Position numbers and translations under genes: made by a program. The notes under the pieces were generated by a model. It worked only from the letters and a program-made list of their open reading frames with translations. It searched no databases and was not told where the DNA came from. 64,000 bases of DNA from positions 1 to 64,000 of the forward strand of contig NZ_JAJTBB010000017.1 of assembly GCF_021287135.1 (NCBI RefSeq), read 5' to 3'. Source of the stretch: Acidovorax sp. (GTDB lineage Bacteria; Pseudomonadota; Gammaproteobacteria; Burkholderiales; Burkholderiaceae_C). Position 1 is the stretch's first letter. Each line of letters opens with the position of its first letter. Positions 1-64,000 of the stretch are shown one piece after another.

Positions 1-353
1 GCTGTTCGCCATTTAAAGAGGTACGTGAGCTGGGTTTAAAACGTCGTGAGACAGTTTGGTCCCTATCTTCCGTGGGCGCTGCAGATTTGAGGAAGCCTGC
101 TCCTAGTACGAGAGGACCGGAGTGGACACACCTCTGGTGTATCGGTTGTCACGCCAGTGGCATTGCCGAGTAGCTAAGTGTGGAAGAGATAACCGCTGAA
201 AGCATCTAAGCGGGAAACTCGTTTCAAGATGAGATCTGCCGGGGCCTTGAGCCCCCTGAAGAGTCGTTCAAGACCAGGACGTTGATAGGCTGGGTGTGGA
301 AGCGCAGTAATGCGTTAAGCTAACCAGTACTAATTGCTCGTGCGGCTTGACCC
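1..353 (+). rRNA. 23S ribosomal RNA, 3' end (partial)
   Basis: The 3' part of the large-subunit rRNA; its 5' part lies outside the window. The sarcin-ricin loop core AGTACGAGAGGACC is at 105-118. The last helices follow, ending near the GCTTGACC strand that closes the molecule against its 5' end. The exact 3' end is uncertain by a few bases. Confidence 0.97.
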
Positions 354-505
354 TATAACTTTGATAGCCAATACGCACCCCATCAAGGGTTCGCGAAAAG
401 CTCAAAGTCTGTTATGCCAAGTTAGACGCAGTCAAAATACACCTGCTGATTCCAAACTCTATGAATTCGCCAGGCAGTTCTCAACAACTGCCCAGCACCA
501 AGTTA
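354..505 (+). other. 23S-5S internal transcribed spacer
   Basis: About 150 bases between the 23S and 5S genes, part of the same precursor transcript. I see no tRNA-like cloverleaf and no convincing open reading frame. It has a lower GC content than the protein-coding part of the window, as is usual for rRNA spacers. Confidence 0.85.
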
Positions 506-620
506 TGCCTGATGACCATAGCAAGTTGGTACCACTCCTTCCCATCCCGAACAGGACAGTGAAACGACTTTGCGCCGATGATAGTGCGGGTTCCCGTGTG
601 AAAGTAGGTCATCGTCAGGC
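506..620 (+). rRNA. rrf: 5S ribosomal RNA
   Basis: About 115 bases. The 5' strand TGCCTGATGACC pairs with the 3' strand GGTCATCGTCAGGC to form helix I. The internal CCCATCCCGAACAGG segment is the conserved 5S loop region. It sits directly downstream of the 23S gene and closes an rRNA operon. Confidence 0.97.
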
Positions 621-636
621 TCTTACAGCCCCAAAC

Positions 637-671
637 CGCCCTTCTGCTCCTCCCGAGTAGAAGGGCGTTTT
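637..671 (+). terminator. Rho-independent terminator of the rRNA operon
   Basis: The arms CGCCCTTCT (637-645) and AGAAGGGCG (659-667) form a perfect 9-bp stem, extendable by a G-T and a C-G pair, followed by TTTT (668-671). It lies 16 bases after the 5S gene. Confidence 0.93.
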
Positions 672-840
672 GCTTTGGCGGGGCGAAAAGACCAGTTTTT
701 CCACTCTCGAAATCTCCAAAATGCGCGCGTCATCGGCCCCATGAGGACGGCTCACGCCGCTGCGCCGACTTCGCGTTGTCGCGTGTTCCGGGTGTTCCCC
801 AGCCCCCGTGCCGGCGAAGGGCCTTGGGATGCAAGTCTGC

Positions 841-1920
841 TCAGGCCTGCGGAGTCCGGTGAAACCGGTACACCCCACCGGAATCCAGCACGCGCTGCAA
901 CTGCCCGTCCCGCCACAGCCAGTGCAGGTGTGCGAGGGCCTCGCCCATGGCGAAGGTCATCTGGTGGGTGTCGAGCTTGCGCCGAAACATCAGGTGCATC
1001 GCATCGGCGGCCGACAAGGGGCCCTTTTCCGCCGCCTTCAAAATTTCGCTGAGCCGTTCTTCGTGGTGCTGTTGCAGCTGGTGAATGCGTTCCCGCAAGC
1101 CCAGAAACGGTTTGCCATGCGAGGGCAACACCAGCGTTGTCGCCGGCAGCGGCAGATAGCGGAGCAGGGACGTCAAGAAGAGCCGAAGGGGGTTTGACTC
1201 GGGCTCGGTGGCGTGGACGCTCACGTTGGTGGAGATGCGCGGCAGCACCATATCGCCGCTGATGAGCACGCCCAGCTCTGCACAGTACAGCGCTATGTGC
1301 TCGGGCGCGTGGCCATAGCCGCTGATGCACTGCCAAGCGTGGTCGCCAATCTGCACGGCATCTCCGTCCATGAGGCGGTGGTAACGGGCGGGAATGGCGG
1401 GCACCAGCGTGGGGAAATACGAGGCCCGGCCGCGTACATGCTGCAGAAACGCCGGGTCTTGCATCCCGTGCACGGTGTAGAAGTCTGCGCCGGCCTCGCC
1501 GCCAAAGCCATCGCGGTCATAAACCGCGGTGCGGGCCACGTGGTAGTCGGTGGCGCTGATCCACAGGCGCACGTTCCAGCGCTCGCACAGCCAATGTGCC
1601 AAGCCGATGTGGTCGGGATGCATGTGGGTCACGACCACGCGCAGGATCGGCAGGCCCTCCAGGGCACTGGCAAACACCTGCTCCCATTGCGCGCGTGCGC
1701 CAGCGCTGTCGATACAGCAATCCACCACGGTCCAGCCTTCCACCAGCGCTCCGTGGGCGTCCACCTGCCGGTCCCGCAGCAGCCACAAATTGATGTGGTC
1801 GAGTGCGAACGGCAGCCCGATCCGGATCCACTTGACGCCCGGCGCCACCGTGAGGGCGGAGCCCGGGGGCGGTAGCGCCTCGCCGTGGGGGTAATCGATC
1901 TGGTGTTCTTGGGGGTTCAT
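841..1920 (-). CDS. MBL-fold metallo-hydrolase
   Basis: About 359 residues. The metal-binding motif of the metallo-beta-lactamase fold is visible as THMHPDHIG, with a later SGYGHAPEH segment and ISGDMVL that supply further metal ligands (His and Asp). Proteins of this fold hydrolyse thioesters, lactones or phosphodiesters; the substrate cannot be read from the sequence. The start at MNPQEH is preferred over an ATG 15 bases upstream, because the family begins close to this point. Neither start has a strong ribosome-binding site. The gene is divergent from liuR and shares the 1946-1965 operator, so it is probably part of the LiuR regulon, perhaps as an acyl-CoA or acyl-ester hydrolase (inference). 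Confidence 0.88.
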   Translation of the reverse strand: MNPQEHQIDYPHGEALPPPGSALTVAPGVKWIRIGLPFALDHINLWLLRDRQVDAHGALVEGWTVVDCCIDSAGARAQWEQVFASALEGLPILRVVVTHMHPDHIGLAHWLCERWNVRLWISATDYHVARTAVYDRDGFGGEAGADFYTVHGMQDPAFLQHVRGRASYFPTLVPAIPARYHRLMDGDAVQIGDHAWQCISGYGHAPEHIALYCAELGVLISGDMVLPRISTNVSVHATEPESNPLRLFLTSLLRYLPLPATTLVLPSHGKPFLGLRERIHQLQQHHEERLSEILKAAEKGPLSAADAMHLMFRRKLDTHQMTFAMGEALAHLHWLWRDGQLQRVLDSGGVYRFHRTPQA

Positions 1921-1945
1921 GGCGGCCGATCGCATGCGGTAGGAT

Positions 1946-1965
1946 TGACGTTAACGTAAACGTCA
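1946..1965. promoter_or_regulatory. Likely LiuR operator, copy 1 (divergent intergenic)
   Basis: A perfect inverted repeat TGACGTT-N6-AACGTCA between the MBL hydrolase and liuR. It closely matches copy 2 at 2451-2470 and fits the TTGACGTAAACGTCAA-like motif I associate with LiuR-type MerR regulators. Its place between two divergent genes suggests autoregulation plus control of the hydrolase. Confidence 0.8.
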
Positions 1966-2046
1966 CGAATCCGGTGCATTGTAGGCAGCGATGGCCGCGG
2001 GGCTGTCTCTTGTGCGAAAGGGCACCGGGCTCCGCTCCAGCACACC

Positions 2047-2442
2047 ATGGCCACCACCTACACCATCAGCGATCTCGCCAAAGAGTTTGATCTCACCACG
2101 CGGGCCATCCGCTTCTACGAAGACATGGGCCTGCTGCAGCCGGCACGCACGGGGCCTGCGGGCCGCAACCGCGTCTACAGCGCCCGTGATCGCACCCGGC
2201 TGCGGCTGACCCTGCGGGCCAAGCGCCTGGGCCTGTCGCTGACGGAGGCCAAGGAGATCATCGACCTGTACGACAGCCCCCGCGACACCGGGGTACAGCT
2301 GCGCAAGTTCCTGGATGTGCTGGTGGTCCACCGCAAGCAGCTGGAGGAGCAGATGGCCGACCTGCGGGCGAACCTGGAAGAGGTTCAGGAGCACGAGGAA
2401 GAGGCCCGCGCCCTGCTGCGCAAGGTGGAATCAGAAAAATGA
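2047..2442 (+). CDS. liuR: MerR-family regulator of leucine/isovalerate catabolism (LiuR-like)
   Basis: 131 residues. A MerR-type winged helix-turn-helix is at the N-terminus (YTISDLAKEFDLTTRAIRFY, then the wing with GRNRVYS). It is followed by a long dimerisation helix (about residues 80-130) rich in Glu, Gln and Leu. The metal-binding cysteines of metal-sensing MerR proteins are absent, as expected for an acyl-CoA or amino-acid-catabolite sensor. LiuR in proteobacteria controls branched-chain amino acid degradation. Here the gene sits between two near-identical operator repeats and directly upstream of liuA. Assignment rests on family features and neighbourhood. Confidence 0.92.
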   Translation: MATTYTISDLAKEFDLTTRAIRFYEDMGLLQPARTGPAGRNRVYSARDRTRLRLTLRAKRLGLSLTEAKEIIDLYDSPRDTGVQLRKFLDVLVVHRKQLEEQMADLRANLEEVQEHEEEARALLRKVESEK

Positions 2443-2450
2443 TCCATAAT

Positions 2451-2470
2451 TGACGTTTACGTAAACGTAA
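2451..2470. promoter_or_regulatory. Likely LiuR operator, copy 2 (upstream of the thioesterase-liuA genes)
   Basis: TGACGTT-N6-AACGTAA: the same architecture as copy 1 with one mismatch, centred on the palindrome TTTACGTAAA (2455-2464). It begins 8 bases after the liuR stop and ends 10 bases before the GTG of the thioesterase gene. It is therefore well placed to control the thioesterase-liuA transcription unit separately from liuR. Confidence 0.8.
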
Positions 2471-2480
2471 ATCAAAAACC

Positions 2481-2945
2481 GTGACGACCCAGCCCTCTTT
2501 CGAGCCCCGGTGCGCCCACTACGCTGAGCGTGTGCGGGAGAGCTTTGCCCGCCAGGGCGCCATGCAGACGCTGGCGGCGGAGCTGGCCGTGATCGCTCCA
2601 GGGGTGGTCGCCATCGAACTGCCCTGGGCCCCGGGACTGACGCAGCAGCATGGGTTTTTGCATGCCGGCATGGTGGCCGCCGCGCTGGACTCGGCCTGCG
2701 GCTACGCGGGCTTCACCCTGATGGCGGAAGACGCGGCCGTGCTCACGGTGGAATTCAAGATCAACCTGCTCGCGCCTGCCCAGGGCGAGCGGTTCCGGAT
2801 GGAGGGCCGCGTCCTCAAGCCCGGCCGGACCCTCACCGTTTGCGAGGGCCGCGCCTTTGCCCTGAACGGCAGCCGCGAGAAGCTCGTCGCCACCATGGGG
2901 TGCACCCTGATGGCGGTTACCGGACGAGACACCGTCCAGGGCTGA
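2481..2945 (+). CDS. PaaI-family (hotdog fold) acyl-CoA thioesterase
   Basis: 154 residues with a GTG start; no ATG gives a full domain. The segment QQHGFLHAGMVAAALDSACGYA matches the hotdog thioesterase pattern HGG-x-A-D-x-A, with Asp in the helix as the likely catalytic residue. Such enzymes hydrolyse acyl-CoA esters in the cytoplasm. It stands immediately after a LiuR operator and about 50 bases before liuA, so it may relieve accumulation of isovaleryl- or methylcrotonyl-CoA (inference). Confidence 0.9.
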   Translation: MTTQPSFEPRCAHYAERVRESFARQGAMQTLAAELAVIAPGVVAIELPWAPGLTQQHGFLHAGMVAAALDSACGYAGFTLMAEDAAVLTVEFKINLLAPAQGERFRMEGRVLKPGRTLTVCEGRAFALNGSREKLVATMGCTLMAVTGRDTVQG

Positions 2946-2996
2946 GCGCGCGGCTTCCTGTCTTTCGATTACCTGCCACTTCCAAGGAGACACCCC

Positions 2997-4187
2997 ATGA
3001 GCCTTTCCTCCAACCTGCCCGGCCTCAACTTCCAGTTGGGCGACGACATTGACGCGCTGCGCGACGCCGTGCGGGATTTTGCGCAGGCCGAAATCGCGCC
3101 CCGCGCGGGGGAGATCGACCGCACCGACCAGTTCCCCATGGACGTGTGGCGCAAGATGGGCGACCTGGGCGTGCTGGGCATCACCGTGCCCGAGCAGTAC
3201 GGCGGTGCCAACATGGGCTACCTGGCCCACATGGTGGCCATGGAGGAGATCTCGCGTGCCAGCGCCTCTGTGGGCCTGTCCTATGGCGCCCACAGCAACC
3301 TGTGCGTGAACCAGATCAACCGCAACGGCAGCGATGCGCAAAAGCAGAAGTACCTGCCCAAGCTGATCAGCGGCGAACACGTGGGCGCGCTGGCGATGAG
3401 CGAGCCCGGTGCCGGGTCCGACGTCATCAGCATGAAGCTCAAGGCCGAGGACAAGGGCGGCTACTACCTGCTCAACGGCAGCAAGATGTGGATCACCAAC
3501 GGGCCGGATGCGGACACCCTGGTGGTCTATGCCAAGACGGAACCCGAACTGGGCGCCCGTGGCGTGACGGCCTTCCTGATCGAGAAAGGGATGAAGGGCT
3601 TTTCCATCGCGCAGAAGCTCGACAAGCTGGGCATGCGCGGCTCGCACACGGGCGAGCTGGTGTTCCAGGATGTCGAAGTGCCGGCCGAAAACGTGCTCGG
3701 CACCGTCAACGGCGGGGCCAAGGTGCTGATGTCGGGGCTGGACTACGAGCGCGCCGTGCTCACAGGCGGGCCGCTGGGCATCATGCAGGCGGTGATGGAC
3801 AACGTGGTTCCCTACATTCACGACCGCAAGCAGTTCGGCCAGAGCATCGGCGAATTCCAGCTCATCCAGGGCAAGGTGGCCGACATGTACACCGTGCTGC
3901 AGGCAGGGCGCTCGTTTGCCTACACGGTGGCCAAGAACCTCGATATGCTGGGCACCGAGCACGTGCGCCAGGTGCGCAAGGACTGCGCCAGCGTCATCCT
4001 GTGGTGCGCCGAGAAGGCCACCTGGATGGCTGGCGAGGGCGTGCAGATCTACGGCGGCAACGGCTACATCAACGAATATCCGCTGGGCCGCTTGTGGCGT
4101 GATGCGAAACTCTACGAGATCGGCGCCGGCACCAGCGAAATCCGCCGCATGCTGATCGGCCGCGAGCTGTTCGCCGAAACCTGCTGA
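2997..4187 (+). CDS. liuA: Isovaleryl-CoA dehydrogenase
   Basis: 396 residues, full length for the acyl-CoA dehydrogenase family. It oxidises isovaleryl-CoA to 3-methylcrotonyl-CoA with FAD, passing electrons to ETF. The segment [17 protein letters not shown] carries the catalytic Glu (about residue 251) at the position special to isovaleryl-CoA dehydrogenases. Other family signatures are [27 protein letters not shown] and the C-terminal [21 protein letters not shown] good ribosome-binding site (AAGGAG) precedes the ATG. It is the first committed leucine-degradation enzyme in the window; liuB, liuC and liuD lie about 27-30 kb away. Confidence 0.97.
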
Positions 4188-4224
4188 CCGCGTCACCCTT
4201 CAACCCTTGACCCGCCAACATCCC

Positions 4225-4884
4225 ATGTCTTCCTCCATCGACGACCTGTTTGTCCACAACCGCGCCTGGGCGGCCCAGATGGAGCGCGAGCGGCCGGGCT
4301 TCTTCACGGCCCTGCTGGCGCAGCAAAAGCCCAAGTACATGTGGATTGGCTGTTCCGACAGCCGCGTGCCTGCGAACCAGATCACCGGCCTGGAGCCGGG
4401 GGAAGTGTTCGTGCACCGCAATGTGGCCAACGTCGTGGTGCCCACCGACCTCAACTGCCTGTCGACCATCCAGTATGCGGTGGACCAGTTGCGGGTGGAG
4501 CACCTCATGGTGGTGGGCCACTACGGCTGCGGCGGCGTGCTGGCCGCGCTGGAGGGCACGCGGGTGGGCCTGGCCGACAACTGGATCCGCCATGTGACCG
4601 ACGTGCGCGACCGCCACCGCGACCTGATCGCGTCCATTGCGCCCCAGTGGCGCCACGATGTGCTGTGTGAACTCAATGCCATCGAGCAGGTCGTGAACGT
4701 GGCGCAGACCACCGTGATGCTGGACGCCTGGGGCCGCGGCCAGAAGGTCACGCTACACGGCTGGTGCTACGGCCTCAAGGACGGCCTCATCAACAACCTG
4801 CACATGACGGTGGACAGCACGCAGGGGCTGGAGTCGCTCTACAAGGCCGCCATCGCCGGTGTGGCGGCCGTGCAGCGCCAGTAG
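4225..4884 (+). CDS. can: Beta-class carbonic anhydrase
   Basis: 219 residues from the ATG at 4225. An in-frame TTG at 4207 is possible but unlikely, because the family starts at this point. It interconverts CO2 and bicarbonate. The zinc ligands are visible: Cys43 in IGCSDSRVP, and His99 and Cys102 in GHYGCGG. The Asp45-Arg47 dyad is also present. Its place between liuA and aceK suggests that it supplies bicarbonate for the biotin-dependent methylcrotonyl-CoA carboxylase (inference from pathway chemistry). Confidence 0.96.
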   Translation: MSSSIDDLFVHNRAWAAQMERERPGFFTALLAQQKPKYMWIGCSDSRVPANQITGLEPGEVFVHRNVANVVVPTDLNCLSTIQYAVDQLRVEHLMVVGHYGCGGVLAALEGTRVGLADNWIRHVTDVRDRHRDLIASIAPQWRHDVLCELNAIEQVVNVAQTTVMLDAWGRGQKVTLHGWCYGLKDGLINNLHMTVDSTQGLESLYKAAIAGVAAVQRQ

Positions 4885-4922
4885 GCGGCGTGCCGCAGGT
4901 ACCCCGCGGTTGAGAGCCCGCC

Positions 4923-6743
4923 ATGTTCCCGCCACGGCTTGACGCGCCCCAGGCCTATGGCATTGCCAAGGCCATGATGGACGGGTTCAACCGCCACTAC
5001 CGCCTGTTCCGCACGGAGTCGGCGCGGGCCAAGCACCGCTTTGAAACCGCCGACTGGGCCGGCCAGCAGCGCGCGCAGCGCGAGCGCATCGAGTTCTACG
5101 ACCTGCGCGTGAAAGAGTGCGTGCGCCGGCTGGAGAAGGAGTTTGGCGCGGGCTCGCAGCCCATGGAGGTGTGGCACCAGGTGAAGCTGCACTACATCGG
5201 CCTGCTGGTGAACCACTACCAGCCCGAGCTGGCCGAGACCTTCTTCAACTCGGTGACGACCAAGATCCTGCACCGCACGCACTTTCACAACGACTTCATC
5301 TTCGTGCGCCCGGCCGTGAGCACGGAGTACATCGAAAACGACGAGCCGGCGGCCCGCCCCACCTACCGCGCCTACTACCCGTCGCGCGACAACCTGGCGC
5401 AGACGCTGCGGCAGATGGTCGAGCACTGCGAACTCCAGCGCGAATTCTCCGACCTGGCACGCGACAGCGCCCTGGTGGGGGCGGCCATGCGGACGCGGCT
5501 GGACAAGGTGCGGCTGCGGGCCAACTTCCAGATCCAGGTGCTCACCAGCCTGTTCTTCCGCAACAAGGGCGCCTACCTGGTGGGCAAGATCATCAACGGC
5601 TTCACCGAGATACCGTTTGCCCTGCCCATCCTGCACGGGCAGGACGGCAAGCTGCTGATCGACGCGGCGCTGTTCGGCGAGGACGACCTGCAGGTGCTGT
5701 TCAGCTTTGCCCGGGCCTACTTCATGGTGGACATGGAGATCCCCAGCGCCTACGTGCAGTTCCTGCGCAGCCTCATGCCCCGCAAGCCGCGCGCGGAAAT
5801 CTACAACGCCCTGGGCCTGGCCAAGCAGGGCAAGACGCTGTTCTACCGCGACTTCCTCTACCACCTCAGGCACTCCACCGACCAGTTCCGCATCGCGCCC
5901 GGCATCAAGGGCATGGTGATGCTGGTGTTCGACCTGCCGAGCTTTCCCTTCGTCTTCAAGCTCATCAAGGACTATTTTCCGCTGCAGAAGGAAACCACGC
6001 GCGAGCAGATCAAGGCCAAGTACCTGCTGGTCAAGCAGCACGACCGCGTGGGCCGCATGGCCGACACGCTGGAGTACAGCGAGGTGGCGTTTCCCCGCGA
6101 GCGCTTTGACGACGCGCTGATTGCCGAGATCGAGAAGTTCGCGCCCAGCCAGCTGGAGATCAGCGACCGGGACGGCGACGGCCAGACCGAAGTGATCATC
6201 AAGCACCTGTACATCGAGCGGCGGATGATTCCGCTGAACATCTACCTGCAGGAGGCCTTCGACACCGGCCTGTCGGACCCGCGCGCGCGCCAGCAGATGG
6301 AGCACAGCGTCATCGAATACGGCAACGCCATCAAGGACCTGGTGGCGGCCAACATCTTCCCGGGCGACATGCTGTGGAAGAACTTCGGCATCACCCGCAA
6401 CGGCAAGGTGGTGTTCTACGACTACGACGAGATCGAATACCTCACCGACTGCAACTTCCGCCGCGTGCCCGCGCCACGCAACGAGGAGGAGGAGATGAGC
6501 GGAGAGGTCTGGTACAGCGTGGGCCCGCACGACGTGTTTCCCGAAACTTTCGGGCCCTTCCTGCTGGGCAACGATGCGGTACGCGAGGTGTTTCTGCGCC
6601 ACCACGCCGACCTGCTGGACCCCGGCTTCTGGCAAACGCACAAGGAGCGCATCCAGGCCGGCCACCTGTTTGACGTGTTTCCCTACGACGCCGACCGGCG
6701 CTTCGAGCACGCGGCCGCGCCCCATGCCGTGGGCAGCGGGTAG
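4923..6743 (+). CDS. aceK: Isocitrate dehydrogenase kinase/phosphatase
   Basis: 606 residues, the usual AceK length. The bifunctional enzyme phosphorylates and dephosphorylates isocitrate dehydrogenase, and so sets the split between the TCA cycle and the glyoxylate shunt. The ATP-binding segment [20 protein letters not shown] and the catalytic-region segment [26 protein letters not shown] are characteristic. It lies in the leucine-catabolic block rather than beside aceA/aceB. That suits a pathway whose end products, acetyl-CoA and acetoacetate, need the shunt. Confidence 0.97.
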
Positions 6744-6827
6744 GCGCCCAAGCGCCCTGGCGCCGCCGCCTGTCCGTGCCCGTTTGTTTCTCAACCTTTG
6801 TTCCAAGACCTTTTGAGGAGACCTCCC

Positions 6828-8021
6828 ATGTCCACCACCGTTCAAGACCCCGTCGTCATCGTCGGCGCCGCGCGCACGCCCATGGGCTCGCTGCAGGGCG
6901 ATTTCTCCAGCCTTGCCGCGCACGACCTGGGCGGCGCTGCCATCCGGGCCGCTATCGAACGCGCGGGCGTGTCGCCCGGCGCCGTGGGCGAAGTGCTGTT
7001 CGGCAACTGCCTGATGGCGGGCCAGGGCCAGGCGCCCGCACGCCAGGCGGCCTTCAAGGGCGGCCTGCCCAAGGAAGCGGGCGCGGTCACCCTCAGCAAG
7101 ATGTGCGGCTCCGGCATGAAGGCCGCCATGATGGCGCACGACATGCTCCTGGCCGGCACGCACGACGTGATGGTGGCCGGCGGCATGGAGAGCATGACCA
7201 ACGCCCCGTACCTGCTGCAGAAAGGGCGCGGCGGCTACCGCCTGGGGCACGACCGCATCTTCGACCACATGATGCTCGACGGCCTGGAAGACGCCTACGA
7301 GCCCGGCCGCAGCATGGGCACCTTTGGCGAAGACTGCGCCGCCAAGTACCACTTCACCCGCGAGCAGCAGGATGCCTTTGCCACCGCCAGCGTGCAGCGC
7401 GCCAAGGCCGCCACCGAGTCCGGCGCGTTCGCGGCCGAGATCGTGCCCGTCACCGTCAAGACCCGCGCGGGCGAAACCGTGGTGTCGGTGGACGAAGGCC
7501 CCGGCAAGGTCAAGCTCGAAAAGATCGCCACCCTCAAGCCCGCGTTCAAGAAGGACGGCACCATCACCGCCGCGTCCAGCTCCAGCATCAACGACGGCGC
7601 CGCCGCGCTGGTGCTGATGCGCCAGTCCACGGCGCAGAAGCTTGGCTGCAAGCCGCTGGCCCGCATCGTGAGCCACGCCACCCACGCGCAGGAGCCCGAG
7701 TGGTTCGCCACCGCCCCGCTCGGCGCCACGCAAAAGGCGCTGGCCAAGGCCGGCTGGCAGGTGGGCGACGTGCAGCTGTGGGAAATCAACGAGGCCTTCG
7801 CCGTGGTGCCCATGGCGCTGATGAAAGAGCTGGACCTGCCGCACGACAAGGTCAACGTGAACGGCGGCGCCTGCGCCCTGGGCCACCCCATCGGCGCCAG
7901 CGGCGCGCGCATCATGGTCACGCTGATGTACGCGCTGAAGGCGCGCGGCCTGACCAAGGGCCTGGCGACGCTGTGCATCGGCGGCGGCGAGGCCACGGCC
8001 GTGGCGCTGGAACTGTTGTGA
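6828..8021 (+). CDS. Acetyl-CoA C-acyltransferase (thiolase)
   Basis: 397 residues from the ATG preceded by GAGGAG; an upstream in-frame Met would add ten unrelated residues. The nucleophile is Cys93 in SKMCGSGMKAA. The C-terminal motifs NVNGGACALGHPIGASGAR and TLCIGGGEATA hold the catalytic His and second Cys. It performs reversible thiolysis of acetoacetyl-CoA or a longer 3-ketoacyl-CoA. In this setting it most simply finishes acetoacetate use after leucine breakdown. The family does not let me tell AtoB from a broader beta-ketothiolase. Confidence 0.95.
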   Translation: MSTTVQDPVVIVGAARTPMGSLQGDFSSLAAHDLGGAAIRAAIERAGVSPGAVGEVLFGNCLMAGQGQAPARQAAFKGGLPKEAGAVTLSKMCGSGMKAAMMAHDMLLAGTHDVMVAGGMESMTNAPYLLQKGRGGYRLGHDRIFDHMMLDGLEDAYEPGRSMGTFGEDCAAKYHFTREQQDAFATASVQRAKAATESGAFAAEIVPVTVKTRAGETVVSVDEGPGKVKLEKIATLKPAFKKDGTITAASSSSINDGAAALVLMRQSTAQKLGCKPLARIVSHATHAQEPEWFATAPLGATQKALAKAGWQVGDVQLWEINEAFAVVPMALMKELDLPHDKVNVNGGACALGHPIGASGARIMVTLMYALKARGLTKGLATLCIGGGEATAVALELL

Positions 8022-8084
8022 GCGGGCGGGGCGCACGGCTGCGCGGCCATGCGCCGTGCCTGCGCTGTTGTGCCCTGTCGCTGA

Positions 8085-8145
8085 ATGCTTCTGTTTTGAT
8101 AGCTGCTAGCGCTTGCTGGTAAAGCGCTAGAGGCCCATTTGCTTA
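8085..8145. repeat. Dispersed palindromic repeat, type 1, copy A
   Basis: The core GATAGCTGCTAGCGCTTGCT is followed by the rest of a perfect stem, CTAGCGCTT (8106-8114) with AAGCGCTAG (8122-8130). It lies between the thiolase and the SDR gene and ends just before the SDR start codon. Related copies are at about 10000, 25633, 31791, 49544 (half) and 53083. Confidence 0.85.
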
Positions 8146-8149
8146 AAAA

Positions 8150-8818
8150 ATGAACGCTGTACTCATCATCGGCGCGTCCCGCGGCATCGGCCTGGAGCTG
8201 GTGCGCCAATACACCGAGGCGGGCCGCCGCGTGATCGCCACCGTGCGCGACGACCCCGGCCGCGAGCGCGTGCTGGCGCTGGGGGCCGAGGTGCTGACGG
8301 TGGATGTGGCGAACCCCGCCAGCGTCAGCGGCCTGGCCTGGCAGCTCGACGGCGAGAAGATCGACATCGCCTGGTACGTGGCCGGGGTGATCCGCCGCCC
8401 GGATGCACGCACGCCGCCCACGCAGCAGGACTTTGATGCCGTCATGCACACCAACGTGCTGGGCGCCATGCAGACGATTCCGCAAGTGGCGCCGCTGGTG
8501 GCGGCGGTGGGCGGCGTGTTTGCATTCATCTCGTCCTCCATGTCCCAGATCGGCAGCGTGCCCAACAGCAACGCCTGGCTGTACCGCACCAGCAAGGCCG
8601 CGCTCAACATGGCCGTGGCTGCGGCCCAGCACGACTACCCCGGCGCCACGCTCATCACCATCGACCCCGGCTGGGTGCAGACCGACATGGGCGGTGGCGG
8701 TGCCCCGCTGGCGGCGGCCGACAGCGTGCGGGGCCTGCGCAACACCGTGGCGGGCCTCACGCCGGCTGACAAGGGCTGCCTGCTGCACCACGACGGCCGC
8801 CGCGCTGCGCACTGGTAG
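8150..8818 (+). CDS. Short-chain dehydrogenase/reductase (SDR)
   Basis: 222 residues. The cofactor-binding motif GASRGIG is near the N-terminus. The catalytic Tyr and Lys appear in WLYRTSKAALN, and Ser residues precede them in AFISSSMSQIG. It uses NAD(P)(H) to oxidise or reduce a hydroxy/keto group; the substrate is not evident. A repeat element occupies the usual ribosome-binding site region. It stands between the thiolase and an acyl-CoA dehydrogenase, so a role in acyl-CoA metabolism is plausible but unproven. Confidence 0.9.
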   Translation: MNAVLIIGASRGIGLELVRQYTEAGRRVIATVRDDPGRERVLALGAEVLTVDVANPASVSGLAWQLDGEKIDIAWYVAGVIRRPDARTPPTQQDFDAVMHTNVLGAMQTIPQVAPLVAAVGGVFAFISSSMSQIGSVPNSNAWLYRTSKAALNMAVAAAQHDYPGATLITIDPGWVQTDMGGGGAPLAAADSVRGLRNTVAGLTPADKGCLLHHDGRRAAHW

Positions 8819-8862
8819 GCCCCTTTTCAACGAACAACGAAACGACTTTCGGAGACACCCCA

Positions 8863-9993
8863 ATGCTGCTGACCCAAGACCAGGAAATGATCCGCGACGC
8901 GGTGCGCGACTTTGCCCAGACCGAGCTGTGGCCCCACGCCGCGCGCTGGGACAAGGAACACCACTTCCCCAAGGACGCCCACCAGGGCCTGGCCGCCCTG
9001 GGCGCCTACGGCATCTGCGTGCCCGAGGATTTCGGCGGGGCGAACCTGGATTACGTCACGCTCGCGCTGGTGCTGGAAGAGATCGCCGCTGGCGACGGCG
9101 GCACCAGCACGGCCATCAGCGTGACCAACTGCCCGGTCAACGCCATCCTCCTGCGTTATGGCAATGCGCAGCAACAGCGCGACTGGCTTACGCCGCTGGC
9201 CCGCGGCGAAATGCTGGGGGCGTTCTGCCTGACCGAGCCGCATGTGGGTTCCGACGCCTCTGCCCTGCGCACCACGGCCGTGAAGCAGGGTGACGAATAC
9301 GTGATCAACGGCGTCAAGCAGTTCATCACCAGCGGCCAAAACGGCCATGTGGCCATCGTCATCGCCGTGACCGACAAGGGCGCAGGCAAGAAGGGCATGA
9401 GCGCCTTCCTCGTGCCCACCCACACGCCGGGCTACGTGGTGGCGCGGCTCGAAGACAAGCTCGGTCAGCACAGCAGCGACACGGCGCAGATCAACTTCGA
9501 CAACTGCCGCATCCCCGCCGAGAACCTGATCGGCGCCGAGGGCGAGGGCTACAAGATCGCCCTGGGCGCGCTCGAAGGCGGGCGCATCGGCATCGCGGCG
9601 CAGAGCGTGGGCATGGCGAGGAGTGCGTTTGACTTTGCCGTGCAGTACGCGAAAGAGCGCGAGAGCTTCGGCACCGCCATCTTCAACCACCAGGCCGTGG
9701 GCTTTCGCCTGGCCGAGTGCGCCACGCAGATCGAGGCCGCGCGCCAGCTCATCTGGCACGCGGCGGCGCTGCGCGATGCGGGCCGCCCCTGCCTGAAGGA
9801 GGCCGCCATGGCCAAGCTGTTTGCCAGCGAAATGGCCGAGCGCGTGTGCAGCGCCGCCATCCAGACCCTGGGCGGCTACGGCGTCGTCAACGACTTCCCG
9901 GTGGAGCGCATCTACCGCGACGTGCGCGTGTGCCAGATCTACGAGGGCACCAGCGACGTGCAGAAGATCCTCATCCAGCGCGCGCTGGCGTGA
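8863..9993 (+). CDS. Acyl-CoA dehydrogenase
   Basis: 376 residues, full length. Family signatures are AFCLTEPHVGSDASAL, FITSGQNGHVAIVIAV and the C-terminal YEGTSDVQKILIQRALA. The segment EGGRIGIAAQSVGMA has no Glu at the isovaleryl-CoA dehydrogenase position. The catalytic base is therefore likely the Glu of YEGTSD, as in short-chain, glutaryl- and 2-methyl-branched-chain enzymes. GGAGACACCCC precedes the start. It may act on another branched- or short-chain acyl-CoA of the same regulon. Confidence 0.94.
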   Translation: MLLTQDQEMIRDAVRDFAQTELWPHAARWDKEHHFPKDAHQGLAALGAYGICVPEDFGGANLDYVTLALVLEEIAAGDGGTSTAISVTNCPVNAILLRYGNAQQQRDWLTPLARGEMLGAFCLTEPHVGSDASALRTTAVKQGDEYVINGVKQFITSGQNGHVAIVIAVTDKGAGKKGMSAFLVPTHTPGYVVARLEDKLGQHSSDTAQINFDNCRIPAENLIGAEGEGYKIALGALEGGRIGIAAQSVGMARSAFDFAVQYAKERESFGTAIFNHQAVGFRLAECATQIEAARQLIWHAAALRDAGRPCLKEAAMAKLFASEMAERVCSAAIQTLGGYGVVNDFPVERIYRDVRVCQIYEGTSDVQKILIQRALA

Positions 9994-9999
9994 AGCGCT

Positions 10000-10067
10000 T
10001 TTGCTATAGAAAGAATAGCTTCTTGCGCTTGCTGGACAAGCGCTGTGGCCGAAATTGGCTTGATTTT
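10000..10067. repeat. Dispersed palindromic repeat, type 1, copy B
   Basis: It contains ATAGCT, then GCGCTT (10025-10030) and AAGCGC (10038-10043) around GCTGGAC, then TGGCC and a T-rich tail. It lies between the convergent acyl-CoA dehydrogenase and TetR genes, where the stem plus T-tract could also help end transcription. Confidence 0.8.
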
Positions 10068-10119
10068 TCCTCGGGGCCGGCAAGGCCGCGCGAGGAGCTA
10101 GCAACAGCCCCGGGGCCTG

Positions 10120-10830
10120 TCAAGCGGCGCTGCGCCGGGCCGCCCGCGGCTGGGCCGGCGGGTTGCGGGGGCTGGCCGCGCGGCCCGCTTGCGGCTGCAC
10201 CTTGGTGAGGTGGCTGGCCACCATGCCCGCCACGGTGCGCGCCACGGCATTCACATCCAGCGGCTCGTCGAAGATCATTTCAACGGTGGCATAGATCAGC
10301 TCCACCACGATGCGACTGACCAGCTGCAGTTCGGCCGCGTCCGCCCCGGGCAGCGCCCGGGAAAGCAGGCGCGCCTGCTCCTGCGTGACGGTGGCGTGCG
10401 ACGCCAGGCGCACCTCCTGCAACGCCGGCACTGCGCGCAGCGCCCGCATGATCCAGACCCCGCCCACCGTCTGCACCGTGGCTTCGTAGGTGTCGAGGAT
10501 CAGCCCCTCCACGGCGCGCTCCAGGCTCTCCACGCCCCCCGCCAGCGCGTCCAGCGTGATCCAGCGGTCCACGCGCGCGTTCTGCGTTTGCATCAGGCGC
10601 TTGCCCAGCTCGGACAGCAGGGCGTACTTGTTGGGGAAGTAGCGGTACAGCGCGGGCGGCGTCAGCCCGGCGCGCTCGCACACCAGGTTGGTGGACAGCC
10701 GCTCGATGCCTACGTCGGCCAGCGTCTGGGCCGTCACCTCCAGGATGCGTTCGTACGTCTCTGCGGCCCGCTGCTGCGCAGGCTGTTTCTTGGTGGCCAG
10801 CGAAGGCGGGTGGTGGCGGGTGGCAGGCAT
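10120..10830 (-). CDS. TetR-family transcriptional regulator
   Basis: 236 residues. The N-terminal helix-turn-helix (about residues 25-70: TYERILEVTAQTLADVGIER, then CERAGLTPPALYRYFPNKYALL) is typical TetR. The ligand-binding C-terminal domain is variable and gives no substrate. The last 30 residues are Ala/Arg/Pro-rich. The gene is divergent from the DUF2147-porin pair, and a promoter with an overlapping inverted repeat lies in the gap. It is therefore probably a repressor of itself and of those genes, perhaps of the sugar-kinase cluster beyond. Confidence 0.93.
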   Translation of the reverse strand: MPATRHHPPSLATKKQPAQQRAAETYERILEVTAQTLADVGIERLSTNLVCERAGLTPPALYRYFPNKYALLSELGKRLMQTQNARVDRWITLDALAGGVESLERAVEGLILDTYEATVQTVGGVWIMRALRAVPALQEVRLASHATVTQEQARLLSRALPGADAAELQLVSRIVVELIYATVEMIFDEPLDVNAVARTVAGMVASHLTKVQPQAGRAASPRNPPAQPRAARRSAA

Positions 10831-10876
10831 CGGGGGGAGCGTCCGGGGATATCAGGGATTGTCCCAGTATCCGTGG

Positions 10877-10907
10877 TTTACGCAAACAATAGTCATAACT
10901 ATATACT
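10877..10907 (+). promoter_or_regulatory. Candidate promoter with overlapping TetR-type operator
   Basis: A -35-like TTTACG (10877-10882) and a good -10 TATACT (10902-10907) are separated by 19 bases. Lying between them is ATAGT-CATA-ACTAT (10889-10902), a perfect inverted repeat that abuts the -10. A repressor bound there would block RNA polymerase. The site lies in the gap between the TetR gene and DUF2147. Confidence 0.6.
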
Positions 10908-10957
10908 AGCCATCGCTATCTTGGCGGTTTTGCTTTGGCTCAAGAAAGGAGCGCGCG

Positions 10958-11386
10958 ATGAAGACCACGATCTGCTGGCTGGCCCTGGGGAGCTGCCTTC
11001 TGGCGGCCGCCGCCCGCGCGGCCGGGCCCGACGATGCCCAGGGCTTGTGGATGACGGCCGAGCGCGATGCGGTGATCCGCTTTGCCGCCTGCGATGACGC
11101 ACCGGCCGCGCTGTGCGGAACCGTGGTGTGGGACAAGGATGCCGGCACCCCCGCCAGTACCTGCCATGTGCGCATCGCCCAGCTGGCTCGCTATGCCGGT
11201 GATGCGTGGCGCGATGGCTGGGTGTTCGATCCGCGCGACCAGAAGAAATACAAGGGCGCCGTGCGCGCCAAAGGGGACGAGCTGCGCATCCGCGCTTTCG
11301 TGGGGGTGGAGGTCCTGGGGCAGACCGAGCAGCTCCAGCGCGTCGCGGCCTTGCCGGCGGCACCGTCGTGTGCGCCGGGCTCCTGA
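10958..11386 (+). CDS. DUF2147-like exported protein
   Basis: 142 residues with a signal peptide (MKTTICWLALGSCLLAAAARA). The mature part has the pattern of DUF2147: an opening GLWMTAERDAVIRFAAC, then CGTVVWDKDAG, and RDQKKYKGAVRAKGDELRIRAFVGVEVLGQTEQLQRV. It is probably a small beta-barrel (lipocalin-like) periplasmic protein of unknown ligand. AAAGGAG precedes the ATG. It lies just downstream of the candidate TetR-controlled promoter and upstream of the porin gene. Confidence 0.85.
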   Translation: MKTTICWLALGSCLLAAAARAAGPDDAQGLWMTAERDAVIRFAACDDAPAALCGTVVWDKDAGTPASTCHVRIAQLARYAGDAWRDGWVFDPRDQKKYKGAVRAKGDELRIRAFVGVEVLGQTEQLQRVAALPAAPSCAPGS

Positions 11387-11453
11387 CCCGCCCCGCTGCA
11401 GCTTTCCACGCCGTCGCGCTTTCTTCCGTCCACCCCCACCCAAGGAGTCTTCC

Positions 11454-12335
11454 ATGAGCCTGATCCGTGTCCCGTCCGCCGCGCTTGCCGTGGCCTTCTG
11501 CTCCGGCGTGGCCCTGCCGGCATCCGCGCAGGAAACCGCCAGCTATGCGGTCACCACCGATGTGAAGCTCACCACCGACCAGCGCAGCCGAGGCGTGTCG
11601 GACTCGCTGCGGGGCCCGGCGGCCAAGCTCAACGTGCAGCTTGCCCATGAAAGCGGCTGGGTCGCCCTGGCCGAGTTCGCCACCGTGAGCCGCAAGCAAT
11701 TCCTGGACGGTGCGGGCCTGGGCGTCACGCTGGCCGGCGGCTACCGGTTCGGAGACCCGGACGGCTGGCACTACGGCCTGGGCCTGGCCGCCGAGATGTT
11801 CCCGGGTGCCAGGTTTCAGGCACCCCATGGCTTCAACATGGAAACCGGTGAGCCCACCGACTGGCGCAGCACCCGCTACAACAGCGCTTTTGCCGTGGCC
11901 GAGATCGGCTACGGCAACCTGGAGGCCCGCGTGATGAACGTGATCTCCAAGACCTACCGCGGCATCAACACCGGCGGGGTCTGCGGCACCATGCTGTCGC
12001 TGATGGCGGACCCCACCCCGGCGCTGGAATGCTATGCCCGCGGCGACCACAACTCGCGTGGCAGCTGGCTGTTCGACGTGGGCTACAAGCACCCGCTCAA
12101 CCCGACCACCACGCTCAACCTGCACGCCGGCTACCAGCGCATCGCCCACTTCAAGGAAGCGAACTTCTCGGACTACGCCATCGGCATCACGCACAAGCGC
12201 TGGGGCTTCCATTGGACCGCCGAATGGATGACCACCCGCACCCGCGTGCGCGAGCTGTACATCGCCATGGACGGCGCCCGCCCCCGAGCGACGGACAACA
12301 GCCGCGTGGTCCTCTCGGTCTCGCGCAGCTTCTGA
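11454..12335 (+). CDS. TorF-family putative outer-membrane porin
   Basis: 293 residues from the ATG preceded by AAGGAG. A signal peptide ends at ALPASAQ. The start of the mature part (SYAVTTDVKLTTDQRSRGVSDS) is like the opening strands of the TorF/Gcw_chp family. The protein ends in a C-terminal Phe (VVLSVSRSF), the outer-membrane insertion signal. Alternating beta-strand pattern throughout. It likely forms a channel for the substrate of the neighbouring genes (inference); the family has no well-defined substrate. Confidence 0.87.
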   Translation: MSLIRVPSAALAVAFCSGVALPASAQETASYAVTTDVKLTTDQRSRGVSDSLRGPAAKLNVQLAHESGWVALAEFATVSRKQFLDGAGLGVTLAGGYRFGDPDGWHYGLGLAAEMFPGARFQAPHGFNMETGEPTDWRSTRYNSAFAVAEIGYGNLEARVMNVISKTYRGINTGGVCGTMLSLMADPTPALECYARGDHNSRGSWLFDVGYKHPLNPTTTLNLHAGYQRIAHFKEANFSDYAIGITHKRWGFHWTAEWMTTRTRVRELYIAMDGARPRATDNSRVVLSVSRSF

Positions 12336-12347
12336 CAGGACCGGTGG

Positions 12348-13937
12348 ATGCACGAAAAGCAGCTGGTGCTGGCGGTGGACCTGGGTACCTCGGGTTGCAA
12401 ATGCGCCCTGGTCGCGCTGGACGGCAGCGTGCACGCGTGGGCTTTCCGCCCGGTGCCGCTGCAGGTGCAGGGCGCGCTGGCCGAGCAATCTCCCCAGGCG
12501 TGGTGGAACGCCTTCCTCGACAGCGCCGGGGAAATCCTGGGGGCGGACGCTGCGCTGCGCCGCCGTGTGGCGGCCGTGTGCTGCTCCACCCAGACCGAGG
12601 GCACCGTGTGCGTGGACCGCGATGGCCAGGCCATCGGCAACGCCCTGACGTGGCTGGACGCCCGTGGCGCAGCCGCCATCGCCCGGCGCGTGCGCGGCAG
12701 GGCATTGAATATCGAGGGCTATGCGCCGCTTCGGCTCTGGCGCTGGCTGCGGTTGACCGGCGGGGCGCCCTCGCTGTCCGGGCGCGACTCGGCCGGGCAC
12801 ATGGCCTACCTGCACGACGAGGAGCCTGCGCGGTACGCGCGCACGTACAAGTTCCTCAACGTGCTGGACTACCTGAACCTGCGCCTGTCCGGGCGCTTCT
12901 GCGCCACGCAGGACTCCGCCGTCACCTCCTGGATCACCGACAACCGAGACCCTCACCGCGTGCGCTACGACGCGGGCCTCGTCCGCCTGCTGGGCCTGGA
13001 TGCCGCCAAGCTGCCAGACATCGTGCACTCCACCGACGTGCTGGGCCCGCTGCTGCCGCAGGTCGCGCAGGCGCTGGGGCTCAGCCCGCAGACCGTGGTG
13101 GTGGCGGGTGCGGTGGACACCTCGGCCGTGGCCGTGGGCGCGGCAGTGGCCGATTTCGAGACCCACCTGTACCTGGGCACCTCCTCCTGGCTGGGCGCGC
13201 ACGTGCCCTTCATGAAGACCGATGTGCGCCACAAGATCGCCGCCATCCCCAGCGCCGTCGATGGCCGTTACCTGGCCATGGCGCTGCAGTCCACGGCCGG
13301 AGCCAACCTGTCGTTCCTGCGCGACCGCATCCTCTACCACCCGGACGAGCTGGCCAGCGACGAGGAACATCCCGCCGTGTACGAGGTGCTCAACCGCATT
13401 GCCGCCCGCGTGCCGCCGGGCGCGCGGGGCCTGATCTACACGCCCTGGCTGCTGGGCGAGCGCACCCCGGTGGACGACCCGCGCCTGCGCGCCGGCCTGC
13501 TCAACCTGTCGCTGGAGCACACGCGCGAGGACATCTTCCGTGCCTTCCTGGAGGGCGTGGCGCTCAACACCCGCTGGATGCTGGAACCGTTTGCGCGCCT
13601 GCTGGGCCGCGAGGCCGGCGCCATCAACGCCGTGGGCGGCGGCGCCCAGTCGGACGTGTGGTGCCAGATCATGGCCGACGTCACGGGCCAGCCCGTGCGG
13701 CAGCTGGAGAACCCCATCCAGACCAACGCCATCGGCGCGGCCTTCATTGCCGGCGTGGGCCTGGGCGTGTGCACCTTTGCCGACCTGGCCCACCTGCGGC
13801 GAACCCGCGCCGTGTACGAGCCCAGCCGCGCGCTGCGCCGCCTGTACGGGGACCAGTTCGAGACCTTCAAGGAAGTGCGCACCCGCCTGGCGCCGCTCTA
13901 CCACCGCATCAACGCCCCGCGGGGCGCCGCCGCATGA
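12348..13937 (+). CDS. FGGY-family carbohydrate kinase (xylulokinase-like)
   Basis: 529 residues, full length for FGGY kinases. The N-terminal phosphate-binding segment AVDLGTSGCKCALVALDG and the C-terminal segment LNTRWMLEP...INAVGGGAQSDVWCQIMADVTGQPV are clear family signatures. It phosphorylates a sugar or polyol with ATP in the cytoplasm. The specificity (xylulose, ribulose, erythritol or another) cannot be assigned. The stop overlaps the start of the next gene by four bases, so kinase and aldolase are translationally coupled: kinase first, aldolase next is the logic of a catabolic route. Confidence 0.93.
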   Translation: MHEKQLVLAVDLGTSGCKCALVALDGSVHAWAFRPVPLQVQGALAEQSPQAWWNAFLDSAGEILGADAALRRRVAAVCCSTQTEGTVCVDRDGQAIGNALTWLDARGAAAIARRVRGRALNIEGYAPLRLWRWLRLTGGAPSLSGRDSAGHMAYLHDEEPARYARTYKFLNVLDYLNLRLSGRFCATQDSAVTSWITDNRDPHRVRYDAGLVRLLGLDAAKLPDIVHSTDVLGPLLPQVAQALGLSPQTVVVAGAVDTSAVAVGAAVADFETHLYLGTSSWLGAHVPFMKTDVRHKIAAIPSAVDGRYLAMALQSTAGANLSFLRDRILYHPDELASDEEHPAVYEVLNRIAARVPPGARGLIYTPWLLGERTPVDDPRLRAGLLNLSLEHTREDIFRAFLEGVALNTRWMLEPFARLLGREAGAINAVGGGAQSDVWCQIMADVTGQPVRQLENPIQTNAIGAAFIAGVGLGVCTFADLAHLRRTRAVYEPSRALRRLYGDQFETFKEVRTRLAPLYHRINAPRGAAA

Positions 13938-14587
13938 AGCACACCCCCGCCACCTTGCCCATCCGCCAGAGCGTCGTCGAGCTGTGCCTGGAGCTGTCGC
14001 GCCGCGGCCATTTCTCGGGCACCGGCGGCAACATTGCGCTGCGCGTCGATGCCGGGCACATCGCCGTCACGCCCTCGGCCACCGACTACCTCACCATGGC
14101 GGCCGACGACATCTGCGTGCTGCGCCTGGCCGACCTGCAGCAGGTCGCGGGCGCACGCGCCCCGTCGGTGGAAAGCGGCCTGCACGCCAAGGTGCTGCGC
14201 GCCCGGCCCGACGTGCAGGCCAGCATCCACACCCACCAGCCCGTGGCCAGCGCCTGCGCGCTGCTGGGGCGGCCGTTGGCCGTGCCGCCGGGGCGCCTGC
14301 AGGCCACGCTGGGGCCGTCCATCCCGGTGGTGGGCTATGCGCCTTCGGGCAGCGGCTGGCTGTCGTCCCGGCTGGCGCGCGCGTTGCGCCCGGACACCCA
14401 TGCCTACCTGATGCGCAACCACGGCGTGCTGTGCTGCGGCTCCTCCGCCGGGGCGGCCGTGCAGGCGGTGGAAGCGCTGGAGGCGCTGTGCCGCCAGCAG
14501 CTCTTGCAGGCCCTGTCGGAGCGTGCCCGCCGCGAGCCCGCCCTGCAGGCCGCGCTGCGCCGTGTGGCCGACGCGCTGGCGGCTTGA
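13934..14587 (+). CDS. Class II aldolase/adducin family protein (fuculose-phosphate-aldolase-like)
   Basis: 217 residues. FSGTGGNIALRVDAGHIAVTPSATDY matches the GTGGN phosphate/substrate loop. Zinc ligands are visible as HTHQ (in QASIHTHQPVASACALL) and a later His in LMRNHGVLCCG. The catalytic Glu is likely in APSVESGLHAKVL. Enzymes of this family cleave a phosphorylated ketose into a triose-phosphate/glycolaldehyde-phosphate part and an aldehyde, or epimerise pentose phosphates. Being coupled to the FGGY kinase, it probably uses that kinase's product. Confidence 0.93.
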   Translation: MKHTPATLPIRQSVVELCLELSRRGHFSGTGGNIALRVDAGHIAVTPSATDYLTMAADDICVLRLADLQQVAGARAPSVESGLHAKVLRARPDVQASIHTHQPVASACALLGRPLAVPPGRLQATLGPSIPVVGYAPSGSGWLSSRLARALRPDTHAYLMRNHGVLCCGSSAGAAVQAVEALEALCRQQLLQALSERARREPALQAALRRVADALAA

Positions 14588-14637
14588 GCGACCTCCTCCT
14601 CCACCTTTTCACCTTCGCACCTCCGCACTTGTTCACC

Positions 14638-16125
14638 ATGAGCAACCTTGCCCCCCTCCACACCGCCGCATCGGCTGCCACCCCGCGCCCTGCCATTTCC
14701 GCCTGGCCCGACGTGGACGATCTGTACCGCCGCTTTGCCGAGCTGGTGAAGCAGCCCATGCGCCCCATCCGCGCCGACAAGATGCCGCAGGTGATGCGCT
14801 ACTTCGACGAGCGCTGCCAAGGCTCCAAACGCTTGTCCGAGCGCGCCAAGGCCGTGATCCCTGGCGGCGTGCAGCACAACCTGGCCTTCAACCATCCGTT
14901 CCCGCTTGCCATCACGCAGGCCGATGGCGCGCACATGACCGACGTGGACGGCAACCGCTACATCGACTTTCTGCAGGCCGGTGGCCCCACGCTGCTGGGC
15001 TCCAACCACCCGGCCCTGCGCCAGAAGGTGAACGAGGTGCTGGATTCGTGCGGCCCCGTCACCGGCCTGCTGCACGAATACGAGGTCAAGCTGGCCGAGC
15101 TGGTGTGCCAGAGCATGCCCGGCGTTGACATGGTGCGCCTGCTGGGCTCAGGCACCGAGGCCGTGATGGGCGCGGTGCGCCTGGCGCGCGCCTACACCGG
15201 CAAGAAGCGCATCATCAAGGTGGGCGGCGCCTACCACGGCTGGAGCGACCAGCTGGTCTACGGCATGCGCCTGCCCAAGACCGGCCGCATGGAGGCCGTG
15301 GGCATCCCGCGCGGCGCCACGGGCAACACGCAGGAATGCAACCCCAACGACCTGGACGCCCTGCGCAGCCAGCTGCGCTGGAACCGCCTGCGCGGCGGCA
15401 CTGCGGCAGTGCTGGTGGAACCCCTGGGCCCCGAGAGCGGCACCCGCCCCGTGCACCCCGACTACAACCGCCAGGTGCGGGCGCTGTGCGATGAGTTCGG
15501 CGCGCTGCTGATCTTTGATGAAGTGGTCACGGGCTTTCGCATCGGCATGGGCGGCGCGCAGGCCTACTTCGGCGTCAAGCCCGACCTCACCGTGCTGGGC
15601 AAGTGCCTCACGGGTGGCTACCCCATGGCCGGCGCCATCGGCGGGCGCCGCGACATCATGATGATGCTGGTGGGCGGCATCGGCACCACCGCCAAGCGCG
15701 CCTTCGTGGGCGGCACGCTGTCGGCCAACCCGCTGTCGTGCGTGGCCGGCTACTACGCGCTGCGGGAGGCGCAGCGCACCGACGCGGCCGGCGTGGCCGG
15801 GCGCGCCGGCGACCGGCTGCGCCAGGGGCTCGACGGCATCATCAACCGCCTGGGCCTGCCCTACGTGACCTACAACCTGGGTTCCATCGTGCACCTGCAG
15901 ACCTCGGGCGTGCTGCTGCTGGACACGGGCAGCCTGTGGAAGCTCTTCCGCGCCAAGGACGAGGCCAAGCGCCGCAAGCACATGATGGAAGAGATGGGGG
16001 CGGCCTACACCGCCCACGGCCTCATCACCCTGGCCGGCAGCCGCATCTACACCAGCCTGGCCGACACCGATGCGGTGATCGACGATGCGCTGAACCGTTT
16101 TGAAGACGTGTTCAAGCTGGTGTGA
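14638..16125 (+). CDS. Class III aminotransferase, glutamate-1-semialdehyde-aminomutase-like
   Basis: 495 residues. The PLP lysine is about residue 322 in TVLGKCLTGGYPMAGAIGG. Further signatures are LGSGTEAVMGAVRLARAYTGKKRIIKV, AYHGW and LIFDEVVTGFR. The fold is that of HemL, but an N-terminal extension of about 60 residues and the setting beside a sugar kinase and aldolases argue against haem synthesis. It could move an amino group to or from an amino-sugar or amino-aldehyde intermediate. The function is not assigned. It starts about 50 bases after the aldolase stop, in the same operon. Confidence 0.92.
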   Translation: MSNLAPLHTAASAATPRPAISAWPDVDDLYRRFAELVKQPMRPIRADKMPQVMRYFDERCQGSKRLSERAKAVIPGGVQHNLAFNHPFPLAITQADGAHMTDVDGNRYIDFLQAGGPTLLGSNHPALRQKVNEVLDSCGPVTGLLHEYEVKLAELVCQSMPGVDMVRLLGSGTEAVMGAVRLARAYTGKKRIIKVGGAYHGWSDQLVYGMRLPKTGRMEAVGIPRGATGNTQECNPNDLDALRSQLRWNRLRGGTAAVLVEPLGPESGTRPVHPDYNRQVRALCDEFGALLIFDEVVTGFRIGMGGAQAYFGVKPDLTVLGKCLTGGYPMAGAIGGRRDIMMMLVGGIGTTAKRAFVGGTLSANPLSCVAGYYALREAQRTDAAGVAGRAGDRLRQGLDGIINRLGLPYVTYNLGSIVHLQTSGVLLLDTGSLWKLFRAKDEAKRRKHMMEEMGAAYTAHGLITLAGSRIYTSLADTDAVIDDALNRFEDVFKLV

Positions 16126-16152
16126 CGCGTGCTGCTTTACCCCATGCACCAA

Positions 16153-16212
16153 CCGTTCGGGCTGTGCTTGTCGAAGCGCTGCGCAAGGCTTCGACTGGCC
16201 CAGCCCGAACGG
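16153..16212. repeat. Dispersed palindromic repeat, type 2, copy 1
   Basis: A 12-bp perfect outer stem, CCGTTCGGGCTG (16153-16164) with CAGCCCGAACGG (16201-16212). Inside it is a second pairing region around TTGTCGAAGC and GCTTCGAC. It lies between the aminotransferase and the next gene of the cluster. A second, less perfect copy is at 53173-53244. Confidence 0.88.
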
Positions 16213-16253
16213 GCATGAATGATCGAACACGGATTCGCAGGAGGCATCACCCC

Positions 16254-16871
16254 ATGAACACCCCAGACCCGCTGCGCCAAGAGTGGACCGCGTTGCGCAA
16301 CCGCCTGCAGGCCAGGCAACTGTTGCAAGGCGAGGGCGCCAGCCTGTCGCTGCGCATCCCCGGCAGCGGTGCCATGTGGTTCGGCTTGGTCGCGGACGAG
16401 CAGCCGCAGCGCGTGCCCCTGCACACGCCGCTGCCGCAGGCCGCGGTGCACCGGCAGGTCTATGCGCGGCGCGCCGACGCAGGCGCGGCGGCCCTGGGCG
16501 GCGGGGCGTTCGGCCAGTGCCTGGCGGACTTTGGCGGCACCCTGCCCCAGGTGTTTGACGAGCAGGCGCGCCACCTGGGCCCCATGCACCCAGCGGGCGC
16601 CGCAGTGGCCGTGCCTGGGCGCGGCAATGTGGCGCTGGTGGCGGGGCAACCGCTTTGCCTGGGCACCACGGCGCTGCGGCTTGCGCTCAACGCCGAACTG
16701 TTTGAAAAATGCGCCAAGGCCTATGTGCTGGCCGTGGCCGGCGGCGGGCGCGTGCGCCCCTTGCCCTGGATCGTGCGGTGGGTGGCCAACCGCCGGCTGG
16801 GCAAAGATCAGCAGCGCGCTGCGGCACGCCTCCAGCAGGGCTTGCTGCCCGAGGAAAGCGCGGGCTACTGA
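16254..16871 (+). CDS. Degenerate class II aldolase/adducin-like protein
   Basis: 205 residues with a strong ribosome-binding site (AGGAGG). The N-terminus (LLQGEGASLSLRIPG) and the C-terminal half (LRLALNAELFEKCAKAYVLAVAGG, then PWIVRWVANRRLGKDQ) resemble class II aldolase/adducin proteins. The HTH zinc motif is replaced by GGGAFGQCL in LGGGAFGQCLADFGGTLPQVFDEQARHLG. It has therefore probably lost aldolase chemistry and may be a regulatory or structural partner. The family call is by eye and moderate; a fully novel protein is the alternative. Confidence 0.68.
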   Translation: MNTPDPLRQEWTALRNRLQARQLLQGEGASLSLRIPGSGAMWFGLVADEQPQRVPLHTPLPQAAVHRQVYARRADAGAAALGGGAFGQCLADFGGTLPQVFDEQARHLGPMHPAGAAVAVPGRGNVALVAGQPLCLGTTALRLALNAELFEKCAKAYVLAVAGGGRVRPLPWIVRWVANRRLGKDQQRAAARLQQGLLPEESAGY

Positions 16872-16904
16872 CCGGCCTCCACCCCCACAACGAAGGGCGA
16901 CCCC

Positions 16905-18074
16905 ATGAGCATGCACCCCACCGCACCCATTCCTGCCTCTCAGGTGGTCGCCGCGCTGGCCATCGGCACCATCGCCGTGCTCATGGTGGGCGTGCAGCCC
17001 ATCGTGCTGGGCGAACTGGTGGACGCGCGCCAGGTCAGCCTGGAAGGCGTGGGCATCGTGGCCATGGCCGAGATCATCCTGCTCGGCCTGGGTGTGGTGC
17101 TGGGCGACGTGCTGCTGCCCGTGGGCCAGCTGCGCTGGATCACCCTGGCTGCCGCGCTGGCGGCCGGGGGCTTGGACGCGCTGACCGTGCGGGCCACGGG
17201 CGATGGCGCCATGACAGCGGTGCGTGCAGCCGCGGGCCTGGCCGAGGGCGTGCTCATCTGGGGCACCACCGGCGTCATCGTGCGCACGGCCCATCCGGCG
17301 CGCGTGGGCGGCATCTTCTTCGTGCTGCAGACCCTGGCGCAGGCCCTGCTGGGCCTGGTGCTGGCCCACGCCATCATCCCGCGCTGGGGGTGGCAGGGCA
17401 GCTTCGGCATCCTGGGCGTGCTGGCACTGTCGTGCTGCGTGCTGGCCTTCCTGCAGCCGGCGCGCCTGGCGCCGCTCGTGCCGCCCACCGTGTCGGGCTT
17501 TCGCTGGTCCGGGCGCACGCTGCAGCCGCTGGCCGTGGCCTTCCTGCAGCTGGCCACGCTGGGCTCCTTCTGGGCTTACCTGGAACCCTTGGGCCAGGCC
17601 GCGGGGTTTGATGGGCGCGGCGCCCAGACCCTGATTGCGGCCGTGCTGGCCACCCAGGTGGTGGCCGGCTGCGTGGCCACGTGGGCCGTGCGCCGCCTGC
17701 CTGTCGTCCCCACGCTGGTGGCCTGTTCGCTGGCGCTGGCGGCTGTCACCGCCACCGTGTACCAGCTGCCCGCCGGCAGCACGCGCAACTTCGCGCTGGC
17801 CTGCCTGCTGTTCGGCTTTGTGTGGCTCTTCATGCTGCCCTTCCATATCGGGCTGGCCTTTCGCGCCGACCCCAGTGGGCGCCTGGCCGGCCTGGTGCCT
17901 GCTGCGCAGTTGCTGGGCAGCGCGTTCGGGCCGCTCATGGCGTCGTTCATCGTGCACGGCGACGACGCCAGTGCCGTGCCGCTGCTCAGCGCGGGGTTTG
18001 CCCTGGCGGCAGGCGTGCTGGTGCTGGCCGGCCGCGCACCACGCTCTACCGCACGGGCCGCGGCCTTGCCGTGA
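16905..18074 (+). CDS. MFS transporter
   Basis: 389 residues, almost all hydrophobic helices, consistent with 12 membrane segments in the inner membrane. Segments such as ALAIGTIAVLMVGVQPIVLG at the start, and GLAFRADPSGRLAGLVPAAQ near the end, fit single-subunit secondary carriers. It is downstream of the kinase-aldolase-aminotransferase genes with short gaps, so it is the likely importer for their substrate. Nothing in the sequence fixes the substrate. Confidence 0.88.
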   Translation: MSMHPTAPIPASQVVAALAIGTIAVLMVGVQPIVLGELVDARQVSLEGVGIVAMAEIILLGLGVVLGDVLLPVGQLRWITLAAALAAGGLDALTVRATGDGAMTAVRAAAGLAEGVLIWGTTGVIVRTAHPARVGGIFFVLQTLAQALLGLVLAHAIIPRWGWQGSFGILGVLALSCCVLAFLQPARLAPLVPPTVSGFRWSGRTLQPLAVAFLQLATLGSFWAYLEPLGQAAGFDGRGAQTLIAAVLATQVVAGCVATWAVRRLPVVPTLVACSLALAAVTATVYQLPAGSTRNFALACLLFGFVWLFMLPFHIGLAFRADPSGRLAGLVPAAQLLGSAFGPLMASFIVHGDDASAVPLLSAGFALAAGVLVLAGRAPRSTARAAALP

Positions 18075-18105
18075 GCAGCCGGCGGGCCCGCTACCGAAAG
18101 TTCCC

Positions 18106-19542
18106 ATGGACCCTGCCGACGACACCGCCCCCCAGGTGCTCCAGCACCTGTTTGACCGCCAGGCGCCCACCGCCTTGGCCCTGCGCAGCTCCACCGCCCG
18201 CGAGCGCGCGGCCAAGCTGCGGCGACTGCGCGACGGCCTGCTCAGCCGCCGCGAGGCGCTGTACCAGGCCTTCGCGGCCGACCTGCGCAAGCCGCCGCTG
18301 GAGGTGGACCTGACCGAGCTGCTGCCCGTGGTGGACGAAGCGCGCCACGCCATCGCCCACCTGGCGCGCTGGATGCGGCCCCGGCGCGTGGGGCCCACGC
18401 TCACCACGCTGGGCACGCGCGCCCGGGTGCTTTGCCAGCCCCGGGGGCGCTGCCTCATCATCGGCCCGTGGAACTACCCGGTGAACACCTTGCTGGGGCC
18501 GCTCGTCTCCGCCATCGCGGCGGGCAATGCCGTCATCCTCAAGCCCTCGGAGTTCACGCCCCACGTCAACGCCGTGGTGGCCGAGCTGGTCGCCGCGCTG
18601 TTCGACCCCGCCGAGGTCGCGCTGGTGCAGGGCGGCGTGGCCACGGCCCAGCACCTGCTGGCACTGCCGTTCGACCACGTGTTCTTCACCGGTTCGCCCG
18701 CGGTAGGCAAGGTGGTGATGGCCGCGGCCGCCCGGCACCTCACGTCGGTCACGCTGGAGCTGGGCGGCAAGTCGCCCGTGGTCGTGGACGCGTCGGCCGA
18801 CCTGCGCCGCGCGGCCGCGCTGGTGCTGTGGGGCAAGTTCACCAATGCCGGCCAGACCTGCGTGGCGCCCGACCATGTGTACGTGCACCGCAGCGTGTAC
18901 GCCCGCTTTGTGCAGCTGTGCCGGGAGACCCTGGCCGCGCGCTACGGCAGCACCGACGCGGCCGTGCAGGCCAGCCCCGACCTGGCGCGCATGGTCACGC
19001 GCCGCCATGCTGAGCGCCTGGGCGGACTGATCGATGATGCCCTGGCGCGCGGCGCCACGCTACTGGCCGGCGGCCGGCATGACGCCGCACAGCGCTACGT
19101 GGCGCCCACGCTGCTGGGCGATGTGCCCGCCGGCGCGCGCATCAGCGGCGAAGAGATCTTCGGCCCCGTGCTGCCCATCGAGACGTATGACGATCTGCAG
19201 CAGGTCATCGACCGCATCAACGCCCAGCCCAAGCCGCTGGCGCTGTACCTCTTCAGCCACCACCGGCCTGCGCAGGCGCTGGTCACGGCGCAGACCAGCT
19301 CGGGCGGCATCTGCCTCAACCACTGCATGCAGCAGTACGCGCATGGTGGGTTGCCGTTCGGCGGGGTGAACCATTCGGGCATTGGCAACGCGCATGGGCG
19401 CTACGGCTTCAAGGCGTTTTCGCACGAGCGCGCCTGTCTGGCCGCGGGGCCGTTCACGGTGGTGCGGCTGTTCTTTGCGCCCTACACCGTGCTGCGGCAC
19501 CGGCTCAGCACGGTTTTGGTCAAAGCCTTGCGCTGGGTGTGA
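18106..19542 (+). CDS. Aldehyde dehydrogenase (coniferyl/fatty aldehyde type)
   Basis: 478 residues from the ATG at 18106. The ALDH3-like layout is clear: GPWNYPVNTLLGPLVSAIAAGN, the catalytic Glu218 in TLELGGKSPV, the nucleophile Cys252 in NAGQTCVAPDHV, and the C-terminal GLPFGGVNHSGIGNAHG. It oxidises an aldehyde to an acid with NAD(P)+. The C-terminal hydrophobic tail (FTVVRLFFAPYTVLRH) may give membrane association. Within the cluster it could oxidise the aldehyde released by the class II aldolase (inference). Confidence 0.93.
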   Translation: MDPADDTAPQVLQHLFDRQAPTALALRSSTARERAAKLRRLRDGLLSRREALYQAFAADLRKPPLEVDLTELLPVVDEARHAIAHLARWMRPRRVGPTLTTLGTRARVLCQPRGRCLIIGPWNYPVNTLLGPLVSAIAAGNAVILKPSEFTPHVNAVVAELVAALFDPAEVALVQGGVATAQHLLALPFDHVFFTGSPAVGKVVMAAAARHLTSVTLELGGKSPVVVDASADLRRAAALVLWGKFTNAGQTCVAPDHVYVHRSVYARFVQLCRETLAARYGSTDAAVQASPDLARMVTRRHAERLGGLIDDALARGATLLAGGRHDAAQRYVAPTLLGDVPAGARISGEEIFGPVLPIETYDDLQQVIDRINAQPKPLALYLFSHHRPAQALVTAQTSSGGICLNHCMQQYAHGGLPFGGVNHSGIGNAHGRYGFKAFSHERACLAAGPFTVVRLFFAPYTVLRHRLSTVLVKALRWV

Positions 19543-19571
19543 TGGCACGCCAAGAAACCAGGAGACGGGCC

Positions 19572-20015
19572 ATGCCATCCGAAGCGAAATCCCCCGGCGC
19601 CGCCACCCTGCGGGAGGCGCGGTGTGGCGCCCCATGGAGGGCCGTGCGCGCGCGGGTCACCGCCCGGGTTCTCTCCCTTTGCTGCGCGGGTGGGGTGTGG
19701 CTGCTGGCGGGTTGCGGCCCCAACCCTGCGCCGCCCACGGACGCCGACGTGCGCCGCGCCGAAGCCCTGCGCCCGCGCGATGCGCAGCTGGCCGCCAAGT
19801 ACGAGCGCTCCTGCCTGCTGTGCCACGGCGTGCGCAGCGGCGCACCGCTGGCGGGGTTTGCCCCCGCCTGGAAGGCCCGCGCAGCGCAGGGCGAGGGCGC
19901 CTTGCTGGCCCATGTGCGCGAGGGCTTCAACGCCATGCCCGCCATGGGGCTGTGCACCGACTGCAGCGACACCGAGCTGCGCCAGCTCATCCACTTCCTG
20001 ATCCAGGGGTCATGA
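19572..20015 (+). CDS. c-type cytochrome, probable lipoprotein
   Basis: 147 residues from the ATG preceded by AGGAG. One haem site, CLLCH (residues 81-85), is present. A C-terminal GLCTDCSDTELRQLIHFL gives the second Cys pair typical of cytochrome c5/CccA-type proteins. The N-terminus has a hydrophobic stretch ending in the lipobox LLAGC (Cys48). A start further downstream (GTG near 19641) would give a more usual signal peptide length. The product is likely anchored on the periplasmic face, where it could accept electrons from the flavoprotein encoded next, one base away. Confidence 0.88.
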   Translation: MPSEAKSPGAATLREARCGAPWRAVRARVTARVLSLCCAGGVWLLAGCGPNPAPPTDADVRRAEALRPRDAQLAAKYERSCLLCHGVRSGAPLAGFAPAWKARAAQGEGALLAHVREGFNAMPAMGLCTDCSDTELRQLIHFLIQGS

Positions 20016-21461
20016 ATGACCATGCCAACCCACCCTTCGGCGTTCGCGCGATTCAGCCGCCGCCGCGCCATGGCCGCGAGCGCCTCCGCCGTGGTGGCCG
20101 GCCTGCTCGCCCCGCCGCAGCTGGCGGGCAGCGCCCGGGCACAGAGCCAGCCCGCGCCAGGGACGGGGCTGCCCACGCCGCCGGCCCCGCCGCAGCCCTG
20201 GCAGAACTGGTCGGGCGTGCTGCGCGCACAGCCCCGGGCGCGCGCCCTGCCGGCCGATGAGGCCGAGCTCGCCGCGCTGCTGGCGCGCTCCACCGGAGAG
20301 GTGCGGGTGGCGGGGGCGGGGCATTCGTTCTCGGCCCTGGTGCCCACCGCTGGCACGCTGGTGTCGCTGGACCGCCTGTCCGGCATCGTGCGCATCGACA
20401 AGGCTGCGATGACCGCCACGGTGCACGCGGGCACGCGCCTGGGCGCCCTGGCGCGCCTGCTGGACGCCGAAGGCCTGGCGCTGCCCAACCTGCCGGACAT
20501 CGACGCGCAGACCCTTGCCGGCGCCATTGCCACCGGCACGCATGGCACCGGTGCCGCGCTGCCCGCGGTGCACGACGGCGTGGCGGGTGCGCGGCTGGTC
20601 ACCGCGGCCGGGCAGGTGGTGGAGCTGGGCGGGCCGCGCGACGCGGATGCACTGGCGGCGCTCCGCGTCTCCCTGGGCTGTCTGGGCGTGGTGTCGCAGC
20701 TCACGCTGCGCGTGGTGCCCGCGTTCAACCTGCGGCGCAAGGTGTGGCTGCAGCCCGTGCAGGACCTGCTGCGCGACGCACCGGCCCTGGCCGCCAGGCA
20801 CCGCCACTTCGAGATGTTCGTGCTGCCCTTCACCGGCTATGCGGCCGGCGTGGCCCATGAGGTGTACGAGGGCAACGACCTGCTGCTGCCCAGTTCTGCC
20901 GAGGATGCGATGCTGGCCGACCTGCAGCGCCTGCGCGACTGGCTGGGGCGCTTTCCCGCGTTGCGCACCTGGGCGGCGCAGCGCTTCATCGACCCGCAGC
21001 AGACCGAGGAAGCCCGCGAGCGCGCCCACCGGCTGCTCTCCACCGTGCGGGCGTCGCGCTTCAACGAGACCGAGTGGCATGTGCCGGCGGAGAACGGCAT
21101 CGCCTGCTTGCGCCAGGTCATCGATGCCCTGCAGCAGCACAACGAGGCTTTCTACCCCATCGAGTTCCGCTGGGTGCGGGGCGACGGCGCGTGGCTCAGC
21201 CCCTTCCATGGCCGCGACAGCTGCTCCATCGCCCTGCACGCCGCCGCGGGCGAGCCCTACGACTACATCGTGCAGATCGGCGCCACCATTTGCCGGGCCC
21301 ACGGCGGCCGCCCGCACTGGGGCAAGATGCACCCGCTCGCGGCCACCACGCTGGCGCCGCTGTACCCGCGCTGGCGCGACTTCCAGGCGCTGCGCGCGTC
21401 GTTCGACCCGCAGGGCCGCATGCTCAATGCGCACCTGCGGTCGGTGTTTGGCATTGCCTAG
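20016..21461 (+). CDS. FAD-linked sugar-lactone/alditol oxidase-like protein, Tat-exported
   Basis: 481 residues. A Tat signal (SRRRAMAAS then a hydrophobic stretch ending near SARA) precedes a VAO-type FAD domain: VRVAGAGHSFSAL, where the His may carry FAD covalently, and LAGAIATGTHGTG. The C-terminus has the HWGKMHPL motif of D-arabinono-1,4-lactone/alditol oxidases. The family oxidises sugar lactones or alditols. Here the enzyme is exported and is encoded one base after a cytochrome c, so it probably acts as a dehydrogenase feeding that cytochrome rather than oxygen (inference). Confidence 0.9.
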   Translation: MTMPTHPSAFARFSRRRAMAASASAVVAGLLAPPQLAGSARAQSQPAPGTGLPTPPAPPQPWQNWSGVLRAQPRARALPADEAELAALLARSTGEVRVAGAGHSFSALVPTAGTLVSLDRLSGIVRIDKAAMTATVHAGTRLGALARLLDAEGLALPNLPDIDAQTLAGAIATGTHGTGAALPAVHDGVAGARLVTAAGQVVELGGPRDADALAALRVSLGCLGVVSQLTLRVVPAFNLRRKVWLQPVQDLLRDAPALAARHRHFEMFVLPFTGYAAGVAHEVYEGNDLLLPSSAEDAMLADLQRLRDWLGRFPALRTWAAQRFIDPQQTEEARERAHRLLSTVRASRFNETEWHVPAENGIACLRQVIDALQQHNEAFYPIEFRWVRGDGAWLSPFHGRDSCSIALHAAAGEPYDYIVQIGATICRAHGGRPHWGKMHPLAATTLAPLYPRWRDFQALRASFDPQGRMLNAHLRSVFGIA

Positions 21462-21469
21462 GGGACCCC

Positions 21470-22765
21470 ATGAAGCGTCAAGGACTCACCCGGCGCCGCG
21501 TGGTGGCGGCGGGTGCGCTCGCCGCCACGGGCGCCGCGCTGCTGGCCGCACGCCCGGCCGACCGGGGCGCGCCCCACACCGGCGACTTCGCCGCCATGGC
21601 CCAGGCGCTCAAGGCTGCCGGCCTGGCCCTGCAGCCTACGCTGGTGGTGGACCGGGCGCGGCTGCGCGCCAACGCGGCCAAGGTGCGCGCGCACGTGCAG
21701 GGCCGACCGCTCGCGCTGCGGCTGGTGAACAAATCCCTGCCCTGCCTGGGCCTGCTCGACGAGGTGGGCGCCGCCACCGGCAGTGCCCGGCAGATGGTGT
21801 TCAGCCTGCCTTATCTGGCCCTGATCGCCCAAGAGCGGCCGCACACCGATGTGCTGCTGGGCAAGCCCGTGCCCGCCGCGGCGGCGGCGGCCTTTCTGGC
21901 CATGCCGCCAGCCTCCGGCTTTGACCCGGCGCGCCAGCTGCAGTGGCTGGTGGATACGCCCCAGCGCCTGGCGCAGTACCGTGAAATTGCGCGTGGGCGT
22001 GGGCAGCCGATGCGCATCAACATCGAGATCGACGTGGGCCTGCACCGCGGCGGCGTGGCGGACGCCGACACGCTGCGCGCCCTGCTGCAGATGGTGCAGG
22101 AAGAGCCGCTGCTGCGCTTTGCGGGCTTCATGGGCTACGACGCGCACACCCAGAAAATTCCGGACATCGCCGGAGCGCGCGCCCGCGCGCACCACGACGC
22201 GCTGGCGGCCTACCAGGGCTTTGTGGATGTGCTGCGCGCAAGCCCGCTGCCATCGCCGTCCGGGCCGTGGACCTTCAACACCGCCGGCTCGCCCACCTTC
22301 CGCCTGCACGACGGCAGCGGCGCGGCCAACGAGGTGGCGGTGGGCTCCGCCATGGTGCTGCCCTCGGACTTCGACACGCCCCTGCTGGTCGACCTGGCGC
22401 CCGCCGCGTGGATCGCCACGCCCGTCCTCAAGGTGGGGGCGTTCGCGGCGCCCGACGGCGTGGGCGCCCTGGGCCGTCTGGCGCGCGCGTGGGACGCCAA
22501 TGAGCGCACGGCGCATTTCATCCACGGCGGCAACTGGCTGGCCGACCCCGTGTCTCCGCCGGGCCTGGGCACCAGCGTGCTCATGGGCCTGTCGTCCAAC
22601 CAGCAGCTGCTGGTCGGCTCCGGCACCCAGGCCCTGCGGCCCGACGACGTGGTGTTCTTCCGCCCCCGGCAGAGCGAGGCCGTGCTGCAGCAGCTGGGCG
22701 ATATCGCCGTGTACGAGGGCGGGCGCATCGTGGGCCAATGGCCCGTGTTCCCGGCGCGGGGCTGA
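21470..22765 (+). CDS. PLP barrel-fold enzyme (D-threonine aldolase/D-serine dehydratase-like), Tat-exported
   Basis: 431 residues. LTRRRVVAAGALAATGAALLAA is a twin-arginine leader. The alanine-racemase-type barrel follows: PTLVVDRARLRANAAKV, the probable PLP Lys88 in LRLVNKSLPC, INIEIDVGLHRGG, and the C-terminal LLVGSGTQALRPDDVVFFRPRQSEAVLQQLG of DSD1-type proteins. The usual RPHxKTH context of the lysine is changed to LRLVNKSLPC. A secreted PLP fold III enzyme is uncommon. It starts 8 bases after the flavoprotein stop, so the two are co-expressed. The reaction is unknown. Confidence 0.85.
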   Translation: MKRQGLTRRRVVAAGALAATGAALLAARPADRGAPHTGDFAAMAQALKAAGLALQPTLVVDRARLRANAAKVRAHVQGRPLALRLVNKSLPCLGLLDEVGAATGSARQMVFSLPYLALIAQERPHTDVLLGKPVPAAAAAAFLAMPPASGFDPARQLQWLVDTPQRLAQYREIARGRGQPMRINIEIDVGLHRGGVADADTLRALLQMVQEEPLLRFAGFMGYDAHTQKIPDIAGARARAHHDALAAYQGFVDVLRASPLPSPSGPWTFNTAGSPTFRLHDGSGAANEVAVGSAMVLPSDFDTPLLVDLAPAAWIATPVLKVGAFAAPDGVGALGRLARAWDANERTAHFIHGGNWLADPVSPPGLGTSVLMGLSSNQQLLVGSGTQALRPDDVVFFRPRQSEAVLQQLGDIAVYEGGRIVGQWPVFPARG

Positions 22766-22794
22766 GCCCGGCAGCGGGTGCGGGGGCGCGCCGC

Positions 22795-23277
22795 TCAGCC
22801 CGGCGCGCTGTCGCGCCGCTTCAGCACCACGGTGATCTGGCCGTTGGTCTCGATGGTCGCGCGCTCCACCTCGTGCAGGTCCAGGCAGCCGCCGGCCCGC
22901 AGCGCGGCCTGCAGGTCGCGGGTGGACAGCAGCTCGCTGCGCATGAGCGCGGTGTCCAGCTGCCCGTGCTGCACCAGCACCTGCGGCCTGCCGTCCACCA
23001 GTCGTTCCAGCCAGGCATGGCGGAAGGTGAGCCAGGCCAGCGCCATGTGGCACATGATGAGTGTCGATGCCGAAATGAGGCCGCCGACGAGCGAGTTGTC
23101 GCCCGCGTTCATCGAGTTCTGCACGGCGTTCGACAGGATCAGCAGCAGCACCAGGTCGAAGGGCGCGAACTGCCCCGTCTGCCGCTTGCCCGTCAGGCGC
23201 AAGAAGACCAGCAGAAACACATACACCACCACGCCGCGCAGGATGAACTCCCACCACGGCACGCTTGTTGTCCACAT
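22795..23277 (-). CDS. DUF421 (YetF-like) membrane protein
   Basis: 160 residues from the ATG preceded by AAGGAGTCAGG. Three hydrophobic helices (FILRGVVVYVFLLVFLRL; FDLVLLLILSNAVQNSM; SASTLIMCHMALAWLTF) are followed by the soluble DUF421 domain (DGRPQVLVQHGQLDTALMRSEL). RLTGKRQTGQ is the family signature between helices. The function of the family is not established. It is convergent with the PLP enzyme gene. Confidence 0.9.
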   Translation of the reverse strand: MWTTSVPWWEFILRGVVVYVFLLVFLRLTGKRQTGQFAPFDLVLLLILSNAVQNSMNAGDNSLVGGLISASTLIMCHMALAWLTFRHAWLERLVDGRPQVLVQHGQLDTALMRSELLSTRDLQAALRAGGCLDLHEVERATIETNGQITVVLKRRDSAPG

Positions 23278-23434
23278 TGCCTGACTCCTTCTGTTGGGCT
23301 GCAAGCACCATGGTACCCAGCGCCGTCCGTTGACGCCAAGGCGACTGTGAGGCGCCCCGTTGCGGGTTGTGCAGGTTGCGCCTGGCGTTGCCCGGCGTGC
23401 AAGATGGCCGCTTCATTCCAGCAAGGAGCCCTGC

Positions 23435-24226
23435 ATGCCTTTTGCGCACGTCAACCAACAGAAGCTGTACTACGAAGACACCGGCGGCGACGGCCCGGTG
23501 ATCGTCTTTTCGCACGGGCTGCTCATGGATGGCAGCATGTTCGCGCCGCAGGTGCAAGCCCTGCGCGGCGCCTGGCGCTGCATCACCTGGGACGAGCGCG
23601 GCCACGGCCAGACGGCCGATCCGGCGCGGTGCGAACCCTTCAGCTACTACGACTCGGCCGACGATCTGGCCGCCTTGCTGGCGCACCTGGGCGTCCGGCA
23701 GGCGGTGCTGGCCGGCATGTCGCAAGGCGGGTACCTGTCGCTGCGCTGCGCGCTGACCCATCCGGACATCGTGCGCGCGCTGGTGCTCATCGACACCCAG
23801 GCCCTGCAGGAAGACCCGGCCAAGATGGTGGGCCACGAGGCACTGATGAAGGCCTGGCTGGAGGGTGGGCTGTCGGACGAGATTGCCGCCGTGGTGGCCC
23901 ACACCATCCTGGGCGACGGATGGCCCGGCACGCCGGCGTGGCAGGCCAAGTGGCGCCAGCTCACCGTGCCCAACCTGGTGCAGTGCTTCACCACCCTGGG
24001 CAGCCGCGACGACATCAGCGACCGCCTGGGCGCGATCACCGTGCCAGCCCTGGTGGTGCACGGCACGCTGGACCACGCCATCGACCTGTCGCGGGCGAAG
24101 GCCATGGCCCATGCCTTGCCCCAGGCGCGGATGGTGGAGATCCCCGGCGGCGGCCACGCCAGCAACCTCACGCACCCGGAGCCCGTCAACGCCGCGCTGG
24201 TGGAGTTCCTGCGCGCGCTGCCTTAG
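23435..24226 (+). CDS. Alpha/beta-fold hydrolase
   Basis: 263 residues from the ATG preceded by AAGGAG. The oxyanion HG motif (IVFSHGLLMDG), the nucleophile Ser in AGMSQGGYLSL, and the catalytic His in IPGGGHASNLTHPE are all in place; the acid is likely the Asp of HGTLDHAID. It is similar in layout to 3-oxoadipate enol-lactonases and haloperoxidase-like esterases. The substrate is unknown and there is no operon partner. Confidence 0.9.
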   Translation: MPFAHVNQQKLYYEDTGGDGPVIVFSHGLLMDGSMFAPQVQALRGAWRCITWDERGHGQTADPARCEPFSYYDSADDLAALLAHLGVRQAVLAGMSQGGYLSLRCALTHPDIVRALVLIDTQALQEDPAKMVGHEALMKAWLEGGLSDEIAAVVAHTILGDGWPGTPAWQAKWRQLTVPNLVQCFTTLGSRDDISDRLGAITVPALVVHGTLDHAIDLSRAKAMAHALPQARMVEIPGGGHASNLTHPEPVNAALVEFLRALP

Positions 24227-24412
24227 GCGTCCTCTCGGCGCGAATCGCCGTGCCGCCAGGAGAGGGGCCCCGTGTGGGCGAAAATCAGCGGTTCCGGCGC
24301 GGGCGCACCCGCTTGAAAGGGCGCGGCTTCCACGGCAGCGCCCGGCGCGGCGCCCGCGGGGCCGCTTGCCGGACCGTTCTCCCGCCACCCTCACCACAAG
24401 GACTCTTTCGCC

Positions 24413-25120
24413 ATGCTGCGTCGCCAGTTCCACCACACCAGCGCGGCGCTCTCGCTGGGCGCCCTGCTGCTGTTCACCCACCAGCGGGCACGGGCGCTGT
24501 CGATGGGCGACCTCACCAATGCGGACGCGGCCAGCGGCGTCAAGGCGGCGCTGGGCCAGGGCGCGCAGGCGGCCGTGGCGCTGCTGGGCCGGCCCGACGG
24601 CTTCCTGGGCAACCCGCAGGTGCGCATCGGCCTGCCGGGCGCCCTGGACGACGCGGCCAAGGTCATGAAGTCGCTGGGCCAGGGCCGGCGCGTGGACGAG
24701 CTGGTCACCGCCATCAACCGCGCCGCCGAGGCGGCCGTGCCCCTGGGCAAGGACCTGCTGGTGCGCGCCGTGCAGACCATGACGGTGACCGACGCCAAGA
24801 ACATCCTCACCGGCGGCAACACCTCCGTGACCACCTTCTTTGCCGACAAGACGCGCACCCCGCTGTCCGAGCGCTTCCGGCCCGTGGTGAACCAGTCCAT
24901 CGAGAAGGTCGGCCTGGCACAGAAGTACAACACCTTCGCCAGCAAGGCGGCCGGCTTTGGCCTGCTGCGCCCCGAAGAGGCCGACCTGGGCCACTATGTC
25001 ACCGGCAAGACGCTGGACGGCCTGTACTTCATGATCGGCGAGGAAGAGCGCCGCATCCGCCAGAACCCGGCCGGCGCCGGCAGCGCCATTGCCCGCAAGG
25101 TGTTTGGCGCGTTGCGGTAG
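24413..25120 (+). CDS. DUF4197 domain exported protein
   Basis: 235 residues with an N-terminal signal peptide ending near RARA. The body matches DUF4197: an opening GVKAALGQGAQAAVALLG, the central LLVRAVQTMTVTDAKNILTGG and FRPVVNQSIEKVGLAQKYN, and the C-terminal LDGLYFMIGEEERRIRQNPAG. It is probably a periplasmic alpha-helical protein of unknown role. The 186-base gap upstream holds no feature I can name. Confidence 0.9.
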   Translation: MLRRQFHHTSAALSLGALLLFTHQRARALSMGDLTNADAASGVKAALGQGAQAAVALLGRPDGFLGNPQVRIGLPGALDDAAKVMKSLGQGRRVDELVTAINRAAEAAVPLGKDLLVRAVQTMTVTDAKNILTGGNTSVTTFFADKTRTPLSERFRPVVNQSIEKVGLAQKYNTFASKAAGFGLLRPEEADLGHYVTGKTLDGLYFMIGEEERRIRQNPAGAGSAIARKVFGALR

Positions 25121-25210
25121 ATGGCGCGCCCCTTGAGCCGCCGCGCCACTGTGCGCTCCGGCGCCCGGCGGCGGCGCCACCCCGTCCCTTGAAACAGCCC
25201 GCTCCACCCC

Positions 25211-25627
25211 ATGGCATCCCCTGAACCCACCGGCGCCTGCCCCTGCGGCCGGCTCAATGCACGCCACAAACCCCTGGCCTACGCGGACTGCTGCGGCCGC
25301 TACCTGGACCACTGGGACGCCACCCCCGCGCCCGACGCCGAAAGCCTCATGCGATCGCGCTACACCGCCTTCGTGGCCGAGCGTGCCGACTACCTGCAGG
25401 CCACCTGGCACGCCAGCACCCGGCCGGCCACGCTGGAGTTCGACGCCGGCGCCAAGTGGCTGGGCCTGGACGTGCGCAGTCACCGCAGCACCGGACCCGA
25501 CCGGGCCGAGGTGGCGTTTGTCGCACGCTACCGCGTGGGCGGCCGCGCCGTGCGCCTGCAAGAGACCAGCCGCTTCGTGCGCGAAGGCGGGCGCTGGTTC
25601 TATGTGGATGGCGACCTGGGCGCGTAG
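25211..25627 (+). CDS. YchJ-family (UPF0225) protein
   Basis: 138 residues. The N-terminal cysteine motif [12 protein letters not shown]...DCCGRYLD is a probable zinc site. [23 protein letters not shown] and the C-terminal [18 protein letters not shown] follow, all typical of YchJ. The fold is NTF2-like with a SEC-C-type metal motif. The cellular role is not known. Confidence 0.93.
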
Positions 25628-25632
25628 TTTTT

Positions 25633-25691
25633 AATGAAATTGACCCCCAAACGTTGCTGGACAAGCGCAAGCAGCTATGAAATTTGAAGCA
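25633..25691. repeat. Dispersed palindromic repeat, type 1, copy C (reverse orientation)
   Basis: Read on the minus strand it gives ATAGCTGCTTGCGCTTGTCC, matching the other copies through the first arm; the far arm is decayed. It extends across the start codon (25677) and first five codons of the HAD hydrolase. Confidence 0.72.
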
Positions 25692-26330
25692 ATCCTGTTT
25701 GACTGCGACGGCGTGCTGGTCGACAGCGAACCCATTACCAACGGCGTGCTGCGCGACATGCTGGAAGAGGCCGGCTGGGCCCTGACCGCTGACGATTGCA
25801 TGCGCCTCTTTGTCGGCAAGACGGTGCGCAGCGAAGCCGCCCGCATCGAGGCCCACACCGGCCGCCCGCTCACCGACGCGTGGATGGCCGACTTCTACGC
25901 GCGCCGCAACGCCGAGCTGGAGGCGCGCCTCACCGCCATCGAGCACATCCACCCCACCATCGAGCGCGTGCACGCCCACCACGGCGGGCGCATCGCCTGC
26001 GCCTCCGGCGCCGACCGGTACAAGGTGGAGATGCAGCTGGCCAAGGTGGGCCTGGCCCCGTTCTTTGCCGGCCGCGTCTTCAGCGGCCACGAGATGCCGC
26101 GCACCAAGCCCGCGCCGGACGTGTACCTGGCCGCCGCCGCAGCGCTGCAAGCACCAGCACCGCGCTGCGCCGTGGTGGAAGACACCGTCACCGGCGTGAT
26201 GGCCGGCGTGGCCGCGGGCGCCACGGTGTTTGCCTACGCGCCGCTTGACGATGGCGAGGCCCTGCTTGCCGCAGGCGCAGCGCAGGTGTTTCGCAGCATG
26301 GCCGAGCTGCCCGCTCTGCTGGGCTGCTGA
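25677..26330 (+). CDS. HAD-superfamily phosphatase
   Basis: 217 residues. Motif I is DCDGVLVDSEP (nucleophile and acid Asp), motif II CASGADRYKVE, motif III Lys in RTKPAPDVYLAA, and motif IV VVEDTVTGVMAG. It is of the beta-phosphoglucomutase/phosphoglycolate-phosphatase type with a helical cap; the substrate is not assigned. No Shine-Dalgarno is seen. The start codon and first codons come from a repeat element, so initiation is probably weak or leader-dependent. Confidence 0.94.
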   Translation: MKFEAILFDCDGVLVDSEPITNGVLRDMLEEAGWALTADDCMRLFVGKTVRSEAARIEAHTGRPLTDAWMADFYARRNAELEARLTAIEHIHPTIERVHAHHGGRIACASGADRYKVEMQLAKVGLAPFFAGRVFSGHEMPRTKPAPDVYLAAAAALQAPAPRCAVVEDTVTGVMAGVAAGATVFAYAPLDDGEALLAAGAAQVFRSMAELPALLGC

Positions 26331-26354
26331 GCGCATGCACGGCCGGGTGCCCCT

Positions 26355-27029
26355 TCAGGGCCGTGTGTCGGGCGCCGGGGTGCTGGGCACGTCCTGCTCT
26401 TGTGCCGCCCGCTGCTGCACCGCCATCGCCCGCTGGTAGCCCGGCCGCGCTTGCAGCCGCTGCCAATAGGCCTGCGTGGCCGGCCCGAACTGCGACACCA
26501 GCCCCAGGTGCTGCGCCAGCAGCAGCGCATACCCCACCGCCACATCCGCTGCCGTGAAGCGGCCCGCGCACAGGTGGTCGCTGCGGCTGTGGGTCAAGGC
26601 CGTCTCCACCGCCCGCAGCCGGGCCAGGAACCAGCGCGTGTAATCCTCCACCACCTGCGGCTGCTGGCGCTCGGCAGGCTCAAAGCGGCCGTAGCGCAGC
26701 ACCAGCGTCTGCGGAAAGGTCAGCGTCGCATCGCTCATGTGCAGCCAGTTCAGGTAGGCGCCATAGGCCGGGTGCGTGGGCGCCACGTCCAGCCCTGCGT
26801 CGGGGTGCGTGGCCGCCAGGTACTGGCACATCGCGGCCGATTCGGTCATGCGCACCTCGCCCTGCACCAGCAGCGGTACCGTGCCCAACGGGTTTGCGTC
26901 CAGAAACCACCGCGCCTTGGTGCGCGGTGGGAAGGGGAGCATGTGAAGGGTGTAGGGCAGTTCCAGCTCTTCCAGCATCCACAGGGGGCGGAAGGAGCGG
27001 GCGCTGACGCAGTGGTGGAGGTGGAGCAT
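26355..27029 (-). CDS. Glutathione S-transferase family protein
   Basis: About 224 residues from MLHLHHCVSARS; an upstream in-frame ATG would add 13 residues. The thioredoxin-like N-domain shows SFRPLWMLEELELPY, the glutathione-binding NPLGTVPLLVQG with the cis-Pro, and the TESAAMCQYLA motif. The C-domain has the folding motif FTAADVAVGYALLL. It conjugates glutathione to electrophiles or isomerises a substrate. The last 20 residues are polar and low-complexity. Confidence 0.92.
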   Translation of the reverse strand: MLHLHHCVSARSFRPLWMLEELELPYTLHMLPFPPRTKARWFLDANPLGTVPLLVQGEVRMTESAAMCQYLAATHPDAGLDVAPTHPAYGAYLNWLHMSDATLTFPQTLVLRYGRFEPAERQQPQVVEDYTRWFLARLRAVETALTHSRSDHLCAGRFTAADVAVGYALLLAQHLGLVSQFGPATQAYWQRLQARPGYQRAMAVQQRAAQEQDVPSTPAPDTRP

Positions 27030-27078
27030 GGGGGCATTGATTAGCGTTGATTGAATGTTGGCCACCATGTGGACCTAG

Positions 27079-27855
27079 TTAGCGCACACCGCCATAACCC
27101 TTCATCCGGCCAAGTTGGATCGCCGACAAAATCGGAAGCAGCGTGGTTCCAATGATGAGACCTTCTTTCTCCTTGAAGGAATGCACCAACCCGACAAGCT
27201 TGGGTAACGACCAGTCATCAGATATCTCTTGTCCTTTCGGCCATGCAAATATTCCGCCGCCACTGATTCCTCTAAGGCTGGGAGTTGGAAAAGACTTCAA
27301 GGTTGCGGGGTCTACGGCGCTCTTCTTGTTGAAGTGAAGCACGATATTGATATCCGTAGACAAGTTCCATTTCTCGTACGCATCAGGCGCCGCAGAAACT
27401 CCTCGGAAAGAAAACACTTCCGATGTGTATGCGCCATCTGCAGTTTTGCGCGACTTTGACGCCGGATACCCTGAAGCTGAACAGGCCATGGGTTCAAGTG
27501 TCGGCGAAATAAGCTCGCAACGCTGTTGCGCCAATGGAAGGAAGTGATGACATAGGTGTCGCGCGAACTCTGAGGAGAGGCGGTAGTAAGCGATATCCAC
27601 ATCGTCTTCGCTACGTCGGGTCTCGGGCAGCAAGTCCACATACCCGACGTAGCCTTCGATTGGGGAAAGTCCGCGATTGGTAGGAACAAGAAGTTCGCCC
27701 CGCTCGCGATCATCAGTGACATGCGCAGCGGTAAAAAGGAAGGGTTCTCCATGCACTTCAACGAAAACCGCCGTCCCTGTTTGAGCTATCCGGCGAGGTA
27801 TGTCGGTTTCGAGGTAAACCGGGACCAACGCATCATAAGGATCGAGTGCGAACAT
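27079..27855 (-). CDS. Trypsin-like serine peptidase domain protein, probably horizontally acquired
   Basis: 258 residues. The catalytic triad of the chymotrypsin fold can be read: His45 in FTAAHV, Asp87 in DVDIAYYRL, and Ser198 in RGISGGGIF. There is no signal peptide, so it acts in the cytoplasm, unlike most bacterial trypsin-like proteases. Base composition is clearly lower in G+C than in all neighbours, with codons rare elsewhere in the window, pointing to transfer. Cytoplasmic trypsin-like domains occur in some phage-defence and caspase-like systems, but no partner gene is present. It could also be a remnant or a solitary gene. Confidence 0.72.
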   Translation of the reverse strand: MFALDPYDALVPVYLETDIPRRIAQTGTAVFVEVHGEPFLFTAAHVTDDRERGELLVPTNRGLSPIEGYVGYVDLLPETRRSEDDVDIAYYRLSSEFARHLCHHFLPLAQQRCELISPTLEPMACSASGYPASKSRKTADGAYTSEVFSFRGVSAAPDAYEKWNLSTDINIVLHFNKKSAVDPATLKSFPTPSLRGISGGGIFAWPKGQEISDDWSLPKLVGLVHSFKEKEGLIIGTTLLPILSAIQLGRMKGYGGVR

Positions 27856-28027
27856 GTAGTTTTACGGGCTAGACCTTGATCGCACTGCTCTGACAGCGCT
27901 AGTCGAAAGAAGGCAGTTGAAGTGCGGTTGCAAAGTTACAGCATAGTTGCGAGCCGCACTAAAGAGACAAAGGGCGAAGTAATTTTTGCTAACTATCGAG
28001 TGCGTGCGGGCAGCCCTCTGCAAGCGA

Positions 28028-29158
28028 TTACACCCTCGCCTCCCTCCGAAACTCCGCCGGCGACTGCCCCGTCCACCCCCGAAACGCCCGGATAAAGCTC
28101 TTCTCGTTCTCAAACCCCGCCGCCTCCGCCACCTGCTTGATGGGTCGCTGCGTGCGGTGCAGCAGCTCCACCGCGCGGGTGCGGCGCACCTCGTCTTTCA
28201 GGCCCTGCAGCGTGGCGCCTTCCTCCTTCAACTGCCGGTGCAGCGTGCGCGGCGACACGTGCAGCAGCGCGGCCAGCGATTCGGCGCTGTGCTGGGGCAG
28301 GGCGTGCGCGGGCTGGCCCGGCAGGGGCGCGGCCAGCAGCTGGCGCACGCGCTGCACCAGCAGGCGGTCGCGGCGGTAGTGCAGCACCGTCAGGGGCAGG
28401 GCGTGCTGCAGCATCTGGCGCAGGGCCTGTTCGTCGCGGCGCAGGGGCAGGTGCAGGTAGCGGGCGTCGAAGTGGATAGCGGTGCGCGGCGCGTGGAAGG
28501 TGACGGGGCCGCGGAACAGCACGGCATACGCATCGGCATGCGGCGGCGCGCCGAATGCGAATTCGACCGCGATGAGGGGGATGCGGGAGTCCACCATCCA
28601 GCAGGCCAGGCCGTGCGCATTGCGCAGCACGGATACCAGGCAGAACTCGCGCAGGGCGCCCAGGTCGCGCGCCTCGGTGATGGCCAGGGTGGCGGTGTCG
28701 CCGGTGGTGGTGAGGTGCAGGGCAATGTCGTCCGCCAGCAGGCCGTGGTGGCGGCACCAGCGGGCCAGGGCGACCTGCAGCGTGGGTGAGCTGATGCTGG
28801 CGCGTGCCAGCATGCCGTAGCTGCCCCAGGGCAGGCGGCGGCTGAACCAGCCCAGGGCTTCGTCGTCCAGCTCGCGCATGGCGGCATCGGAGATGCGCTC
28901 CATCTGCCAGGCGGTGATGCGGGCGCTGTCGTCCTGCAGCAACTGCGGCGCAATCTGTGCCTGGGCCAGGGCGTGGCCGGGGCTCAGGCCGCGCCGGTCG
29001 TAGGCCAGGGCGATGGCGCGCACGAAGGCGATGGGCGTGGCCGCTGGTGCGATGGGCGCGCTGGCGGAGGGCGCAGCGGGCGGGGGCGGGAGCGGGGCAG
29101 AAGGGGCGGGTGGCGTCACGCTGCAGAGTGTGCCAGCCGTGGCACGATTTGCAACCAT
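28028..29158 (-). CDS. AraC-family transcriptional regulator
   Basis: 376 residues from MVANRA. A Pro/Ala-rich N-terminal tail of about 40 residues precedes the effector domain of the Arabinose_bd type ([20 protein letters not shown]). Two helix-turn-helices follow at the C-terminus ([40 protein letters not shown]). It is divergent from the acyl-CoA synthetase gene with a 100-base gap, so control of that gene is likely. This subgroup often controls catabolic genes. Confidence 0.93.
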
Positions 29159-29258
29159 TGTGGCAACCTGGCCGGGGTGCAGGCTTCTATCCTTACGGGA
29201 TCGCCCGCGGGGTCCCAAGGGGCCGGGGCAGGACGACCAAGCCAAGGAGACAACACCC

Positions 29259-30989
29259 ATGACGAGTGCAGCCGCAACCCCTTCCGCACCGCTGGTGGAG
29301 AGCTACGCCCGGGGCGCGACCGGCGTGCCGCTCATTGAGCAGACGATCGGCGCCTTCTTTGCCGGCATGGTGGCCCACCAGCCCGACCGCGAGGCGCTGG
29401 TGAGCGTGCACCAGGGGCGGCGCTTCACGTATGCCCAGTTGCAGACCGAAGCCCTCCGTCTGGCCAGCGCACTGCTGGGCATGGGCCTCGCCCCCGGCGA
29501 CCGCGTGGGCATCTGGTCGCACAACAATGCCGAATGGGTGCTGATGCAGCTGGCCACCGCGCAAGTGGGCCTGGTGCTGGTCAACATCAACCCGGCCTAC
29601 CGCACGGCCGAGGTGGAATACGCGCTGAACAAGGTGGGCTGCAAGCTGCTGGTGAGCATGGCGCGCTTCAAGACCAGCGACTACCTGGGCATGCTGCGCG
29701 AGCTGGCGCCCGAGTGGCAGCACCAGCGGCCCGGGCAGCTGGGCTCCGTCAAGCTGCCGCACCTGCACACCGTGGTGTGGATCGACGAGACCGGGCAGGG
29801 GGCGGATGAGCCGGGTTTGCTGCGCTTTAGCGACCTGATCGCGCGCGGCAACGCGGCCGACCCCCGCCTGGCGCAGGTCGCGGCGGGCCTCCAGGCCACC
29901 GACCCCATCAACATCCAGTTCACCAGCGGCACCACGGGCTTCCCCAAGGGGGCCACGCTCACGCACCGCAACATCCTGAACAACGGCTTCTTCATTGGCG
30001 AATGCATGAAGCTCACGCCCGAAGACCGGCTGTGCATCCCCGTGCCGCTGTACCACTGCTTTGGCATGGTGCTGGGCAACCTGGCGTGCTTCACGCATGG
30101 CGCGACCATCGTGTACCCCAACGACGGATTCGACCCGCTCACCGTGCTGCAGACGGTGCAGGATGAAAAATGCACCGGCCTGCACGGCGTGCCCACCATG
30201 TTCATCGCCGAGCTGGACCATCCGCGCTTTGCTGAGTTCAACCTGAGCACGCTGCGCACCGGCATCATGGCCGGATCGCCCTGCCCCACGGAGGTGATGA
30301 AGCGCGTGGTGGAGCAGATGCACCTGCGCGAGGTCACCATTGCCTACGGCATGACCGAGACCAGCCCCGTGAGCTGCCAGAGCAGCACCGACACCCCGCT
30401 GGAAAAACGCGTCTCCACCGTGGGCCAGGTGCAGCCGCACCTGGAGGTCAAGATCGTGGACCCGGACACCGGCGCCATCGTGGCCATCGGCCAGCGCGGC
30501 GAGCTGTGCACCAAAGGCTATTCCGTGATGCACGGCTATTGGGGTGATGAGGCCAAGACCCGCGAGGCGATTGACGAAGGCGGCTGGATGCACACCGGCG
30601 ACTTGGCCACCATGGACGCCGAGGGCTACGTGAACATCGTCGGCCGCATCAAGGACATGGTGATCCGCGGCGGCGAGAACATCTACCCGCGCGAGATCGA
30701 AGAATTCCTGTACCGCCACCCCCAAGTGCAGGACGTGCAGGTGGTGGGCGTGCCCGACCAGAAGTACGGCGAGGAGCTGTGCGCCTGGATCATCGCCAAG
30801 CCCGGCACCCAGCCCACCGAGGACGACATCCGCGCCTTCTGCAAGGGCCAGATCGCGCACTACAAGGTGCCGCGCTACATCCGCTTCGTCGCCAGCTTCC
30901 CCATGACGGTGACGGGCAAGATCCAGAAGTTCAAGATCCGCGACGAGATGAAGGACCAGCTGGGCCTGGAAGAACAAAAGACTGCTTGA
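29259..30989 (+). CDS. AMP-forming acyl-CoA synthetase
   Basis: 576 residues from the ATG preceded by AAGGAGACAAC. The ATP-binding P-loop [16 protein letters not shown], the TYGMTETSP-like [24 protein letters not shown] and the C-terminal Lys in [11 protein letters not shown] are all present. It activates a carboxylic acid to its CoA thioester through an acyl-adenylate. Directly upstream of liuB, it could activate isovalerate, methylcrotonate or a medium-chain acid, and thereby open the pathway to external acids. Chain length is unknown. Confidence 0.94.
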
Positions 30990-31000
30990 AGAGCAAACGT

Positions 31001-32608
31001 ATGACCATTCTCGACACCCAACTCAACCCCCGCTCCGCGGACTTCCAGGCCAATGCCACCGCCATGCGCGCGGTGGTGGAAGACCTGCGTGCCCAGCTCG
31101 ACAAGGTCGCCCAGGGCGGCGGCGAAGCGGCCCGCGCCAAGCACACCGCGCGCGGCAAGCTGCTGCCGCGCGAGCGGGTGGCGAACCTGCTCGACCCCGG
31201 CACGCCCTTCCTGGAGCTGGCCCCGCTGGCGGCGCTGAACATGTACAACAACGACGCACCGGGCGCGGGCCTGATCGCCGGCATCGGCCGCGTGAGTGGG
31301 GTGGACTGCATGATCGTGTGCAACGACGCCACGGTGAAGGGCGGCACCTACTACCCAATGACGGTGAAGAAGCACCTGCGCGCGCAGGAGGTGGCCGCGC
31401 AGAACCGCCTGCCCTGCATCTACCTGGTGGACTCGGGCGGCGCCAATCTGCCCAACCAGGACGACGTGTTCCCCGACCGCGACCACTTCGGCCGCATCTT
31501 CTACAACCAGGCCAACATGAGCGCCCAGGGCATCGCGCAGATCGCGGTGGTCATGGGCAGCTGCACGGCCGGGGGGGCGTACGTGCCCGCGATGAGCGAC
31601 GAGTCCATCATCGTCAAGAACCAGGGCACCATCTTCCTGGGCGGCCCGCCGCTGGTCAAAGCCGCCACGGGCGAGGTGGTGAGCGCGGAAGATTTAGGGG
31701 GCGGCGACGTGCACACGCGCCTGTCGGGCGTGGCGGACCACCTGGCGCAAAACGACCTGCATGCGCTGCAACTGGCACGCACGGCGGTGCGCAATTTGAA
31801 TAGAAACAAGGCCCCAGCGCTTGCTGATAAAGCGCCGGCAGCTCCTAAATTTGTAGCGGAAGAGCTGTACGGCGTGATCCCCGTGGACACGCGCAAGCCC
31901 TTTGACGTGCGCGAGATCATTGCCCGCGTCGTGGACGGCAGCGAGTTCGACGAGTTCAAGGCCCGCTTCGGCAACACGCTGGTCTGCGGCTTTGCGCGCA
32001 TCGAAGGCATGGCCGTGGGCATCATCGCCAACAACGGCATCCTGTTCAGCGAGAGCGCGCAAAAGGGCGCGCACTTCATCGAGCTGTGCTGTCAGCGCAA
32101 GATCCCGCTGGTGTTCCTGCAGAACATCACCGGCTTCATGGTGGGCCGCAAGTACGAAAACGAGGGCATCGCGCGCCATGGCGCCAAGCTGGTCACGGCC
32201 GTGGCCACGGCGAGTGTGCCCAAGTTCACCATCATCATCGGCGGCAGCTTTGGCGCGGGCAACTACGGCATGTGCGGCCGGGCGTACAGCCCGCGCTTCC
32301 TCTGGATGTGGCCCAACGCGCGCATCAGCGTGATGGGCGGCGAGCAGGCCGCCAGCGTGCTGGCCACCGTCAAGCGCGACGGCATCGAGGCCAAGGGCGG
32401 CCAATGGAGCATGGAGGAAGAAGAAGCCTTCAAGGCCCCCATCCGCCGCCAGTACGAAGAGCAGGGCCACCCTTACTACGCCACCGCCCGCCTGTGGGAC
32501 GACGGCGTGATCGACCCGGCCGACACGCGCCGCGTACTGGCACTGGGCCTGGCCGCCACGCGCAATGCGCCGATCGAAGACACGAAGTTCGGCATCTTCC
32601 GCATGTGA
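31001..32608 (+). CDS. liuB: 3-methylcrotonyl-CoA carboxylase, carboxyltransferase (beta) subunit
   Basis: 535 residues. Typical segments are [59 protein letters not shown], and in the C-domain [25 protein letters not shown] with [20 protein letters not shown]. It transfers carboxyl from biotin to 3-methylcrotonyl-CoA, giving 3-methylglutaconyl-CoA. Residues 264-286 ([20 protein letters not shown]...) are encoded by a copy of a dispersed repeat. That stretch lies in the variable linker between the two carboxyltransferase halves, so the reading frame is kept. Confidence 0.96.
31791..31857. repeat. Dispersed palindromic repeat, type 1, copy D, inside liuB
   Basis: Present in reverse orientation. 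On the minus strand it reads GCTAC, AAATTT, AGCTGC, then GCGCTT and AAGCGC arms around ATCAGC, then GGGGCC. On the plus strand the arms are at 31817-31822 and 31830-31835. It is in frame with liuB and adds no stop codon. It is AT-richer than the gene around it. Confidence 0.85.
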
Positions 32609-32616
32609 GGTGGTTG

Positions 32617-33126
32617 ATGGACGCCGTGGCCCACTTCACCCAGCTCGCGCGTTACAACGTGTGGGCCACGTCGCGCCTGCTGGATGCGGTGCGGGCGCTG
32701 CCGGAGGAGGGCTACCGGCGTGATGCGGGCCTGTTCTTCCACAGCATCCACGGCACGCTGAACCACCTGCTGGTGGGCGAGCACCTGTTGTGGTTCGTGC
32801 GGTTTGCTGAAGGCCGCTCGCCTACGGTGGCGCTGAACGCCGAGGTGGAACCCGACCGCGCACAGCTGGACGCCCGGCTGCGCGAAGGGGCGGCCCGCTG
32901 GGCGCCGCTGATCGCCTCGTTTTCACCCGACCGGTGGGGCGGCACGCTCGACTACACCACCATGCGCGGCACGGCGGCATCGCTGCCGTTTGCGGCCACG
33001 CTGGCCCATGTGTTCAACCACGGCACGCACCACCGCGGGCAAATCACGGCGGCCTTGACCGCCATGGGCCAGCCCAGCCCCGAGCTGGACCTTGTCTACT
33101 TCCTGCAAAACCCTTCCCAGCCATGA
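32617..33126 (+). CDS. DinB-family protein
   Basis: 169 residues. The metal-binding histidines of the DinB four-helix bundle are in the usual places: an N-terminal HFTQLARYNVWATSRLLDAV, SIHGTLNHLLVGEHLWF-like and the C-terminal VFNHGTHHRGQI. Some family members use mycothiol or other thiols; the role here is unknown. It begins 8 bases after liuB and overlaps liuC by four bases, so it is co-translated with leucine-catabolic enzymes. Confidence 0.93.
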   Translation: MDAVAHFTQLARYNVWATSRLLDAVRALPEEGYRRDAGLFFHSIHGTLNHLLVGEHLLWFVRFAEGRSPTVALNAEVEPDRAQLDARLREGAARWAPLIASFSPDRWGGTLDYTTMRGTAASLPFAATLAHVFNHGTHHRGQITAALTAMGQPSPELDLVYFLQNPSQP

Positions 33127-33905
33127 GCAGCCAGAACCTGACGATCACCCAATCCGGCGCGGTGGCGCGCATCACGCTCACGCAGCCCGAGGTGCGCAAC
33201 GCCTTCAGCGATGAGGTCATTGCCGAGATCACCGCTGCCTTTGTCGATGTGGGCAGCCGCGCCGACGTGCGCGCCGTGGTGCTGGCGGCCGAAGGCCCGG
33301 CCTTCTGCGCCGGTGCCAACCTGAACTGGATGCGCCGCATGGCCGACTACACGCGTGACGAAAACGTCGCCGACGCCGGCAAGTTGGCCGAGATGCTGCG
33401 CGTGATCTACGAATGCCCCAAGCCCACGATCGCCCGCGTGCAGGGCGACGTGTACGCCGGCGGCATGGGTCTGGTGGCCGCCTGCGATATGGCCGTGGCG
33501 GTGGACTCGGCAGGCTTTTGCCTGAGCGAGGTGAAGCTGGGCCTGATCCCCGCCACCATCAGCCCTTACGTGATCCGGGCCATGGGCGCGCGGGCGGCGC
33601 ACCGCTACTTCCTCACGGCCGAACGTTTTGATGCGGCCGAGGCGCTGCGCATCGGCTTTGTGCACAGCGTGGTGGCGGCCGAGCAGCTCGACGCCAAGGT
33701 CGACGAGCTGCTCAAGCACCTGACCAGCGCCAGCCCCAACGCGGTGCGCGTGTGCAAGAAGCTGGTCATCGACGTGGCCGAGCGCGAGATCAACGCGGGC
33801 TTGATCGCCGCCACTGTGCAGGGCATTGCCGACATCCGTGCCAGCGACGAGGGCAAGGAAGGCGTGCAGTCCTTCCTGAACAAGCGCAAGCCGAACTGGT
33901 TATGA
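33123..33905 (+). CDS. liuC: Methylglutaconyl-CoA hydratase (enoyl-CoA hydratase family)
   Basis: 260 residues of the crotonase fold. The oxyanion-hole segments are AFCAGANLNWMRRM and GDVYAGGMGLVAACD. SEVKLGLIPATISPYVIRAMG is the usual hydratase helix region. Hydration of 3-methylglutaconyl-CoA gives HMG-CoA. The specific call rests on the order liuB-dinB-liuC-DUF4126-liuD; the fold alone would also allow another enoyl-CoA hydratase. Confidence 0.93.
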   Translation: MSSQNLTITQSGAVARITLTQPEVRNAFSDEVIAEITAAFVDVGSRADVRAVVLAAEGPAFCAGANLNWMRRMADYTRDENVADAGKLAEMLRVIYECPKPTIARVQGDVYAGGMGLVAACDMAVAVDSAGFCLSEVKLGLIPATISPYVIRAMGARAAHRYFLTAERFDAAEALRIGFVHSVVAAEQLDAKVDELLKHLTSASPNAVRVCKKLVIDVAEREINAGLIAATVQGIADIRASDEGKEGVQSFLNKRKPNWL

Positions 33906-33907
33906 GA

Positions 33908-34034
33908 CGCCCCCCTGAGGCGCTGCGCACCTTCCCCCCGCTCTCGCTGCGCTGCGCGCAGCGGGCAGGGGGACGACGCCCTCGCTGCGGGGCGGCCCTT
34001 GCTCTGCGTCCCGCGCATAGTGCGCGCCATTTTT
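33908..34034. repeat. GC-rich dispersed repeat of Comamonadaceae type (type 3)
   Basis: A non-coding stretch starting CCCCCCTGAGGCGCTGCGC, with GCTGCGCTGCGCGCAGC in the middle and GGGGGACGACGCCCTCGC followed by GGGGCGGCCCTTGCT, then GCGCATAGTGCGCGCCA. It fills the liuC-DUF4126 gap. I recognise this kind of sequence as a common intergenic element in Acidovorax/Variovorax-type genomes. There is only one copy in this window, so that claim rests on recall. Confidence 0.6.
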
Positions 34035-34076
34035 TGCCGCTAGCGAACTTTCACTGTGGTGGGGAGAGCTTCTGAC

Positions 34077-34796
34077 ATGGACACCCTCTGGTTCAACATC
34101 GTGCAGTGGCTCCACACGCTGGGGCTGCATGTGGACGGCGGCACGGCCCGTGCCGTGGGCGAGGCCGCGGCCAACGCCACGGCGCGGCTCGACATGCCCA
34201 GCCTGCTGGCGCTGGCCGCCGCCCTGGGCTGGGCCAGCGGCTTCCGGCTGTATGCCGTGGTGTTCCTGGTGGGGATGATGGGCGTGCTGGGCTGGATGCC
34301 GCTGCCGCCCGGCCTGGCCATGCTCCAGCACCCGCTGGTGCTGATGGTCAGCGGCTGCATGCTGCTGGTGGAGTTCTTTGCCGACAAGGTCCCGTGGGTG
34401 GACAGCGCGTGGGATGCCGTGCATGCCTTCATCCGCGTGCCGGCGGGCGCCCTGCTGGCCGCGGGGGTGTTCGGCGCCGACAACGCCACCATGGCCGTGG
34501 TGGCCGGGCTGCTGGGCGGCTCGCTGTCGGCCACGGCCCTGGCCACCAAGATGACCACCCGCGCGGCTGTGAACACCTCGCCCGAGCCGTTTTCCAACTG
34601 GGGCTTGTCGTTCTTTGAAGACGGCCTGGTCGTGGCCGTGGTGTGGCTGTCCACGCAGCACCCGGTGGCCTTCGGCATCGCGTTGGTCGTGATGGTGGTG
34701 GTGTCGGTGCTGCTGCTGGTGGTGCTGTTCAAGTTTCTGCGCGCTGTGGTGCGGCGTCTGTCTTCTTTCTTTTCTGGTTCTGCCAAGGTGGCTTAG
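34077..34796 (+). CDS. DUF4126 membrane protein
   Basis: 239 residues with several hydrophobic helices: SLLALAAALGWASGFRLYAV, VLMVSGCMLLVEFFADKVPW, AGALLAAGVFGADNATMAVV and a C-terminal VVVSVLLLVVLFKFL. The layout fits DUF4126. The family has no known function. It is placed between liuC and liuD, ending exactly where liuD starts (TAG then ATG), so it is part of the operon and may serve a membrane step of the pathway. Confidence 0.9.
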   Translation: MDTLWFNIVQWLHTLGLHVDGGTARAVGEAAANATARLDMPSLLALAAALGWASGFRLYAVVFLVGMMGVLGWMPLPPGLAMLQHPLVLMVSGCMLLVEFFADKVPWVDSAWDAVHAFIRVPAGALLAAGVFGADNATMAVVAGLLGGSLSATALATKMTTRAAVNTSPEPFSNWGLSFFEDGLVVAVVWLSTQHPVAFGIALVVMVVVSVLLLVVLFKFLRAVVRRLSSFFSGSAKVA

Positions 34797-36824
34797 ATGT
34801 TTACGAAAATTTTGATTGCCAATCGCGGCGAGATCGCCTGCCGCGTGGCTGCAACGGCCAAGCGCCTGGGCGTGAAGACCGTCGCTGTGTATTCCGACGC
34901 CGACGCCAACGCCAAGCACGTCGCCGTCTGCGACGAGGCCGTGCACATCGGCGGCAGCGCGCCCAAGGACAGCTACCTGCGCTGGGAGCGCATCATTGAA
35001 GCCGCCCAGGCCACGGGCGCGCAGGCCATCCACCCGGGCTACGGCTTTTTGAGCGAGAACGAAGACTTCGCCCAAGCCTGCGCGGCGGCGGGCCTGGTGT
35101 TCATCGGCCCGCCCGCTTCGGCCATCAAGGACATGGGGCTCAAGGCGGAGTCCAAGCAGCTCATGGAAAAGGCGGGCGTGCCCCTGGTGCCCGGCTACCA
35201 CGGCAGCGACCAGGACCCTGCTCTGCTGCAGCGCGAGGCCGACCGCATCGGCTACCCTGTGCTCATCAAGGCCAGCGCGGGTGGTGGCGGCAAGGGCATG
35301 CGCGCGGTGGACAAGGCTGAGGACTTCGCCGCCGCGCTCGACTCTTGCAAGCGCGAGGCCATCAACAGCTTTGGCGACGACGCAGTGCTGGTCGAAAAAT
35401 ACGTGCAGCGCCCCCGCCACATCGAGATCCAGGTGTTTGGCGACACGCACGGCAATTGCGTGTACCTGTTCGAGCGTGACTGCTCGGTGCAGCGCCGCCA
35501 CCAGAAGGTGCTGGAAGAAGCCCCGGCCCCCGGCATGACGCCCGAACTGCGCGCACAGATGGGCGAGGCCGCCGTGGCCGCCGCCAAGGCCGTGAACTAC
35601 GTGGGCGCGGGCACGGTGGAATTCATCGTGGAGCAGCCGGGCGGCTATGAGCGGCCCGACCAGATGAAGTTCTACTTCATGGAGATGAACACCCGACTGC
35701 AGGTGGAGCACCCCGTGACCGAGGCCATCACCGGGCTGGACCTGGTGGAGTGGCAGCTGCGCGTGGCCTCGGGCGAGCCGCTGCCTTTGAAGCAGGCCGA
35801 CCTGCGCATCATGGGCCACGCCATCGAGGCGCGCATTTGCGCCGAGAACCCGGACAACAACTTCCTGCCCGCCACCGGCGCGCTCAACGTGTATGCGCTG
35901 CCCGAGTGCTTGACGTTCGAGCGGGGCGCGGTCCGCGTCGATTCCGGCGTGCGCCAGGGCGATGCGATCAGCCCGTTCTACGACTCCATGGTGGCCAAGC
36001 TCATCGTGCACGGCGACACGCGCGAACAGGCGCTGGCGCGGCTGGACGAGGCGCTGGCGCAGACCCACATCGTGGGCCTGGCGACCAATGTGCAGTTCCT
36101 GCGCCGCGTGGCGCGCACCGAGGCGTTTGCCGGCGCCCAGCTCGACACCGCGCTCATCCAGCGCGAGCAGGCCGTGCTGTTCCACCAGGAGCCCGTGGGC
36201 CTGCCCCTGGCCGCAGCAGCGGCTGTGGCCCAGACGCTGTTGCGCGAGCGCGCCAGCGAAGGCGCGGACCCGTTCAGCCGCCGTGACGGCTTCCACACGC
36301 ATGGCGTGGTGCAGCGCCGCTTTGCGTTTGAATTTGGCGGAGAGCACGCCAAGGCGCTGCTGACCTACGAGCGCGGCGGCAGCCTGCATCTGGCCGTGGG
36401 GGAAGGTGAAAACGCCGTGGCCGGGCCGCTGGTGTTTGCGCCGCAGGCCGAAGGCATCGAACTGCAGTTTGCCGGCCAGCGCACCCGCGCCGCCGTGTAT
36501 GCGCAGGGCGAGGTGGACCATGTCTTCACCCCGCGGGGTGCCACGCAGATCACCGCGATCGACCTGTTGGCCCACGCCGGCGAAGCCGCGGCCGAGGGCG
36601 GGCGCCTGACGGCCCCCATGCCCGGCAAGGTCGTGTCGTTCGCCGTGAAGGCGGGCGATACCGTCACCAAAGGCCAGCCGCTGGCGGTGATGGAGGCCAT
36701 GAAGATGGAGCACACCATTGCCGCCCCAGCCGATGGTGTGGTGCAGGAACTGCTCTACGCGCCCGGCGACCAGGTGGCCGAAGGGGCCGAGCTGCTCAAG
36801 CTGGTGGCGGCCGAGAAATCCTGA
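34797..36824 (+). CDS. liuD: 3-methylcrotonyl-CoA carboxylase, biotin-containing (alpha) subunit
   Basis: 675 residues. The biotin carboxylase half (about 1-450) opens with FTKILIANRGEIACRVAATA and shows the ATP-grasp segment KASAGGGGKGMRAVDKAEDF and EMNTRLQVEHPVTEAITGLDLVEWQ. A linker follows. The C-terminal biotinyl domain has EAMKMEH, with the biotinylated Lys at about 636. Together with LiuB it carboxylates 3-methylcrotonyl-CoA using ATP and bicarbonate. Confidence 0.97.
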   Translation: MFTKILIANRGEIACRVAATAKRLGVKTVAVYSDADANAKHVAVCDEAVHIGGSAPKDSYLRWERIIEAAQATGAQAIHPGYGFLSENEDFAQACAAAGLVFIGPPASAIKDMGLKAESKQLMEKAGVPLVPGYHGSDQDPALLQREADRIGYPVLIKASAGGGGKGMRAVDKAEDFAAALDSCKREAINSFGDDAVLVEKYVQRPRHIEIQVFGDTHGNCVYLFERDCSVQRRHQKVLEEAPAPGMTPELRAQMGEAAVAAAKAVNYVGAGTVEFIVEQPGGYERPDQMKFYFMEMNTRLQVEHPVTEAITGLDLVEWQLRVASGEPLPLKQADLRIMGHAIEARICAENPDNNFLPATGALNVYALPECLTFERGAVRVDSGVRQGDAISPFYDSMVAKLIVHGDTREQALARLDEALAQTHIVGLATNVQFLRRVARTEAFAGAQLDTALIQREQAVLFHQEPVGLPLAAAAAVAQTLLRERASEGADPFSRRDGFHTHGVVQRRFAFEFGGEHAKALLTYERGGSLHLAVGEGENAVAGPLVFAPQAEGIELQFAGQRTRAAVYAQGEVDHVFTPRGATQITAIDLLAHAGEAAAEGGRLTAPMPGKVVSFAVKAGDTVTKGQPLAVMEAMKMEHTIAAPADGVVQELLYAPGDQVAEGAELLKLVAAEKS

Positions 36825-36887
36825 GCCACCAACCCGCGCCCTGCAGGCGACAGCATCGGATGCCCAATGCGGCTACGCTTGGGCCCC

Positions 36888-37808
36888 ATGAAAATCACCT
36901 TTTGCTGTACCGACACCAAGGCCGATCCCTGGCTGCAGGGACTGTCCGCCGCATTGCCCGGCGCCGAGATTTCCGTGTGGCTGCCGGGCGCGCCCCCGGC
37001 CGACTACGCCGTGGTCTGGGCGCCGCCCCAGCAGTTCATGGACGAGCAGCCGGGCCTGAAAGCCTTGTTCAACATCGGCGCGGGCGTGGATGCCTTGCTC
37101 AAGCTGCGCTTGCCCCCGCAGGCGCTGGTGGTACGGCTGGATGATGCGGGCATGGCCGTGCAGATGGCCGAATACGTGTGCCATGCGGTCATCCGCCACT
37201 TCCGTGAACTCGATGGCTACGAGGCCGACACCCAGGCCGGCCGCTGGGGCTACCGCAAGCCGCGCCTGCGCAGCGACTATCCCATCGGCGTGATGGGCCT
37301 GGGCGTGCTGGGCGAGCGCGTGGCCCGTGCGCTGGCGCAATTTGACTTTCCGATCAACGGCTGGAGCCGCAGCGAAAAGGCGATTGACGGTGTGCGCGGC
37401 TTTGCGGGCGCGGCGCAGTTCAACGACTTTCTGGCGGCCAGCCGCGTGCTGGTGAACCTGCTGCCCCTCACGCCGGATACCGCCAACATCATCAACCAGG
37501 CCACCCTGGGCCGTTTGTTGCCTGGCGCCTATGTCATCAACGTGGCGCGCGGCGCCCATCTGGTGGACGAAGACCTGCTCGCAGCTCTCGACAGCGGCCA
37601 CGTGGCAGGCGCCACGCTGGATGTGTTCCGCACCGAGCCGCTGCCCGCCGGCCACCCGTTCTGGACGCACCCCCGCATCACCGTCACGCCCCACACCTCG
37701 GCACGCACGCTGCGCGACGAGAGCATTGCCCAGATCGCGCGCAAGATGGCGGCGCTGGCACGGGGCGAGGCCGTGGCGGGTGTGGTGAACCCCGGCCGCG
37801 GCTACTGA
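36888..37808 (+). CDS. ghrA: Glyoxylate/hydroxypyruvate reductase A
   Basis: 306 residues from MKITFCC; an upstream in-frame ATG adds 7 residues. The NAD(P) motif is GVMGLGVLGERVA. The catalytic Arg is in NVARGAHLVDEDLL, the Glu in DVFRTEPLPAGHP, and the His in VTPHTSA, as in the GhrA subgroup of D-2-hydroxyacid dehydrogenases. It reduces glyoxylate to glycolate and hydroxypyruvate to glycerate. It could limit glyoxylate when the shunt is active. Confidence 0.93.
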   Translation: MKITFCCTDTKADPWLQGLSAALPGAEISVWLPGAPPADYAVVWAPPQQFMDEQPGLKALFNIGAGVDALLKLRLPPQALVVRLDDAGMAVQMAEYVCHAVIRHFRELDGYEADTQAGRWGYRKPRLRSDYPIGVMGLGVLGERVARALAQFDFPINGWSRSEKAIDGVRGFAGAAQFNDFLAASRVLVNLLPLTPDTANIINQATLGRLLPGAYVINVARGAHLVDEDLLAALDSGHVAGATLDVFRTEPLPAGHPFWTHPRITVTPHTSARTLRDESIAQIARKMAALARGEAVAGVVNPGRGY

Positions 37809-37826
37809 GCCGCGCCAGCACGCCGC

Positions 37827-38855
37827 TCAGTCCACCGTCACGCCCGCGTCGCGCACCAGCTTGCCCAGGCGCTGTGCGTCGGCCTTGATCAGCGCGCCAA
37901 AGTCGGCCGCGCTGCCTGCCACCACGGGCGTGCCGATGGCCTCCCATTTGGCGCGGAAGGCCGGCTCCTTGAAGATCGCATTCACCGTGGCATTGAGCTT
38001 GTCGATGACGGGCTGGGGCGTGCCGGCCCGCACCGCAATGCCGTGCCAGCCGGTGATCTGGTAGCCGGGCACGCCGGCCTCGGCCAAGGTGGGCACGTTG
38101 GGCAGCACCTTGGCCCGTTCGCTGGAGGTCACGGCCAGCGGAACCAGCTTGCCCGCCTGGATGTGCGGCAGCGAGCTGCCCACGATGTCGAACATCACAT
38201 TGACCTGGCCGCCGATCAGGTCGTTGAGTGCCGGGCCCGCGCCCCGGTACGGAATATGCGCCAGCTTCACGCCCAGCATGCTGTTGAACAGCTCGCCCGC
38301 CAGGTGCTGGGGCGTGCCGTTGCCGGCCGATGCGTAGCTGAGCACCGGCTTGCCGGCCTTGGCCAGGGCCAGGAATTGGGCCAGCGTTTTCACCCCCAGC
38401 GACGGATGCACTTCGAGCACCAGCGGAAAGGCGGACAGTTGCACCACCGGGGCCAGGTCGGTCAACGGGTTGAACGGCATGCTGCTGTACAGCGAAGCAT
38501 TCACCGCCATGGGGCCGCTGGCCGCCAGCAGCAGCGTGTGGCCGTCGGCGGGGGCCTGCTTGGCGACCTCGGCGCTGCCGGTGTTGCCGCCCGCGCCGCC
38601 CTTGTTGTCCACGATCACGGGCACGCCCAGGCGGCTTTGCAGCTCGGGTTGCAACATGCGCGCCATCAGATCGGTGGGGCCGCCGGGCGGGTAGGGCACG
38701 ACGAAGCGGATGGTCTTGCTGGGCCAGGCGCTGGCCGCTGTCTGTGCGGTGGCTGCGCCTGCCATGCCCAGTGCCAGCGGCACGGCGCAGGCGGCGTGCA
38801 GCAGGGCGCGCCGGGTGGCGCGCAGCGCGGGGGGAGGGGTGCGGTGGTGTTGCAT
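37827..38855 (-). CDS. Bug-type (TctC) periplasmic solute-binding protein
   Basis: 342 residues. A signal peptide ends at ATAQTAAS. Then KTIRFVVPYPPGGPTDLMARML, VDNKGGAGGNTGSAEVAKQAP and VPTLAEAGVPGYQITGWHGI are the standard Bug motifs. Such proteins bind carboxylates and other small polar molecules for tripartite tricarboxylate carriers. No carrier genes are adjacent, which is normal for Bug proteins. It is last in an operon with a BKACE enzyme and a hydroxyacyl dehydrogenase, so it probably binds the acid they consume. AGGAGACAGAC precedes the ATG. Confidence 0.93.
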   Translation of the reverse strand: MQHHRTPPPALRATRRALLHAACAVPLALGMAGAATAQTAASAWPSKTIRFVVPYPPGGPTDLMARMLQPELQSRLGVPVIVDNKGGAGGNTGSAEVAKQAPADGHTLLLAASGPMAVNASLYSSMPFNPLTDLAPVVQLSAFPLVLEVHPSLGVKTLAQFLALAKAGKPVLSYASAGNGTPQHLAGELFNSMLGVKLAHIPYRGAGPALNDLIGGQVNVMFDIVGSSLPHIQAGKLVPLAVTSSERAKVLPNVPTLAEAGVPGYQITGWHGIAVRAGTPQPVIDKLNATVNAIFKEPAFRAKWEAIGTPVVAGSAADFGALIKADAQRLGKLVRDAGVTVD

Positions 38856-38924
38856 GTCTGTCTCCTGGGGGGATGGATAAGGCCCGTCTGGCGCGGGTTG
38901 TGGTCGGTGAGTTGCGGGCGCTTT

Positions 38925-39782
38925 TCAGCCTGCGCCAAAGCGCTGCCGGATATCGGCGGCCGTGGCCAGCGGGCGGCCTAGCGCCTGTGCCGCTTCCACC
39001 GCCTGGCGCACCAGTGCGGCGTTGTCGGGCGCCACGCGGCCGTCCTTGCACAGCAGGTTGTTTTCAAACCCCACGCGGGCGTGGCCGCCGAATACGGCGG
39101 CGGCGGCCACGCAGGCGTTCTCGGCCGCCCCAAAGGCGCACACGGCCCAGGGCTCGTTGCCGTCGTGGGCGTTCAGAAACGGCAGCAGGTCGCGCGGGCT
39201 GGAGGTCTGGCCCGCGCTGTAGCGGCCCAGCACGAACAGCAGGAACCACGGTGCCTCAGGCACTACGCCGCTGGCGCGCAAGGCCTGCCAGCGGCGCAGG
39301 TCGGCCACGTCGTAAAGGATGACCTGCACCATGGTGCGGCGCTGGGCCAGGCCGGTGAAGAAGCGCTGCAGCCCGGCTTCGCCGATCTCGGGCTTGTCCA
39401 CCTCGCGCAGGCCGATGGAGACGGCCTCGGGCTGCAACGCCTCCACCATGGCGATCTGCGCCGGGGCCTGGTACACGGCGGCGGCTTCGCTGGTGATCTG
39501 GATGACCATGGCATCGCCCACGGCCTGGCGCACCGCGCGCTGTGCCTCGCGGTAGCCCTCCACATCCAGGCTGTGGCGGCCTTGTGCATCGCGGATATGC
39601 ATGTGCAGCATGGCCGCGCCCGCATCCAGGCAGGCCTTGGCCGTGGTGGCCAGCGTGGCAGGGGTGATGGGCACGGCCGGGTGGTCGGCGGGCTGTTTGT
39701 ACGCGCCGTTGGGGGCGACGGTCACGATCAGCGGGTCGGCCCACGGGCTGGCCATGGCAAGTGATGCGGGCGATGCGGTCAT
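38925..39782 (-). CDS. BKACE-family beta-keto acid cleavage enzyme
   Basis: 285 residues. The DUF849/BKACE fold is shown by LIVTVAPNGA at the start, the metal ligands His-x-His in LHMHIRDAQGRHSLD, VIQITSEAA, and the later Glu in RVGFENNLLCKDG. These enzymes split a beta-keto acid with acetyl-CoA into a CoA ester and acetoacetate. Asn follows the metal-binding Glu where Kce has Asp; this variant occurs in the family. The substrate is unknown; carnitine-derived dehydrocarnitine is one possible case. It overlaps the upstream gene by four bases. Confidence 0.93.
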   Translation of the reverse strand: MTASPASLAMASPWADPLIVTVAPNGAYKQPADHPAVPITPATLATTAKACLDAGAAMLHMHIRDAQGRHSLDVEGYREAQRAVRQAVGDAMVIQITSEAAAVYQAPAQIAMVEALQPEAVSIGLREVDKPEIGEAGLQRFFTGLAQRRTMVQVILYDVADLRRWQALRASGVVPEAPWFLLFVLGRYSAGQTSSPRDLLPFLNAHDGNEPWAVCAFGAAENACVAAAAVFGGHARVGFENNLLCKDGRVAPDNAALVRQAVEAAQALGRPLATAADIRQRFGAG

Positions 39783-40762
39783 GAACGATCTCGGTTATGG
39801 GGGGATGCGTCGGTAGGGGGCTCGATGGTGGGCAGTTCGCTGGCCAGCAGGGCCAGGCCCTGGCGCAGCAGCGTGTCATAGCGCGCGCGCTCGGCCTGCT
39901 TGCGGTCTTCGGGCCAGTCAAAGAAGCCTTTGCCGGTCTTCATGCCCAACTGGCCCAGGGCCACCTTGTCGCGCAGGGCCTGGGCGGGCACGTCGGTGTT
40001 GGACAGCGTGGGGTACATGGTGGCTGCGGCGGCGGTGTGTACCTCGATGCCCGCGTGGTCGCGCTGCAGCACCGGCCCGGCCGCGAGAAAGCGAAAGCCA
40101 AAGCCAAAGCGCACGGCGGCGTCCACGTCCTCCGGCGAGGCAATGCCTTCGTCGATGAGCGCAAACGCCTCGCGCGACAGCGCATGCTGCATGCGGTTGG
40201 CCAGAAAGCCCGGCTTGTCTTTCTTGACCAGCACCGGCACGCTGCCGCAGCCGCGCATGAAGGCATGCAGCCAGGTGCCCAGGGCCGCGTCGCTGCGCTC
40301 GCCCAGCACCACCTCCACCAGCGGCACCAGGTGGGCGGGCATGAAGAAGTGCAGCCCCAGCATGCGCTGCGCCGTGGCCAGCCCCTGGGCAATGGCGCTG
40401 ATGGGAAAGCCCGAGCTGTTGCTGGCCAGCACGGCGTTGGCGGGCGCGATGGCTTCCAGCTCGGCAAACAGCTGCTGCTTGGCGGCCAGCTGTTCGGTGA
40501 TGCATTCGACCACCAGCACCACGCTGGCCCAGTCCACCTCCTGCAGCGACGCGCATACCTGCACCGGGCCTGCATGGGTGGCCTGGCCTGCAGCGGCCAG
40601 CTCCTGGGCGATGTGGGGCAGAAGCCGGTTGCGGCGCTCGCTGTGCGGGTCCACCACCGTGACATGGGCGCCCCCGCGCGCCAGGACCACGGCCACATCG
40701 GCCCCCATGGTGCCTCCGCCCACCACCACGGTGCGTGCGTTGCGAGGCGAACTGTTGTCCAT
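39779..40762 (-). CDS. 3-hydroxyacyl-CoA/3-hydroxyacid dehydrogenase
   Basis: 327 residues. The N-terminal NAD-binding motif is VVVGGGTMGADVAVVLARGG. NSSGFPISAIAQ and LHFFMPAHLVPLVEVV carry the catalytic Ser/His region, and KPGFLANRMQHALSREAF starts the C-domain. It oxidises a beta-hydroxy acid or its CoA ester to the beta-keto form. Its stop overlaps the BKACE start, so its product is likely the BKACE substrate. L-carnitine dehydrogenase belongs to this family, but nothing here proves that substrate. AGGAGACACG precedes the ATG. Confidence 0.93.
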   Translation of the reverse strand: MDNSSPRNARTVVVGGGTMGADVAVVLARGGAHVTVVDPHSERRNRLLPHIAQELAAAGQATHAGPVQVCASLQEVDWASVVLVVECITEQLAAKQQLFAELEAIAPANAVLASNSSGFPISAIAQGLATAQRMLGLHFFMPAHLVPLVEVVLGERSDAALGTWLHAFMRGCGSVPVLVKKDKPGFLANRMQHALSREAFALIDEGIASPEDVDAAVRFGFGFRFLAAGPVLQRDHAGIEVHTAAAATMYPTLSNTDVPAQALRDKVALGQLGMKTGKGFFDWPEDRKQAERARYDTLLRQGLALLASELPTIEPPTDASPHNRDRS

Positions 40763-40796
40763 CGTGTCTCCTGTTGATTGCTGAGCGTGCTTGCGT

Positions 40797-40824
40797 GCAA
40801 TGCAGTCTAGGGAGCCTGCATTGC
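40797..40824. promoter_or_regulatory. Candidate LysR operator
   Basis: GCAATGCAG (40797-40805) and CTGCATTGC (40816-40824) form a perfect 9-bp inverted repeat with a 10-base spacer. It lies midway between the divergent LysR gene and the dehydrogenase-BKACE-Bug operon, where LysR proteins bind. Confidence 0.72.
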
Positions 40825-40860
40825 GCGGTCCAGACGTCTTTTTCGATAGACTGATCGGCT

Positions 40861-41778
40861 ATGAAGATCAATTGGTCTGCCCGCGAGGTGGATGTGTTCC
40901 TGTCGCTGGCCGAGACGCTGAGCTTTCGGCGCACGGCCTTGCAGATGCATTTGTCGCAGTCGGCGGTGTCGGGCACGGTGGCGCGGCTGGAGGAGATGCT
41001 GGACGTGCGCCTGTTCGAGCGCACCACGCGCACCGTGCAGCTCACGCTGGCGGGCGAGGTGTTTGCCGAGCAGGCGCGGTTCCTGCGCCACCAGATGGAG
41101 GAGACCGTGCGCCGCGTGCAGGAGGTGGCGCAACTGCAGGTGGGCCGCGTGGCGCTGGCGGCGCTGCCGTCGCTGGCCGCCGGGGCCGTGCCGCGCGCGT
41201 TTGCCCGGTTTGCCGCGCAGCACCCAGGCGTGCAGATGGAGCTGATCGACAGCCTGGCAGGCCCGGCGTTTGACATGGTGCGCGCCGGGCGGGTGGACTT
41301 TGCCCTCACGGCCGCCAACCCCGCCTATGCGGACCTGGACTACACCCCGCTGGTGTCCGACCGGTTTGTGCTGCTGCTGCCGCGCACCCACTCCCTGGCC
41401 CATGGGCGGGGCGCCATTGCCTGGGCCGACGTGGCCGAACTGCCCCACATCTCCATGCCCGCGGGCACCAGCGTGCGGCAGTACGCGCAAGAGGCCTTGC
41501 TGACGCACCGCATTCGCTTTGAACCCCACTACGAGGTGGAGCACCTGGCCACCATTGCGGCCATGGTGGCGGCGGGGCTGGGGGTGAGCGCGCTGCCCGA
41601 GCTGGCAGCTCAAGTAGTGCGCAGGCCCGAGGTGGTGACGCGAGCGCTCAAGGCGCCCGTGCTGCACCGGCCCATCGGGCTGATCACGCTGCGCGGGCGG
41701 CCGCTGTCGCTGGCGGCGCAGGCCATGGTGGCCTTGCTGCGGCAAGAGGTGGAAGGCGCTGACAGGCAAGGGGCCTGA
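40861..41778 (+). CDS. LysR-family transcriptional regulator
   Basis: 305 residues. The helix-turn-helix lies in residues 5-65 (VDVFLSLAETLSFRRTALQM, then LSQSAVSGTVARLEEMLDVRLFERTTRTVQLT). The effector domain follows. It is divergent from the dehydrogenase-BKACE-Bug operon with a palindromic site in the gap, so it is almost certainly their regulator. The inducer would be the substrate or an intermediate. Confidence 0.95.
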   Translation: MKINWSAREVDVFLSLAETLSFRRTALQMHLSQSAVSGTVARLEEMLDVRLFERTTRTVQLTLAGEVFAEQARFLRHQMEETVRRVQEVAQLQVGRVALAALPSLAAGAVPRAFARFAAQHPGVQMELIDSLAGPAFDMVRAGRVDFALTAANPAYADLDYTPLVSDRFVLLLPRTHSLAHGRGAIAWADVAELPHISMPAGTSVRQYAQEALLTHRIRFEPHYEVEHLATIAAMVAAGLGVSALPELAAQVVRRPEVVTRALKAPVLHRPIGLITLRGRPLSLAAQAMVALLRQEVEGADRQGA

Positions 41779-41878
41779 TGGCGCGTCCGGCGAATGGTCT
41801 GGCACGATATGGGGTGGCTCCGCGGCGGCGCTGGCGAGACAATGGCGGCATCTCTTGATCTCACTCCCTGGTAGCCCC

Positions 41879-42787
41879 ATGAGCATTCCCTCCCGCGTCC
41901 GCCTCATCGACGTTGGCCCCCGCGACGGCCTGCAGAACGAAAAGACCCCGGTGCCCGCCGCCGTCAAGATCGAGCTGGTGCACCGCCTGCAGCAGGCGGG
42001 CCTGCAAGAGATTGAGGTCACCAGCTACGTCAGTCCCAAGTGGGTGCCGCAGATGGCCGACAACCACGAGGTGATGAGTGGCATCACCCGCCAGAGCGGC
42101 GTGGCGTATTCGGTGCTCACGCCCAACCTCAAGGGCTTTGAGGCGGCCGTGCTGGACCAGCCGGACGAGATCGTGGTGTTCGGCTCCGCCAGCGAGGCGT
42201 TCAGCCAGCGCAACATCAACTGCAGCATTGCCGAGAGCATTGAGCGCTTTGCACCCGTGGTGCAGGCCGCATTGGCCGCAGGAATCCGCGTGCGCGGCGC
42301 GATGAGCTGCACCGTGGGCTGCCCGTACGAAGGCGACATCGCCCCCGAACGCGTGGCGTACCTGGCGGGCCTGCTCAAAGGCATTGGCGTGCAGCGCGTG
42401 GACGTGGCCGACACCATCGGCGTGGGCACGCCGCGCAAGGTGCAGCGCGCCATCGAGGCGACCTTGCAGCACTTCGGCATTGACGAGGTCTCGGGACACT
42501 TCCATGACACCTACGGCCAGGCGCTGTCCAACACGCTGGCGGCGCTGGAACTGGGGGTGTGGAACTTCCAGTCGTCCGTGGCCGGGCTGGGCGGGTGCCC
42601 CTATGCCAAGGGCGCCACCGGCAACGTGGCCACCGAAGACGTGGTCTACATGCTGCAGGGCATGGGCATCGAAACCGGCATCGACCTGGACCGGCTCATT
42701 GATGCGGGAGCCTACATCAGCGGTTTTCTGGACCGCAAACCCAACTCGCGCGCAGCCAATGCCTTGCTGACCAAGCGCGCGGGCTGA
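41879..42787 (+). CDS. liuE: Hydroxymethylglutaryl-CoA lyase
   Basis: 302 residues from MSIPSRV; an upstream in-frame ATG has no support. The TIM-barrel signature RLIDVGPRDGLQNEKT, the metal-binding SGHFHDTYGQAL, and the catalytic Cys loop GLGGCPYAKGATGNVATED are all present. It cleaves HMG-CoA to acetyl-CoA and acetoacetate, the last step of leucine degradation. It is about 5 kb beyond liuD, separated from the other liu genes by the BKACE block. Confidence 0.96.
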   Translation: MSIPSRVRLIDVGPRDGLQNEKTPVPAAVKIELVHRLQQAGLQEIEVTSYVSPKWVPQMADNHEVMSGITRQSGVAYSVLTPNLKGFEAAVLDQPDEIVVFGSASEAFSQRNINCSIAESIERFAPVVQAALAAGIRVRGAMSCTVGCPYEGDIAPERVAYLAGLLKGIGVQRVDVADTIGVGTPRKVQRAIEATLQHFGIDEVSGHFHDTYGQALSNTLAALELGVWNFQSSVAGLGGCPYAKGATGNVATEDVVYMLQGMGIETGIDLDRLIDAGAYISGFLDRKPNSRAANALLTKRAG

Positions 42788-42814
42788 GCGCCGATTCACG
42801 CCCCCCGGATGCCG

Positions 42815-44278
42815 TCAACCGGCGTCCGGCGTGCCGCCTAGCACCTTCCACAGCGTCACACGGTTGACCTGCTCGGCCAGGCGCAGGCCGATCAGGGCCT
42901 GCTGCGCCGCATACAGGCTGCGCTGCGCATCCAGCACCGTGAGGTAGTTGTCCACCCCGGCCTTGAAACGCGCCTCCGACAGATCGAACGCCTTTTGGGT
43001 GGAGGCCACCAGCCGCGTCTGCGCGGCGATGCGCTCGTCCCATTGCGCACGGTCGGCCAGCACATCGGCGGTCTCGCGGAAGGCGGTCTGCACGGCCTTT
43101 TCGTACTGGGCCACCGCGATGCGCTGGTTGGCCTCGGCCACCTGCACGTTGGCGCGGTTGCGACCGGCGTCGAAGATGGGCAGGCGAACCAGCGGCACAA
43201 AGCTCCAGGTGCCGCTGCCCGCGCCAAACAGGCCGTCCAGCTCGCGGCTGCCGGTGCCCACGTTGGCCGTGAGGCTGATGGTGGGGAACAGGGCTGCCCG
43301 CGCCGCGCCGATGTTCGCCTCGGCGGCGCGCAGGGCGTTCTCGGCGGCCTGTACATCGGGCCGGTTGAGCAGCACGCTGGAGGCCAGCGGCACCGGCACG
43401 GGCTGCAACGCCGCCGGGGCCTGCGCGTCTGCACGCAGCGTGCTGGCGGTGGGCCCGAGGGCCGCAGGCACCGGGCCGCCCACCAGCAGTTGCAGGGCGT
43501 TGCGGTCGCGCTCCACCTGGGCCAGGTAGGTCGCCACATCGCCGCGTGCGGCGTCTACCGTGGTTTGCGCCTGGGCCAGCACCAGCCCCGAGGTCGATCC
43601 GATGGCGTGGATGCGTTCGGTCAGGGCATAGGCCTTCTCGCGGCTGGCCAGGGTGTCGCGCGCCAGTTGCAGCCGGGCCTCATCGGCGGCCAGGGTGAGC
43701 CAGGCGTTGGCCACATCAGCCACCAGGCCGGTCTGGATGTTGCGCCGGTTTTGCTGGCTTTGCAGGAATTGCTGCAGTGCCGCCTCGTTGAGGTTGCGCA
43801 CGCGGCCCCAGAAGTCGATCTCGTAGCTGGCAAACCCCAGCTGGGCCGTGTATTGCGTGGCCACCTGTGCGGGCGCCGTGGCACTGCTCATGCCGGCGGC
43901 CGTGCGTGCGCGGTTGGCCTGCGCCTGCGCGGTGACGCTGGGCAACAGGTCGGCGCGGGTGATGCCGTACTGGGCGCGGGCCCGCTCGATGGCCTCGACA
44001 GCCACGCGCAGGTCGCGGTTGTTGGACAGCGCCAGTGCGATGACATCGCGCAGCGGCGGGGCCTGCACCCAGCCCAGCGCGGCGGCCGCCTGCAGGCCGG
44101 CCTCGGTGGCCTCGGCGGACTGCTCGCCCCGGGGGCCGACGGTATCCGGCACGGGGAGGGCGGGCGCCTGGTGGACGGGGGCCAGGTTGCAGCCCGCGAG
44201 CAGCGCGGCAGCGGCCCAGGCTGCGGCAAGGGCAGCGGGCCGGTGCGGGCGGCCCTGCGACAAGGGTGGGCGCGTCAT
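42815..44278 (-). CDS. RND efflux outer-membrane factor (NodT/OprM family lipoprotein)
   Basis: 487 residues. The signal peptide ends in the lipobox LLAGC. Two outer-membrane-efflux repeats follow: one around ALSNNRDLRVAVEAIERARAQYGITRADLLPSV and the other around LLNRPDVQAAENALRAAEANIGAARAALFPTISL. The first eight residues overlap the pump gene's end (four bases). It forms the outer-membrane tunnel of a tripartite pump. Confidence 0.95.
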   Translation of the reverse strand: MTRPPLSQGRPHRPAALAAAWAAAALLAGCNLAPVHQAPALPVPDTVGPRGEQSAEATEAGLQAAAALGWVQAPPLRDVIALALSNNRDLRVAVEAIERARAQYGITRADLLPSVTAQAQANRARTAAGMSSATAPAQVATQYTAQLGFASYEIDFWGRVRNLNEAALQQFLQSQQNRRNIQTGLVADVANAWLTLAADEARLQLARDTLASREKAYALTERIHAIGSTSGLVLAQAQTTVDAARGDVATYLAQVERDRNALQLLVGGPVPAALGPTASTLRADAQAPAALQPVPVPLASSVLLNRPDVQAAENALRAAEANIGAARAALFPTISLTANVGTGSRELDGLFGAGSGTWSFVPLVRLPIFDAGRNRANVQVAEANQRIAVAQYEKAVQTAFRETADVLADRAQWDERIAAQTRLVASTQKAFDLSEARFKAGVDNYLTVLDAQRSLYAAQQALIGLRLAEQVNRVTLWKVLGGTPDAG

Positions 44279-47200
44279 GCTGCGCTCTCCTGAGTGGGGT
44301 GCGGTGGGGTCGTGGCAGAGGGTGGCGGCGCGTCGTCTCCGCTGCGCGACCGGCTCTTGAACCAGCGGCGGATGAGCAGGAAGAACACCGGCACCAGGAA
44401 GATGCCCAGCACCGTGGACGCCAGCATGCCCCCCAGCACAGCGGTGCCGATGGCCACCCGGCCGCCCGCGCCCGCCCCGGTGCCGATGGCCAGTGGGATC
44501 ACCCCGAAGCCAAAGGCCAGCGAGGTCATGAGGATGGGCCGCAGGCGCAGGCGCACAGCGGCCACGATGGCATCGAACAGGTTCTTGCCCTGCTCCTGCA
44601 GCTGCACCGCGAACTCGACGATCAGGATCGCGTTCTTCGACGCCAGCCCCACCGTGGTCAGCAGCCCCACCTGGAAGTACACATCGTTGGTCAGGCCGCG
44701 CGTGTAGGTGGAGGCGAGCGCGCCCACCACGCCCAGCGGCACGGCCAGGATCACCGACAGCGGCACGGTCCAGCTCTCGTACAGGGCGGCCAGGCACAGG
44801 AACACGAACAGGATCGAGATCGCGTACAGCATGGGGGCCTGCGCGCCCGACTGGCGTTCCTGCAGCGAGGCACCCGTCCATTCGTAGCCGATGCCCGGGG
44901 GCAGGGTGCGCAGGATGTCTTCCGCGATCTTCATGGCCGCGCCCGAGCTCACGCCCGGCGCGGCACGGCCTTCCAGCTCGTAGGCCGGGTTGCCGTTGTA
45001 GCGCATCAGCTGCGGCGAGCCGTAGGCCCAGTAGCTGGACGAGAACGCGCCGAACGGCACCATCTCGCCCTTGCTGTTGCGCACGCTCCAGCGGGCCACG
45101 TCCTGCGGCAGCATGCGCGCCGGGGCGTCGCCCTGGATGTACACGCGCTTGACCCGTTCGTTGTTCAGAAAGTCGTTCACGTACGTGCCGCCGATGGCGC
45201 TGGAGAGCACGCTGTTGATGTCGTTGTACGAGAGCCCGAGCGCGGCGGCCTTGCGGTCGTCGATGTCCAGGCGCAGCTCGCTGGCGTCTTCCAGGTTGGT
45301 CATGCGCAGGTTGGTCAGCTCGGGCCGCTTGCGCGCTTCGCTCAGGAAGGTGTTGGTGGCGGCCAGCAACGCCTGGTGGCCCAGGCCGTTCATGTCCTTG
45401 ATCACAAAGTTGAAGCCCGAGCTGGAGCCTAGGCCCCGCACGGCCGGCGGCATGACGACCAGCACCCGCGCGTCCCGGATGGAGGCCAGGTCGCGCGTGG
45501 CCTTGTAGGCGATCTGCGCGGCCGCCTGGTTGGGCAGCGGGCGGTCTTCCCAGGGTTTCAGGCGCACAAAGCCGCGGGCCGAGGCCTGGTCGCCGTTGAT
45601 GCCCGAGACCTGGTAGAAGCTCAGCACATCGGGCTGCTGCGCGAAGTACTCGCGCACCTGGTCCAGCACGCTCTGCAGCCGCGCATCGGCGGCGCCCGAG
45701 GGCAGGTTCACGTTCACATACAGGAAGCCCTGGTCTTCGTCGGGCAGGAACGAGGTGGGCAGGCGCGCCATGAGCAGCCACACCACGCCGCACACGGCCA
45801 GAAAGATCAGCGCCATGCGCTTGGTGCGGCGCAGGGTGTAGGCCACCGTGCCCTGGTAGCGCGAGGCCGTGGCATCGAAGTGGTGGTTGAACCAGCGGAA
45901 GAACCGGTCGTTCAGGCCCAGCAGGCCGCGGCGGATGGGCCGGTCGTGCCCGGCCGCTGCGGCTGCGGGCTTGAGCAGCGTGGCGCACAGCGCGGGGGTG
46001 AGCGTCAGCGCCACGAACACCGACAGCGCCATGGCCGCCACGATGGTGATGGAGAACTGCCGGTAGATCACGCCGGTGGAGCCGCCGAAGAACGCCATGG
46101 GCACGAACACCGCCGATAGCGTGACCCCGATGCCCACCAGGGCGGGCGTGATCTCGCGCATGGACTGGCGGGTGGCGTCCTTGGCGGACTGGCCGGTCTC
46201 GTGCATCACCCGCTCGACGTTCTCGACCACCACGATCGCATCGTCCACCAGCAGGCCGATGGCCAGCACCATGGCGAACATCGTCAGCGTGTTGATGGAA
46301 TACCCCGCCAGCGACAGCACGCCGAAGGTGCCCAGCAGCACCACCGGCACGGCAATGGCAGGGATCAGGGTGGCGCGGAAGTTCTGCAGGAACACGAACA
46401 TCACGATCACCACCAGGATCATGGCCTCGCCCAGCGCGCTGACCACTTCCTTGATGGAGGCGCGCACGAAAGGCGTGGAGTCCGAGCTCACGAAGTAGTC
46501 GATCTGGTTGGGAAAGTAGGGCTTGAGCTCGGCCAGCTTGGCGGCGATGGCGTCGGCCACCTGCATGGCGTTGGCACCGTCGGCCAGCACGATGCCCATG
46601 CCCGCGCCAGGCATGCCGTTGAGTTTGGCCTTCACGGTCAGGTTCTCGGCGCCCAGCTCCACCCGGGCCACGTCCTTGATGGTGACGACCGAACCGTCGA
46701 GCGCCGACTTGAGCACGATGCGCTCGAACTGCTCCACGGTCTTGAGCTTGGTGCGGGCCGTGATGGTGGCGTTGAGCTGCTGGTCGGCCACGGCCGGCAG
46801 GGCGCCCAGCTGGCCGGCGGACACCTGGGCGTTCTGGGCGTTGAGCGCATTGACCAGGTCCGACGGCATCAGCGCGTACTTCTCCATCTTGGCCGGGTCC
46901 ATCCAGATGCGCATGGCGTAGTTGGTGCCGAACACCGTCACGTCACCGACGCCGTCGATGCGGCCGATCACGTCCACCAGGCTGCTGGTCAGGAAGTCGC
47001 CGATGTCCACGGCGCTCATCGACGGGTCCTTGGAGAAGAAGCTGTAGGTGACCAAAAAGTCCTGCCCGCCCTTGTTCACGAACACGCCCCGGCTCTTGAC
47101 GGCGTCCGGCAGGCGGTTGGTGGCGGCCTGCAGCTTGTTCTGCACCTGCACCTGCGCGACGTCGATGTTGGTGCCGGGCGCGAAGGTCAGCGTGGTGCGC

Positions 47201-47463
47201 GAGCGGCCCGAGGCGTCCGAGGTCGAGCTCATGTAGAGCATGTTGTCGATGCCCTTGAGCTGCTGCTCGATGATCTGCGTCACCGAGTTCTCGACCGTCT
47301 CGGCCGAGGCGCCGGTGTACTGCGAGCCGATGGTCACGCGCGGCGGAGCGATGTTGGGGTATTGCTCCAGCGGCAGCGTGACGATGGACAGCGCGCCGCC
47401 CAGCATGATGATGATGGCGATGACCCAGGCAAAGATGGGCCGGTTGATGAAGAACTGAGCCAT
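44275..47463 (-). CDS. RND multidrug efflux pump, HAE1 (AcrB/MexB) type
   Basis: 1062 residues, full length with 12 membrane helices and two large periplasmic loops. The N-terminus MAQFFINRPIFAWVIAI is typical. Proton-relay Asp-Asp in LAIGLLVDDAIVVVEN and Lys in GLASKNAILIVEFAVQ are intact. It exports hydrophobic or amphiphilic compounds in exchange for protons. The substrate range cannot be predicted. It is the middle gene of the adaptor-pump-outer-membrane operon. Confidence 0.97.
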   Translation of the reverse strand: MAQFFINRPIFAWVIAIIIMLGGALSIVTLPLEQYPNIAPPRVTIGSQYTGASAETVENSVTQIIEQQLKGIDNMLYMSSTSDASGRSRTTLTFAPGTNIDVAQVQVQNKLQAATNRLPDAVKSRGVFVNKGGQDFLVTYSFFSKDPSMSAVDIGDFLTSSLVDVIGRIDGVGDVTVFGTNYAMRIWMDPAKMEKYALMPSDLVNALNAQNAQVSAGQLGALPAVADQQLNATITARTKLKTVEQFERIVLKSALDGSVVTIKDVARVELGAENLTVKAKLNGMPGAGMGIVLADGANAMQVADAIAAKLAELKPYFPNQIDYFVSSDSTPFVRASIKEVVSALGEAMILVVIVMFVFLQNFRATLIPAIAVPVVLLGTFGVLSLAGYSINTLTMFAMVLAIGLLVDDAIVVVENVERVMHETGQSAKDATRQSMREITPALVGIGVTLSAVFVPMAFFGGSTGVIYRQFSITIVAAMALSVFVALTLTPALCATLLKPAAAAAGHDRPIRRGLLGLNDRFFRWFNHHFDATASRYQGTVAYTLRRTKRMALIFLAVCGVVWLLMARLPTSFLPDEDQGFLYVNVNLPSGAADARLQSVLDQVREYFAQQPDVLSFYQVSGINGDQASARGFVRLKPWEDRPLPNQAAAQIAYKATRDLASIRDARVLVVMPPAVRGLGSSSGFNFVIKDMNGLGHQALLAATNTFLSEARKRPELTNLRMTNLEDASELRLDIDDRKAAALGLSYNDINSVLSSAIGGTYVNDFLNNERVKRVYIQGDAPARMLPQDVARWSVRNSKGEMVPFGAFSSSYWAYGSPQLMRYNGNPAYELEGRAAPGVSSGAAMKIAEDILRTLPPGIGYEWTGASLQERQSGAQAPMLYAISILFVFLCLAALYESWTVPLSVILAVPLGVVGALASTYTRGLTNDVYFQVGLLTTVGLASKNAILIVEFAVQLQEQGKNLFDAIVAAVRLRLRPILMTSLAFGFGVIPLAIGTGAGAGGRVAIGTAVLGGMLASTVLGIFLVPVFFLLIRRWFKSRSRSGDDAPPPSATTPPHPTQESAA

Positions 47464-47481
47464 GTGCCGCGTCCTTCGTGG

Positions 47482-48822
47482 TCAGCGCGAGGCGGCTGCG
47501 GCGGGCGCGGGGGCCGCAGCAGATGCGGATGCGCTGGCGGGCGGCGCGCCGGCCCCCGGCGAAGGCTTGCCGCCGCCCTTGGCGGGTGCGCGCGGGTCCA
47601 CCTCCACCGGCTTGACCTTGTCGCCGGGCTTCACGCGCTGGAAGCCTTCGACAACCACGCGTTCGCCCGCGGCCAGTCCACTTTGCAGCAGCCATTGGTT
47701 GCCCACCGCGCGGTCGATGCCGACGGGGCGCTTTTCCACCACGTCGCCTTCCTTGACCACCAGCACGCTGGGCTTGCCGGTGAGATCGCGGGCCACGGCC
47801 TGCTGGGGCACCAGCAGAGCCTCGGGCGCGAGCCCCGTGGGCAGCAGCGCCTGCACGTACATGCCGGGCATCAGCGTGCCCTTGGGGTTGGGCACCACGG
47901 CCCGCAGCGTGACGGTGCCGGTGGTGGCGTTGACGATCATGCCGGCAAACTGCAGCTGGCCGCGCTGCGGGTATTCGCTGCCGTCGTCCAGCCGGATGCG
48001 CACGGGGATCTTGTCGCCCTCGACCTTCTGGAAGCGGCCGGCGTCCCAGTCGCGCTGCAACTGCATCAGCTCGGTGGTGGACTGGGTGAAGTCCACGTAC
48101 ATCGGGTCGAGCTGGACGATGGAGGTCAGCGCGTCGGCCTGGTTGGCCGTGACCAGCGCCCCCGGCGTGACGTTGGACAGGCTGATTCGGCCGCTGATCG
48201 GGGCCTCGATGCGGCTGTACTTGAGGTTGATGCGCGCCGTGGCCAGGTTGGCCTGGGCCACGGCCACGTCCGAGCGCGACTGAGCGGCGGCGGCCTGGCT
48301 TTCTTCAAACGCCTGCTGGCTGATGGCGTCGATCTTCACCAGCTCGGCATTGCGCCTGGCCGTGGCCTCCTGGGTGCGCGCGGTGGCCTCGGCCTTGGCC
48401 AGGGCCGCCTGGGCGCTGGCCTCCGTGGCCCGCAGCGACGCGTCGTCGATTTGGTACAGCGGCTGGCCCTGGCGCACCAGCATCCCTTCGGTGAACAGGC
48501 GCTTTTGCAGGATGCCCGACACCTGGGGCCGCACTTCGGCCGTGAGCGAGGCGCGGGTGCGGCCGGGCAGGGTGGCTTCGAGCTGCTGGCTTTGCGGCTG
48601 GAGCGTGACCACGCCCACCTCGGGCGCGGGCTTGGCCGGTGGGGCCGCTTCGCCCGCCTTGCCGCAGCCCGCCAGGGCCCCGGCGATCAGCAGCAGCCCC
48701 AGCATCGCTCCCCGGTACGGCAAGGCCCCCAGGGCCGGGCGGGCAGCGCGGCGCAAAGCAGGGCAGGCAGGGGTGGGCGCAGGCAGGCTCGGGCCCAGCG
48801 GGGACAGCGCGGCATCGTTCAT
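47482..48822 (-). CDS. RND periplasmic adaptor (MexA/AcrA family lipoprotein)
   Basis: 446 residues from MNDAAL. A lipobox-like LIAGALAGC ends the leader; the 25 residues before the hydrophobic core make the leader long, so the true start could lie further downstream. The lipoyl half-motifs and hairpin are visible (PEVGVVTLQPQSQQLEATLPGR; a coiled-coil region about 150-210; KYSRIEAPISGRISLSNVTPG). The C-terminal tail of about 50 residues is Pro/Ala/Ser-rich. It links pump and tunnel. No regulator gene is adjacent. Confidence 0.94.
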   Translation of the reverse strand: MNDAALSPLGPSLPAPTPACPALRRAARPALGALPYRGAMLGLLLIAGALAGCGKAGEAAPPAKPAPEVGVVTLQPQSQQLEATLPGRTRASLTAEVRPQVSGILQKRLFTEGMLVRQGQPLYQIDDASLRATEASAQAALAKAEATARTQEATARRNAELVKIDAISQQAFEESQAAAAQSRSDVAVAQANLATARINLKYSRIEAPISGRISLSNVTPGALVTANQADALTSIVQLDPMYVDFTQSTTELMQLQRDWDAGRFQKVEGDKIPVRIRLDDGSEYPQRGQLQFAGMIVNATTGTVTLRAVVPNPKGTLMPGMYVQALLPTGLAPEALLVPQQAVARDLTGKPSVLVVKEGDVVEKRPVGIDRAVGNQWLLQSGLAAGERVVVEGFQRVKPGDKVKPVEVDPRAPAKGGGKPSPGAGAPPASASASAAAPAPAAAASR

Positions 48823-48998
48823 GGGTGTGGGAGCGTGGGGTTTCGGAGGGGGACGGCCCATTGTGGGGGCCGCACATTTCCTGTTTGTAAAGCAGCCCCC
48901 GATATTGGCATGCCGCGGCGGGGTTGCGCAGCGCACGGCAAAATAGGGGGAGAACCGCTACCCCATCCTTCCCTGTCAGCCGCTGGAGACCAACCCGC

Positions 48999-49538
48999 AT
49001 GTGTGGAGCCGAACTGAAAAACCTGCCCGAGGGCGTGCAGCGCGTGGCCGCGGCCCTGGAATCCCTGGGCCACCCCCACCGCCCGCAGATGCTGGACGAC
49101 GCTGCGCGCACCGCGCAGCAGGCGGCCGATGCGCTGGGCATTGCCGTGGGGCAGATCGCCAAGAGCATCATCTTCCGCCGCAAGAGCGATGACGCGGCCG
49201 TGCTGGTGGTGACCTCGGGCGACCGGCGGGTGGACGAGAAAAAGGTGGAAGCGCATGTGGGCGGCAAGATCGGCCGTGCCGACGCGGAGTTCGTGAAGAG
49301 CCGCACGGGCTTTTCCATTGGCGGCGTCTCGCCCGTGGCCCATGCCACGCCGCCCGTCACGCTGATCGACCAGGACCTGCTGCGCTTTGACGTGGTGTGG
49401 GCGGCGGCCGGGCATCCGCACGGCGTGTTTGCGCTGCACCCGAGCGACCTGCAGCGCCTGACTGGCGCGCCCGTGGTGGACGTGGTGCAGGTGCCCGTGC
49501 CCGACGCCGCGGCAGCCACCGGGGCGGCAGCCGCATGA
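48999..49538 (+). CDS. YbaK/EbsC-family aminoacyl-tRNA deacylase-like protein
   Basis: 179 residues. The YbaK domain spans most of the chain (AADALGIAVGQIAKSIIFRR; VTSGDRRVDEKKVEAHVGG; TGFSIGGVSPVAH). Such domains hydrolyse mischarged tRNA such as Cys- or Ala-tRNA(Pro). The C-terminal 10-15 residues are Ala-rich. It overlaps the DUF1289 gene by four bases. Confidence 0.93.
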   Translation: MCGAELKNLPEGVQRVAAALESLGHPHRPQMLDDAARTAQQAADALGIAVGQIAKSIIFRRKSDDAAVLVVTSGDRRVDEKKVEAHVGGKIGRADAEFVKSRTGFSIGGVSPVAHATPPVTLIDQDLLRFDVVWAAAGHPHGVFALHPSDLQRLTGAPVVDVVQVPVPDAAAATGAAAA

Positions 49539-49831
49539 GTGATGCTACTGAATCGATAGCTGCTCGCGCCCGCCTGATGGACGATGCGGGCTATTTTGAT
49601 CCGAATTCTGACGAGGTCGTGCCGTCGCCGTGCATTTCGGTGTGCCGCATGACGGAAGACCGCAGCCGCTGCGAAGGCTGCTTTCGCACCATCGACGAGA
49701 TCCGCGCCTGGTCCGGCGCCGACAGCGCCCGGCGGCGGGGCATCTGGGTGCTGCTGCTGCAGCGTGCCGGCGCGGCCGTGCCGCCGTCGCTGGCCGGCGC
49801 TGACTGCGGCGCGAAGGAGCCGCACGCATGA
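49535..49831 (+). CDS. DUF1289 cysteine-cluster protein
   Basis: 98 residues. The domain is the cysteine cluster SPCISVCRMTEDRSRCEGCFRTIDEIRAW, with four Cys that may bind a metal or Fe-S. Function is unknown. It overlaps both neighbours by four bases, so all three are co-translated. The first 13 codons carry a half-copy of a dispersed repeat, so its N-terminal tail (ATESIAARAR) may be repeat-derived. Confidence 0.9.
   Translation: MSDATESIAARARLMDDAGYFDPNSDEVVPSPCISVCRMTEDRSRCEGCFRTIDEIRAWSGADSARRRGIWVLLLQRAGAAVPPSLAGADCGAKEPHA
49544..49570. repeat. Half-copy of dispersed repeat type 1 (copy E) in a coding region
   Basis: GCTACTG, then GATAGCTGCT and CGCGC match the left half of the type 1 repeat. 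The right arm is absent. It lies in the 5' end of the DUF1289 gene and is translated. Confidence 0.55.
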
Positions 49832-50484
49832 AGCACATCACCTTCTACCTGGACTTTGTCTCGCCCTACGCCTGGCTGGCTTTCGAGCGCCTGCCCGAAG
49901 CCCTGGCGGGTTTGAGCTACCACGTGGAATACCGGCCGGTGCTGCTGGGCGCGCTGCTGCAGCAGCACGCCAACCCCGGCCCGGCGGGCATTGCCCCCAA
50001 GCGCGACTGGACCTACCGCCACGTGAGCTGGCTGGGCCATGCGCAGGGCACGCCGCTGCAGATGCCCGCCCGCCACCCGTTCAACCCGCTGCCGCTGCTG
50101 CGCCAGGCCCTGGCCTGCAGTGACGATGGCCGCATCAACCGCTATGTGGCGGGCACGGTGCTGCGCCATGTGTGGGTGGGCGGGCACGACGCGCTGGACC
50201 CCGCGCGGCTCGCCGCGCTGTCGGCCGCGCTGGCCGAGCAGATCCGCCCCGGGCAGGACGTGAACAGCGCCGAGCCCAAGGCCCTGCTGCGCGCCAACAC
50301 CGAGGCGGCGCAGGCGGCCGGGGTGTTTGGCGTGCCGGCCTTCGGGGTGGATGGCAAGATCTTCTGGGGCCTGGACGCCCTGCCCATGCTGCGCGCGTAC
50401 CTCGACGGCGACGCCTGGTTCGATGGGCCCGACTGGGACGTGGCGCCGCGCACCCCGTCGGGGCTGCCGCCCGCCACGCGCTGA
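49828..50484 (+). CDS. 2-hydroxychromene-2-carboxylate isomerase family (DsbA-like)
   Basis: 218 residues. It has the DsbA/GST-kappa-type fold: HITFYLDFVSPYAWLAFERLP at the start with Ser in place of the redox Cys pair, and AAGVFGVPAFGVDGKIFWGLD near the end. Known members isomerise aromatic-ring-derived carboxylates with glutathione. Here there is no aromatic catabolic operon, so the substrate is open. Confidence 0.92.
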   Translation: MKHITFYLDFVSPYAWLAFERLPEALAGLSYHVEYRPVLLGALLQQHANPGPAGIAPKRDWTYRHVSWLGHAQGTPLQMPARHPFNPLPLLRQALACSDDGRINRYVAGTVLRHVWVGGHDALDPARLAALSAALAEQIRPGQDVNSAEPKALLRANTEAAQAAGVFGVPAFGVDGKIFWGLDALPMLRAYLDGDAWFDGPDWDVAPRTPSGLPPATR

Positions 50485-50581
50485 GCCGGGCCGGCGCCTT
50501 GGTGGGCAGGCGCTGCAAGCGTCCCGCAAGGGGCCGGTGGTGCAATGGCTTCAACGCTGCCCGGCAGCGAGCGAGGTCTGC

Positions 50582-52408
50582 ATGCCCAACGCCTTTTCCT
50601 TTGCCCATTCGCCGTTCGACTGCCTGGAGGCCGAAGAGCAGCGCATGGTGCGCGACCACGTCGACATCGGCTACTACGCGCCCGGGCAGGTGCTGCTGGA
50701 GCGCGGCGCCGCCCCCACGCACCTGTTTGTCATCGTCAAGGGCCATGTGGCGCAGGAGGACCAGGGCGACACGGTGGTCACCTACGGCCCCGAGGACAGC
50801 TTTGACGGCCGCAGCCTCGTGGCCGGCCGCGCCAGCAGCCGCTTTGTGGCCACCGAGGAAGTCATCACCTACGAGCTGGCCCGCGCCACGGTGCTGGAGC
50901 TGATCGCGCGCAACGCCACGTTCGGCGCGCTGCTGTTTTCTGACCTGGGCCACAAGCTCAGCGTGCTGGCGCAGCGCCAGCACCCGCGCGACCTGCCCTC
51001 GCTCAGCCTGTCGCGCGTGGGCGACGCCTTCCTGCGGCCGGTGCATGAGGTGCCCGCCACGCTGGACGTGCTCAGTGCCGTGCGCCGCATGCACGCCGAG
51101 CGCACGGCCAGCGTGCTGGTGCGCGACGACGCCGCCACGCCGCCGCGCCGCGGCATCTTCAGCCGCACGCTGCTGGAGCGCGCCATCCTGTCGGGCCGGC
51201 CCCTGGACCAGATGCCCGTGGGCGAGTGGGCGCGCTTCCCGGTGGTGGAGGTGCGCGCGGGCGACGCGGTGGGCGACGCCATGGCGCTGATGCTGCGCCA
51301 CCGCATCCACCGCCTGGTGGTGGTGGACGGCGAGCGCACGCTGGGCATGCTGGAGTCGCTGGATTTGCTGAGCTATGTGTCCAATCCCTCGCACCTGGTG
51401 GCGCTGCAGATCGACAACGCCAGCTCGCTGGACGCGCTGGCCGACGCCGCGGCGCAGATCGACCGCGTGGTGTCGGTGCTGTTTCGCAGCGGCACGCGCG
51501 TGGGGCTGGTGGCGCACCTGGTGCAGCAGCTCAACGCGCGCCTGTTCCTGCGGGCCTGGCAGCTGATTGCGCCGCCGGAGCTGGTGGCGAACAGCTGCCT
51601 GTTCGTGATGGGCAGCGAGGGGCGGGGCGAGCAGCTGCTCAAGACCGACCAGGACAACGGCCTCATCCTGCGCGACGGCTACACGCCGCCGCCCGACCTG
51701 GCGGACCTCTGCGACCGCTTCTCGCAGGCGCTGGGCCGCTTCGGCTACCCGCCGTGCCCCGGCGGCATCATGCTCAGCCAGCCCCTGTGGCGGCGCAGCA
51801 GCAGCGAATGGGCGCGCCAGCTGCAGGACTGGGTGTGGCGGCCCGAGGGCGAGGCGCTGATGCACCTGGCGATCTTCCTGGACGCGCACGCCGTGGCGGG
51901 CGACGCCGCGCTGCTGGACGCGGCGCGGGCCAGCCTGCTCGCGCTGGCCACGGACCATGAAGGGCTGCAGAGCCGCTTTGCCGCTGCCATCGACGCCTTC
52001 GGCCACGCCGGCCCCAGCTGGTGGAGCCGCTTGCTCACCCCCGGTGCCGCACCCGAGCCCTGGCACATCAAGAAGGAAGGGCTGTTCCCGCTGGTGCATG
52101 GCGTGCGCAGCCTGGCGCTGGCGCACCGGGTGACCGCCACCGCCACCACCGACCGCATCGAGGCGCTGGTGGCCCTGGGCGCCTTGAGCCCTGGCGAGGG
52201 TGAAGACCTGGCTGAGGCCCTGCAGGTGCTGATGGCCCTGCGGCTGAAGGCCGGCCTGGCCGAGCGCGAACAGCAGCGCCCCATCTCCGGCACGGTGGCG
52301 CCCGACCAGCTGGGCAGCCTGGACCGCGACCTGCTCAAGGACGCGCTGGGCGTAGTCAAGCGCTTTCAGCAGATGCTGCGCACGCGCTTTCACCTGGGGG
52401 TGCTCTGA
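50582..52408 (+). CDS. cNMP-binding/CBS-pair/DUF294 nucleotidyltransferase-like protein
   Basis: 608 residues. Domains in order: cyclic-nucleotide-binding-type (about 10-125), two CBS repeats (about 150-270; RRMHAERTASVLVRDDA and MLRHRIHRLVVVDGERTLGML), DUF294 nucleotidyltransferase (GSEGRGEQLLKTDQDNGLI, with Asp ligands) and a C-terminal helical domain. It is probably a signalling enzyme whose activity is set by adenine nucleotides; its product is not known. The stop shares one base with the start of the exonuclease gene. Confidence 0.93.
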   Translation: MPNAFSFAHSPFDCLEAEEQRMVRDHVDIGYYAPGQVLLERGAAPTHLFVIVKGHVAQEDQGDTVVTYGPEDSFDGRSLVAGRASSRFVATEEVITYELARATVLELIARNATFGALLFSDLGHKLSVLAQRQHPRDLPSLSLSRVGDAFLRPVHEVPATLDVLSAVRRMHAERTASVLVRDDAATPPRRGIFSRTLLERAILSGRPLDQMPVGEWARFPVVEVRAGDAVGDAMALMLRHRIHRLVVVDGERTLGMLESLDLLSYVSNPSHLVALQIDNASSLDALADAAAQIDRVVSVLFRSGTRVGLVAHLVQQLNARLFLRAWQLIAPPELVANSCLFVMGSEGRGEQLLKTDQDNGLILRDGYTPPPDLADLCDRFSQALGRFGYPPCPGGIMLSQPLWRRSSSEWARQLQDWVWRPEGEALMHLAIFLDAHAVAGDAALLDAARASLLALATDHEGLQSRFAAAIDAFGHAGPSWWSRLLTPGAAPEPWHIKKEGLFPLVHGVRSLALAHRVTATATTDRIEALVALGALSPGEGEDLAEALQVLMALRLKAGLAEREQQRPISGTVAPDQLGSLDRDLLKDALGVVKRFQQMLRTRFHLGVL

Positions 52409-53055
52409 TGGCGCTGCACAGCCCCTGGTCCGCCGCGCGCCGCCGCTGGCTGCAGCACCGCCTGCGCCGGCCCGACTACGCGTTTGTGCTGGAGCCCGGC
52501 CCGCCCGACGAGTGGGTGGCCATCGACTGCGAAACCACGGGGCTCGATGTGCGCACGGACGAGGTGGTCTCCATTGGCGCCGTGCGCGTGTGCGGCCAGC
52601 GCATCGTGGCCAGCGAGCGGCTGGAGCTGCTGGTGCGGCCCGCCGGCCCGGTGTCGGCCCAGAGCGTGCGCATCCACCGCCTGCGCGAGCAGGACGTGGC
52701 GCAGGCCCGGCCGCTGCCGGAGCTGCTGCCCCAGCTGCTGCACTTCATTGGCGGGCGGCCGCTGGTGGGCTACTACCTGGAGTTCGACGTGGCCATGCTC
52801 AACCGCGCCGTGCGGCCCTGGCTGGGCATCGGCCTGCCGCAGCCGTGCATCGAGGTCTCGGCGCTGTACTACGACTACCGCTTCCGCCAGCTGCCGCCCT
52901 ACCAGCAGCACGCCAATGCCGACATCGACCTGCGCCTGGCCACTCTGGTGCGCGAGCTGGGCCTGCCCGCGCGCGACGCGCACGACGCGGTGAATGATGC
53001 CGTGACGGCGGCGCTGGCGTTCATCAAGCTGCGGCGGCTGCTGGGTGGGGCGTGA
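52408..53055 (+). CDS. 3'-5' exonuclease, DnaQ/epsilon-like
   Basis: 215 residues. Exo I is AIDCETTGLDVRTDEVVSIGAVRV (Asp and Glu), Exo II GYYLEFDVAMLNRAV, and Exo III HDAVNDAVTAALAFIKL, so the DEDDh metal site is complete. It would remove nucleotides from the 3' end of DNA or RNA. It shares one base with the upstream cNMP/CBS gene; the pair DUF294 protein plus exonuclease is a recurring neighbourhood in proteobacteria. Confidence 0.94.
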   Translation: MALHSPWSAARRRWLQHRLRRPDYAFVLEPGPPDEWVAIDCETTGLDVRTDEVVSIGAVRVCGQRIVASERLELLVRPAGPVSAQSVRIHRLREQDVAQARPLPELLPQLLHFIGGRPLVGYYLEFDVAMLNRAVRPWLGIGLPQPCIEVSALYYDYRFRQLPPYQQHANADIDLRLATLVRELGLPARDAHDAVNDAVTAALAFIKLRRLLGGA

Positions 53056-53082
53056 CGCCGGGCGGCAGCCTGGGTGCCTTTG

Positions 53083-53142
53083 GCTGCTATTGAAATGGTA
53101 GCTGCTTGCGCTTATTCATCAAGCGCTGGAGGCTGATTTCTC
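53083..53142. repeat. Dispersed palindromic repeat, type 1, copy F
   Basis: GCTGCTATTGAAATGGTAGC opens the copy, then GCGCTT (53108-53113) and AAGCGC (53121-53126) arms, then TGGAGGCTGATTT. It is intergenic, after the exonuclease gene. Confidence 0.85.
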
Positions 53143-53172
53143 TATGAATCAGTCACCCCTGGCACACCCCGC

Positions 53173-53244
53173 CCGTTCGGGCTGAGCCCATCGAAGCCGG
53201 GGCACGGTGCCTCCGCAGCCCTTCGACCAGTTCAGGGCGAACGG
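53173..53244. repeat. Dispersed palindromic repeat, type 2, copy 2
   Basis: The left arm CCGTTCGGGCTGAGCC...TCGAAGCC and the right arm ...CCTTCGACCAGTTCAGGGCGAACGG form an imperfect long hairpin. It lies between the exonuclease and the convergent Pat-like gene and could end transcription from both sides. Confidence 0.78.
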
Positions 53245-53255
53245 CCCAGCCCCGC

Positions 53256-55940
53256 TCACAGCACCTTCACCGCCAGCTTGAAGTCCGGGTCTTCCTCAAA
53301 ATGCTTGATCTGGAAGCCCAGGTGGCGCATGAGCTTGAGCATGTTGCTGTTGTGGGCCAGCACCAGCCCCTCGATCTGCGCCAGCCCCTTGTTGCGGGCG
53401 AACTCGGTGATGGCCGCCATGAGCCGCGAGCCCAGGCCCTGGCCCGCGAACTCGTCGGCCACCAGCAGCGAGAACTCGCAGGTCTTGAGGTCCGGATTGG
53501 TCACGTAGCGCGACACGCCGATGATGCGCTCCGTGTCGATGAACTCGCCGTCGGCCCCCAGCTTGCGTTCGCGGTGCACGGCCACCAGGGCCATCTCGCG
53601 GTCGTAGTCGATGAGCGTGAAGCGCGCCAGCATGCGCGAGGGCAGCTCGGGCATGGACGAGGCAAACCGGAAGTAGCGGCTCTCGGACGACAGGCCCTTG
53701 ACCAGCGCCTGCAGCATCGAGGCATCGTCCGGCCGCACGGGGCGCACGGTGTAGAGGCCGCCGCCGCGCATGGGCCATTCCTGCTCGAAGTGCGAGGGGT
53801 AGGGCAGGATGGCCAGGTGCCCGTAGTGCTGCCCGTGCGCGGACGTGGGCTGCACCACGATGCGCGCATCCACCGCCAGCGCGCCGGATTCGTCCAGGAT
53901 GATGGGGTTGATGTCCATCTCGCGCAGCTGGGGCAGCTCGCACACCATTTCGGACACGCGCAGCAGCACGTGTTCCAGCGCCGCCATGTCCACGGGCGGC
54001 GCGCCGCGCCACTCGCCCAGCGTGGCGGCCACGCGGGCGCGCTGCACCAGGCCGCGCGCCAGGAACTGGTTGAGCGGCGGCATCTCCATGCTGCGGTCGC
54101 CGATCAGCTCGATCATCGTGCCGCCCGCGCCGAACGTGATCACCGGGCCGAACAGATCGTCGGTCACCAGGCCGATGTACAGCTCGCGCCCGCGCCGCTG
54201 CGCGGACATGTTCTGCACCGTCACGCCGTTGATGTGCGCGTCCGGCCGCAGCTGCGCCACGCGCTTGACCATGTCGTTGTAGGTGTCGCGCACCTGCGTG
54301 GCGTTGGGCAGGTTCAGCGCCACGCCCTGCACGTCGGACTTGTGCGAGATGTCCGGCGAGTCGATCTTGAGCGCGGCGGGGTAGCCCAGCTGGGTGGCGA
54401 TCATCATGGCCTCGTGCGCGTTGCGCGCCAGGATGGTCTTGGTGACGGGGATGTGGAACGCCGCCAGCAGCGCCTTGGATTCCAGCTCGGTGAGCACATA
54501 GCGGCGCTCGGCCAGCACGCTCTCGATGAGCAGGCGCGCGCCCTCCACGTCGGGCTTGGCCAGGTCGTGCGCCAGCGGGGGCGGCGTCTGCTGCAGCAGC
54601 AGCTGGTTCTCGTGGTGGTTGGCGATGTTGGAGAACGCGTCCACACCCGCTTCGGGCGTGCGGAACGTGGGGATGGAGGCGGCGTTGAGCACGGCCCGCG
54701 CCTCGTTCACGGTGGAGTCGCCCATCCAGCAGGTGAACAGCGGCTTGCTGACCGACAGCTGCGTCTGCACCAGCGCCTGGGCCACGCGGGTGGGGTCCGA
54801 GCCCAGCTTGGGCGAGTAGATGACCAGGATGCCGTCGATGCCGCGCGTGGCGCTGGCCGCCTCGATGGCGGCGGTGAAATGCTCGGGCGTGGCGTCTTCC
54901 GACAGGTCGATCAGGTCCTTGAGCGAGGCCTGCGGCGACAGCCGGGGCGCCAGCGCGGTGGCCGTGGCGTGGTCCAGCTTGCCCAGCTGCAGCCGCAGTT
55001 CATTGGCCCAGTCGGCCGCCAGCACGCCGGGCCCGCCGCCGTTGGTGATGACGGCCAGGTGCCGGCCCGAGGGCTGGTAGCGCGAGGCCAGGCAGCGCAC
55101 GGCCGAGAACAGCTGCGAGAACGTGCGCACGCGCACCGCGCCCGCACGGCGCAGGGCGGCGTCGAACACATCGTCGCTGCCCACGATGGCGCCCGAATGC
55201 GTGAGCGCCGCCTCGTTGCCCGCGGGCTTGCGGCCGGCCTTGAGCACGATCACCGGCTTGGCACTGGCCGCGGCGCGCAGTGCGCTCATGAAGCGGCGCG
55301 CATTGCGGATGCCCTCCATGTAGATCACGATGCTGTGCGTGTGCGGGTCCGCCGCCAGAAAGTCGAGCGCGTCCGCCAGGTCCAGCGCCGTGTTGGGCCC
55401 CAGGGACACCACGGCCGAGAACCCCACGCCGCTGCGCTGCGCCCAGTCCAGCGTGGACGCCGTGAGCGCGCCGGATTGCGACAGCAGCCCCAGCGGCCCG
55501 GGCTTGGCCAGCGCCCCGATGACGCTGGCATTCAGATGGTGGTGCGGCCGCTGAAAGCCGTTGCAGTTGGGCCCCAGCAGGTGCAACTGGTGCCGCTGGG
55601 CGGTCGCGTGCAGCCGGGCCGCGTCCTGCGCGTTCAGGCCCGAGGAGACCACCAGCGCCGCACGGCAGCGGATGCGGCCGGCCACTTCCAGCGCGCTGTC
55701 CATCTCGTCCACCGTGGGCAGCGCGATCACCGCCAGCTCCGCGCGCGAGCGGGCCAGGTCGGCCAGCGTGCCGCTCATGCGGATGTCGACAAAGCGCAAC
55801 TCGCCCGTGTACCCGCAGCCGCGCAGCTGGTCGGCCAGGGTGCGCGCCAGGCCGGGCTCCAGCGCGTCGGGGTCCAGGCCACCCGCGAACACGACGATGG
55901 AAGCGGGGTTGAACAGAGGTTGGAGGAAATGCTTGTCCAT
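53256..55940 (-). CDS. Pat/PatZ-like protein: ADP-forming acyl-CoA synthetase fused to GNAT acetyltransferase
   Basis: 894 residues from MDKHFLQP. Order: CoA-binding Rossmann domain (FNPASIVVFAGG), succinyl-CoA-ligase-like domains (LLSQSGALTASTLDWAQRSG; VITNGGGPGVLAADWA), ATP-grasp domain (GYPAALKIDSPDISHKSDVQGVALNL; MEINPIILD-like MDINPIILDESGALAVDARI), then GNAT (about 710-894; YTVRPVRPDDASMLQALVKG, CEFSLLVADEFAGQGLGSRL). Pat enzymes acetylate and so inactivate acetyl-CoA synthetase and other proteins. The ligase His, lost in E. coli PatZ, appears kept here in THSGAIVGSDDVFDAALRRA. Next to a deacetylase and ActP. Confidence 0.92.
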   Translation of the reverse strand: MDKHFLQPLFNPASIVVFAGGLDPDALEPGLARTLADQLRGCGYTGELRFVDIRMSGTLADLARSRAELAVIALPTVDEMDSALEVAGRIRCRAALVVSSGLNAQDAARLHATAQRHQLHLLGPNCNGFQRPHHHLNASVIGALAKPGPLGLLSQSGALTASTLDWAQRSGVGFSAVVSLGPNTALDLADALDFLAADPHTHSIVIYMEGIRNARRFMSALRAAASAKPVIVLKAGRKPAGNEAALTHSGAIVGSDDVFDAALRRAGAVRVRTFSQLFSAVRCLASRYQPSGRHLAVITNGGGPGVLAADWANELRLQLGKLDHATATALAPRLSPQASLKDLIDLSEDATPEHFTAAIEAASATRGIDGILVIYSPKLGSDPTRVAQALVQTQLSVSKPLFTCWMGDSTVNEARAVLNAASIPTFRTPEAGVDAFSNIANHHENQLLLQQTPPPLAHDLAKPDVEGARLLIESVLAERRYVLTELESKALLAAFHIPVTKTILARNAHEAMMIATQLGYPAALKIDSPDISHKSDVQGVALNLPNATQVRDTYNDMVKRVAQLRPDAHINGVTVQNMSAQRRGRELYIGLVTDDLFGPVITFGAGGTMIELIGDRSMEMPPLNQFLARGLVQRARVAATLGEWRGAPPVDMAALEHVLLRVSEMVCELPQLREMDINPIILDESGALAVDARIVVQPTSAHGQHYGHLAILPYPSHFEQEWPMRGGGLYTVRPVRPDDASMLQALVKGLSSESRYFRFASSMPELPSRMLARFTLIDYDREMALVAVHRERKLGADGEFIDTERIIGVSRYVTNPDLKTCEFSLLVADEFAGQGLGSRLMAAITEFARNKGLAQIEGLVLAHNSNMLKLMRHLGFQIKHFEEDPDFKLAVKVL

Positions 55941-55966
55941 GGTGGTTCTCAGAAGGTGTCTGTCCG

Positions 55967-56896
55967 TCAGTCCGCCCCGATCAGCACTTTGACATGGGCG
56001 GCGGCGCTGCGCGCCAAGGGGTTCATCACATAGCCGCCTTCCAGGCAGGACACGATGCGGCCCTGCGCATGCCGGCGGGCCAGGTCCAGCAGGCGCTGCG
56101 TGACCCATTCATAGTCAGCGTCCACCAGGCCCAGGTTGCCCATGTCGTCCTCGCGGTGGGCATCGAACCCGGCGGAAATGTAGACCAGCTGCGGCCGGAA
56201 GGCTTCGAGCGCGGGCATCCAGGCGGCGTCCACCAGCGAGCGGAACTCGGCGCTGCCGGTGCGGCTGTCCATGCCCACGTGCACCATATTGCTGCCGCCG
56301 GGCTGTTCGTCCTTGCCCAGAGGGTACAGGCCTTTTTCAAAGATGGAGCACATCAGCACCCGCTCGTCGCCGGCCAGGATGTCGGCGCTGCCATTGCCGT
56401 GGTGCACGTCGAAGTCGATCAGCGCCACCCGTTCCAGGCCGTGCACGTCCAGCGCGTGGCGGATGCCCACGGCCACGTTGTTGAAAAAGCAAAAGCCCAT
56501 GCAAGCGCCGCGTTCGGCATGGTGGCCTGGCGGGCGGATGTTGCAGAACGCCGTGGCCACCTCGCCGCGCAGGACCAGGTCAGTGGCCAGCACGGCTGCC
56601 CCGGCCGAGCGCAGCGCGGCGGGCACGGTGTACGGGTTCATCAAGGTGTCCGGGTCCAGGCGCTCGTAGCCCTCGGTGGGCGCGCGGTCCAGCAGTTCGT
56701 TCACGTACAGCACCGAGTGCGCGCGCGTCAGCTGCTCCACGCTGGCCAGCGGAGCGTCGTACGGCACCATGAAGTCGCTGTATCCCTTGCTGAGCAGCAT
56801 GTCGGCGATGGCGTGAAGGCGTTCGGGGCACTCTGGGTGGCCGGGGCCCATGTCGTGCTTGAGGCAGTCCGGGTGGGATATGTAGGCAGACAGCAT
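55967..56896 (-). CDS. Histone-deacetylase-family (acetoin-utilisation-type) deacetylase
   Basis: 310 residues from MLSAYIS. HPECPERLHAI, the active-site NIRPPGHHAERGACMGFCFFNNVAVG, the zinc ligands in LIDFDVHHGNGSADIL, and SAGFDAHREDDMGNLGL are all present. It would remove acetyl groups from protein lysine or from small amides. Located 26 bases upstream of the Pat-like gene on the same strand, it can be the eraser for that acetyltransferase. Confidence 0.94.
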   Translation of the reverse strand: MLSAYISHPDCLKHDMGPGHPECPERLHAIADMLLSKGYSDFMVPYDAPLASVEQLTRAHSVLYVNELLDRAPTEGYERLDPDTLMNPYTVPAALRSAGAAVLATDLVLRGEVATAFCNIRPPGHHAERGACMGFCFFNNVAVGIRHALDVHGLERVALIDFDVHHGNGSADILAGDERVLMCSIFEKGLYPLGKDEQPGGSNMVHVGMDSRTGSAEFRSLVDAAWMPALEAFRPQLVYISAGFDAHREDDMGNLGLVDADYEWVTQRLLDLARRHAQGRIVSCLEGGYVMNPLARSAAAHVKVLIGAD

Positions 56897-56997
56897 GGCG
56901 GTGGTCCGGGGTGAGGGGCCGCCAGGGGCCTGCAATGGACTCCACTGTAGGCGGGGGCGGCGCGAGGGTCTTGATATGGGTCAACAGGGACCCGGGC

Positions 56998-57024
56998 AAA
57001 AAAAAGCCGGGCGCAAGGCCCGGC
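56998..57024 (-). terminator. Rho-independent terminator after actP
   Basis: On the minus strand GCCGGGC and GCCCGGC (57018-57024 and 57006-57012) form a 7-bp stem followed by a run of eight T (A-run 56998-57005 on the plus strand). It lies 50 bases after the actP stop, ending the DUF485-actP transcript before the HDAC gene. Confidence 0.9.
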
Positions 57025-57073
57025 GGGTTGGCGGTGCGTGCCCGCAGGGAGCACGCGGTGCGGGCGGCGGGGC

Positions 57074-58816
57074 TCAGTGCCCCGACGCGCCGGCAGCGCC
57101 CAGGCCGGTTTCCGAGCGCACCTGCTGCGCGGGGAAGGCTTCACGCTCCTTGGCTGCCTGGGCGCTCTTGTCGAGCACCGAGAACAGCCACACGCCGATG
57201 AAGCCGATGGCCATGGAGAACAGCGCGGGCGAGGAGTAGGGGAACCAGGCCGAGCCCTTGGGGTTGCCCAGCGTGGCTTCCCACACCGAAGGCGACACCA
57301 CGGTGAGGCCGACCGACGAGATCAGGCCCAGGAAGCCGCCGATCACGGCGCCCTTGGTGGTGCAGTCCTTCCACAGCACGGACAGGAACAGCACCGGGAA
57401 GTTGGCCGAGGCTGCAATCGCGAAGGCCAGCGACACCATGAACGCGATGTTCTGCTTCTCGAAGGCAATGCCCAGCAGCACGGCGATCACGCCCAGGGCG
57501 ATGGTGGTCATGCGCGAGACCTTCAGCTCGGAGGCGCTGTCGGCCTTGCCCTTTTTGAGCACGGTGGCGTACAGGTCGTGCGACACGGCCGAGGCGCCCG
57601 ACAGCGTCAGGCCCGCGACCACGGCCAGGATGGTGGCAAACGCCACGGCCGAGATGAAGCCGTAGAACACGTCGCCGCCCACCGTCTTGGCCACCAGCAC
57701 GGCGGCCATGTTGGCCGTGCCCGCGCCGCCCTTGATCACGCCCTTGGCCACGTCGGCCATCTCGGGGTTGGTCAGCACCAGCGTGGTGGCGCCAAAGCCG
57801 ATGATGAAGATCAGCACGTAGAAGTAGCCGATCCAGGTGGTGGCCCACAGCACGGACTTGCGGGCTTCCTTGGCATCGGGCACCGTGAAGAAGCGCATGA
57901 GGATGTGGGGCAGGCCGGCCGTGCCGAACATCAGCGCCATGCCGAAGGAGATGGCGGAGATCGGGTCCTTGATGAAGCCGCCCGGGCCCATCAGCGATAG
58001 GCCCTCCTTGGCGGCGGCGGCCGGGTCCTTGCCCGCGTTGCTGGCGATGGCGGTCTTGACCTTCACGCCTTCGGCAAACAGGGCCTCGGGGCTGAAGCCG
58101 AACTTGGCCAGCACCATGAAGGCCATGAAGCTCACGCCGGCCAGCAGCATGATGGCCTTGATGATCTGCACCCAGGTGGTGGCCGTCATGCCGCCGAACA
58201 GCACGTACACCATCATGAGCACGCCCACGATGACCACGGCCATCCAGTACTCCAGGCCGAACAGCAGCTTGATCAGCTGGCCCGCGCCCACCATCTGGGC
58301 GATCAGGTAGAAGGCCACCACCACCAGCGTGCCGCTGGCCGCAAAGGCGCGGATGGGGCCTTGCTTGAAACGGTAGCCGGCCACGTCGGCAAAGGTGAAC
58401 TTGCCCAGGTTGCGCAGGCGCTCGGCCATCAGGAAGGTGATGATGGGCCAGCCCACGAGGAAGCCGATGGAGTAGATCAGCCCGTCATAGCCCGTGGCCA
58501 TCACCGCGGCCGAGATGCCCAGGAACGAGGCCGCCGACATGTAGTCGCCCGCGATCGCCAGGCCGTTCTGGAAGCCCGTGATGCCGCCGCCGGCGGTGTA
58601 GAAGTCCGCAGCCGAACGTGTCTTGGCGGCGGCCCATTTGGTGATCCACAAGGTGCCCGCCACGAAGATGGCGAACATGGTGATGGCGGTCCAGTTGGTG
58701 GCCTGCTTGGCGGCCTGGCCGACGTCGCCGCCAGCGGCGTAGGCCGAGGCGGCCGCGCAGCAGAGGGCTGCCGCGAGGCCCCAGCGGGCGCGGCTTGCAA
58801 GGTGTTGGAAGTTCAT
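57074..58816 (-). CDS. actP: Cation/acetate symporter
   Basis: 580 residues. A cleavable-looking leader (to SAYA) is followed by about 13 helices of the sodium-solute-symporter family. Characteristic parts are [37 protein letters not shown] and [16 protein letters not shown]. It imports acetate and other short carboxylates with a cation through the inner membrane. It overlaps the DUF485 gene by four bases, the usual actP partner. Confidence 0.96.
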
Positions 58817-59121
58817 TTCTGGGCGTCCCGCAGGATGTCTTGGGTGAGTGCGTCGTAGCGGCTGTTGGCGCGGCGCACGTAGATGCCGGTGATCACGATG
58901 GTGAACAGGATCACGAACAGGCCCAGGGGGATGCCCAGGGTGGTGACCCCGCCGCCGATGGGCTGGGCCAGGAACGGCTTGTTGAACGCGATGAGCGCGA
59001 TGTAGCCGTAGTAGACGAACAGCATCAGCGCGGTGAGCGTCCAGCCGAAGCGGTTGCGTTCCTGCCGGAGTTCGAGGTAGCGCGGATGGCTCTGGATGCG
59101 TGTTGCCACGGGATCCGTCAT
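58813..59121 (-). CDS. DUF485 inner-membrane protein (YjcH-like)
   Basis: 102 residues from MTDPVAT, preceded by [34 protein letters not shown] and a second helix [25 protein letters not shown] match DUF485. It is the standard small partner gene upstream of actP; the stop overlaps the actP start. Its role in transport is not known. Confidence 0.95.
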
Positions 59122-59556
59122 GGTGGTCTCCTTGTGTGATCGGAATGCGTCTGCGCGAGCCCGGCCGGGGTAGTGCACTGAGAACCTGTTCACAGGCTCT
59201 GACGGGGCCGATTCTGGAAATGCGCGCTGACCGCCTTCTTACGGCAGTGCAACATGAACCGGTCAGGGTTTGTCCTGTGCTGGATTTCCCTAGGGAATTC
59301 GCTCGGTGTTAACCCTGGGAAAACGACGGCTGCCGCGCCGCGGGCGGCGCCTGTGGCGGGATTTTTCCGCATCAAGAAAAAACGCCCCCGGGTTTGTCCT
59401 GAGCAAAAAAAAGCGGCGGTGCGCGGGCCGCAATAGCTGAGTTTTCGTGTCAGTTTTTGGTCAGAAGCCCGCCGGATATTCCGCCCCAGCACCGCAGTGT
59501 GCTCAGCCGGCGGATTCCTCTGCCGGGAATGATCAACAACACTGGAGACAAGCACC
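59122..59556. other. Long divergent intergenic region (actP operon / MFS carrier)
   Basis: 435 bases with no gene I can support. It must hold both promoters. It contains a 12-bp palindrome TTCCCTAGGGAA (59286-59297) and a direct repeat GGGTTTGTCCTG (59264-59275 and 59390-59401). A-runs near 59378 and 59405 follow. No -35/-10 pair is convincing by eye. Confidence 0.6.
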
Positions 59557-61215
59557 ATGGCCAACCATCCCGCACCGCGGCCCATGACGCCCGAAGAGAG
59601 GAAAGTCATCTTCGCGTCATCGCTCGGCACCGTTTTCGAGTGGTACGACTTCTACCTCTACGGCTCGCTCGCCGCCATCATCGCCAAGCAGTTCTTCAGC
59701 GGGCTGGATGCCGGTTCGGCATTCATCTTCGCGCTGCTCGCGTTTGCCGCAGGCTTCATCGTGCGGCCGTTCGGCGCCATCTTCTTCGGCCGGCTGGGCG
59801 ACATGATCGGGCGCAAGTACACCTTCCTGGTGACCATCCTGATCATGGGCCTGTCCACGTTCATCGTGGGGATCTTGCCCTCGTACGCCTCCATCGGCGT
59901 GGCGGCCCCGGTCATCCTCATTGCCCTGCGGCTGCTGCAGGGCCTGGCGCTGGGCGGCGAGTACGGCGGCGCAGCCACCTACGTGGCCGAGCACGCGCCG
60001 CACGGCAAGCGCGGCGCCTACACGGCCTGGATCCAGACCACCGCCACGCTGGGCCTGTTCCTGTCGCTGATGGTGATCCTGGGCACCCGCACGGTGCTGG
60101 GCGAAGAGGCGTTTGCCGATTGGGGCTGGCGCGTGCCGTTCATCGTGTCCATCCTGCTGCTGGCCATCTCGGTCTGGATCCGGCTGTCGATGAACGAATC
60201 GCCCGCCTTCCAGAAGATGAAGGCCGAGGGCAAGACCTCCAAGGCGCCGCTGACCGAATCGTTCGGCCAGTGGAAGAACCTCAAGATCGTGATCCTGGCG
60301 CTCATCGGCCTGACGGCCGGCCAGGCCGTGGTCTGGTATTCGGGCCAGTTCTATGCGCTGTTCTTCCTCACGCAGGCCCTGAAGGTCGATGGCGCCACCG
60401 CCAACATCTTCGTGGCCGTCTCGCTGCTGATCGGCACGCCTTTCTTCATCGTGTTTGGCGCGCTGTCGGACAAGATCGGCCGCAAGCCCATCATCCTGGC
60501 GGGCTGCTTGCTGGCCGCGCTCACGTACTTCCCCGTGTTCGGCGCGCTGACCAAGGCGGCCAACCCGGCGCTGGCCGAAGCCCAGGCCAAGAACAAGGTG
60601 GTGATCACGGCCGATCCGAACGAATGCTCGTTCCAGTTCAACCCCACCGGCACCAGCAAGTTCACCAGCTCGTGCGACATTGCCAAGCAGGTGCTGGCCG
60701 GCGCTTCGGTGAGCTATGAAAACGTTGCAGCCCCTGCGGGCACGGTGGCCACCATCAAGATTGGCGAAACGGCGATCCCCTCGTACTCCAGCAAGGGCCT
60801 GAGCGCCGAGGAAGCCAAGAAGAAGGATGCCGAGTTCAAGAAGCTCGTGGCCAACGACCTGAAGGCCGCCGGCTACCCCACCAAGGCCGATCCGGCCCGC
60901 ATCGACAAGGTCATGGTCACCGTGATCCTGACCTACCTGGTGCTGCTGGTGACCATGGTGTACGGCCCCATCGCCGCCATGCTGGTGGAAATGTTCCCCA
61001 CTCGCATCCGCTACACCTCCATGTCCCTGCCGTACCACATCGGCAACGGCTGGTTCGGCGGCCTGCTGCCCACCACGGCGTTTGCCATCGTGGCGCAGAC
61101 CGGCAACATGTACAACGGCCTGTGGTACCCCATCATCATTGCCGGCGCCACGGTGGTGATTGGCGGCCTGTTCATCCGCGAGACCAAGGACGTGGACATC
61201 TACGCCAACGACTGA
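59557..61215 (+). CDS. MHS-family MFS transporter (ProP/ShiA-like) with a large internal loop
   Basis: 552 residues. The MHS signature FASSLGTVFEWYDFYLYGSLA, GRLGDMIGRKYTF, RLLQGLALGGEYGGAATYVAEHAP and a second GALSDKIGRKPIILAG are clear. Family members are usually about 430-450 residues. The extra length is a polar segment of about 100 residues (about 340-445) between two later helices. It contains Cys357 and Cys373, which could form a disulphide if periplasmic. It imports a carboxylate or osmolyte; facing actP suggests a small acid. Confidence 0.93.
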   Translation: MANHPAPRPMTPEERKVIFASSLGTVFEWYDFYLYGSLAAIIAKQFFSGLDAGSAFIFALLAFAAGFIVRPFGAIFFGRLGDMIGRKYTFLVTILIMGLSTFIVGILPSYASIGVAAPVILIALRLLQGLALGGEYGGAATYVAEHAPHGKRGAYTAWIQTTATLGLFLSLMVILGTRTVLGEEAFADWGWRVPFIVSILLLAISVWIRLSMNESPAFQKMKAEGKTSKAPLTESFGQWKNLKIVILALIGLTAGQAVVWYSGQFYALFFLTQALKVDGATANIFVAVSLLIGTPFFIVFGALSDKIGRKPIILAGCLLAALTYFPVFGALTKAANPALAEAQAKNKVVITADPNECSFQFNPTGTSKFTSSCDIAKQVLAGASVSYENVAAPAGTVATIKIGETAIPSYSSKGLSAEEAKKKDAEFKKLVANDLKAAGYPTKADPARIDKVMVTVILTYLVLLVTMVYGPIAAMLVEMFPTRIRYTSMSLPYHIGNGWFGGLLPTTAFAIVAQTGNMYNGLWYPIIIAGATVVIGGLFIRETKDVDIYAND

Positions 61216-61355
61216 TCCACCCCACCGGTGCGCAGGGCCCGTCCGCAGGGCGGGCCCTGGGTTCCATCAAGGGGCTTGGCGGGCCGGGCGGCAGGGGCCG
61301 CAGCGGTGGTGCCAGGCCCTTTGATCGAACAAACCCATCCAAGGAGATTGAGACC

Positions 61356-61544
61356 ATGTGGAAGATTGTTGTTGGCTTCATCGCGTTTGCCGCGCTGGCG
61401 ATGTTTGTGATCATCAAGGCAGGCGACAAGGCCGACATGGGCGGTGAAAAGCATGGCGCCGATGCGGTGCATGCCCCCGAGCCCGCCGCGAGCGGGCCGG
61501 CGGAGGCCGCGTCCGCGCCCGCCTCGGCGGCCAGCGCGCCGTGA
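61356..61544 (+). CDS. Small single-helix membrane protein
   Basis: 62 residues, preceded by AAGGAG. One N-terminal membrane helix (MWKIVVGFIAFAALAMFVII) is followed by a charged KAGDKADMGGEKHGAD and a Pro/Ala/Ser-rich tail. I do not recognise a family. It lies 140 bases after the MHS carrier on the same strand and just before a terminator, so it is probably co-transcribed with the carrier. Confidence 0.7.
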   Translation: MWKIVVGFIAFAALAMFVIIKAGDKADMGGEKHGADAVHAPEPAASGPAEAASAPASAASAP

Positions 61545-61591
61545 CGGACTGATGTGTGGCGCGGCGCTCCGGCGGTCCGCGGGCCAAAAAA

Positions 61592-61626
61592 GAAAGCCCA
61601 GGGCATCACCCTGGGCTTTCTTGTTG
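61592..61626. terminator. Bidirectional rho-independent terminator
   Basis: GAAAGCCCAGGG (61592-61603) and CCCTGGGCTTTC (61609-61620) form a perfect 12-bp stem with a 5-base loop. The plus-strand tail is TTGTT. On the minus strand the hairpin is followed by a run of T (plus-strand AAAAAA at 61586-61591). It separates the carrier/small-protein unit from the convergent binding-protein gene. Confidence 0.92.
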
Positions 61627-61666
61627 GGGAGGGCCCTTCAGGCCCTCCCGTGATGCGGGCGCGGGC

Positions 61667-62788
61667 TCAGCGCCGGAACCGCCCGTCCGTGCCGATGATG
61701 GACAGGTCGGCAAAGTCGAGGCCGGTGTGGTCCTCGGGGCTGTAGGAGACTTCCAGGCCCCCGATGTCGAACTTGCGGATGCTCTCCAGCGCCGCGTGGA
61801 TCTTGGCGCGGTCCGGCTTGGGGCCGGCGCGGCGCAAGCCTTCCACCAGCACCTTGGCTGCGGCAAAGCCCTCCAGCATGGCCGGGCTCACCTCGCCGGC
61901 GCCCTTGGCCTTGGCCAGCTCCTGGGCCTCCTTCACCATGGGGTAGTTGGCGCCCCGCTCATTGGGGAACACCTGCGTCACGATCACGCCGCGCGCATTC
62001 GCCCCCAGGCTCTTGATGAAGCCGCTGGACGCATTGTTCGACAGCGTCACGATCTGGGCCGCAGAGCCCGCGGTGCGCAGCGCATTCACGCCTTCCACCA
62101 CCGAGGTGCCCGAGGCGATCATCAGCACGGCCTGGGCATCCGCCTTGGCGGCCTTGGCGGCCAGGGGCGCGAAATCGGGCTTGGCGCGGTCGAATTTCTC
62201 CAGCACCACGGGCTGCAGCTTGGCGGCGGCCAGGCCCTTTTGCGCCCCCAGCACGCCATCTGCGCCAAAGCTGTCGTCCGAATAGAAAACGGCCACGCGG
62301 CTGATGCCCATGGAGGCCAGGTGGGTCATGGCCTTTTCGGCTTCGCGCTGGTAGGTGGCGCGGACGTTGAAGATGTTCTTGCGCACCGGCTGGTGCAGCA
62401 CCATGGCCCCGGTGGAGGGGGCCACCAGCGCCACGCCATGCTTGTCCAGCAGCGGGATGATGCCCTCGGTGTGGGGCGTGCCCCGGGTGAGGAACATGGC
62501 CAGCACGTTCTTCTCCTCAATGAGCTGGCGGGCGTTCTCGGCGGCGGTCTTGGGGTCGAACTTGTCGTCCAGGGAAATCACCTCGATCTTCTGGCCGTTG
62601 ACGCCGCCTTTGGCATTGACCATGTCAATGTAGAGCTTGGCGCCGTCCGAGGTTTCCTGCACCCCGGAGGCCACCTGGCCCGAGAACCCGGCCGTCTGCC
62701 CGATGAGCAGCTGGGCCTGGGCCGAACCCATCCCCCAAGCCAGGATGATGCCCGCGCACAGGGCGGACCATGCCTTTTTCTTCTTCAT
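61667..62788 (-). CDS. Periplasmic substrate-binding protein, branched-chain amino acid (LivJ) type
   Basis: 373 residues from MKKKKAW, with GAGGAG upstream. A signal peptide ends at SAQA. The mature protein opens LLIGQTAGFSGQVASGVQETSDGAKLYIDMVNAKGG, the Peripla_BP_6 pattern, followed by FDPKTAAENARQLIEEKNVLA. It would deliver a ligand to an ABC importer, but no permease or ATPase genes are adjacent, so it is an orphan. The ligand is unknown; with leucine catabolism nearby, a branched-chain amino acid is only a guess. Confidence 0.94.
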   Translation of the reverse strand: MKKKKAWSALCAGIILAWGMGSAQAQLLIGQTAGFSGQVASGVQETSDGAKLYIDMVNAKGGVNGQKIEVISLDDKFDPKTAAENARQLIEEKNVLAMFLTRGTPHTEGIIPLLDKHGVALVAPSTGAMVLHQPVRKNIFNVRATYQREAEKAMTHLASMGISRVAVFYSDDSFGADGVLGAQKGLAAAKLQPVVLEKFDRAKPDFAPLAAKAAKADAQAVLMIASGTSVVEGVNALRTAGSAAQIVTLSNNASSGFIKSLGANARGVIVTQVFPNERGANYPMVKEAQELAKAKGAGEVSPAMLEGFAAAKVLVEGLRRAGPKPDRAKIHAALESIRKFDIGGLEVSYSPEDHTGLDFADLSIIGTDGRFRR

Positions 62789-63000
62789 GCGAAATCTCCT
62801 CGTGGTGGTTTCCCCCAGTCTAGCGACTGGAAAGCCCGCGACGCTATCACGCGGCTTGCGCTGCATCAATCCGGTCGTGTCCGCTACCGGACGGGGTGCC
62901 GCAGCACGCTGTGGGGTCAAACTCCTGCTGACAGCGGCTGTCAGCAGGGCGTTCCTAGAATGTTCGGCCTCACCCCTCCAACGCTCCGCAAAGCCCCCCC

Positions 63001-64000
63001 ATGACCCAGGGAACCATCCGCATCCGTGGTGCACGCCAGCACAATCTTCGCAACCTCGACCTGGACATCCGCACCGGCGAGCTGACCGTGGTCACCGGCC
63101 CCAGCGGCTCGGGCAAGTCCAGCCTGGTGTTCGACACCCTGTACGCCGAGGGCCAGCGGCGCTACGTGGAGACGTTCAGTGCCTACGCGCGCCAGTTCCT
63201 CGACCGCATGGACAAGCCGGCCGTGGACAAGGTGGAGGGCGTGCCCCCGGCCATCGCCATTGACCAGACCAACCCCGTGCGCTCCAGCCGCTCCACCGTG
63301 GGCACGATGACGGAGCTGAACGACCACCTGAAGCTGCTGTTCGCGCGCGCGGGCCAGCTGTTCGACCAGCAGACGGCCCAGCCCGTGCGCCACGACTCGC
63401 CGGAGACCATTTATGCCGAGCTGCAGCGGCGCAGCGCCGAGGCCGGCGACCCACGCGTGGTGCTGACCTTTCCGGTGGAGCTGCCTGGCGGAACATCGGC
63501 GGAACAGGTCGAGCAATGGCTGTCCGCCAGCGGCTTCACCAAGGTGCAGGCCGAGCGCGAGGTGGCCACACCGACCGGACCGCGCAAGGTGCTGGATGTG
63601 GTGGCGGACCGCTTCCGGCTGGGCAACGCCGAGAAGGCACGCGTGATCGAGGCGATCGAGGTGGCGCTCAAGCGCGGCACCGGGCGCTTGAACGTGTACC
63701 GCCTGGTGGAAGACGGCGAACCCGTGCTGTGGCGCTTTTCGACCGGCCTGCACTGCCCCGACAGCGACCAGCGCTACAGCGACCCCATCCCCTCCATGTT
63801 CTCGTTCAACTCCGCCGTGGGCGCGTGCGAGAGCTGCCGGGGCTTTGGCCGCGTGATCGGCGTGGACTACGGCCTGGTCATCCCCAACGACAAGCTCACC
63901 CTGCGGGCGGGCGCGATCAAGACCATCCAGACCCCCGCCTGGAAGGAGGCGCAGGACGACCTCATGCGGCACGCCGAGGCGGCCGGCATTCCGCGCGACA
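63001..64000 (+). CDS. UvrA-like excinuclease ATPase, 5' part (runs off the window)
   Basis: 333 codons are visible with no stop to the window edge. Start: [20 protein letters not shown]. Walker A is GPSGSGKSS, followed by [23 protein letters not shown], as in UvrA. It differs from canonical UvrA in [21 protein letters not shown] and in the zinc-region: one side has only LHCPDSD, and the other is [12 protein letters not shown]. It is probably a UvrA paralogue; long tandem UvrA-type proteins exist in this group, but that needs the rest of the gene. I leave the symbol blank for this reason. Confidence 0.9.

What the first reader, a model, noticed from the sequence alone, without database searches (positions are those of the whole stretch)
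12348..18074. Kinase-aldolase-aminotransferase-aldolase-like-carrier cluster with no recognised pathway
An FGGY kinase and a class II aldolase overlap by four bases. They are followed by a HemL-type aminotransferase, a second aldolase-like protein without metal ligands, and an MFS carrier. Kinase then aldolase is classic for phosphorylated ketose or deoxy-sugar cleavage, but a glutamate-semialdehyde-type aminotransferase in the same operon is not part of the sugar routes I know (fucose, rhamnose, 5-deoxyribose, erythritol). An amino sugar or amino polyol substrate would explain all members.
Basis: partly seen in the sequence, partly recalled or inferred. Interest (0 to 1): 0.8.

Follow-up and report, generated by a model that had tools for sequence, protein, structure and literature searches.

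The report
Bacterial operon for degrading sphingolipid bases
This gene cluster looks like a sphingolipid-breakdown operon in which sugar-type enzymes (aminotransferase, kinase, aldolase) may cut a plant- or fungus-type sphingoid base, phytosphingosine, into a sugar phosphate and a fatty aldehyde; the chemistry is predicted, not tested.

Summary
The five genes are real and correctly placed, but they are the middle of a probable 11-gene operon (10958-22765). The order kinase-aldolase-aminotransferase is kept in 82 of 82 fetched loci. The aminotransferase forms its own clade apart from HemL. The second 'aldolase' is a conserved dead paralogue (81 of 82).

Evidence for sphingolipids: (1) The last three genes are homologues of sphB-sphC-sphD, the P. 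aeruginosa sphingosine operon (40-46% identity). (2) SphC occurs in 15 of 77 cluster genomes against 4 of 299 controls, in 11 of the 15 inside the cluster locus. (3) A tandem operator heads the operon; in Albitalea terrae its only other copy stands before a neutral ceramidase and an endoglycoceramidase-like gene. (4) Three loci add a Mpo1-like gene.

Best mechanism, inferred: phytosphingosine is transaminated to a lipid ketose, phosphorylated, and cleaved by retro-aldol to DHAP plus pentadecanal; the (3R,4R) configuration is that of fuculose-phosphate aldolase. No enzyme was assayed, the ceramidase link rests on one genome, and the substrate is unproven.

The parts
10120..10830 (-). TetR regulator, divergent
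   Evidence: TetR_N 7e-13; homologue in 71 of 82 loci
10888..10920 (.). tandem operator: two copies, 17 bp apart, of a palindrome with consensus GATAGTCATAACTATC; presumed TetR sites
   Evidence: motif in 64 of 72 tetR-side regions at up to 2 mismatches; only exact match in own genome; 12-bp cores at 10890 and 10907; tandem form in 63 of 82 cluster loci
10958..11386 (+). DUF2147 small protein, first gene of operon
   Evidence: DUF2147 8e-14; 56 of 82 loci
11454..12335 (+). TorF-family putative outer-membrane porin (start by inspection of the translation)
   Evidence: Gcw_chp 4e-13, TIGR02001 over cut-off; 54 of 82 loci
12348..13937 (+). FGGY kinase
   Evidence: 82 of 82 loci; D11, G13, T14 and Asp257 conserved in at least 97% of 83 rows (their roles recalled)
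13934..14587 (+). class II aldolase, fuculose-1-phosphate aldolase type
   Evidence: E80, H99, H101, H163 in 83 of 83 rows
14638..16125 (+). class III aminotransferase, own clade sister to HemL, PLP Lys324
16254..16871 (+). pseudo-aldolase: paralogue without catalytic Glu and metal His
   Evidence: hhalign 97.9; 81 of 82 loci
16905..18074 (+). MFS carrier
   Evidence: MFS_1 1.8e-10; 75 of 82 loci
18106..19542 (+). aldehyde dehydrogenase with a C-terminal tail that looks hydrophobic and basic by eye; candidate fatty-aldehyde dehydrogenase
   Evidence: Aldedh 1e-91; best NCBIfam MdlD 381.7 bits, below cut-off 550; tail; homologue in 49 of 82 loci
19542..20015 (+). SphB homologue, cytochrome c with lipobox-like LLAGC
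   Evidence: 46% over 98 aa to P. aeruginosa SphB; Cytochrome_CBB3 1e-12
20022..21461 (+). SphC homologue, FAD-linked oxidase with twin-arginine-like signal
   Evidence: 40% over 424 aa, 1e-101, to P. aeruginosa SphC; TIGR01679 over cut-off
21470..22765 (+). SphD homologue, PLP enzyme (Ala_racemase_N), twin-arginine-like signal
   Evidence: 46% over 403 aa, 8e-108, to P. aeruginosa SphD; BhcC 3-hydroxy-D-aspartate aldolase model 9.5e-14, below cut-off

Best explanation
A TetR-controlled operon for catabolism of sphingoid (long-chain) bases, most likely 4-hydroxylated ones such as phytosphingosine. Shown by sequence: operon anatomy, conserved catalytic residues, membership of sphBCD homologues, and an operator motif shared with a ceramidase/endoglycoceramidase-like gene pair in one relative. 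Inferred: (1) porin and MFS (in some relatives a TonB receptor) move the base; (2) the aminotransferase converts the C2 amine to a ketone, giving 1,3,4-trihydroxyoctadecan-2-one, a lipid 'ketose'; (3) the FGGY kinase phosphorylates the C1 hydroxyl (steps 2 and 3 could be reversed); (4) the class II aldolase, perhaps with its dead paralogue as a structural partner, cleaves C3-C4 to DHAP and pentadecanal; (5) the aldehyde dehydrogenase makes the fatty acid for beta-oxidation. SphB-SphC-SphD would be a parallel arm for bases without a 4-hydroxyl: oxidation at C1, then retro-aldol cleavage to glycine and a fatty aldehyde.
For: sphBCD homologues end the operon. SphC: 15 of 77 cluster genomes vs 4 of 299 other genomes of the order, Fisher 3e-8; 11 of the 15 lie within the cluster locus, in several arrangements. 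The operator motif also precedes the TonB receptor-sphBCD unit (L023, L031), sphC (L035), an SDR (L070) and, as a weaker site, an epimerase-family gene (L055). In Albitalea terrae (L035 = G324) the only sites with at most one mismatch are the cluster promoter and an exact, tandem site about 70 bp before the likely ATG of a neutral ceramidase, followed by a GH5 gene that matches endoglycoceramidase structures. The reversed tandem control gave 0 hits in 49 genomes. Mpo1-like (2-hydroxy-palmitic acid dioxygenase) gene in 3 of 82 loci. Aldolase closest to FucA in the PDB, active site intact. FucA gives (3R,4R) products (PMC11274987, passages); transamination of (2S,3S,4R)-phytosphingosine (configuration recalled) gives (3R,4R) (priority bookkeeping by hand, printed). 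A class III aminotransferase, FumI, removes the C2 amine of the sphinganine analogue hydrolysed fumonisin (PMC9858248, passages); its structure 6hbs is a distant hit.
Against: No enzyme was assayed and no metabolite is known. 62 of 77 cluster genomes had no SphC hit and 48 of 49 no ceramidase hit (own genome none), so the operon depends on neither. The ceramidase-operator link rests on one genome. Single operator sites are not specific: at up to two mismatches the own genome has 3 against 11 for the reversed control, and at up to one mismatch 25 genomes have 36 against 20; only the exact or tandem form stands out. Controls for SphC came from one order, and at most 5 candidates per genome were scored there against up to 40 in the cluster genomes, so they may undercount. 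Phytosphingosine rather than sphingosine or sphinganine rests on chemistry (retro-aldol needs a C4 hydroxyl), not on genetic data. P. aeruginosa sphBC affect growth with all three bases and sphD was dispensable there (PMC11893366), so the division into two arms is a guess. The aldolase residue aligned with the second Ser of FucA's PSSE is Val79 in 82 of 83 rows. Two loci have glycosidase genes nearby (L083 melibiase and ABC-like ORFs, L084 GH35/42-like), and an ABC-transporter ATPase recurs in 5 loci. The Butyrivibrio locus lacks a pseudo-aldolase hit and has divergent kinase and aldolase (30%).
Confidence: 0.6

Rival explanations
1. One reading: catabolism of a water-soluble amino sugar or amino polyol by transamination, phosphorylation and aldol cleavage; sphBCD next to it is a separate pathway.
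For: Family logic of FGGY kinase, FucA-type aldolase and class III aminotransferase. 62 of 77 cluster genomes had no SphC hit. Glycosidase neighbours in L083 and L084, ABC-transporter ATPase in 5 loci.
Against: The same operator motif precedes sphBCD, ceramidase/endoglycoceramidase-like genes and the kinase operon. sphBCD is joined to the cluster in different arrangements. The common neighbours are a porin, DUF2147, MFS, TetR and aldehyde dehydrogenase. Of 25 recurrent further ORF groups listed, 11 were tested by Pfam; none of those was a sugar-specific enzyme.
Confidence: 0.12
2. Sphingoid-base catabolism by other steps: the kinase makes a long-chain-base 1-phosphate and the PLP enzyme acts as a phospholyase, or as a HemL-like 2,1-aminomutase on a SphC-made amino aldehyde; the aldolase has a different lyase or dehydratase role.
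For: The aminotransferase is sister to HemL, an aminomutase of an alpha-amino aldehyde (tree; reaction recalled). The aldolase family includes dehydratases and epimerases. Val79 departs from FucA's Ser.
Against: 62 of 77 cluster genomes had no hit for SphC, the would-be source of the amino aldehyde. The intact FucA-type Glu and three His favour retro-aldol cleavage. Kinase, aldolase and aminotransferase are the only set found in 82 of 82 loci.
Confidence: 0.2
3. Detoxification of sphinganine-analogue natural products (fumonisin-, sphingofungin- or AAL-toxin-like) rather than of membrane sphingoid bases.
For: FumI precedent for class III aminotransferase deamination of such compounds (PMC9858248, passages); PDB hit 6hbs.
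Against: The aminotransferase scores far better against HemL structures than against FumI (1e-74 vs 2e-29). Ceramidase and endoglycoceramidase-like genes share the operator in one genome. Fumonisins have no C4 hydroxyl for the aldolase (recalled).
Confidence: 0.05

Closest known systems
sphBCD operon of Pseudomonas aeruginosa (PA5328-PA5326), SphR regulon
   Same: The last three genes here are homologous and in the same order (46, 40 and 46% identity), with lipoprotein- and TAT-like signals by eye. In P. aeruginosa they are sphingosine-induced, and sphingosine accumulates without sphBC (PMC3900636 passages; PMC11893366 abstract, passages and sections 20 and 22).
   Different: Here they lie in one probable operon with kinase, aldolase, aminotransferase, pseudo-aldolase, MFS, aldehyde dehydrogenase and porin genes. 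The adjacent regulator is a TetR, not SphR. 62 of 77 cluster genomes had no SphC hit.
L-fucose/L-rhamnose-type ketose catabolism (FucK/FucA, RhaB/RhaD; pathways recalled)
   Same: FGGY kinase followed by class II aldolase with FucA-type active site.
   Different: No isomerase in the operon; an aminotransferase takes its place. A catalytically dead aldolase paralogue is added. No listed hit reaches a curated FucA, FucK, RhaB or XylB cut-off (25 of 27 aldolase hits shown).
HemL, glutamate-1-semialdehyde 2,1-aminomutase
   Same: Sister group in the tree, conserved Lys324 and Asp296.
   Different: Separate clade, 100/99; about 65 extra N-terminal residues; below both HemL model cut-offs; own genome has another HemL.
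FumI, aminopentol aminotransferase of fumonisin degraders
   Same: Class III aminotransferase acting on the C2 amine of a sphinganine analogue (PMC9858248, passages).
   Different: Distant in sequence (2e-29).
Eukaryotic sphingosine kinase / S1P lyase / Mpo1 route (recalled)
   Same: Also phosphorylates a long-chain base and cleaves it to a fatty aldehyde; Mpo1-like genes occur in 3 of 82 loci here.
   Different: Different kinase and lyase families; the proposed cleavage is C3-C4 giving DHAP, not C2-C3 giving phosphoethanolamine.

Membership tests
sphBCD operon | three adjacent homologues in order cytochrome c, FAD oxidase, PLP aldolase | tested here: met
   against the record with annotated sphR, L102
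sphBCD operon | exported proteins (lipoprotein cytochrome, TAT oxidase) | tested here: inconclusive
   LLAGC and SRRRAMAA motifs read by eye; no signal-peptide program was run
sphBCD operon | induction by and turnover of sphingosine | not testable with these tools
   needs culture
SphR regulon | AraC-type SphR next to the genes | tested here: not met
   window has TetR; the AraC-type proteins similar to SphR in other loci match QhpR and GliR models about as well as SphR itself does
HemL | score above curated cut-off | tested here: not met
   311.8 vs 398 and 291.2 vs 527.3
HemL | groups with true HemL | tested here: not met
   21 cluster rows on one side, 4 HemL on the other, 100/99
HemL | complements a hemL mutant | not testable with these tools
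   needs culture
Class II (FucA-type) aldolase | catalytic Glu and three metal His | tested here: met
   first aldolase, 83 of 83 rows; second aldolase: not met
FucA (L-fuculose-1-phosphate aldolase) proper | score above curated cut-off | tested here: not met
   PRK08087 80.7 vs 264, TIGR01086 71.3 vs 400.25
FGGY kinase | both FGGY domains and catalytic Asp | tested here: met
TetR regulon of this operon | shared operator motif in front of sphingolipid genes | tested here: met
   seen before ceramidase in one genome; binding itself not tested

The most novel reading that the evidence does not exclude
A third way to break down sphingoid bases, besides the S1P-lyase route and the SphBC(D) route: bacteria treat a phytosphingosine as a lipid ketose (transaminase, FGGY kinase, FucA-type aldolase) and release DHAP plus an odd-chain fatty aldehyde. 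The aldolase works as a complex with a conserved catalytically dead paralogue that may form the lipid-binding half of the site. The whole is run by a TetR that, in at least one genome, also switches on a ceramidase and an endoglycoceramidase.
Probability: 0.5. Interest if true: 0.9.

Novelty: new variant of a known kind. Interest (0 to 1): 0.8.

Why it matters
The bacterial sphingosine-metabolism genes found in my literature searches are P. aeruginosa sphBC, whose reaction is unknown. That paper's discussion lists sphBC-independent sphingosine management systems as an open issue and says that plants release sphingoid bases into the rhizosphere (PMC11893366, Discussion). This operon is a concrete candidate for such a system. 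It is carried by members of Alpha-, Beta- and Gammaproteobacteria, an acidobacterium and a Butyrivibrio plasmid. It names the enzymes, predicts products (DHAP, the aminated acceptor, pentadecanal) that can be measured at once, and gives an operator sequence with which further sphingolipid genes can be sought.

Tried and rejected
Neutral ceramidase as a general companion: rejected. Own genome 0 (where no control genome rang either); 1 of 49 cluster genomes. Only its operator placement in that one genome is informative.

SphR-like regulators as evidence: one search lists 17 of 82 loci with an AraC-type hit to SphR (two of them short or weak, L045 and L012), but QhpR and GliR models score about as well on SphR itself and on five of these proteins. 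Not used.

Single operator matches as evidence: near background (3 vs 11 reversed in the own genome at up to two mismatches; 36 vs 20 in 25 genomes at up to one). Only exact or tandem sites are used. Six other single off-cluster sites were looked at by ORF reading (L139, L140, L141, L142, L143, L146; also L147, L148) and gave no clear link.

First aminotransferase tree discarded: three own-genome rows were read on the wrong strand. One search stopped with an error (motif filter too strict). One search is the tree used (21 of 83 cluster rows, chosen for spread).

Finding relatives in the order by the genome search: 0 of 299 other genomes for the pseudo-aldolase (E up to 1e-6, at most 10 candidates scored per genome) and for the aminotransferase (E up to 1e-80, at most 5). 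The system is rare in that order.

SphC co-occurrence: the first 50 loci (49 genomes held) were picked after and included every locus already known to carry sphC, so 13 of 49 was biased upward. The other 28 genomes were then searched (2 of 28). Only the pooled 15 of 77 is used. L029's genome was not held though its locus has sphC; L063 and L085 are second loci of genomes already counted; plasmid loci L007 and L008 were not searched. Controls come from one order and had at most 5 candidates scored per genome; one of the four control hits is partial (G285).

Structure prediction of the pseudo-aldolase: the job was interrupted and the tool was then off, so there is no fold model.

Rfam: nothing at gathering scores in 8000-30000. 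Generic promoter/terminator scan: uninformative.

Literature: 10 searches in an open-access library listed no paper that I recognised as describing this operon; papers outside that library were not searched.


Full report
What is there. The five genes of the finding are present at the stated places. Kinase and aldolase overlap by four bases. The aminotransferase ATG is at 14638 and the second aldolase-like ATG at 16254. All genes from DUF2147 (10958) to sphD (22765) lie on one strand; computed gaps run from a 4-base overlap to 128 bases (the likely torF start, 11454 by inspection, makes that gap about 67). A TetR gene is divergent at 10120-10830. The unit is therefore probably one 11-gene operon: DUF2147, TorF porin, kinase, aldolase, aminotransferase, pseudo-aldolase, MFS, aldehyde dehydrogenase, sphB, sphC, sphD. 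The genes on either side look like acyl-CoA and leucine-type catabolism (my reading of translations; only 8863-9993 was tested, an acyl-CoA dehydrogenase).

Conservation. A scan of genome contigs with the aminotransferase kept the best 80 loci of 233 related stretches; two plasmid loci were added. In all 82, kinase, aldolase and aminotransferase stand in that order on one strand. The pseudo-aldolase is in 81, MFS in 75, TetR in 71, DUF2147 in 56, TorF in 54, aldehyde dehydrogenase in 49, sphD in 13, sphC in 12 and sphB in 8 (best tblastn hit at E up to 1e-5, flanks up to 10 kb for the 80 scan loci and 12 kb for the two plasmid loci, some cut by contig ends). Two of the 13 sphD hits (L057, L058) are 22% identical and probably not SphD. 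Carriers include Burkholderiales, Pseudomonas, Xanthomonas, Dyella, Marinobacterium, Granulicella (Acidobacteriota), a Burkholderia ambifaria plasmid typed as conjugative (86% identical aminotransferase) and a Butyrivibrio plasmid (58%), while 0 of 299 other genomes of the window's own order gave an aminotransferase hit. The distribution is patchy; horizontal transfer is the likely cause (inference).

Aminotransferase. It hits HemL models below their cut-offs. In a tree of 29 rows, the 21 cluster proteins form one group (100/99) apart from four HemL proteins, among them the window genome's own HemL on another contig. Lys324 and Asp296 are kept. Its distant PDB matches include the aminopentol aminotransferase 6hbs, which is FumI (PMC9858248, passages). 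FumI-type enzymes remove the C2 amine of the sphinganine analogue hydrolysed fumonisin B1 (same passages).

The two aldolases. The first is closest to L-fuculose-phosphate aldolases in the PDB and keeps Glu80, His99, His101 and His163 in 83 of 83 rows. The second aligns with it by profile (probability 97.9), but the window sequence reads GGGAF where the first has HTHQP, and GQ-PLC where the first has NHGVLC. It is a conserved pseudoenzyme. E. coli fuculose-phosphate aldolase is a homotetramer whose active centres are built from two adjacent subunits (PMC11274987, passage), so a mixed complex is plausible; this is inference.

Link to sphingosine genes. A P. aeruginosa plasmid record carries an annotated sphR with cytochrome c5, D-arabinono-1,4-lactone oxidase, DSD1-family enzyme and transporter genes, the arrangement described for sphBCD, sphA and sphR (PMC3900636, passages). 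The window proteins match these: SphB 46% over 98 aa, SphC 40% over 424 aa (1e-101), SphD 46% over 403 aa (8e-108). In print, sphBCD are induced by sphingosine through SphR; sphingosine accumulates without sphBC; sphBC matter for growth with sphingosine, sphinganine and phytosphingosine, and sphD was dispensable; the product is unknown (PMC11893366: abstract, passages, sections 20 and 22). The 2014 paper already proposed oxidation at C1 and cleavage to glycine and an aldehyde. My addition: oxidation of C1 turns the (2S) centre into (2R), the D series (bookkeeping by hand, printed), which fits the only NCBIfam hit of the window SphD, a 3-hydroxy-D-aspartate aldolase model (9.5e-14, far below cut-off).

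Is the link chance? SphC at E up to 1e-40 was found in 13 of 49 and 2 of 28 cluster genomes, together 15 of 77, and in 4 of 299 other genomes of the order, one of them partial, Fisher 3e-8. In 11 of the 15 it lies inside the fetched cluster locus; G333, G338, G355 and G361 have it outside it. Arrangements differ: downstream (L009, L017, L021, L024 with sphC only, L027, L041, L066, L070), inverted (L023), upstream (L031, L035). Repeated joining argues for a shared role. Limits: the controls cover one order, they had at most 5 candidates scored per genome against up to 40 in the cluster genomes, and the cluster genomes were found through the aminotransferase.

Operator. Regions beside tetR share a palindrome, consensus GATAGTCATAACTATC, often twice at 17-bp spacing (64 of 72 regions with a copy at up to two mismatches). 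In the window it lies at 10888-10920. The own genome has one exact match, this one; two other sites have two mismatches, and the reversed control has 11, so loose single matches mean nothing (likewise 36 vs 20 in 25 genomes at one mismatch). The tandem pattern is specific: 48 sites in 41 of 49 cluster genomes, reversed control 0. Of the 48, 43 lie in fetched cluster loci and two beside tetR-DUF2147 at contig ends, the missing halves of clusters (L180, L181); three lie elsewhere: the ceramidase site below, one in G304, and one two-mismatch site in G343 that I did not examine. 63 of 82 cluster loci hold a tandem site. Single copies of the motif precede the TonB receptor-sphBCD unit in L023 (beside a second TetR-like ORF) and in L031; tandem copies precede sphC in L035 and an SDR in L070; a weaker site precedes an epimerase-family ORF in L055. 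Six loci with a more divergent aminotransferase (L083-L088) have no such site.

Ceramidase. Of 49 cluster genomes one, Albitalea terrae (G324, L035), has a neutral ceramidase. Its only operator sites with at most one mismatch are the cluster promoter and an exact, tandem site on another contig. That site is about 70 bp before the likely ceramidase ATG (L136). The protein matches neutral ceramidase 2zws (1.7e-133). The next gene on the same strand is a GH5 protein with GH5 C-terminal and ricin-type domains that matches endoglycosylceramidases (6jyz 2.5e-23; 2osw 3e-16); its first-ranked PDB match is ThreeFoil, through the lectin part. The off-cluster tandem site of G304 (L179) stands before an alpha/beta hydrolase-DUF1302-DUF1329 set. 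The Albitalea case is the strongest single result: two enzymes of the kind that release ceramide and sphingoid base from sphingolipids share the operon's operator. It rests on one genome.

Mechanism. Phytosphingosine is (2S,3S,4R)-2-amino-1,3,4-octadecanetriol (recalled). Replacing the C2 amine by a ketone changes the priority order at C3, so the product is (3R,4R) (bookkeeping by hand, printed). Fuculose-phosphate aldolase forms (3R,4R) products (PMC11274987, passages). A C1 phosphate, C2 ketone, and C3 and C4 hydroxyls are what this aldolase needs (recalled); the products would be DHAP and pentadecanal. The aldehyde dehydrogenase would finish the aldehyde. This uses the members found in 82 of 82 loci. 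Sphinganine and sphingosine lack the C4 hydroxyl and could not take this route without hydroxylation; the sphBCD arm would serve them. Loci L085 and L086 carry a fatty-acid-hydroxylase-superfamily gene, a possible C4 hydroxylase, and three loci (L007, L030, L057) a Mpo1-like gene. All enzyme steps are inferred.

Results against. No SphC hit in 62 of 77 cluster genomes and no ceramidase hit in 48 of 49. Glycosidase genes lie near the cluster in L083 (melibiase, with ABC-like ORFs by eye) and L084 (two GH35/42-like), and an ABC-transporter ATPase group recurs in 5 loci; these could speak for a sugar, or for glycosphingolipids. 14 of the 25 recurrent ORF groups were not tested by Pfam.

Verdict. 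I hold the sphingolipid link at about 0.9 and the transaminase-kinase-aldolase scheme on 4-hydroxy bases at about 0.6. My ten searches of an open-access library (listed under Tried and rejected) showed no description of such an operon; other literature was not covered.

Noticed in passing
   Followed up: partly
L086:994-2193 and a 90% identical copy in L085: A fatty-acid-hydroxylase superfamily (PF04116) gene near the cluster; a possible sphingoid-base C4 hydroxylase.
   Followed up: partly
L008 (Butyrivibrio fibrisolvens plasmid): The kinase-aldolase-aminotransferase set is on a rumen Firmicute plasmid with a GtrA gene between aldolase and aminotransferase; kinase and aldolase are only 30% identical while the aminotransferase is 58%, and no pseudo-aldolase was found.
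   Followed up: no
L007 (Burkholderia ambifaria plasmid): The kinase-to-Mpo1 stretch lies between two IS5 transposase genes, with a Tn3 transposase gene farther upstream, on a plasmid typed as conjugative, so it may move.
   Followed up: no
L023:17581: A second TetR-like ORF and its own operator copy sit beside the TonB receptor-sphBCD unit; two TetRs in one locus appear to share one DNA motif.
   Followed up: partly
window 21470-22765: SphD here and in 11 relatives begins with an RR-containing, twin-arginine-like signal (by eye), whereas the annotated P. aeruginosa start lacks one; a PLP enzyme exported to the periplasm would be unusual.
   Followed up: no
G343:C11:281006: A two-mismatch tandem operator site outside the cluster, not examined.
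   Followed up: no
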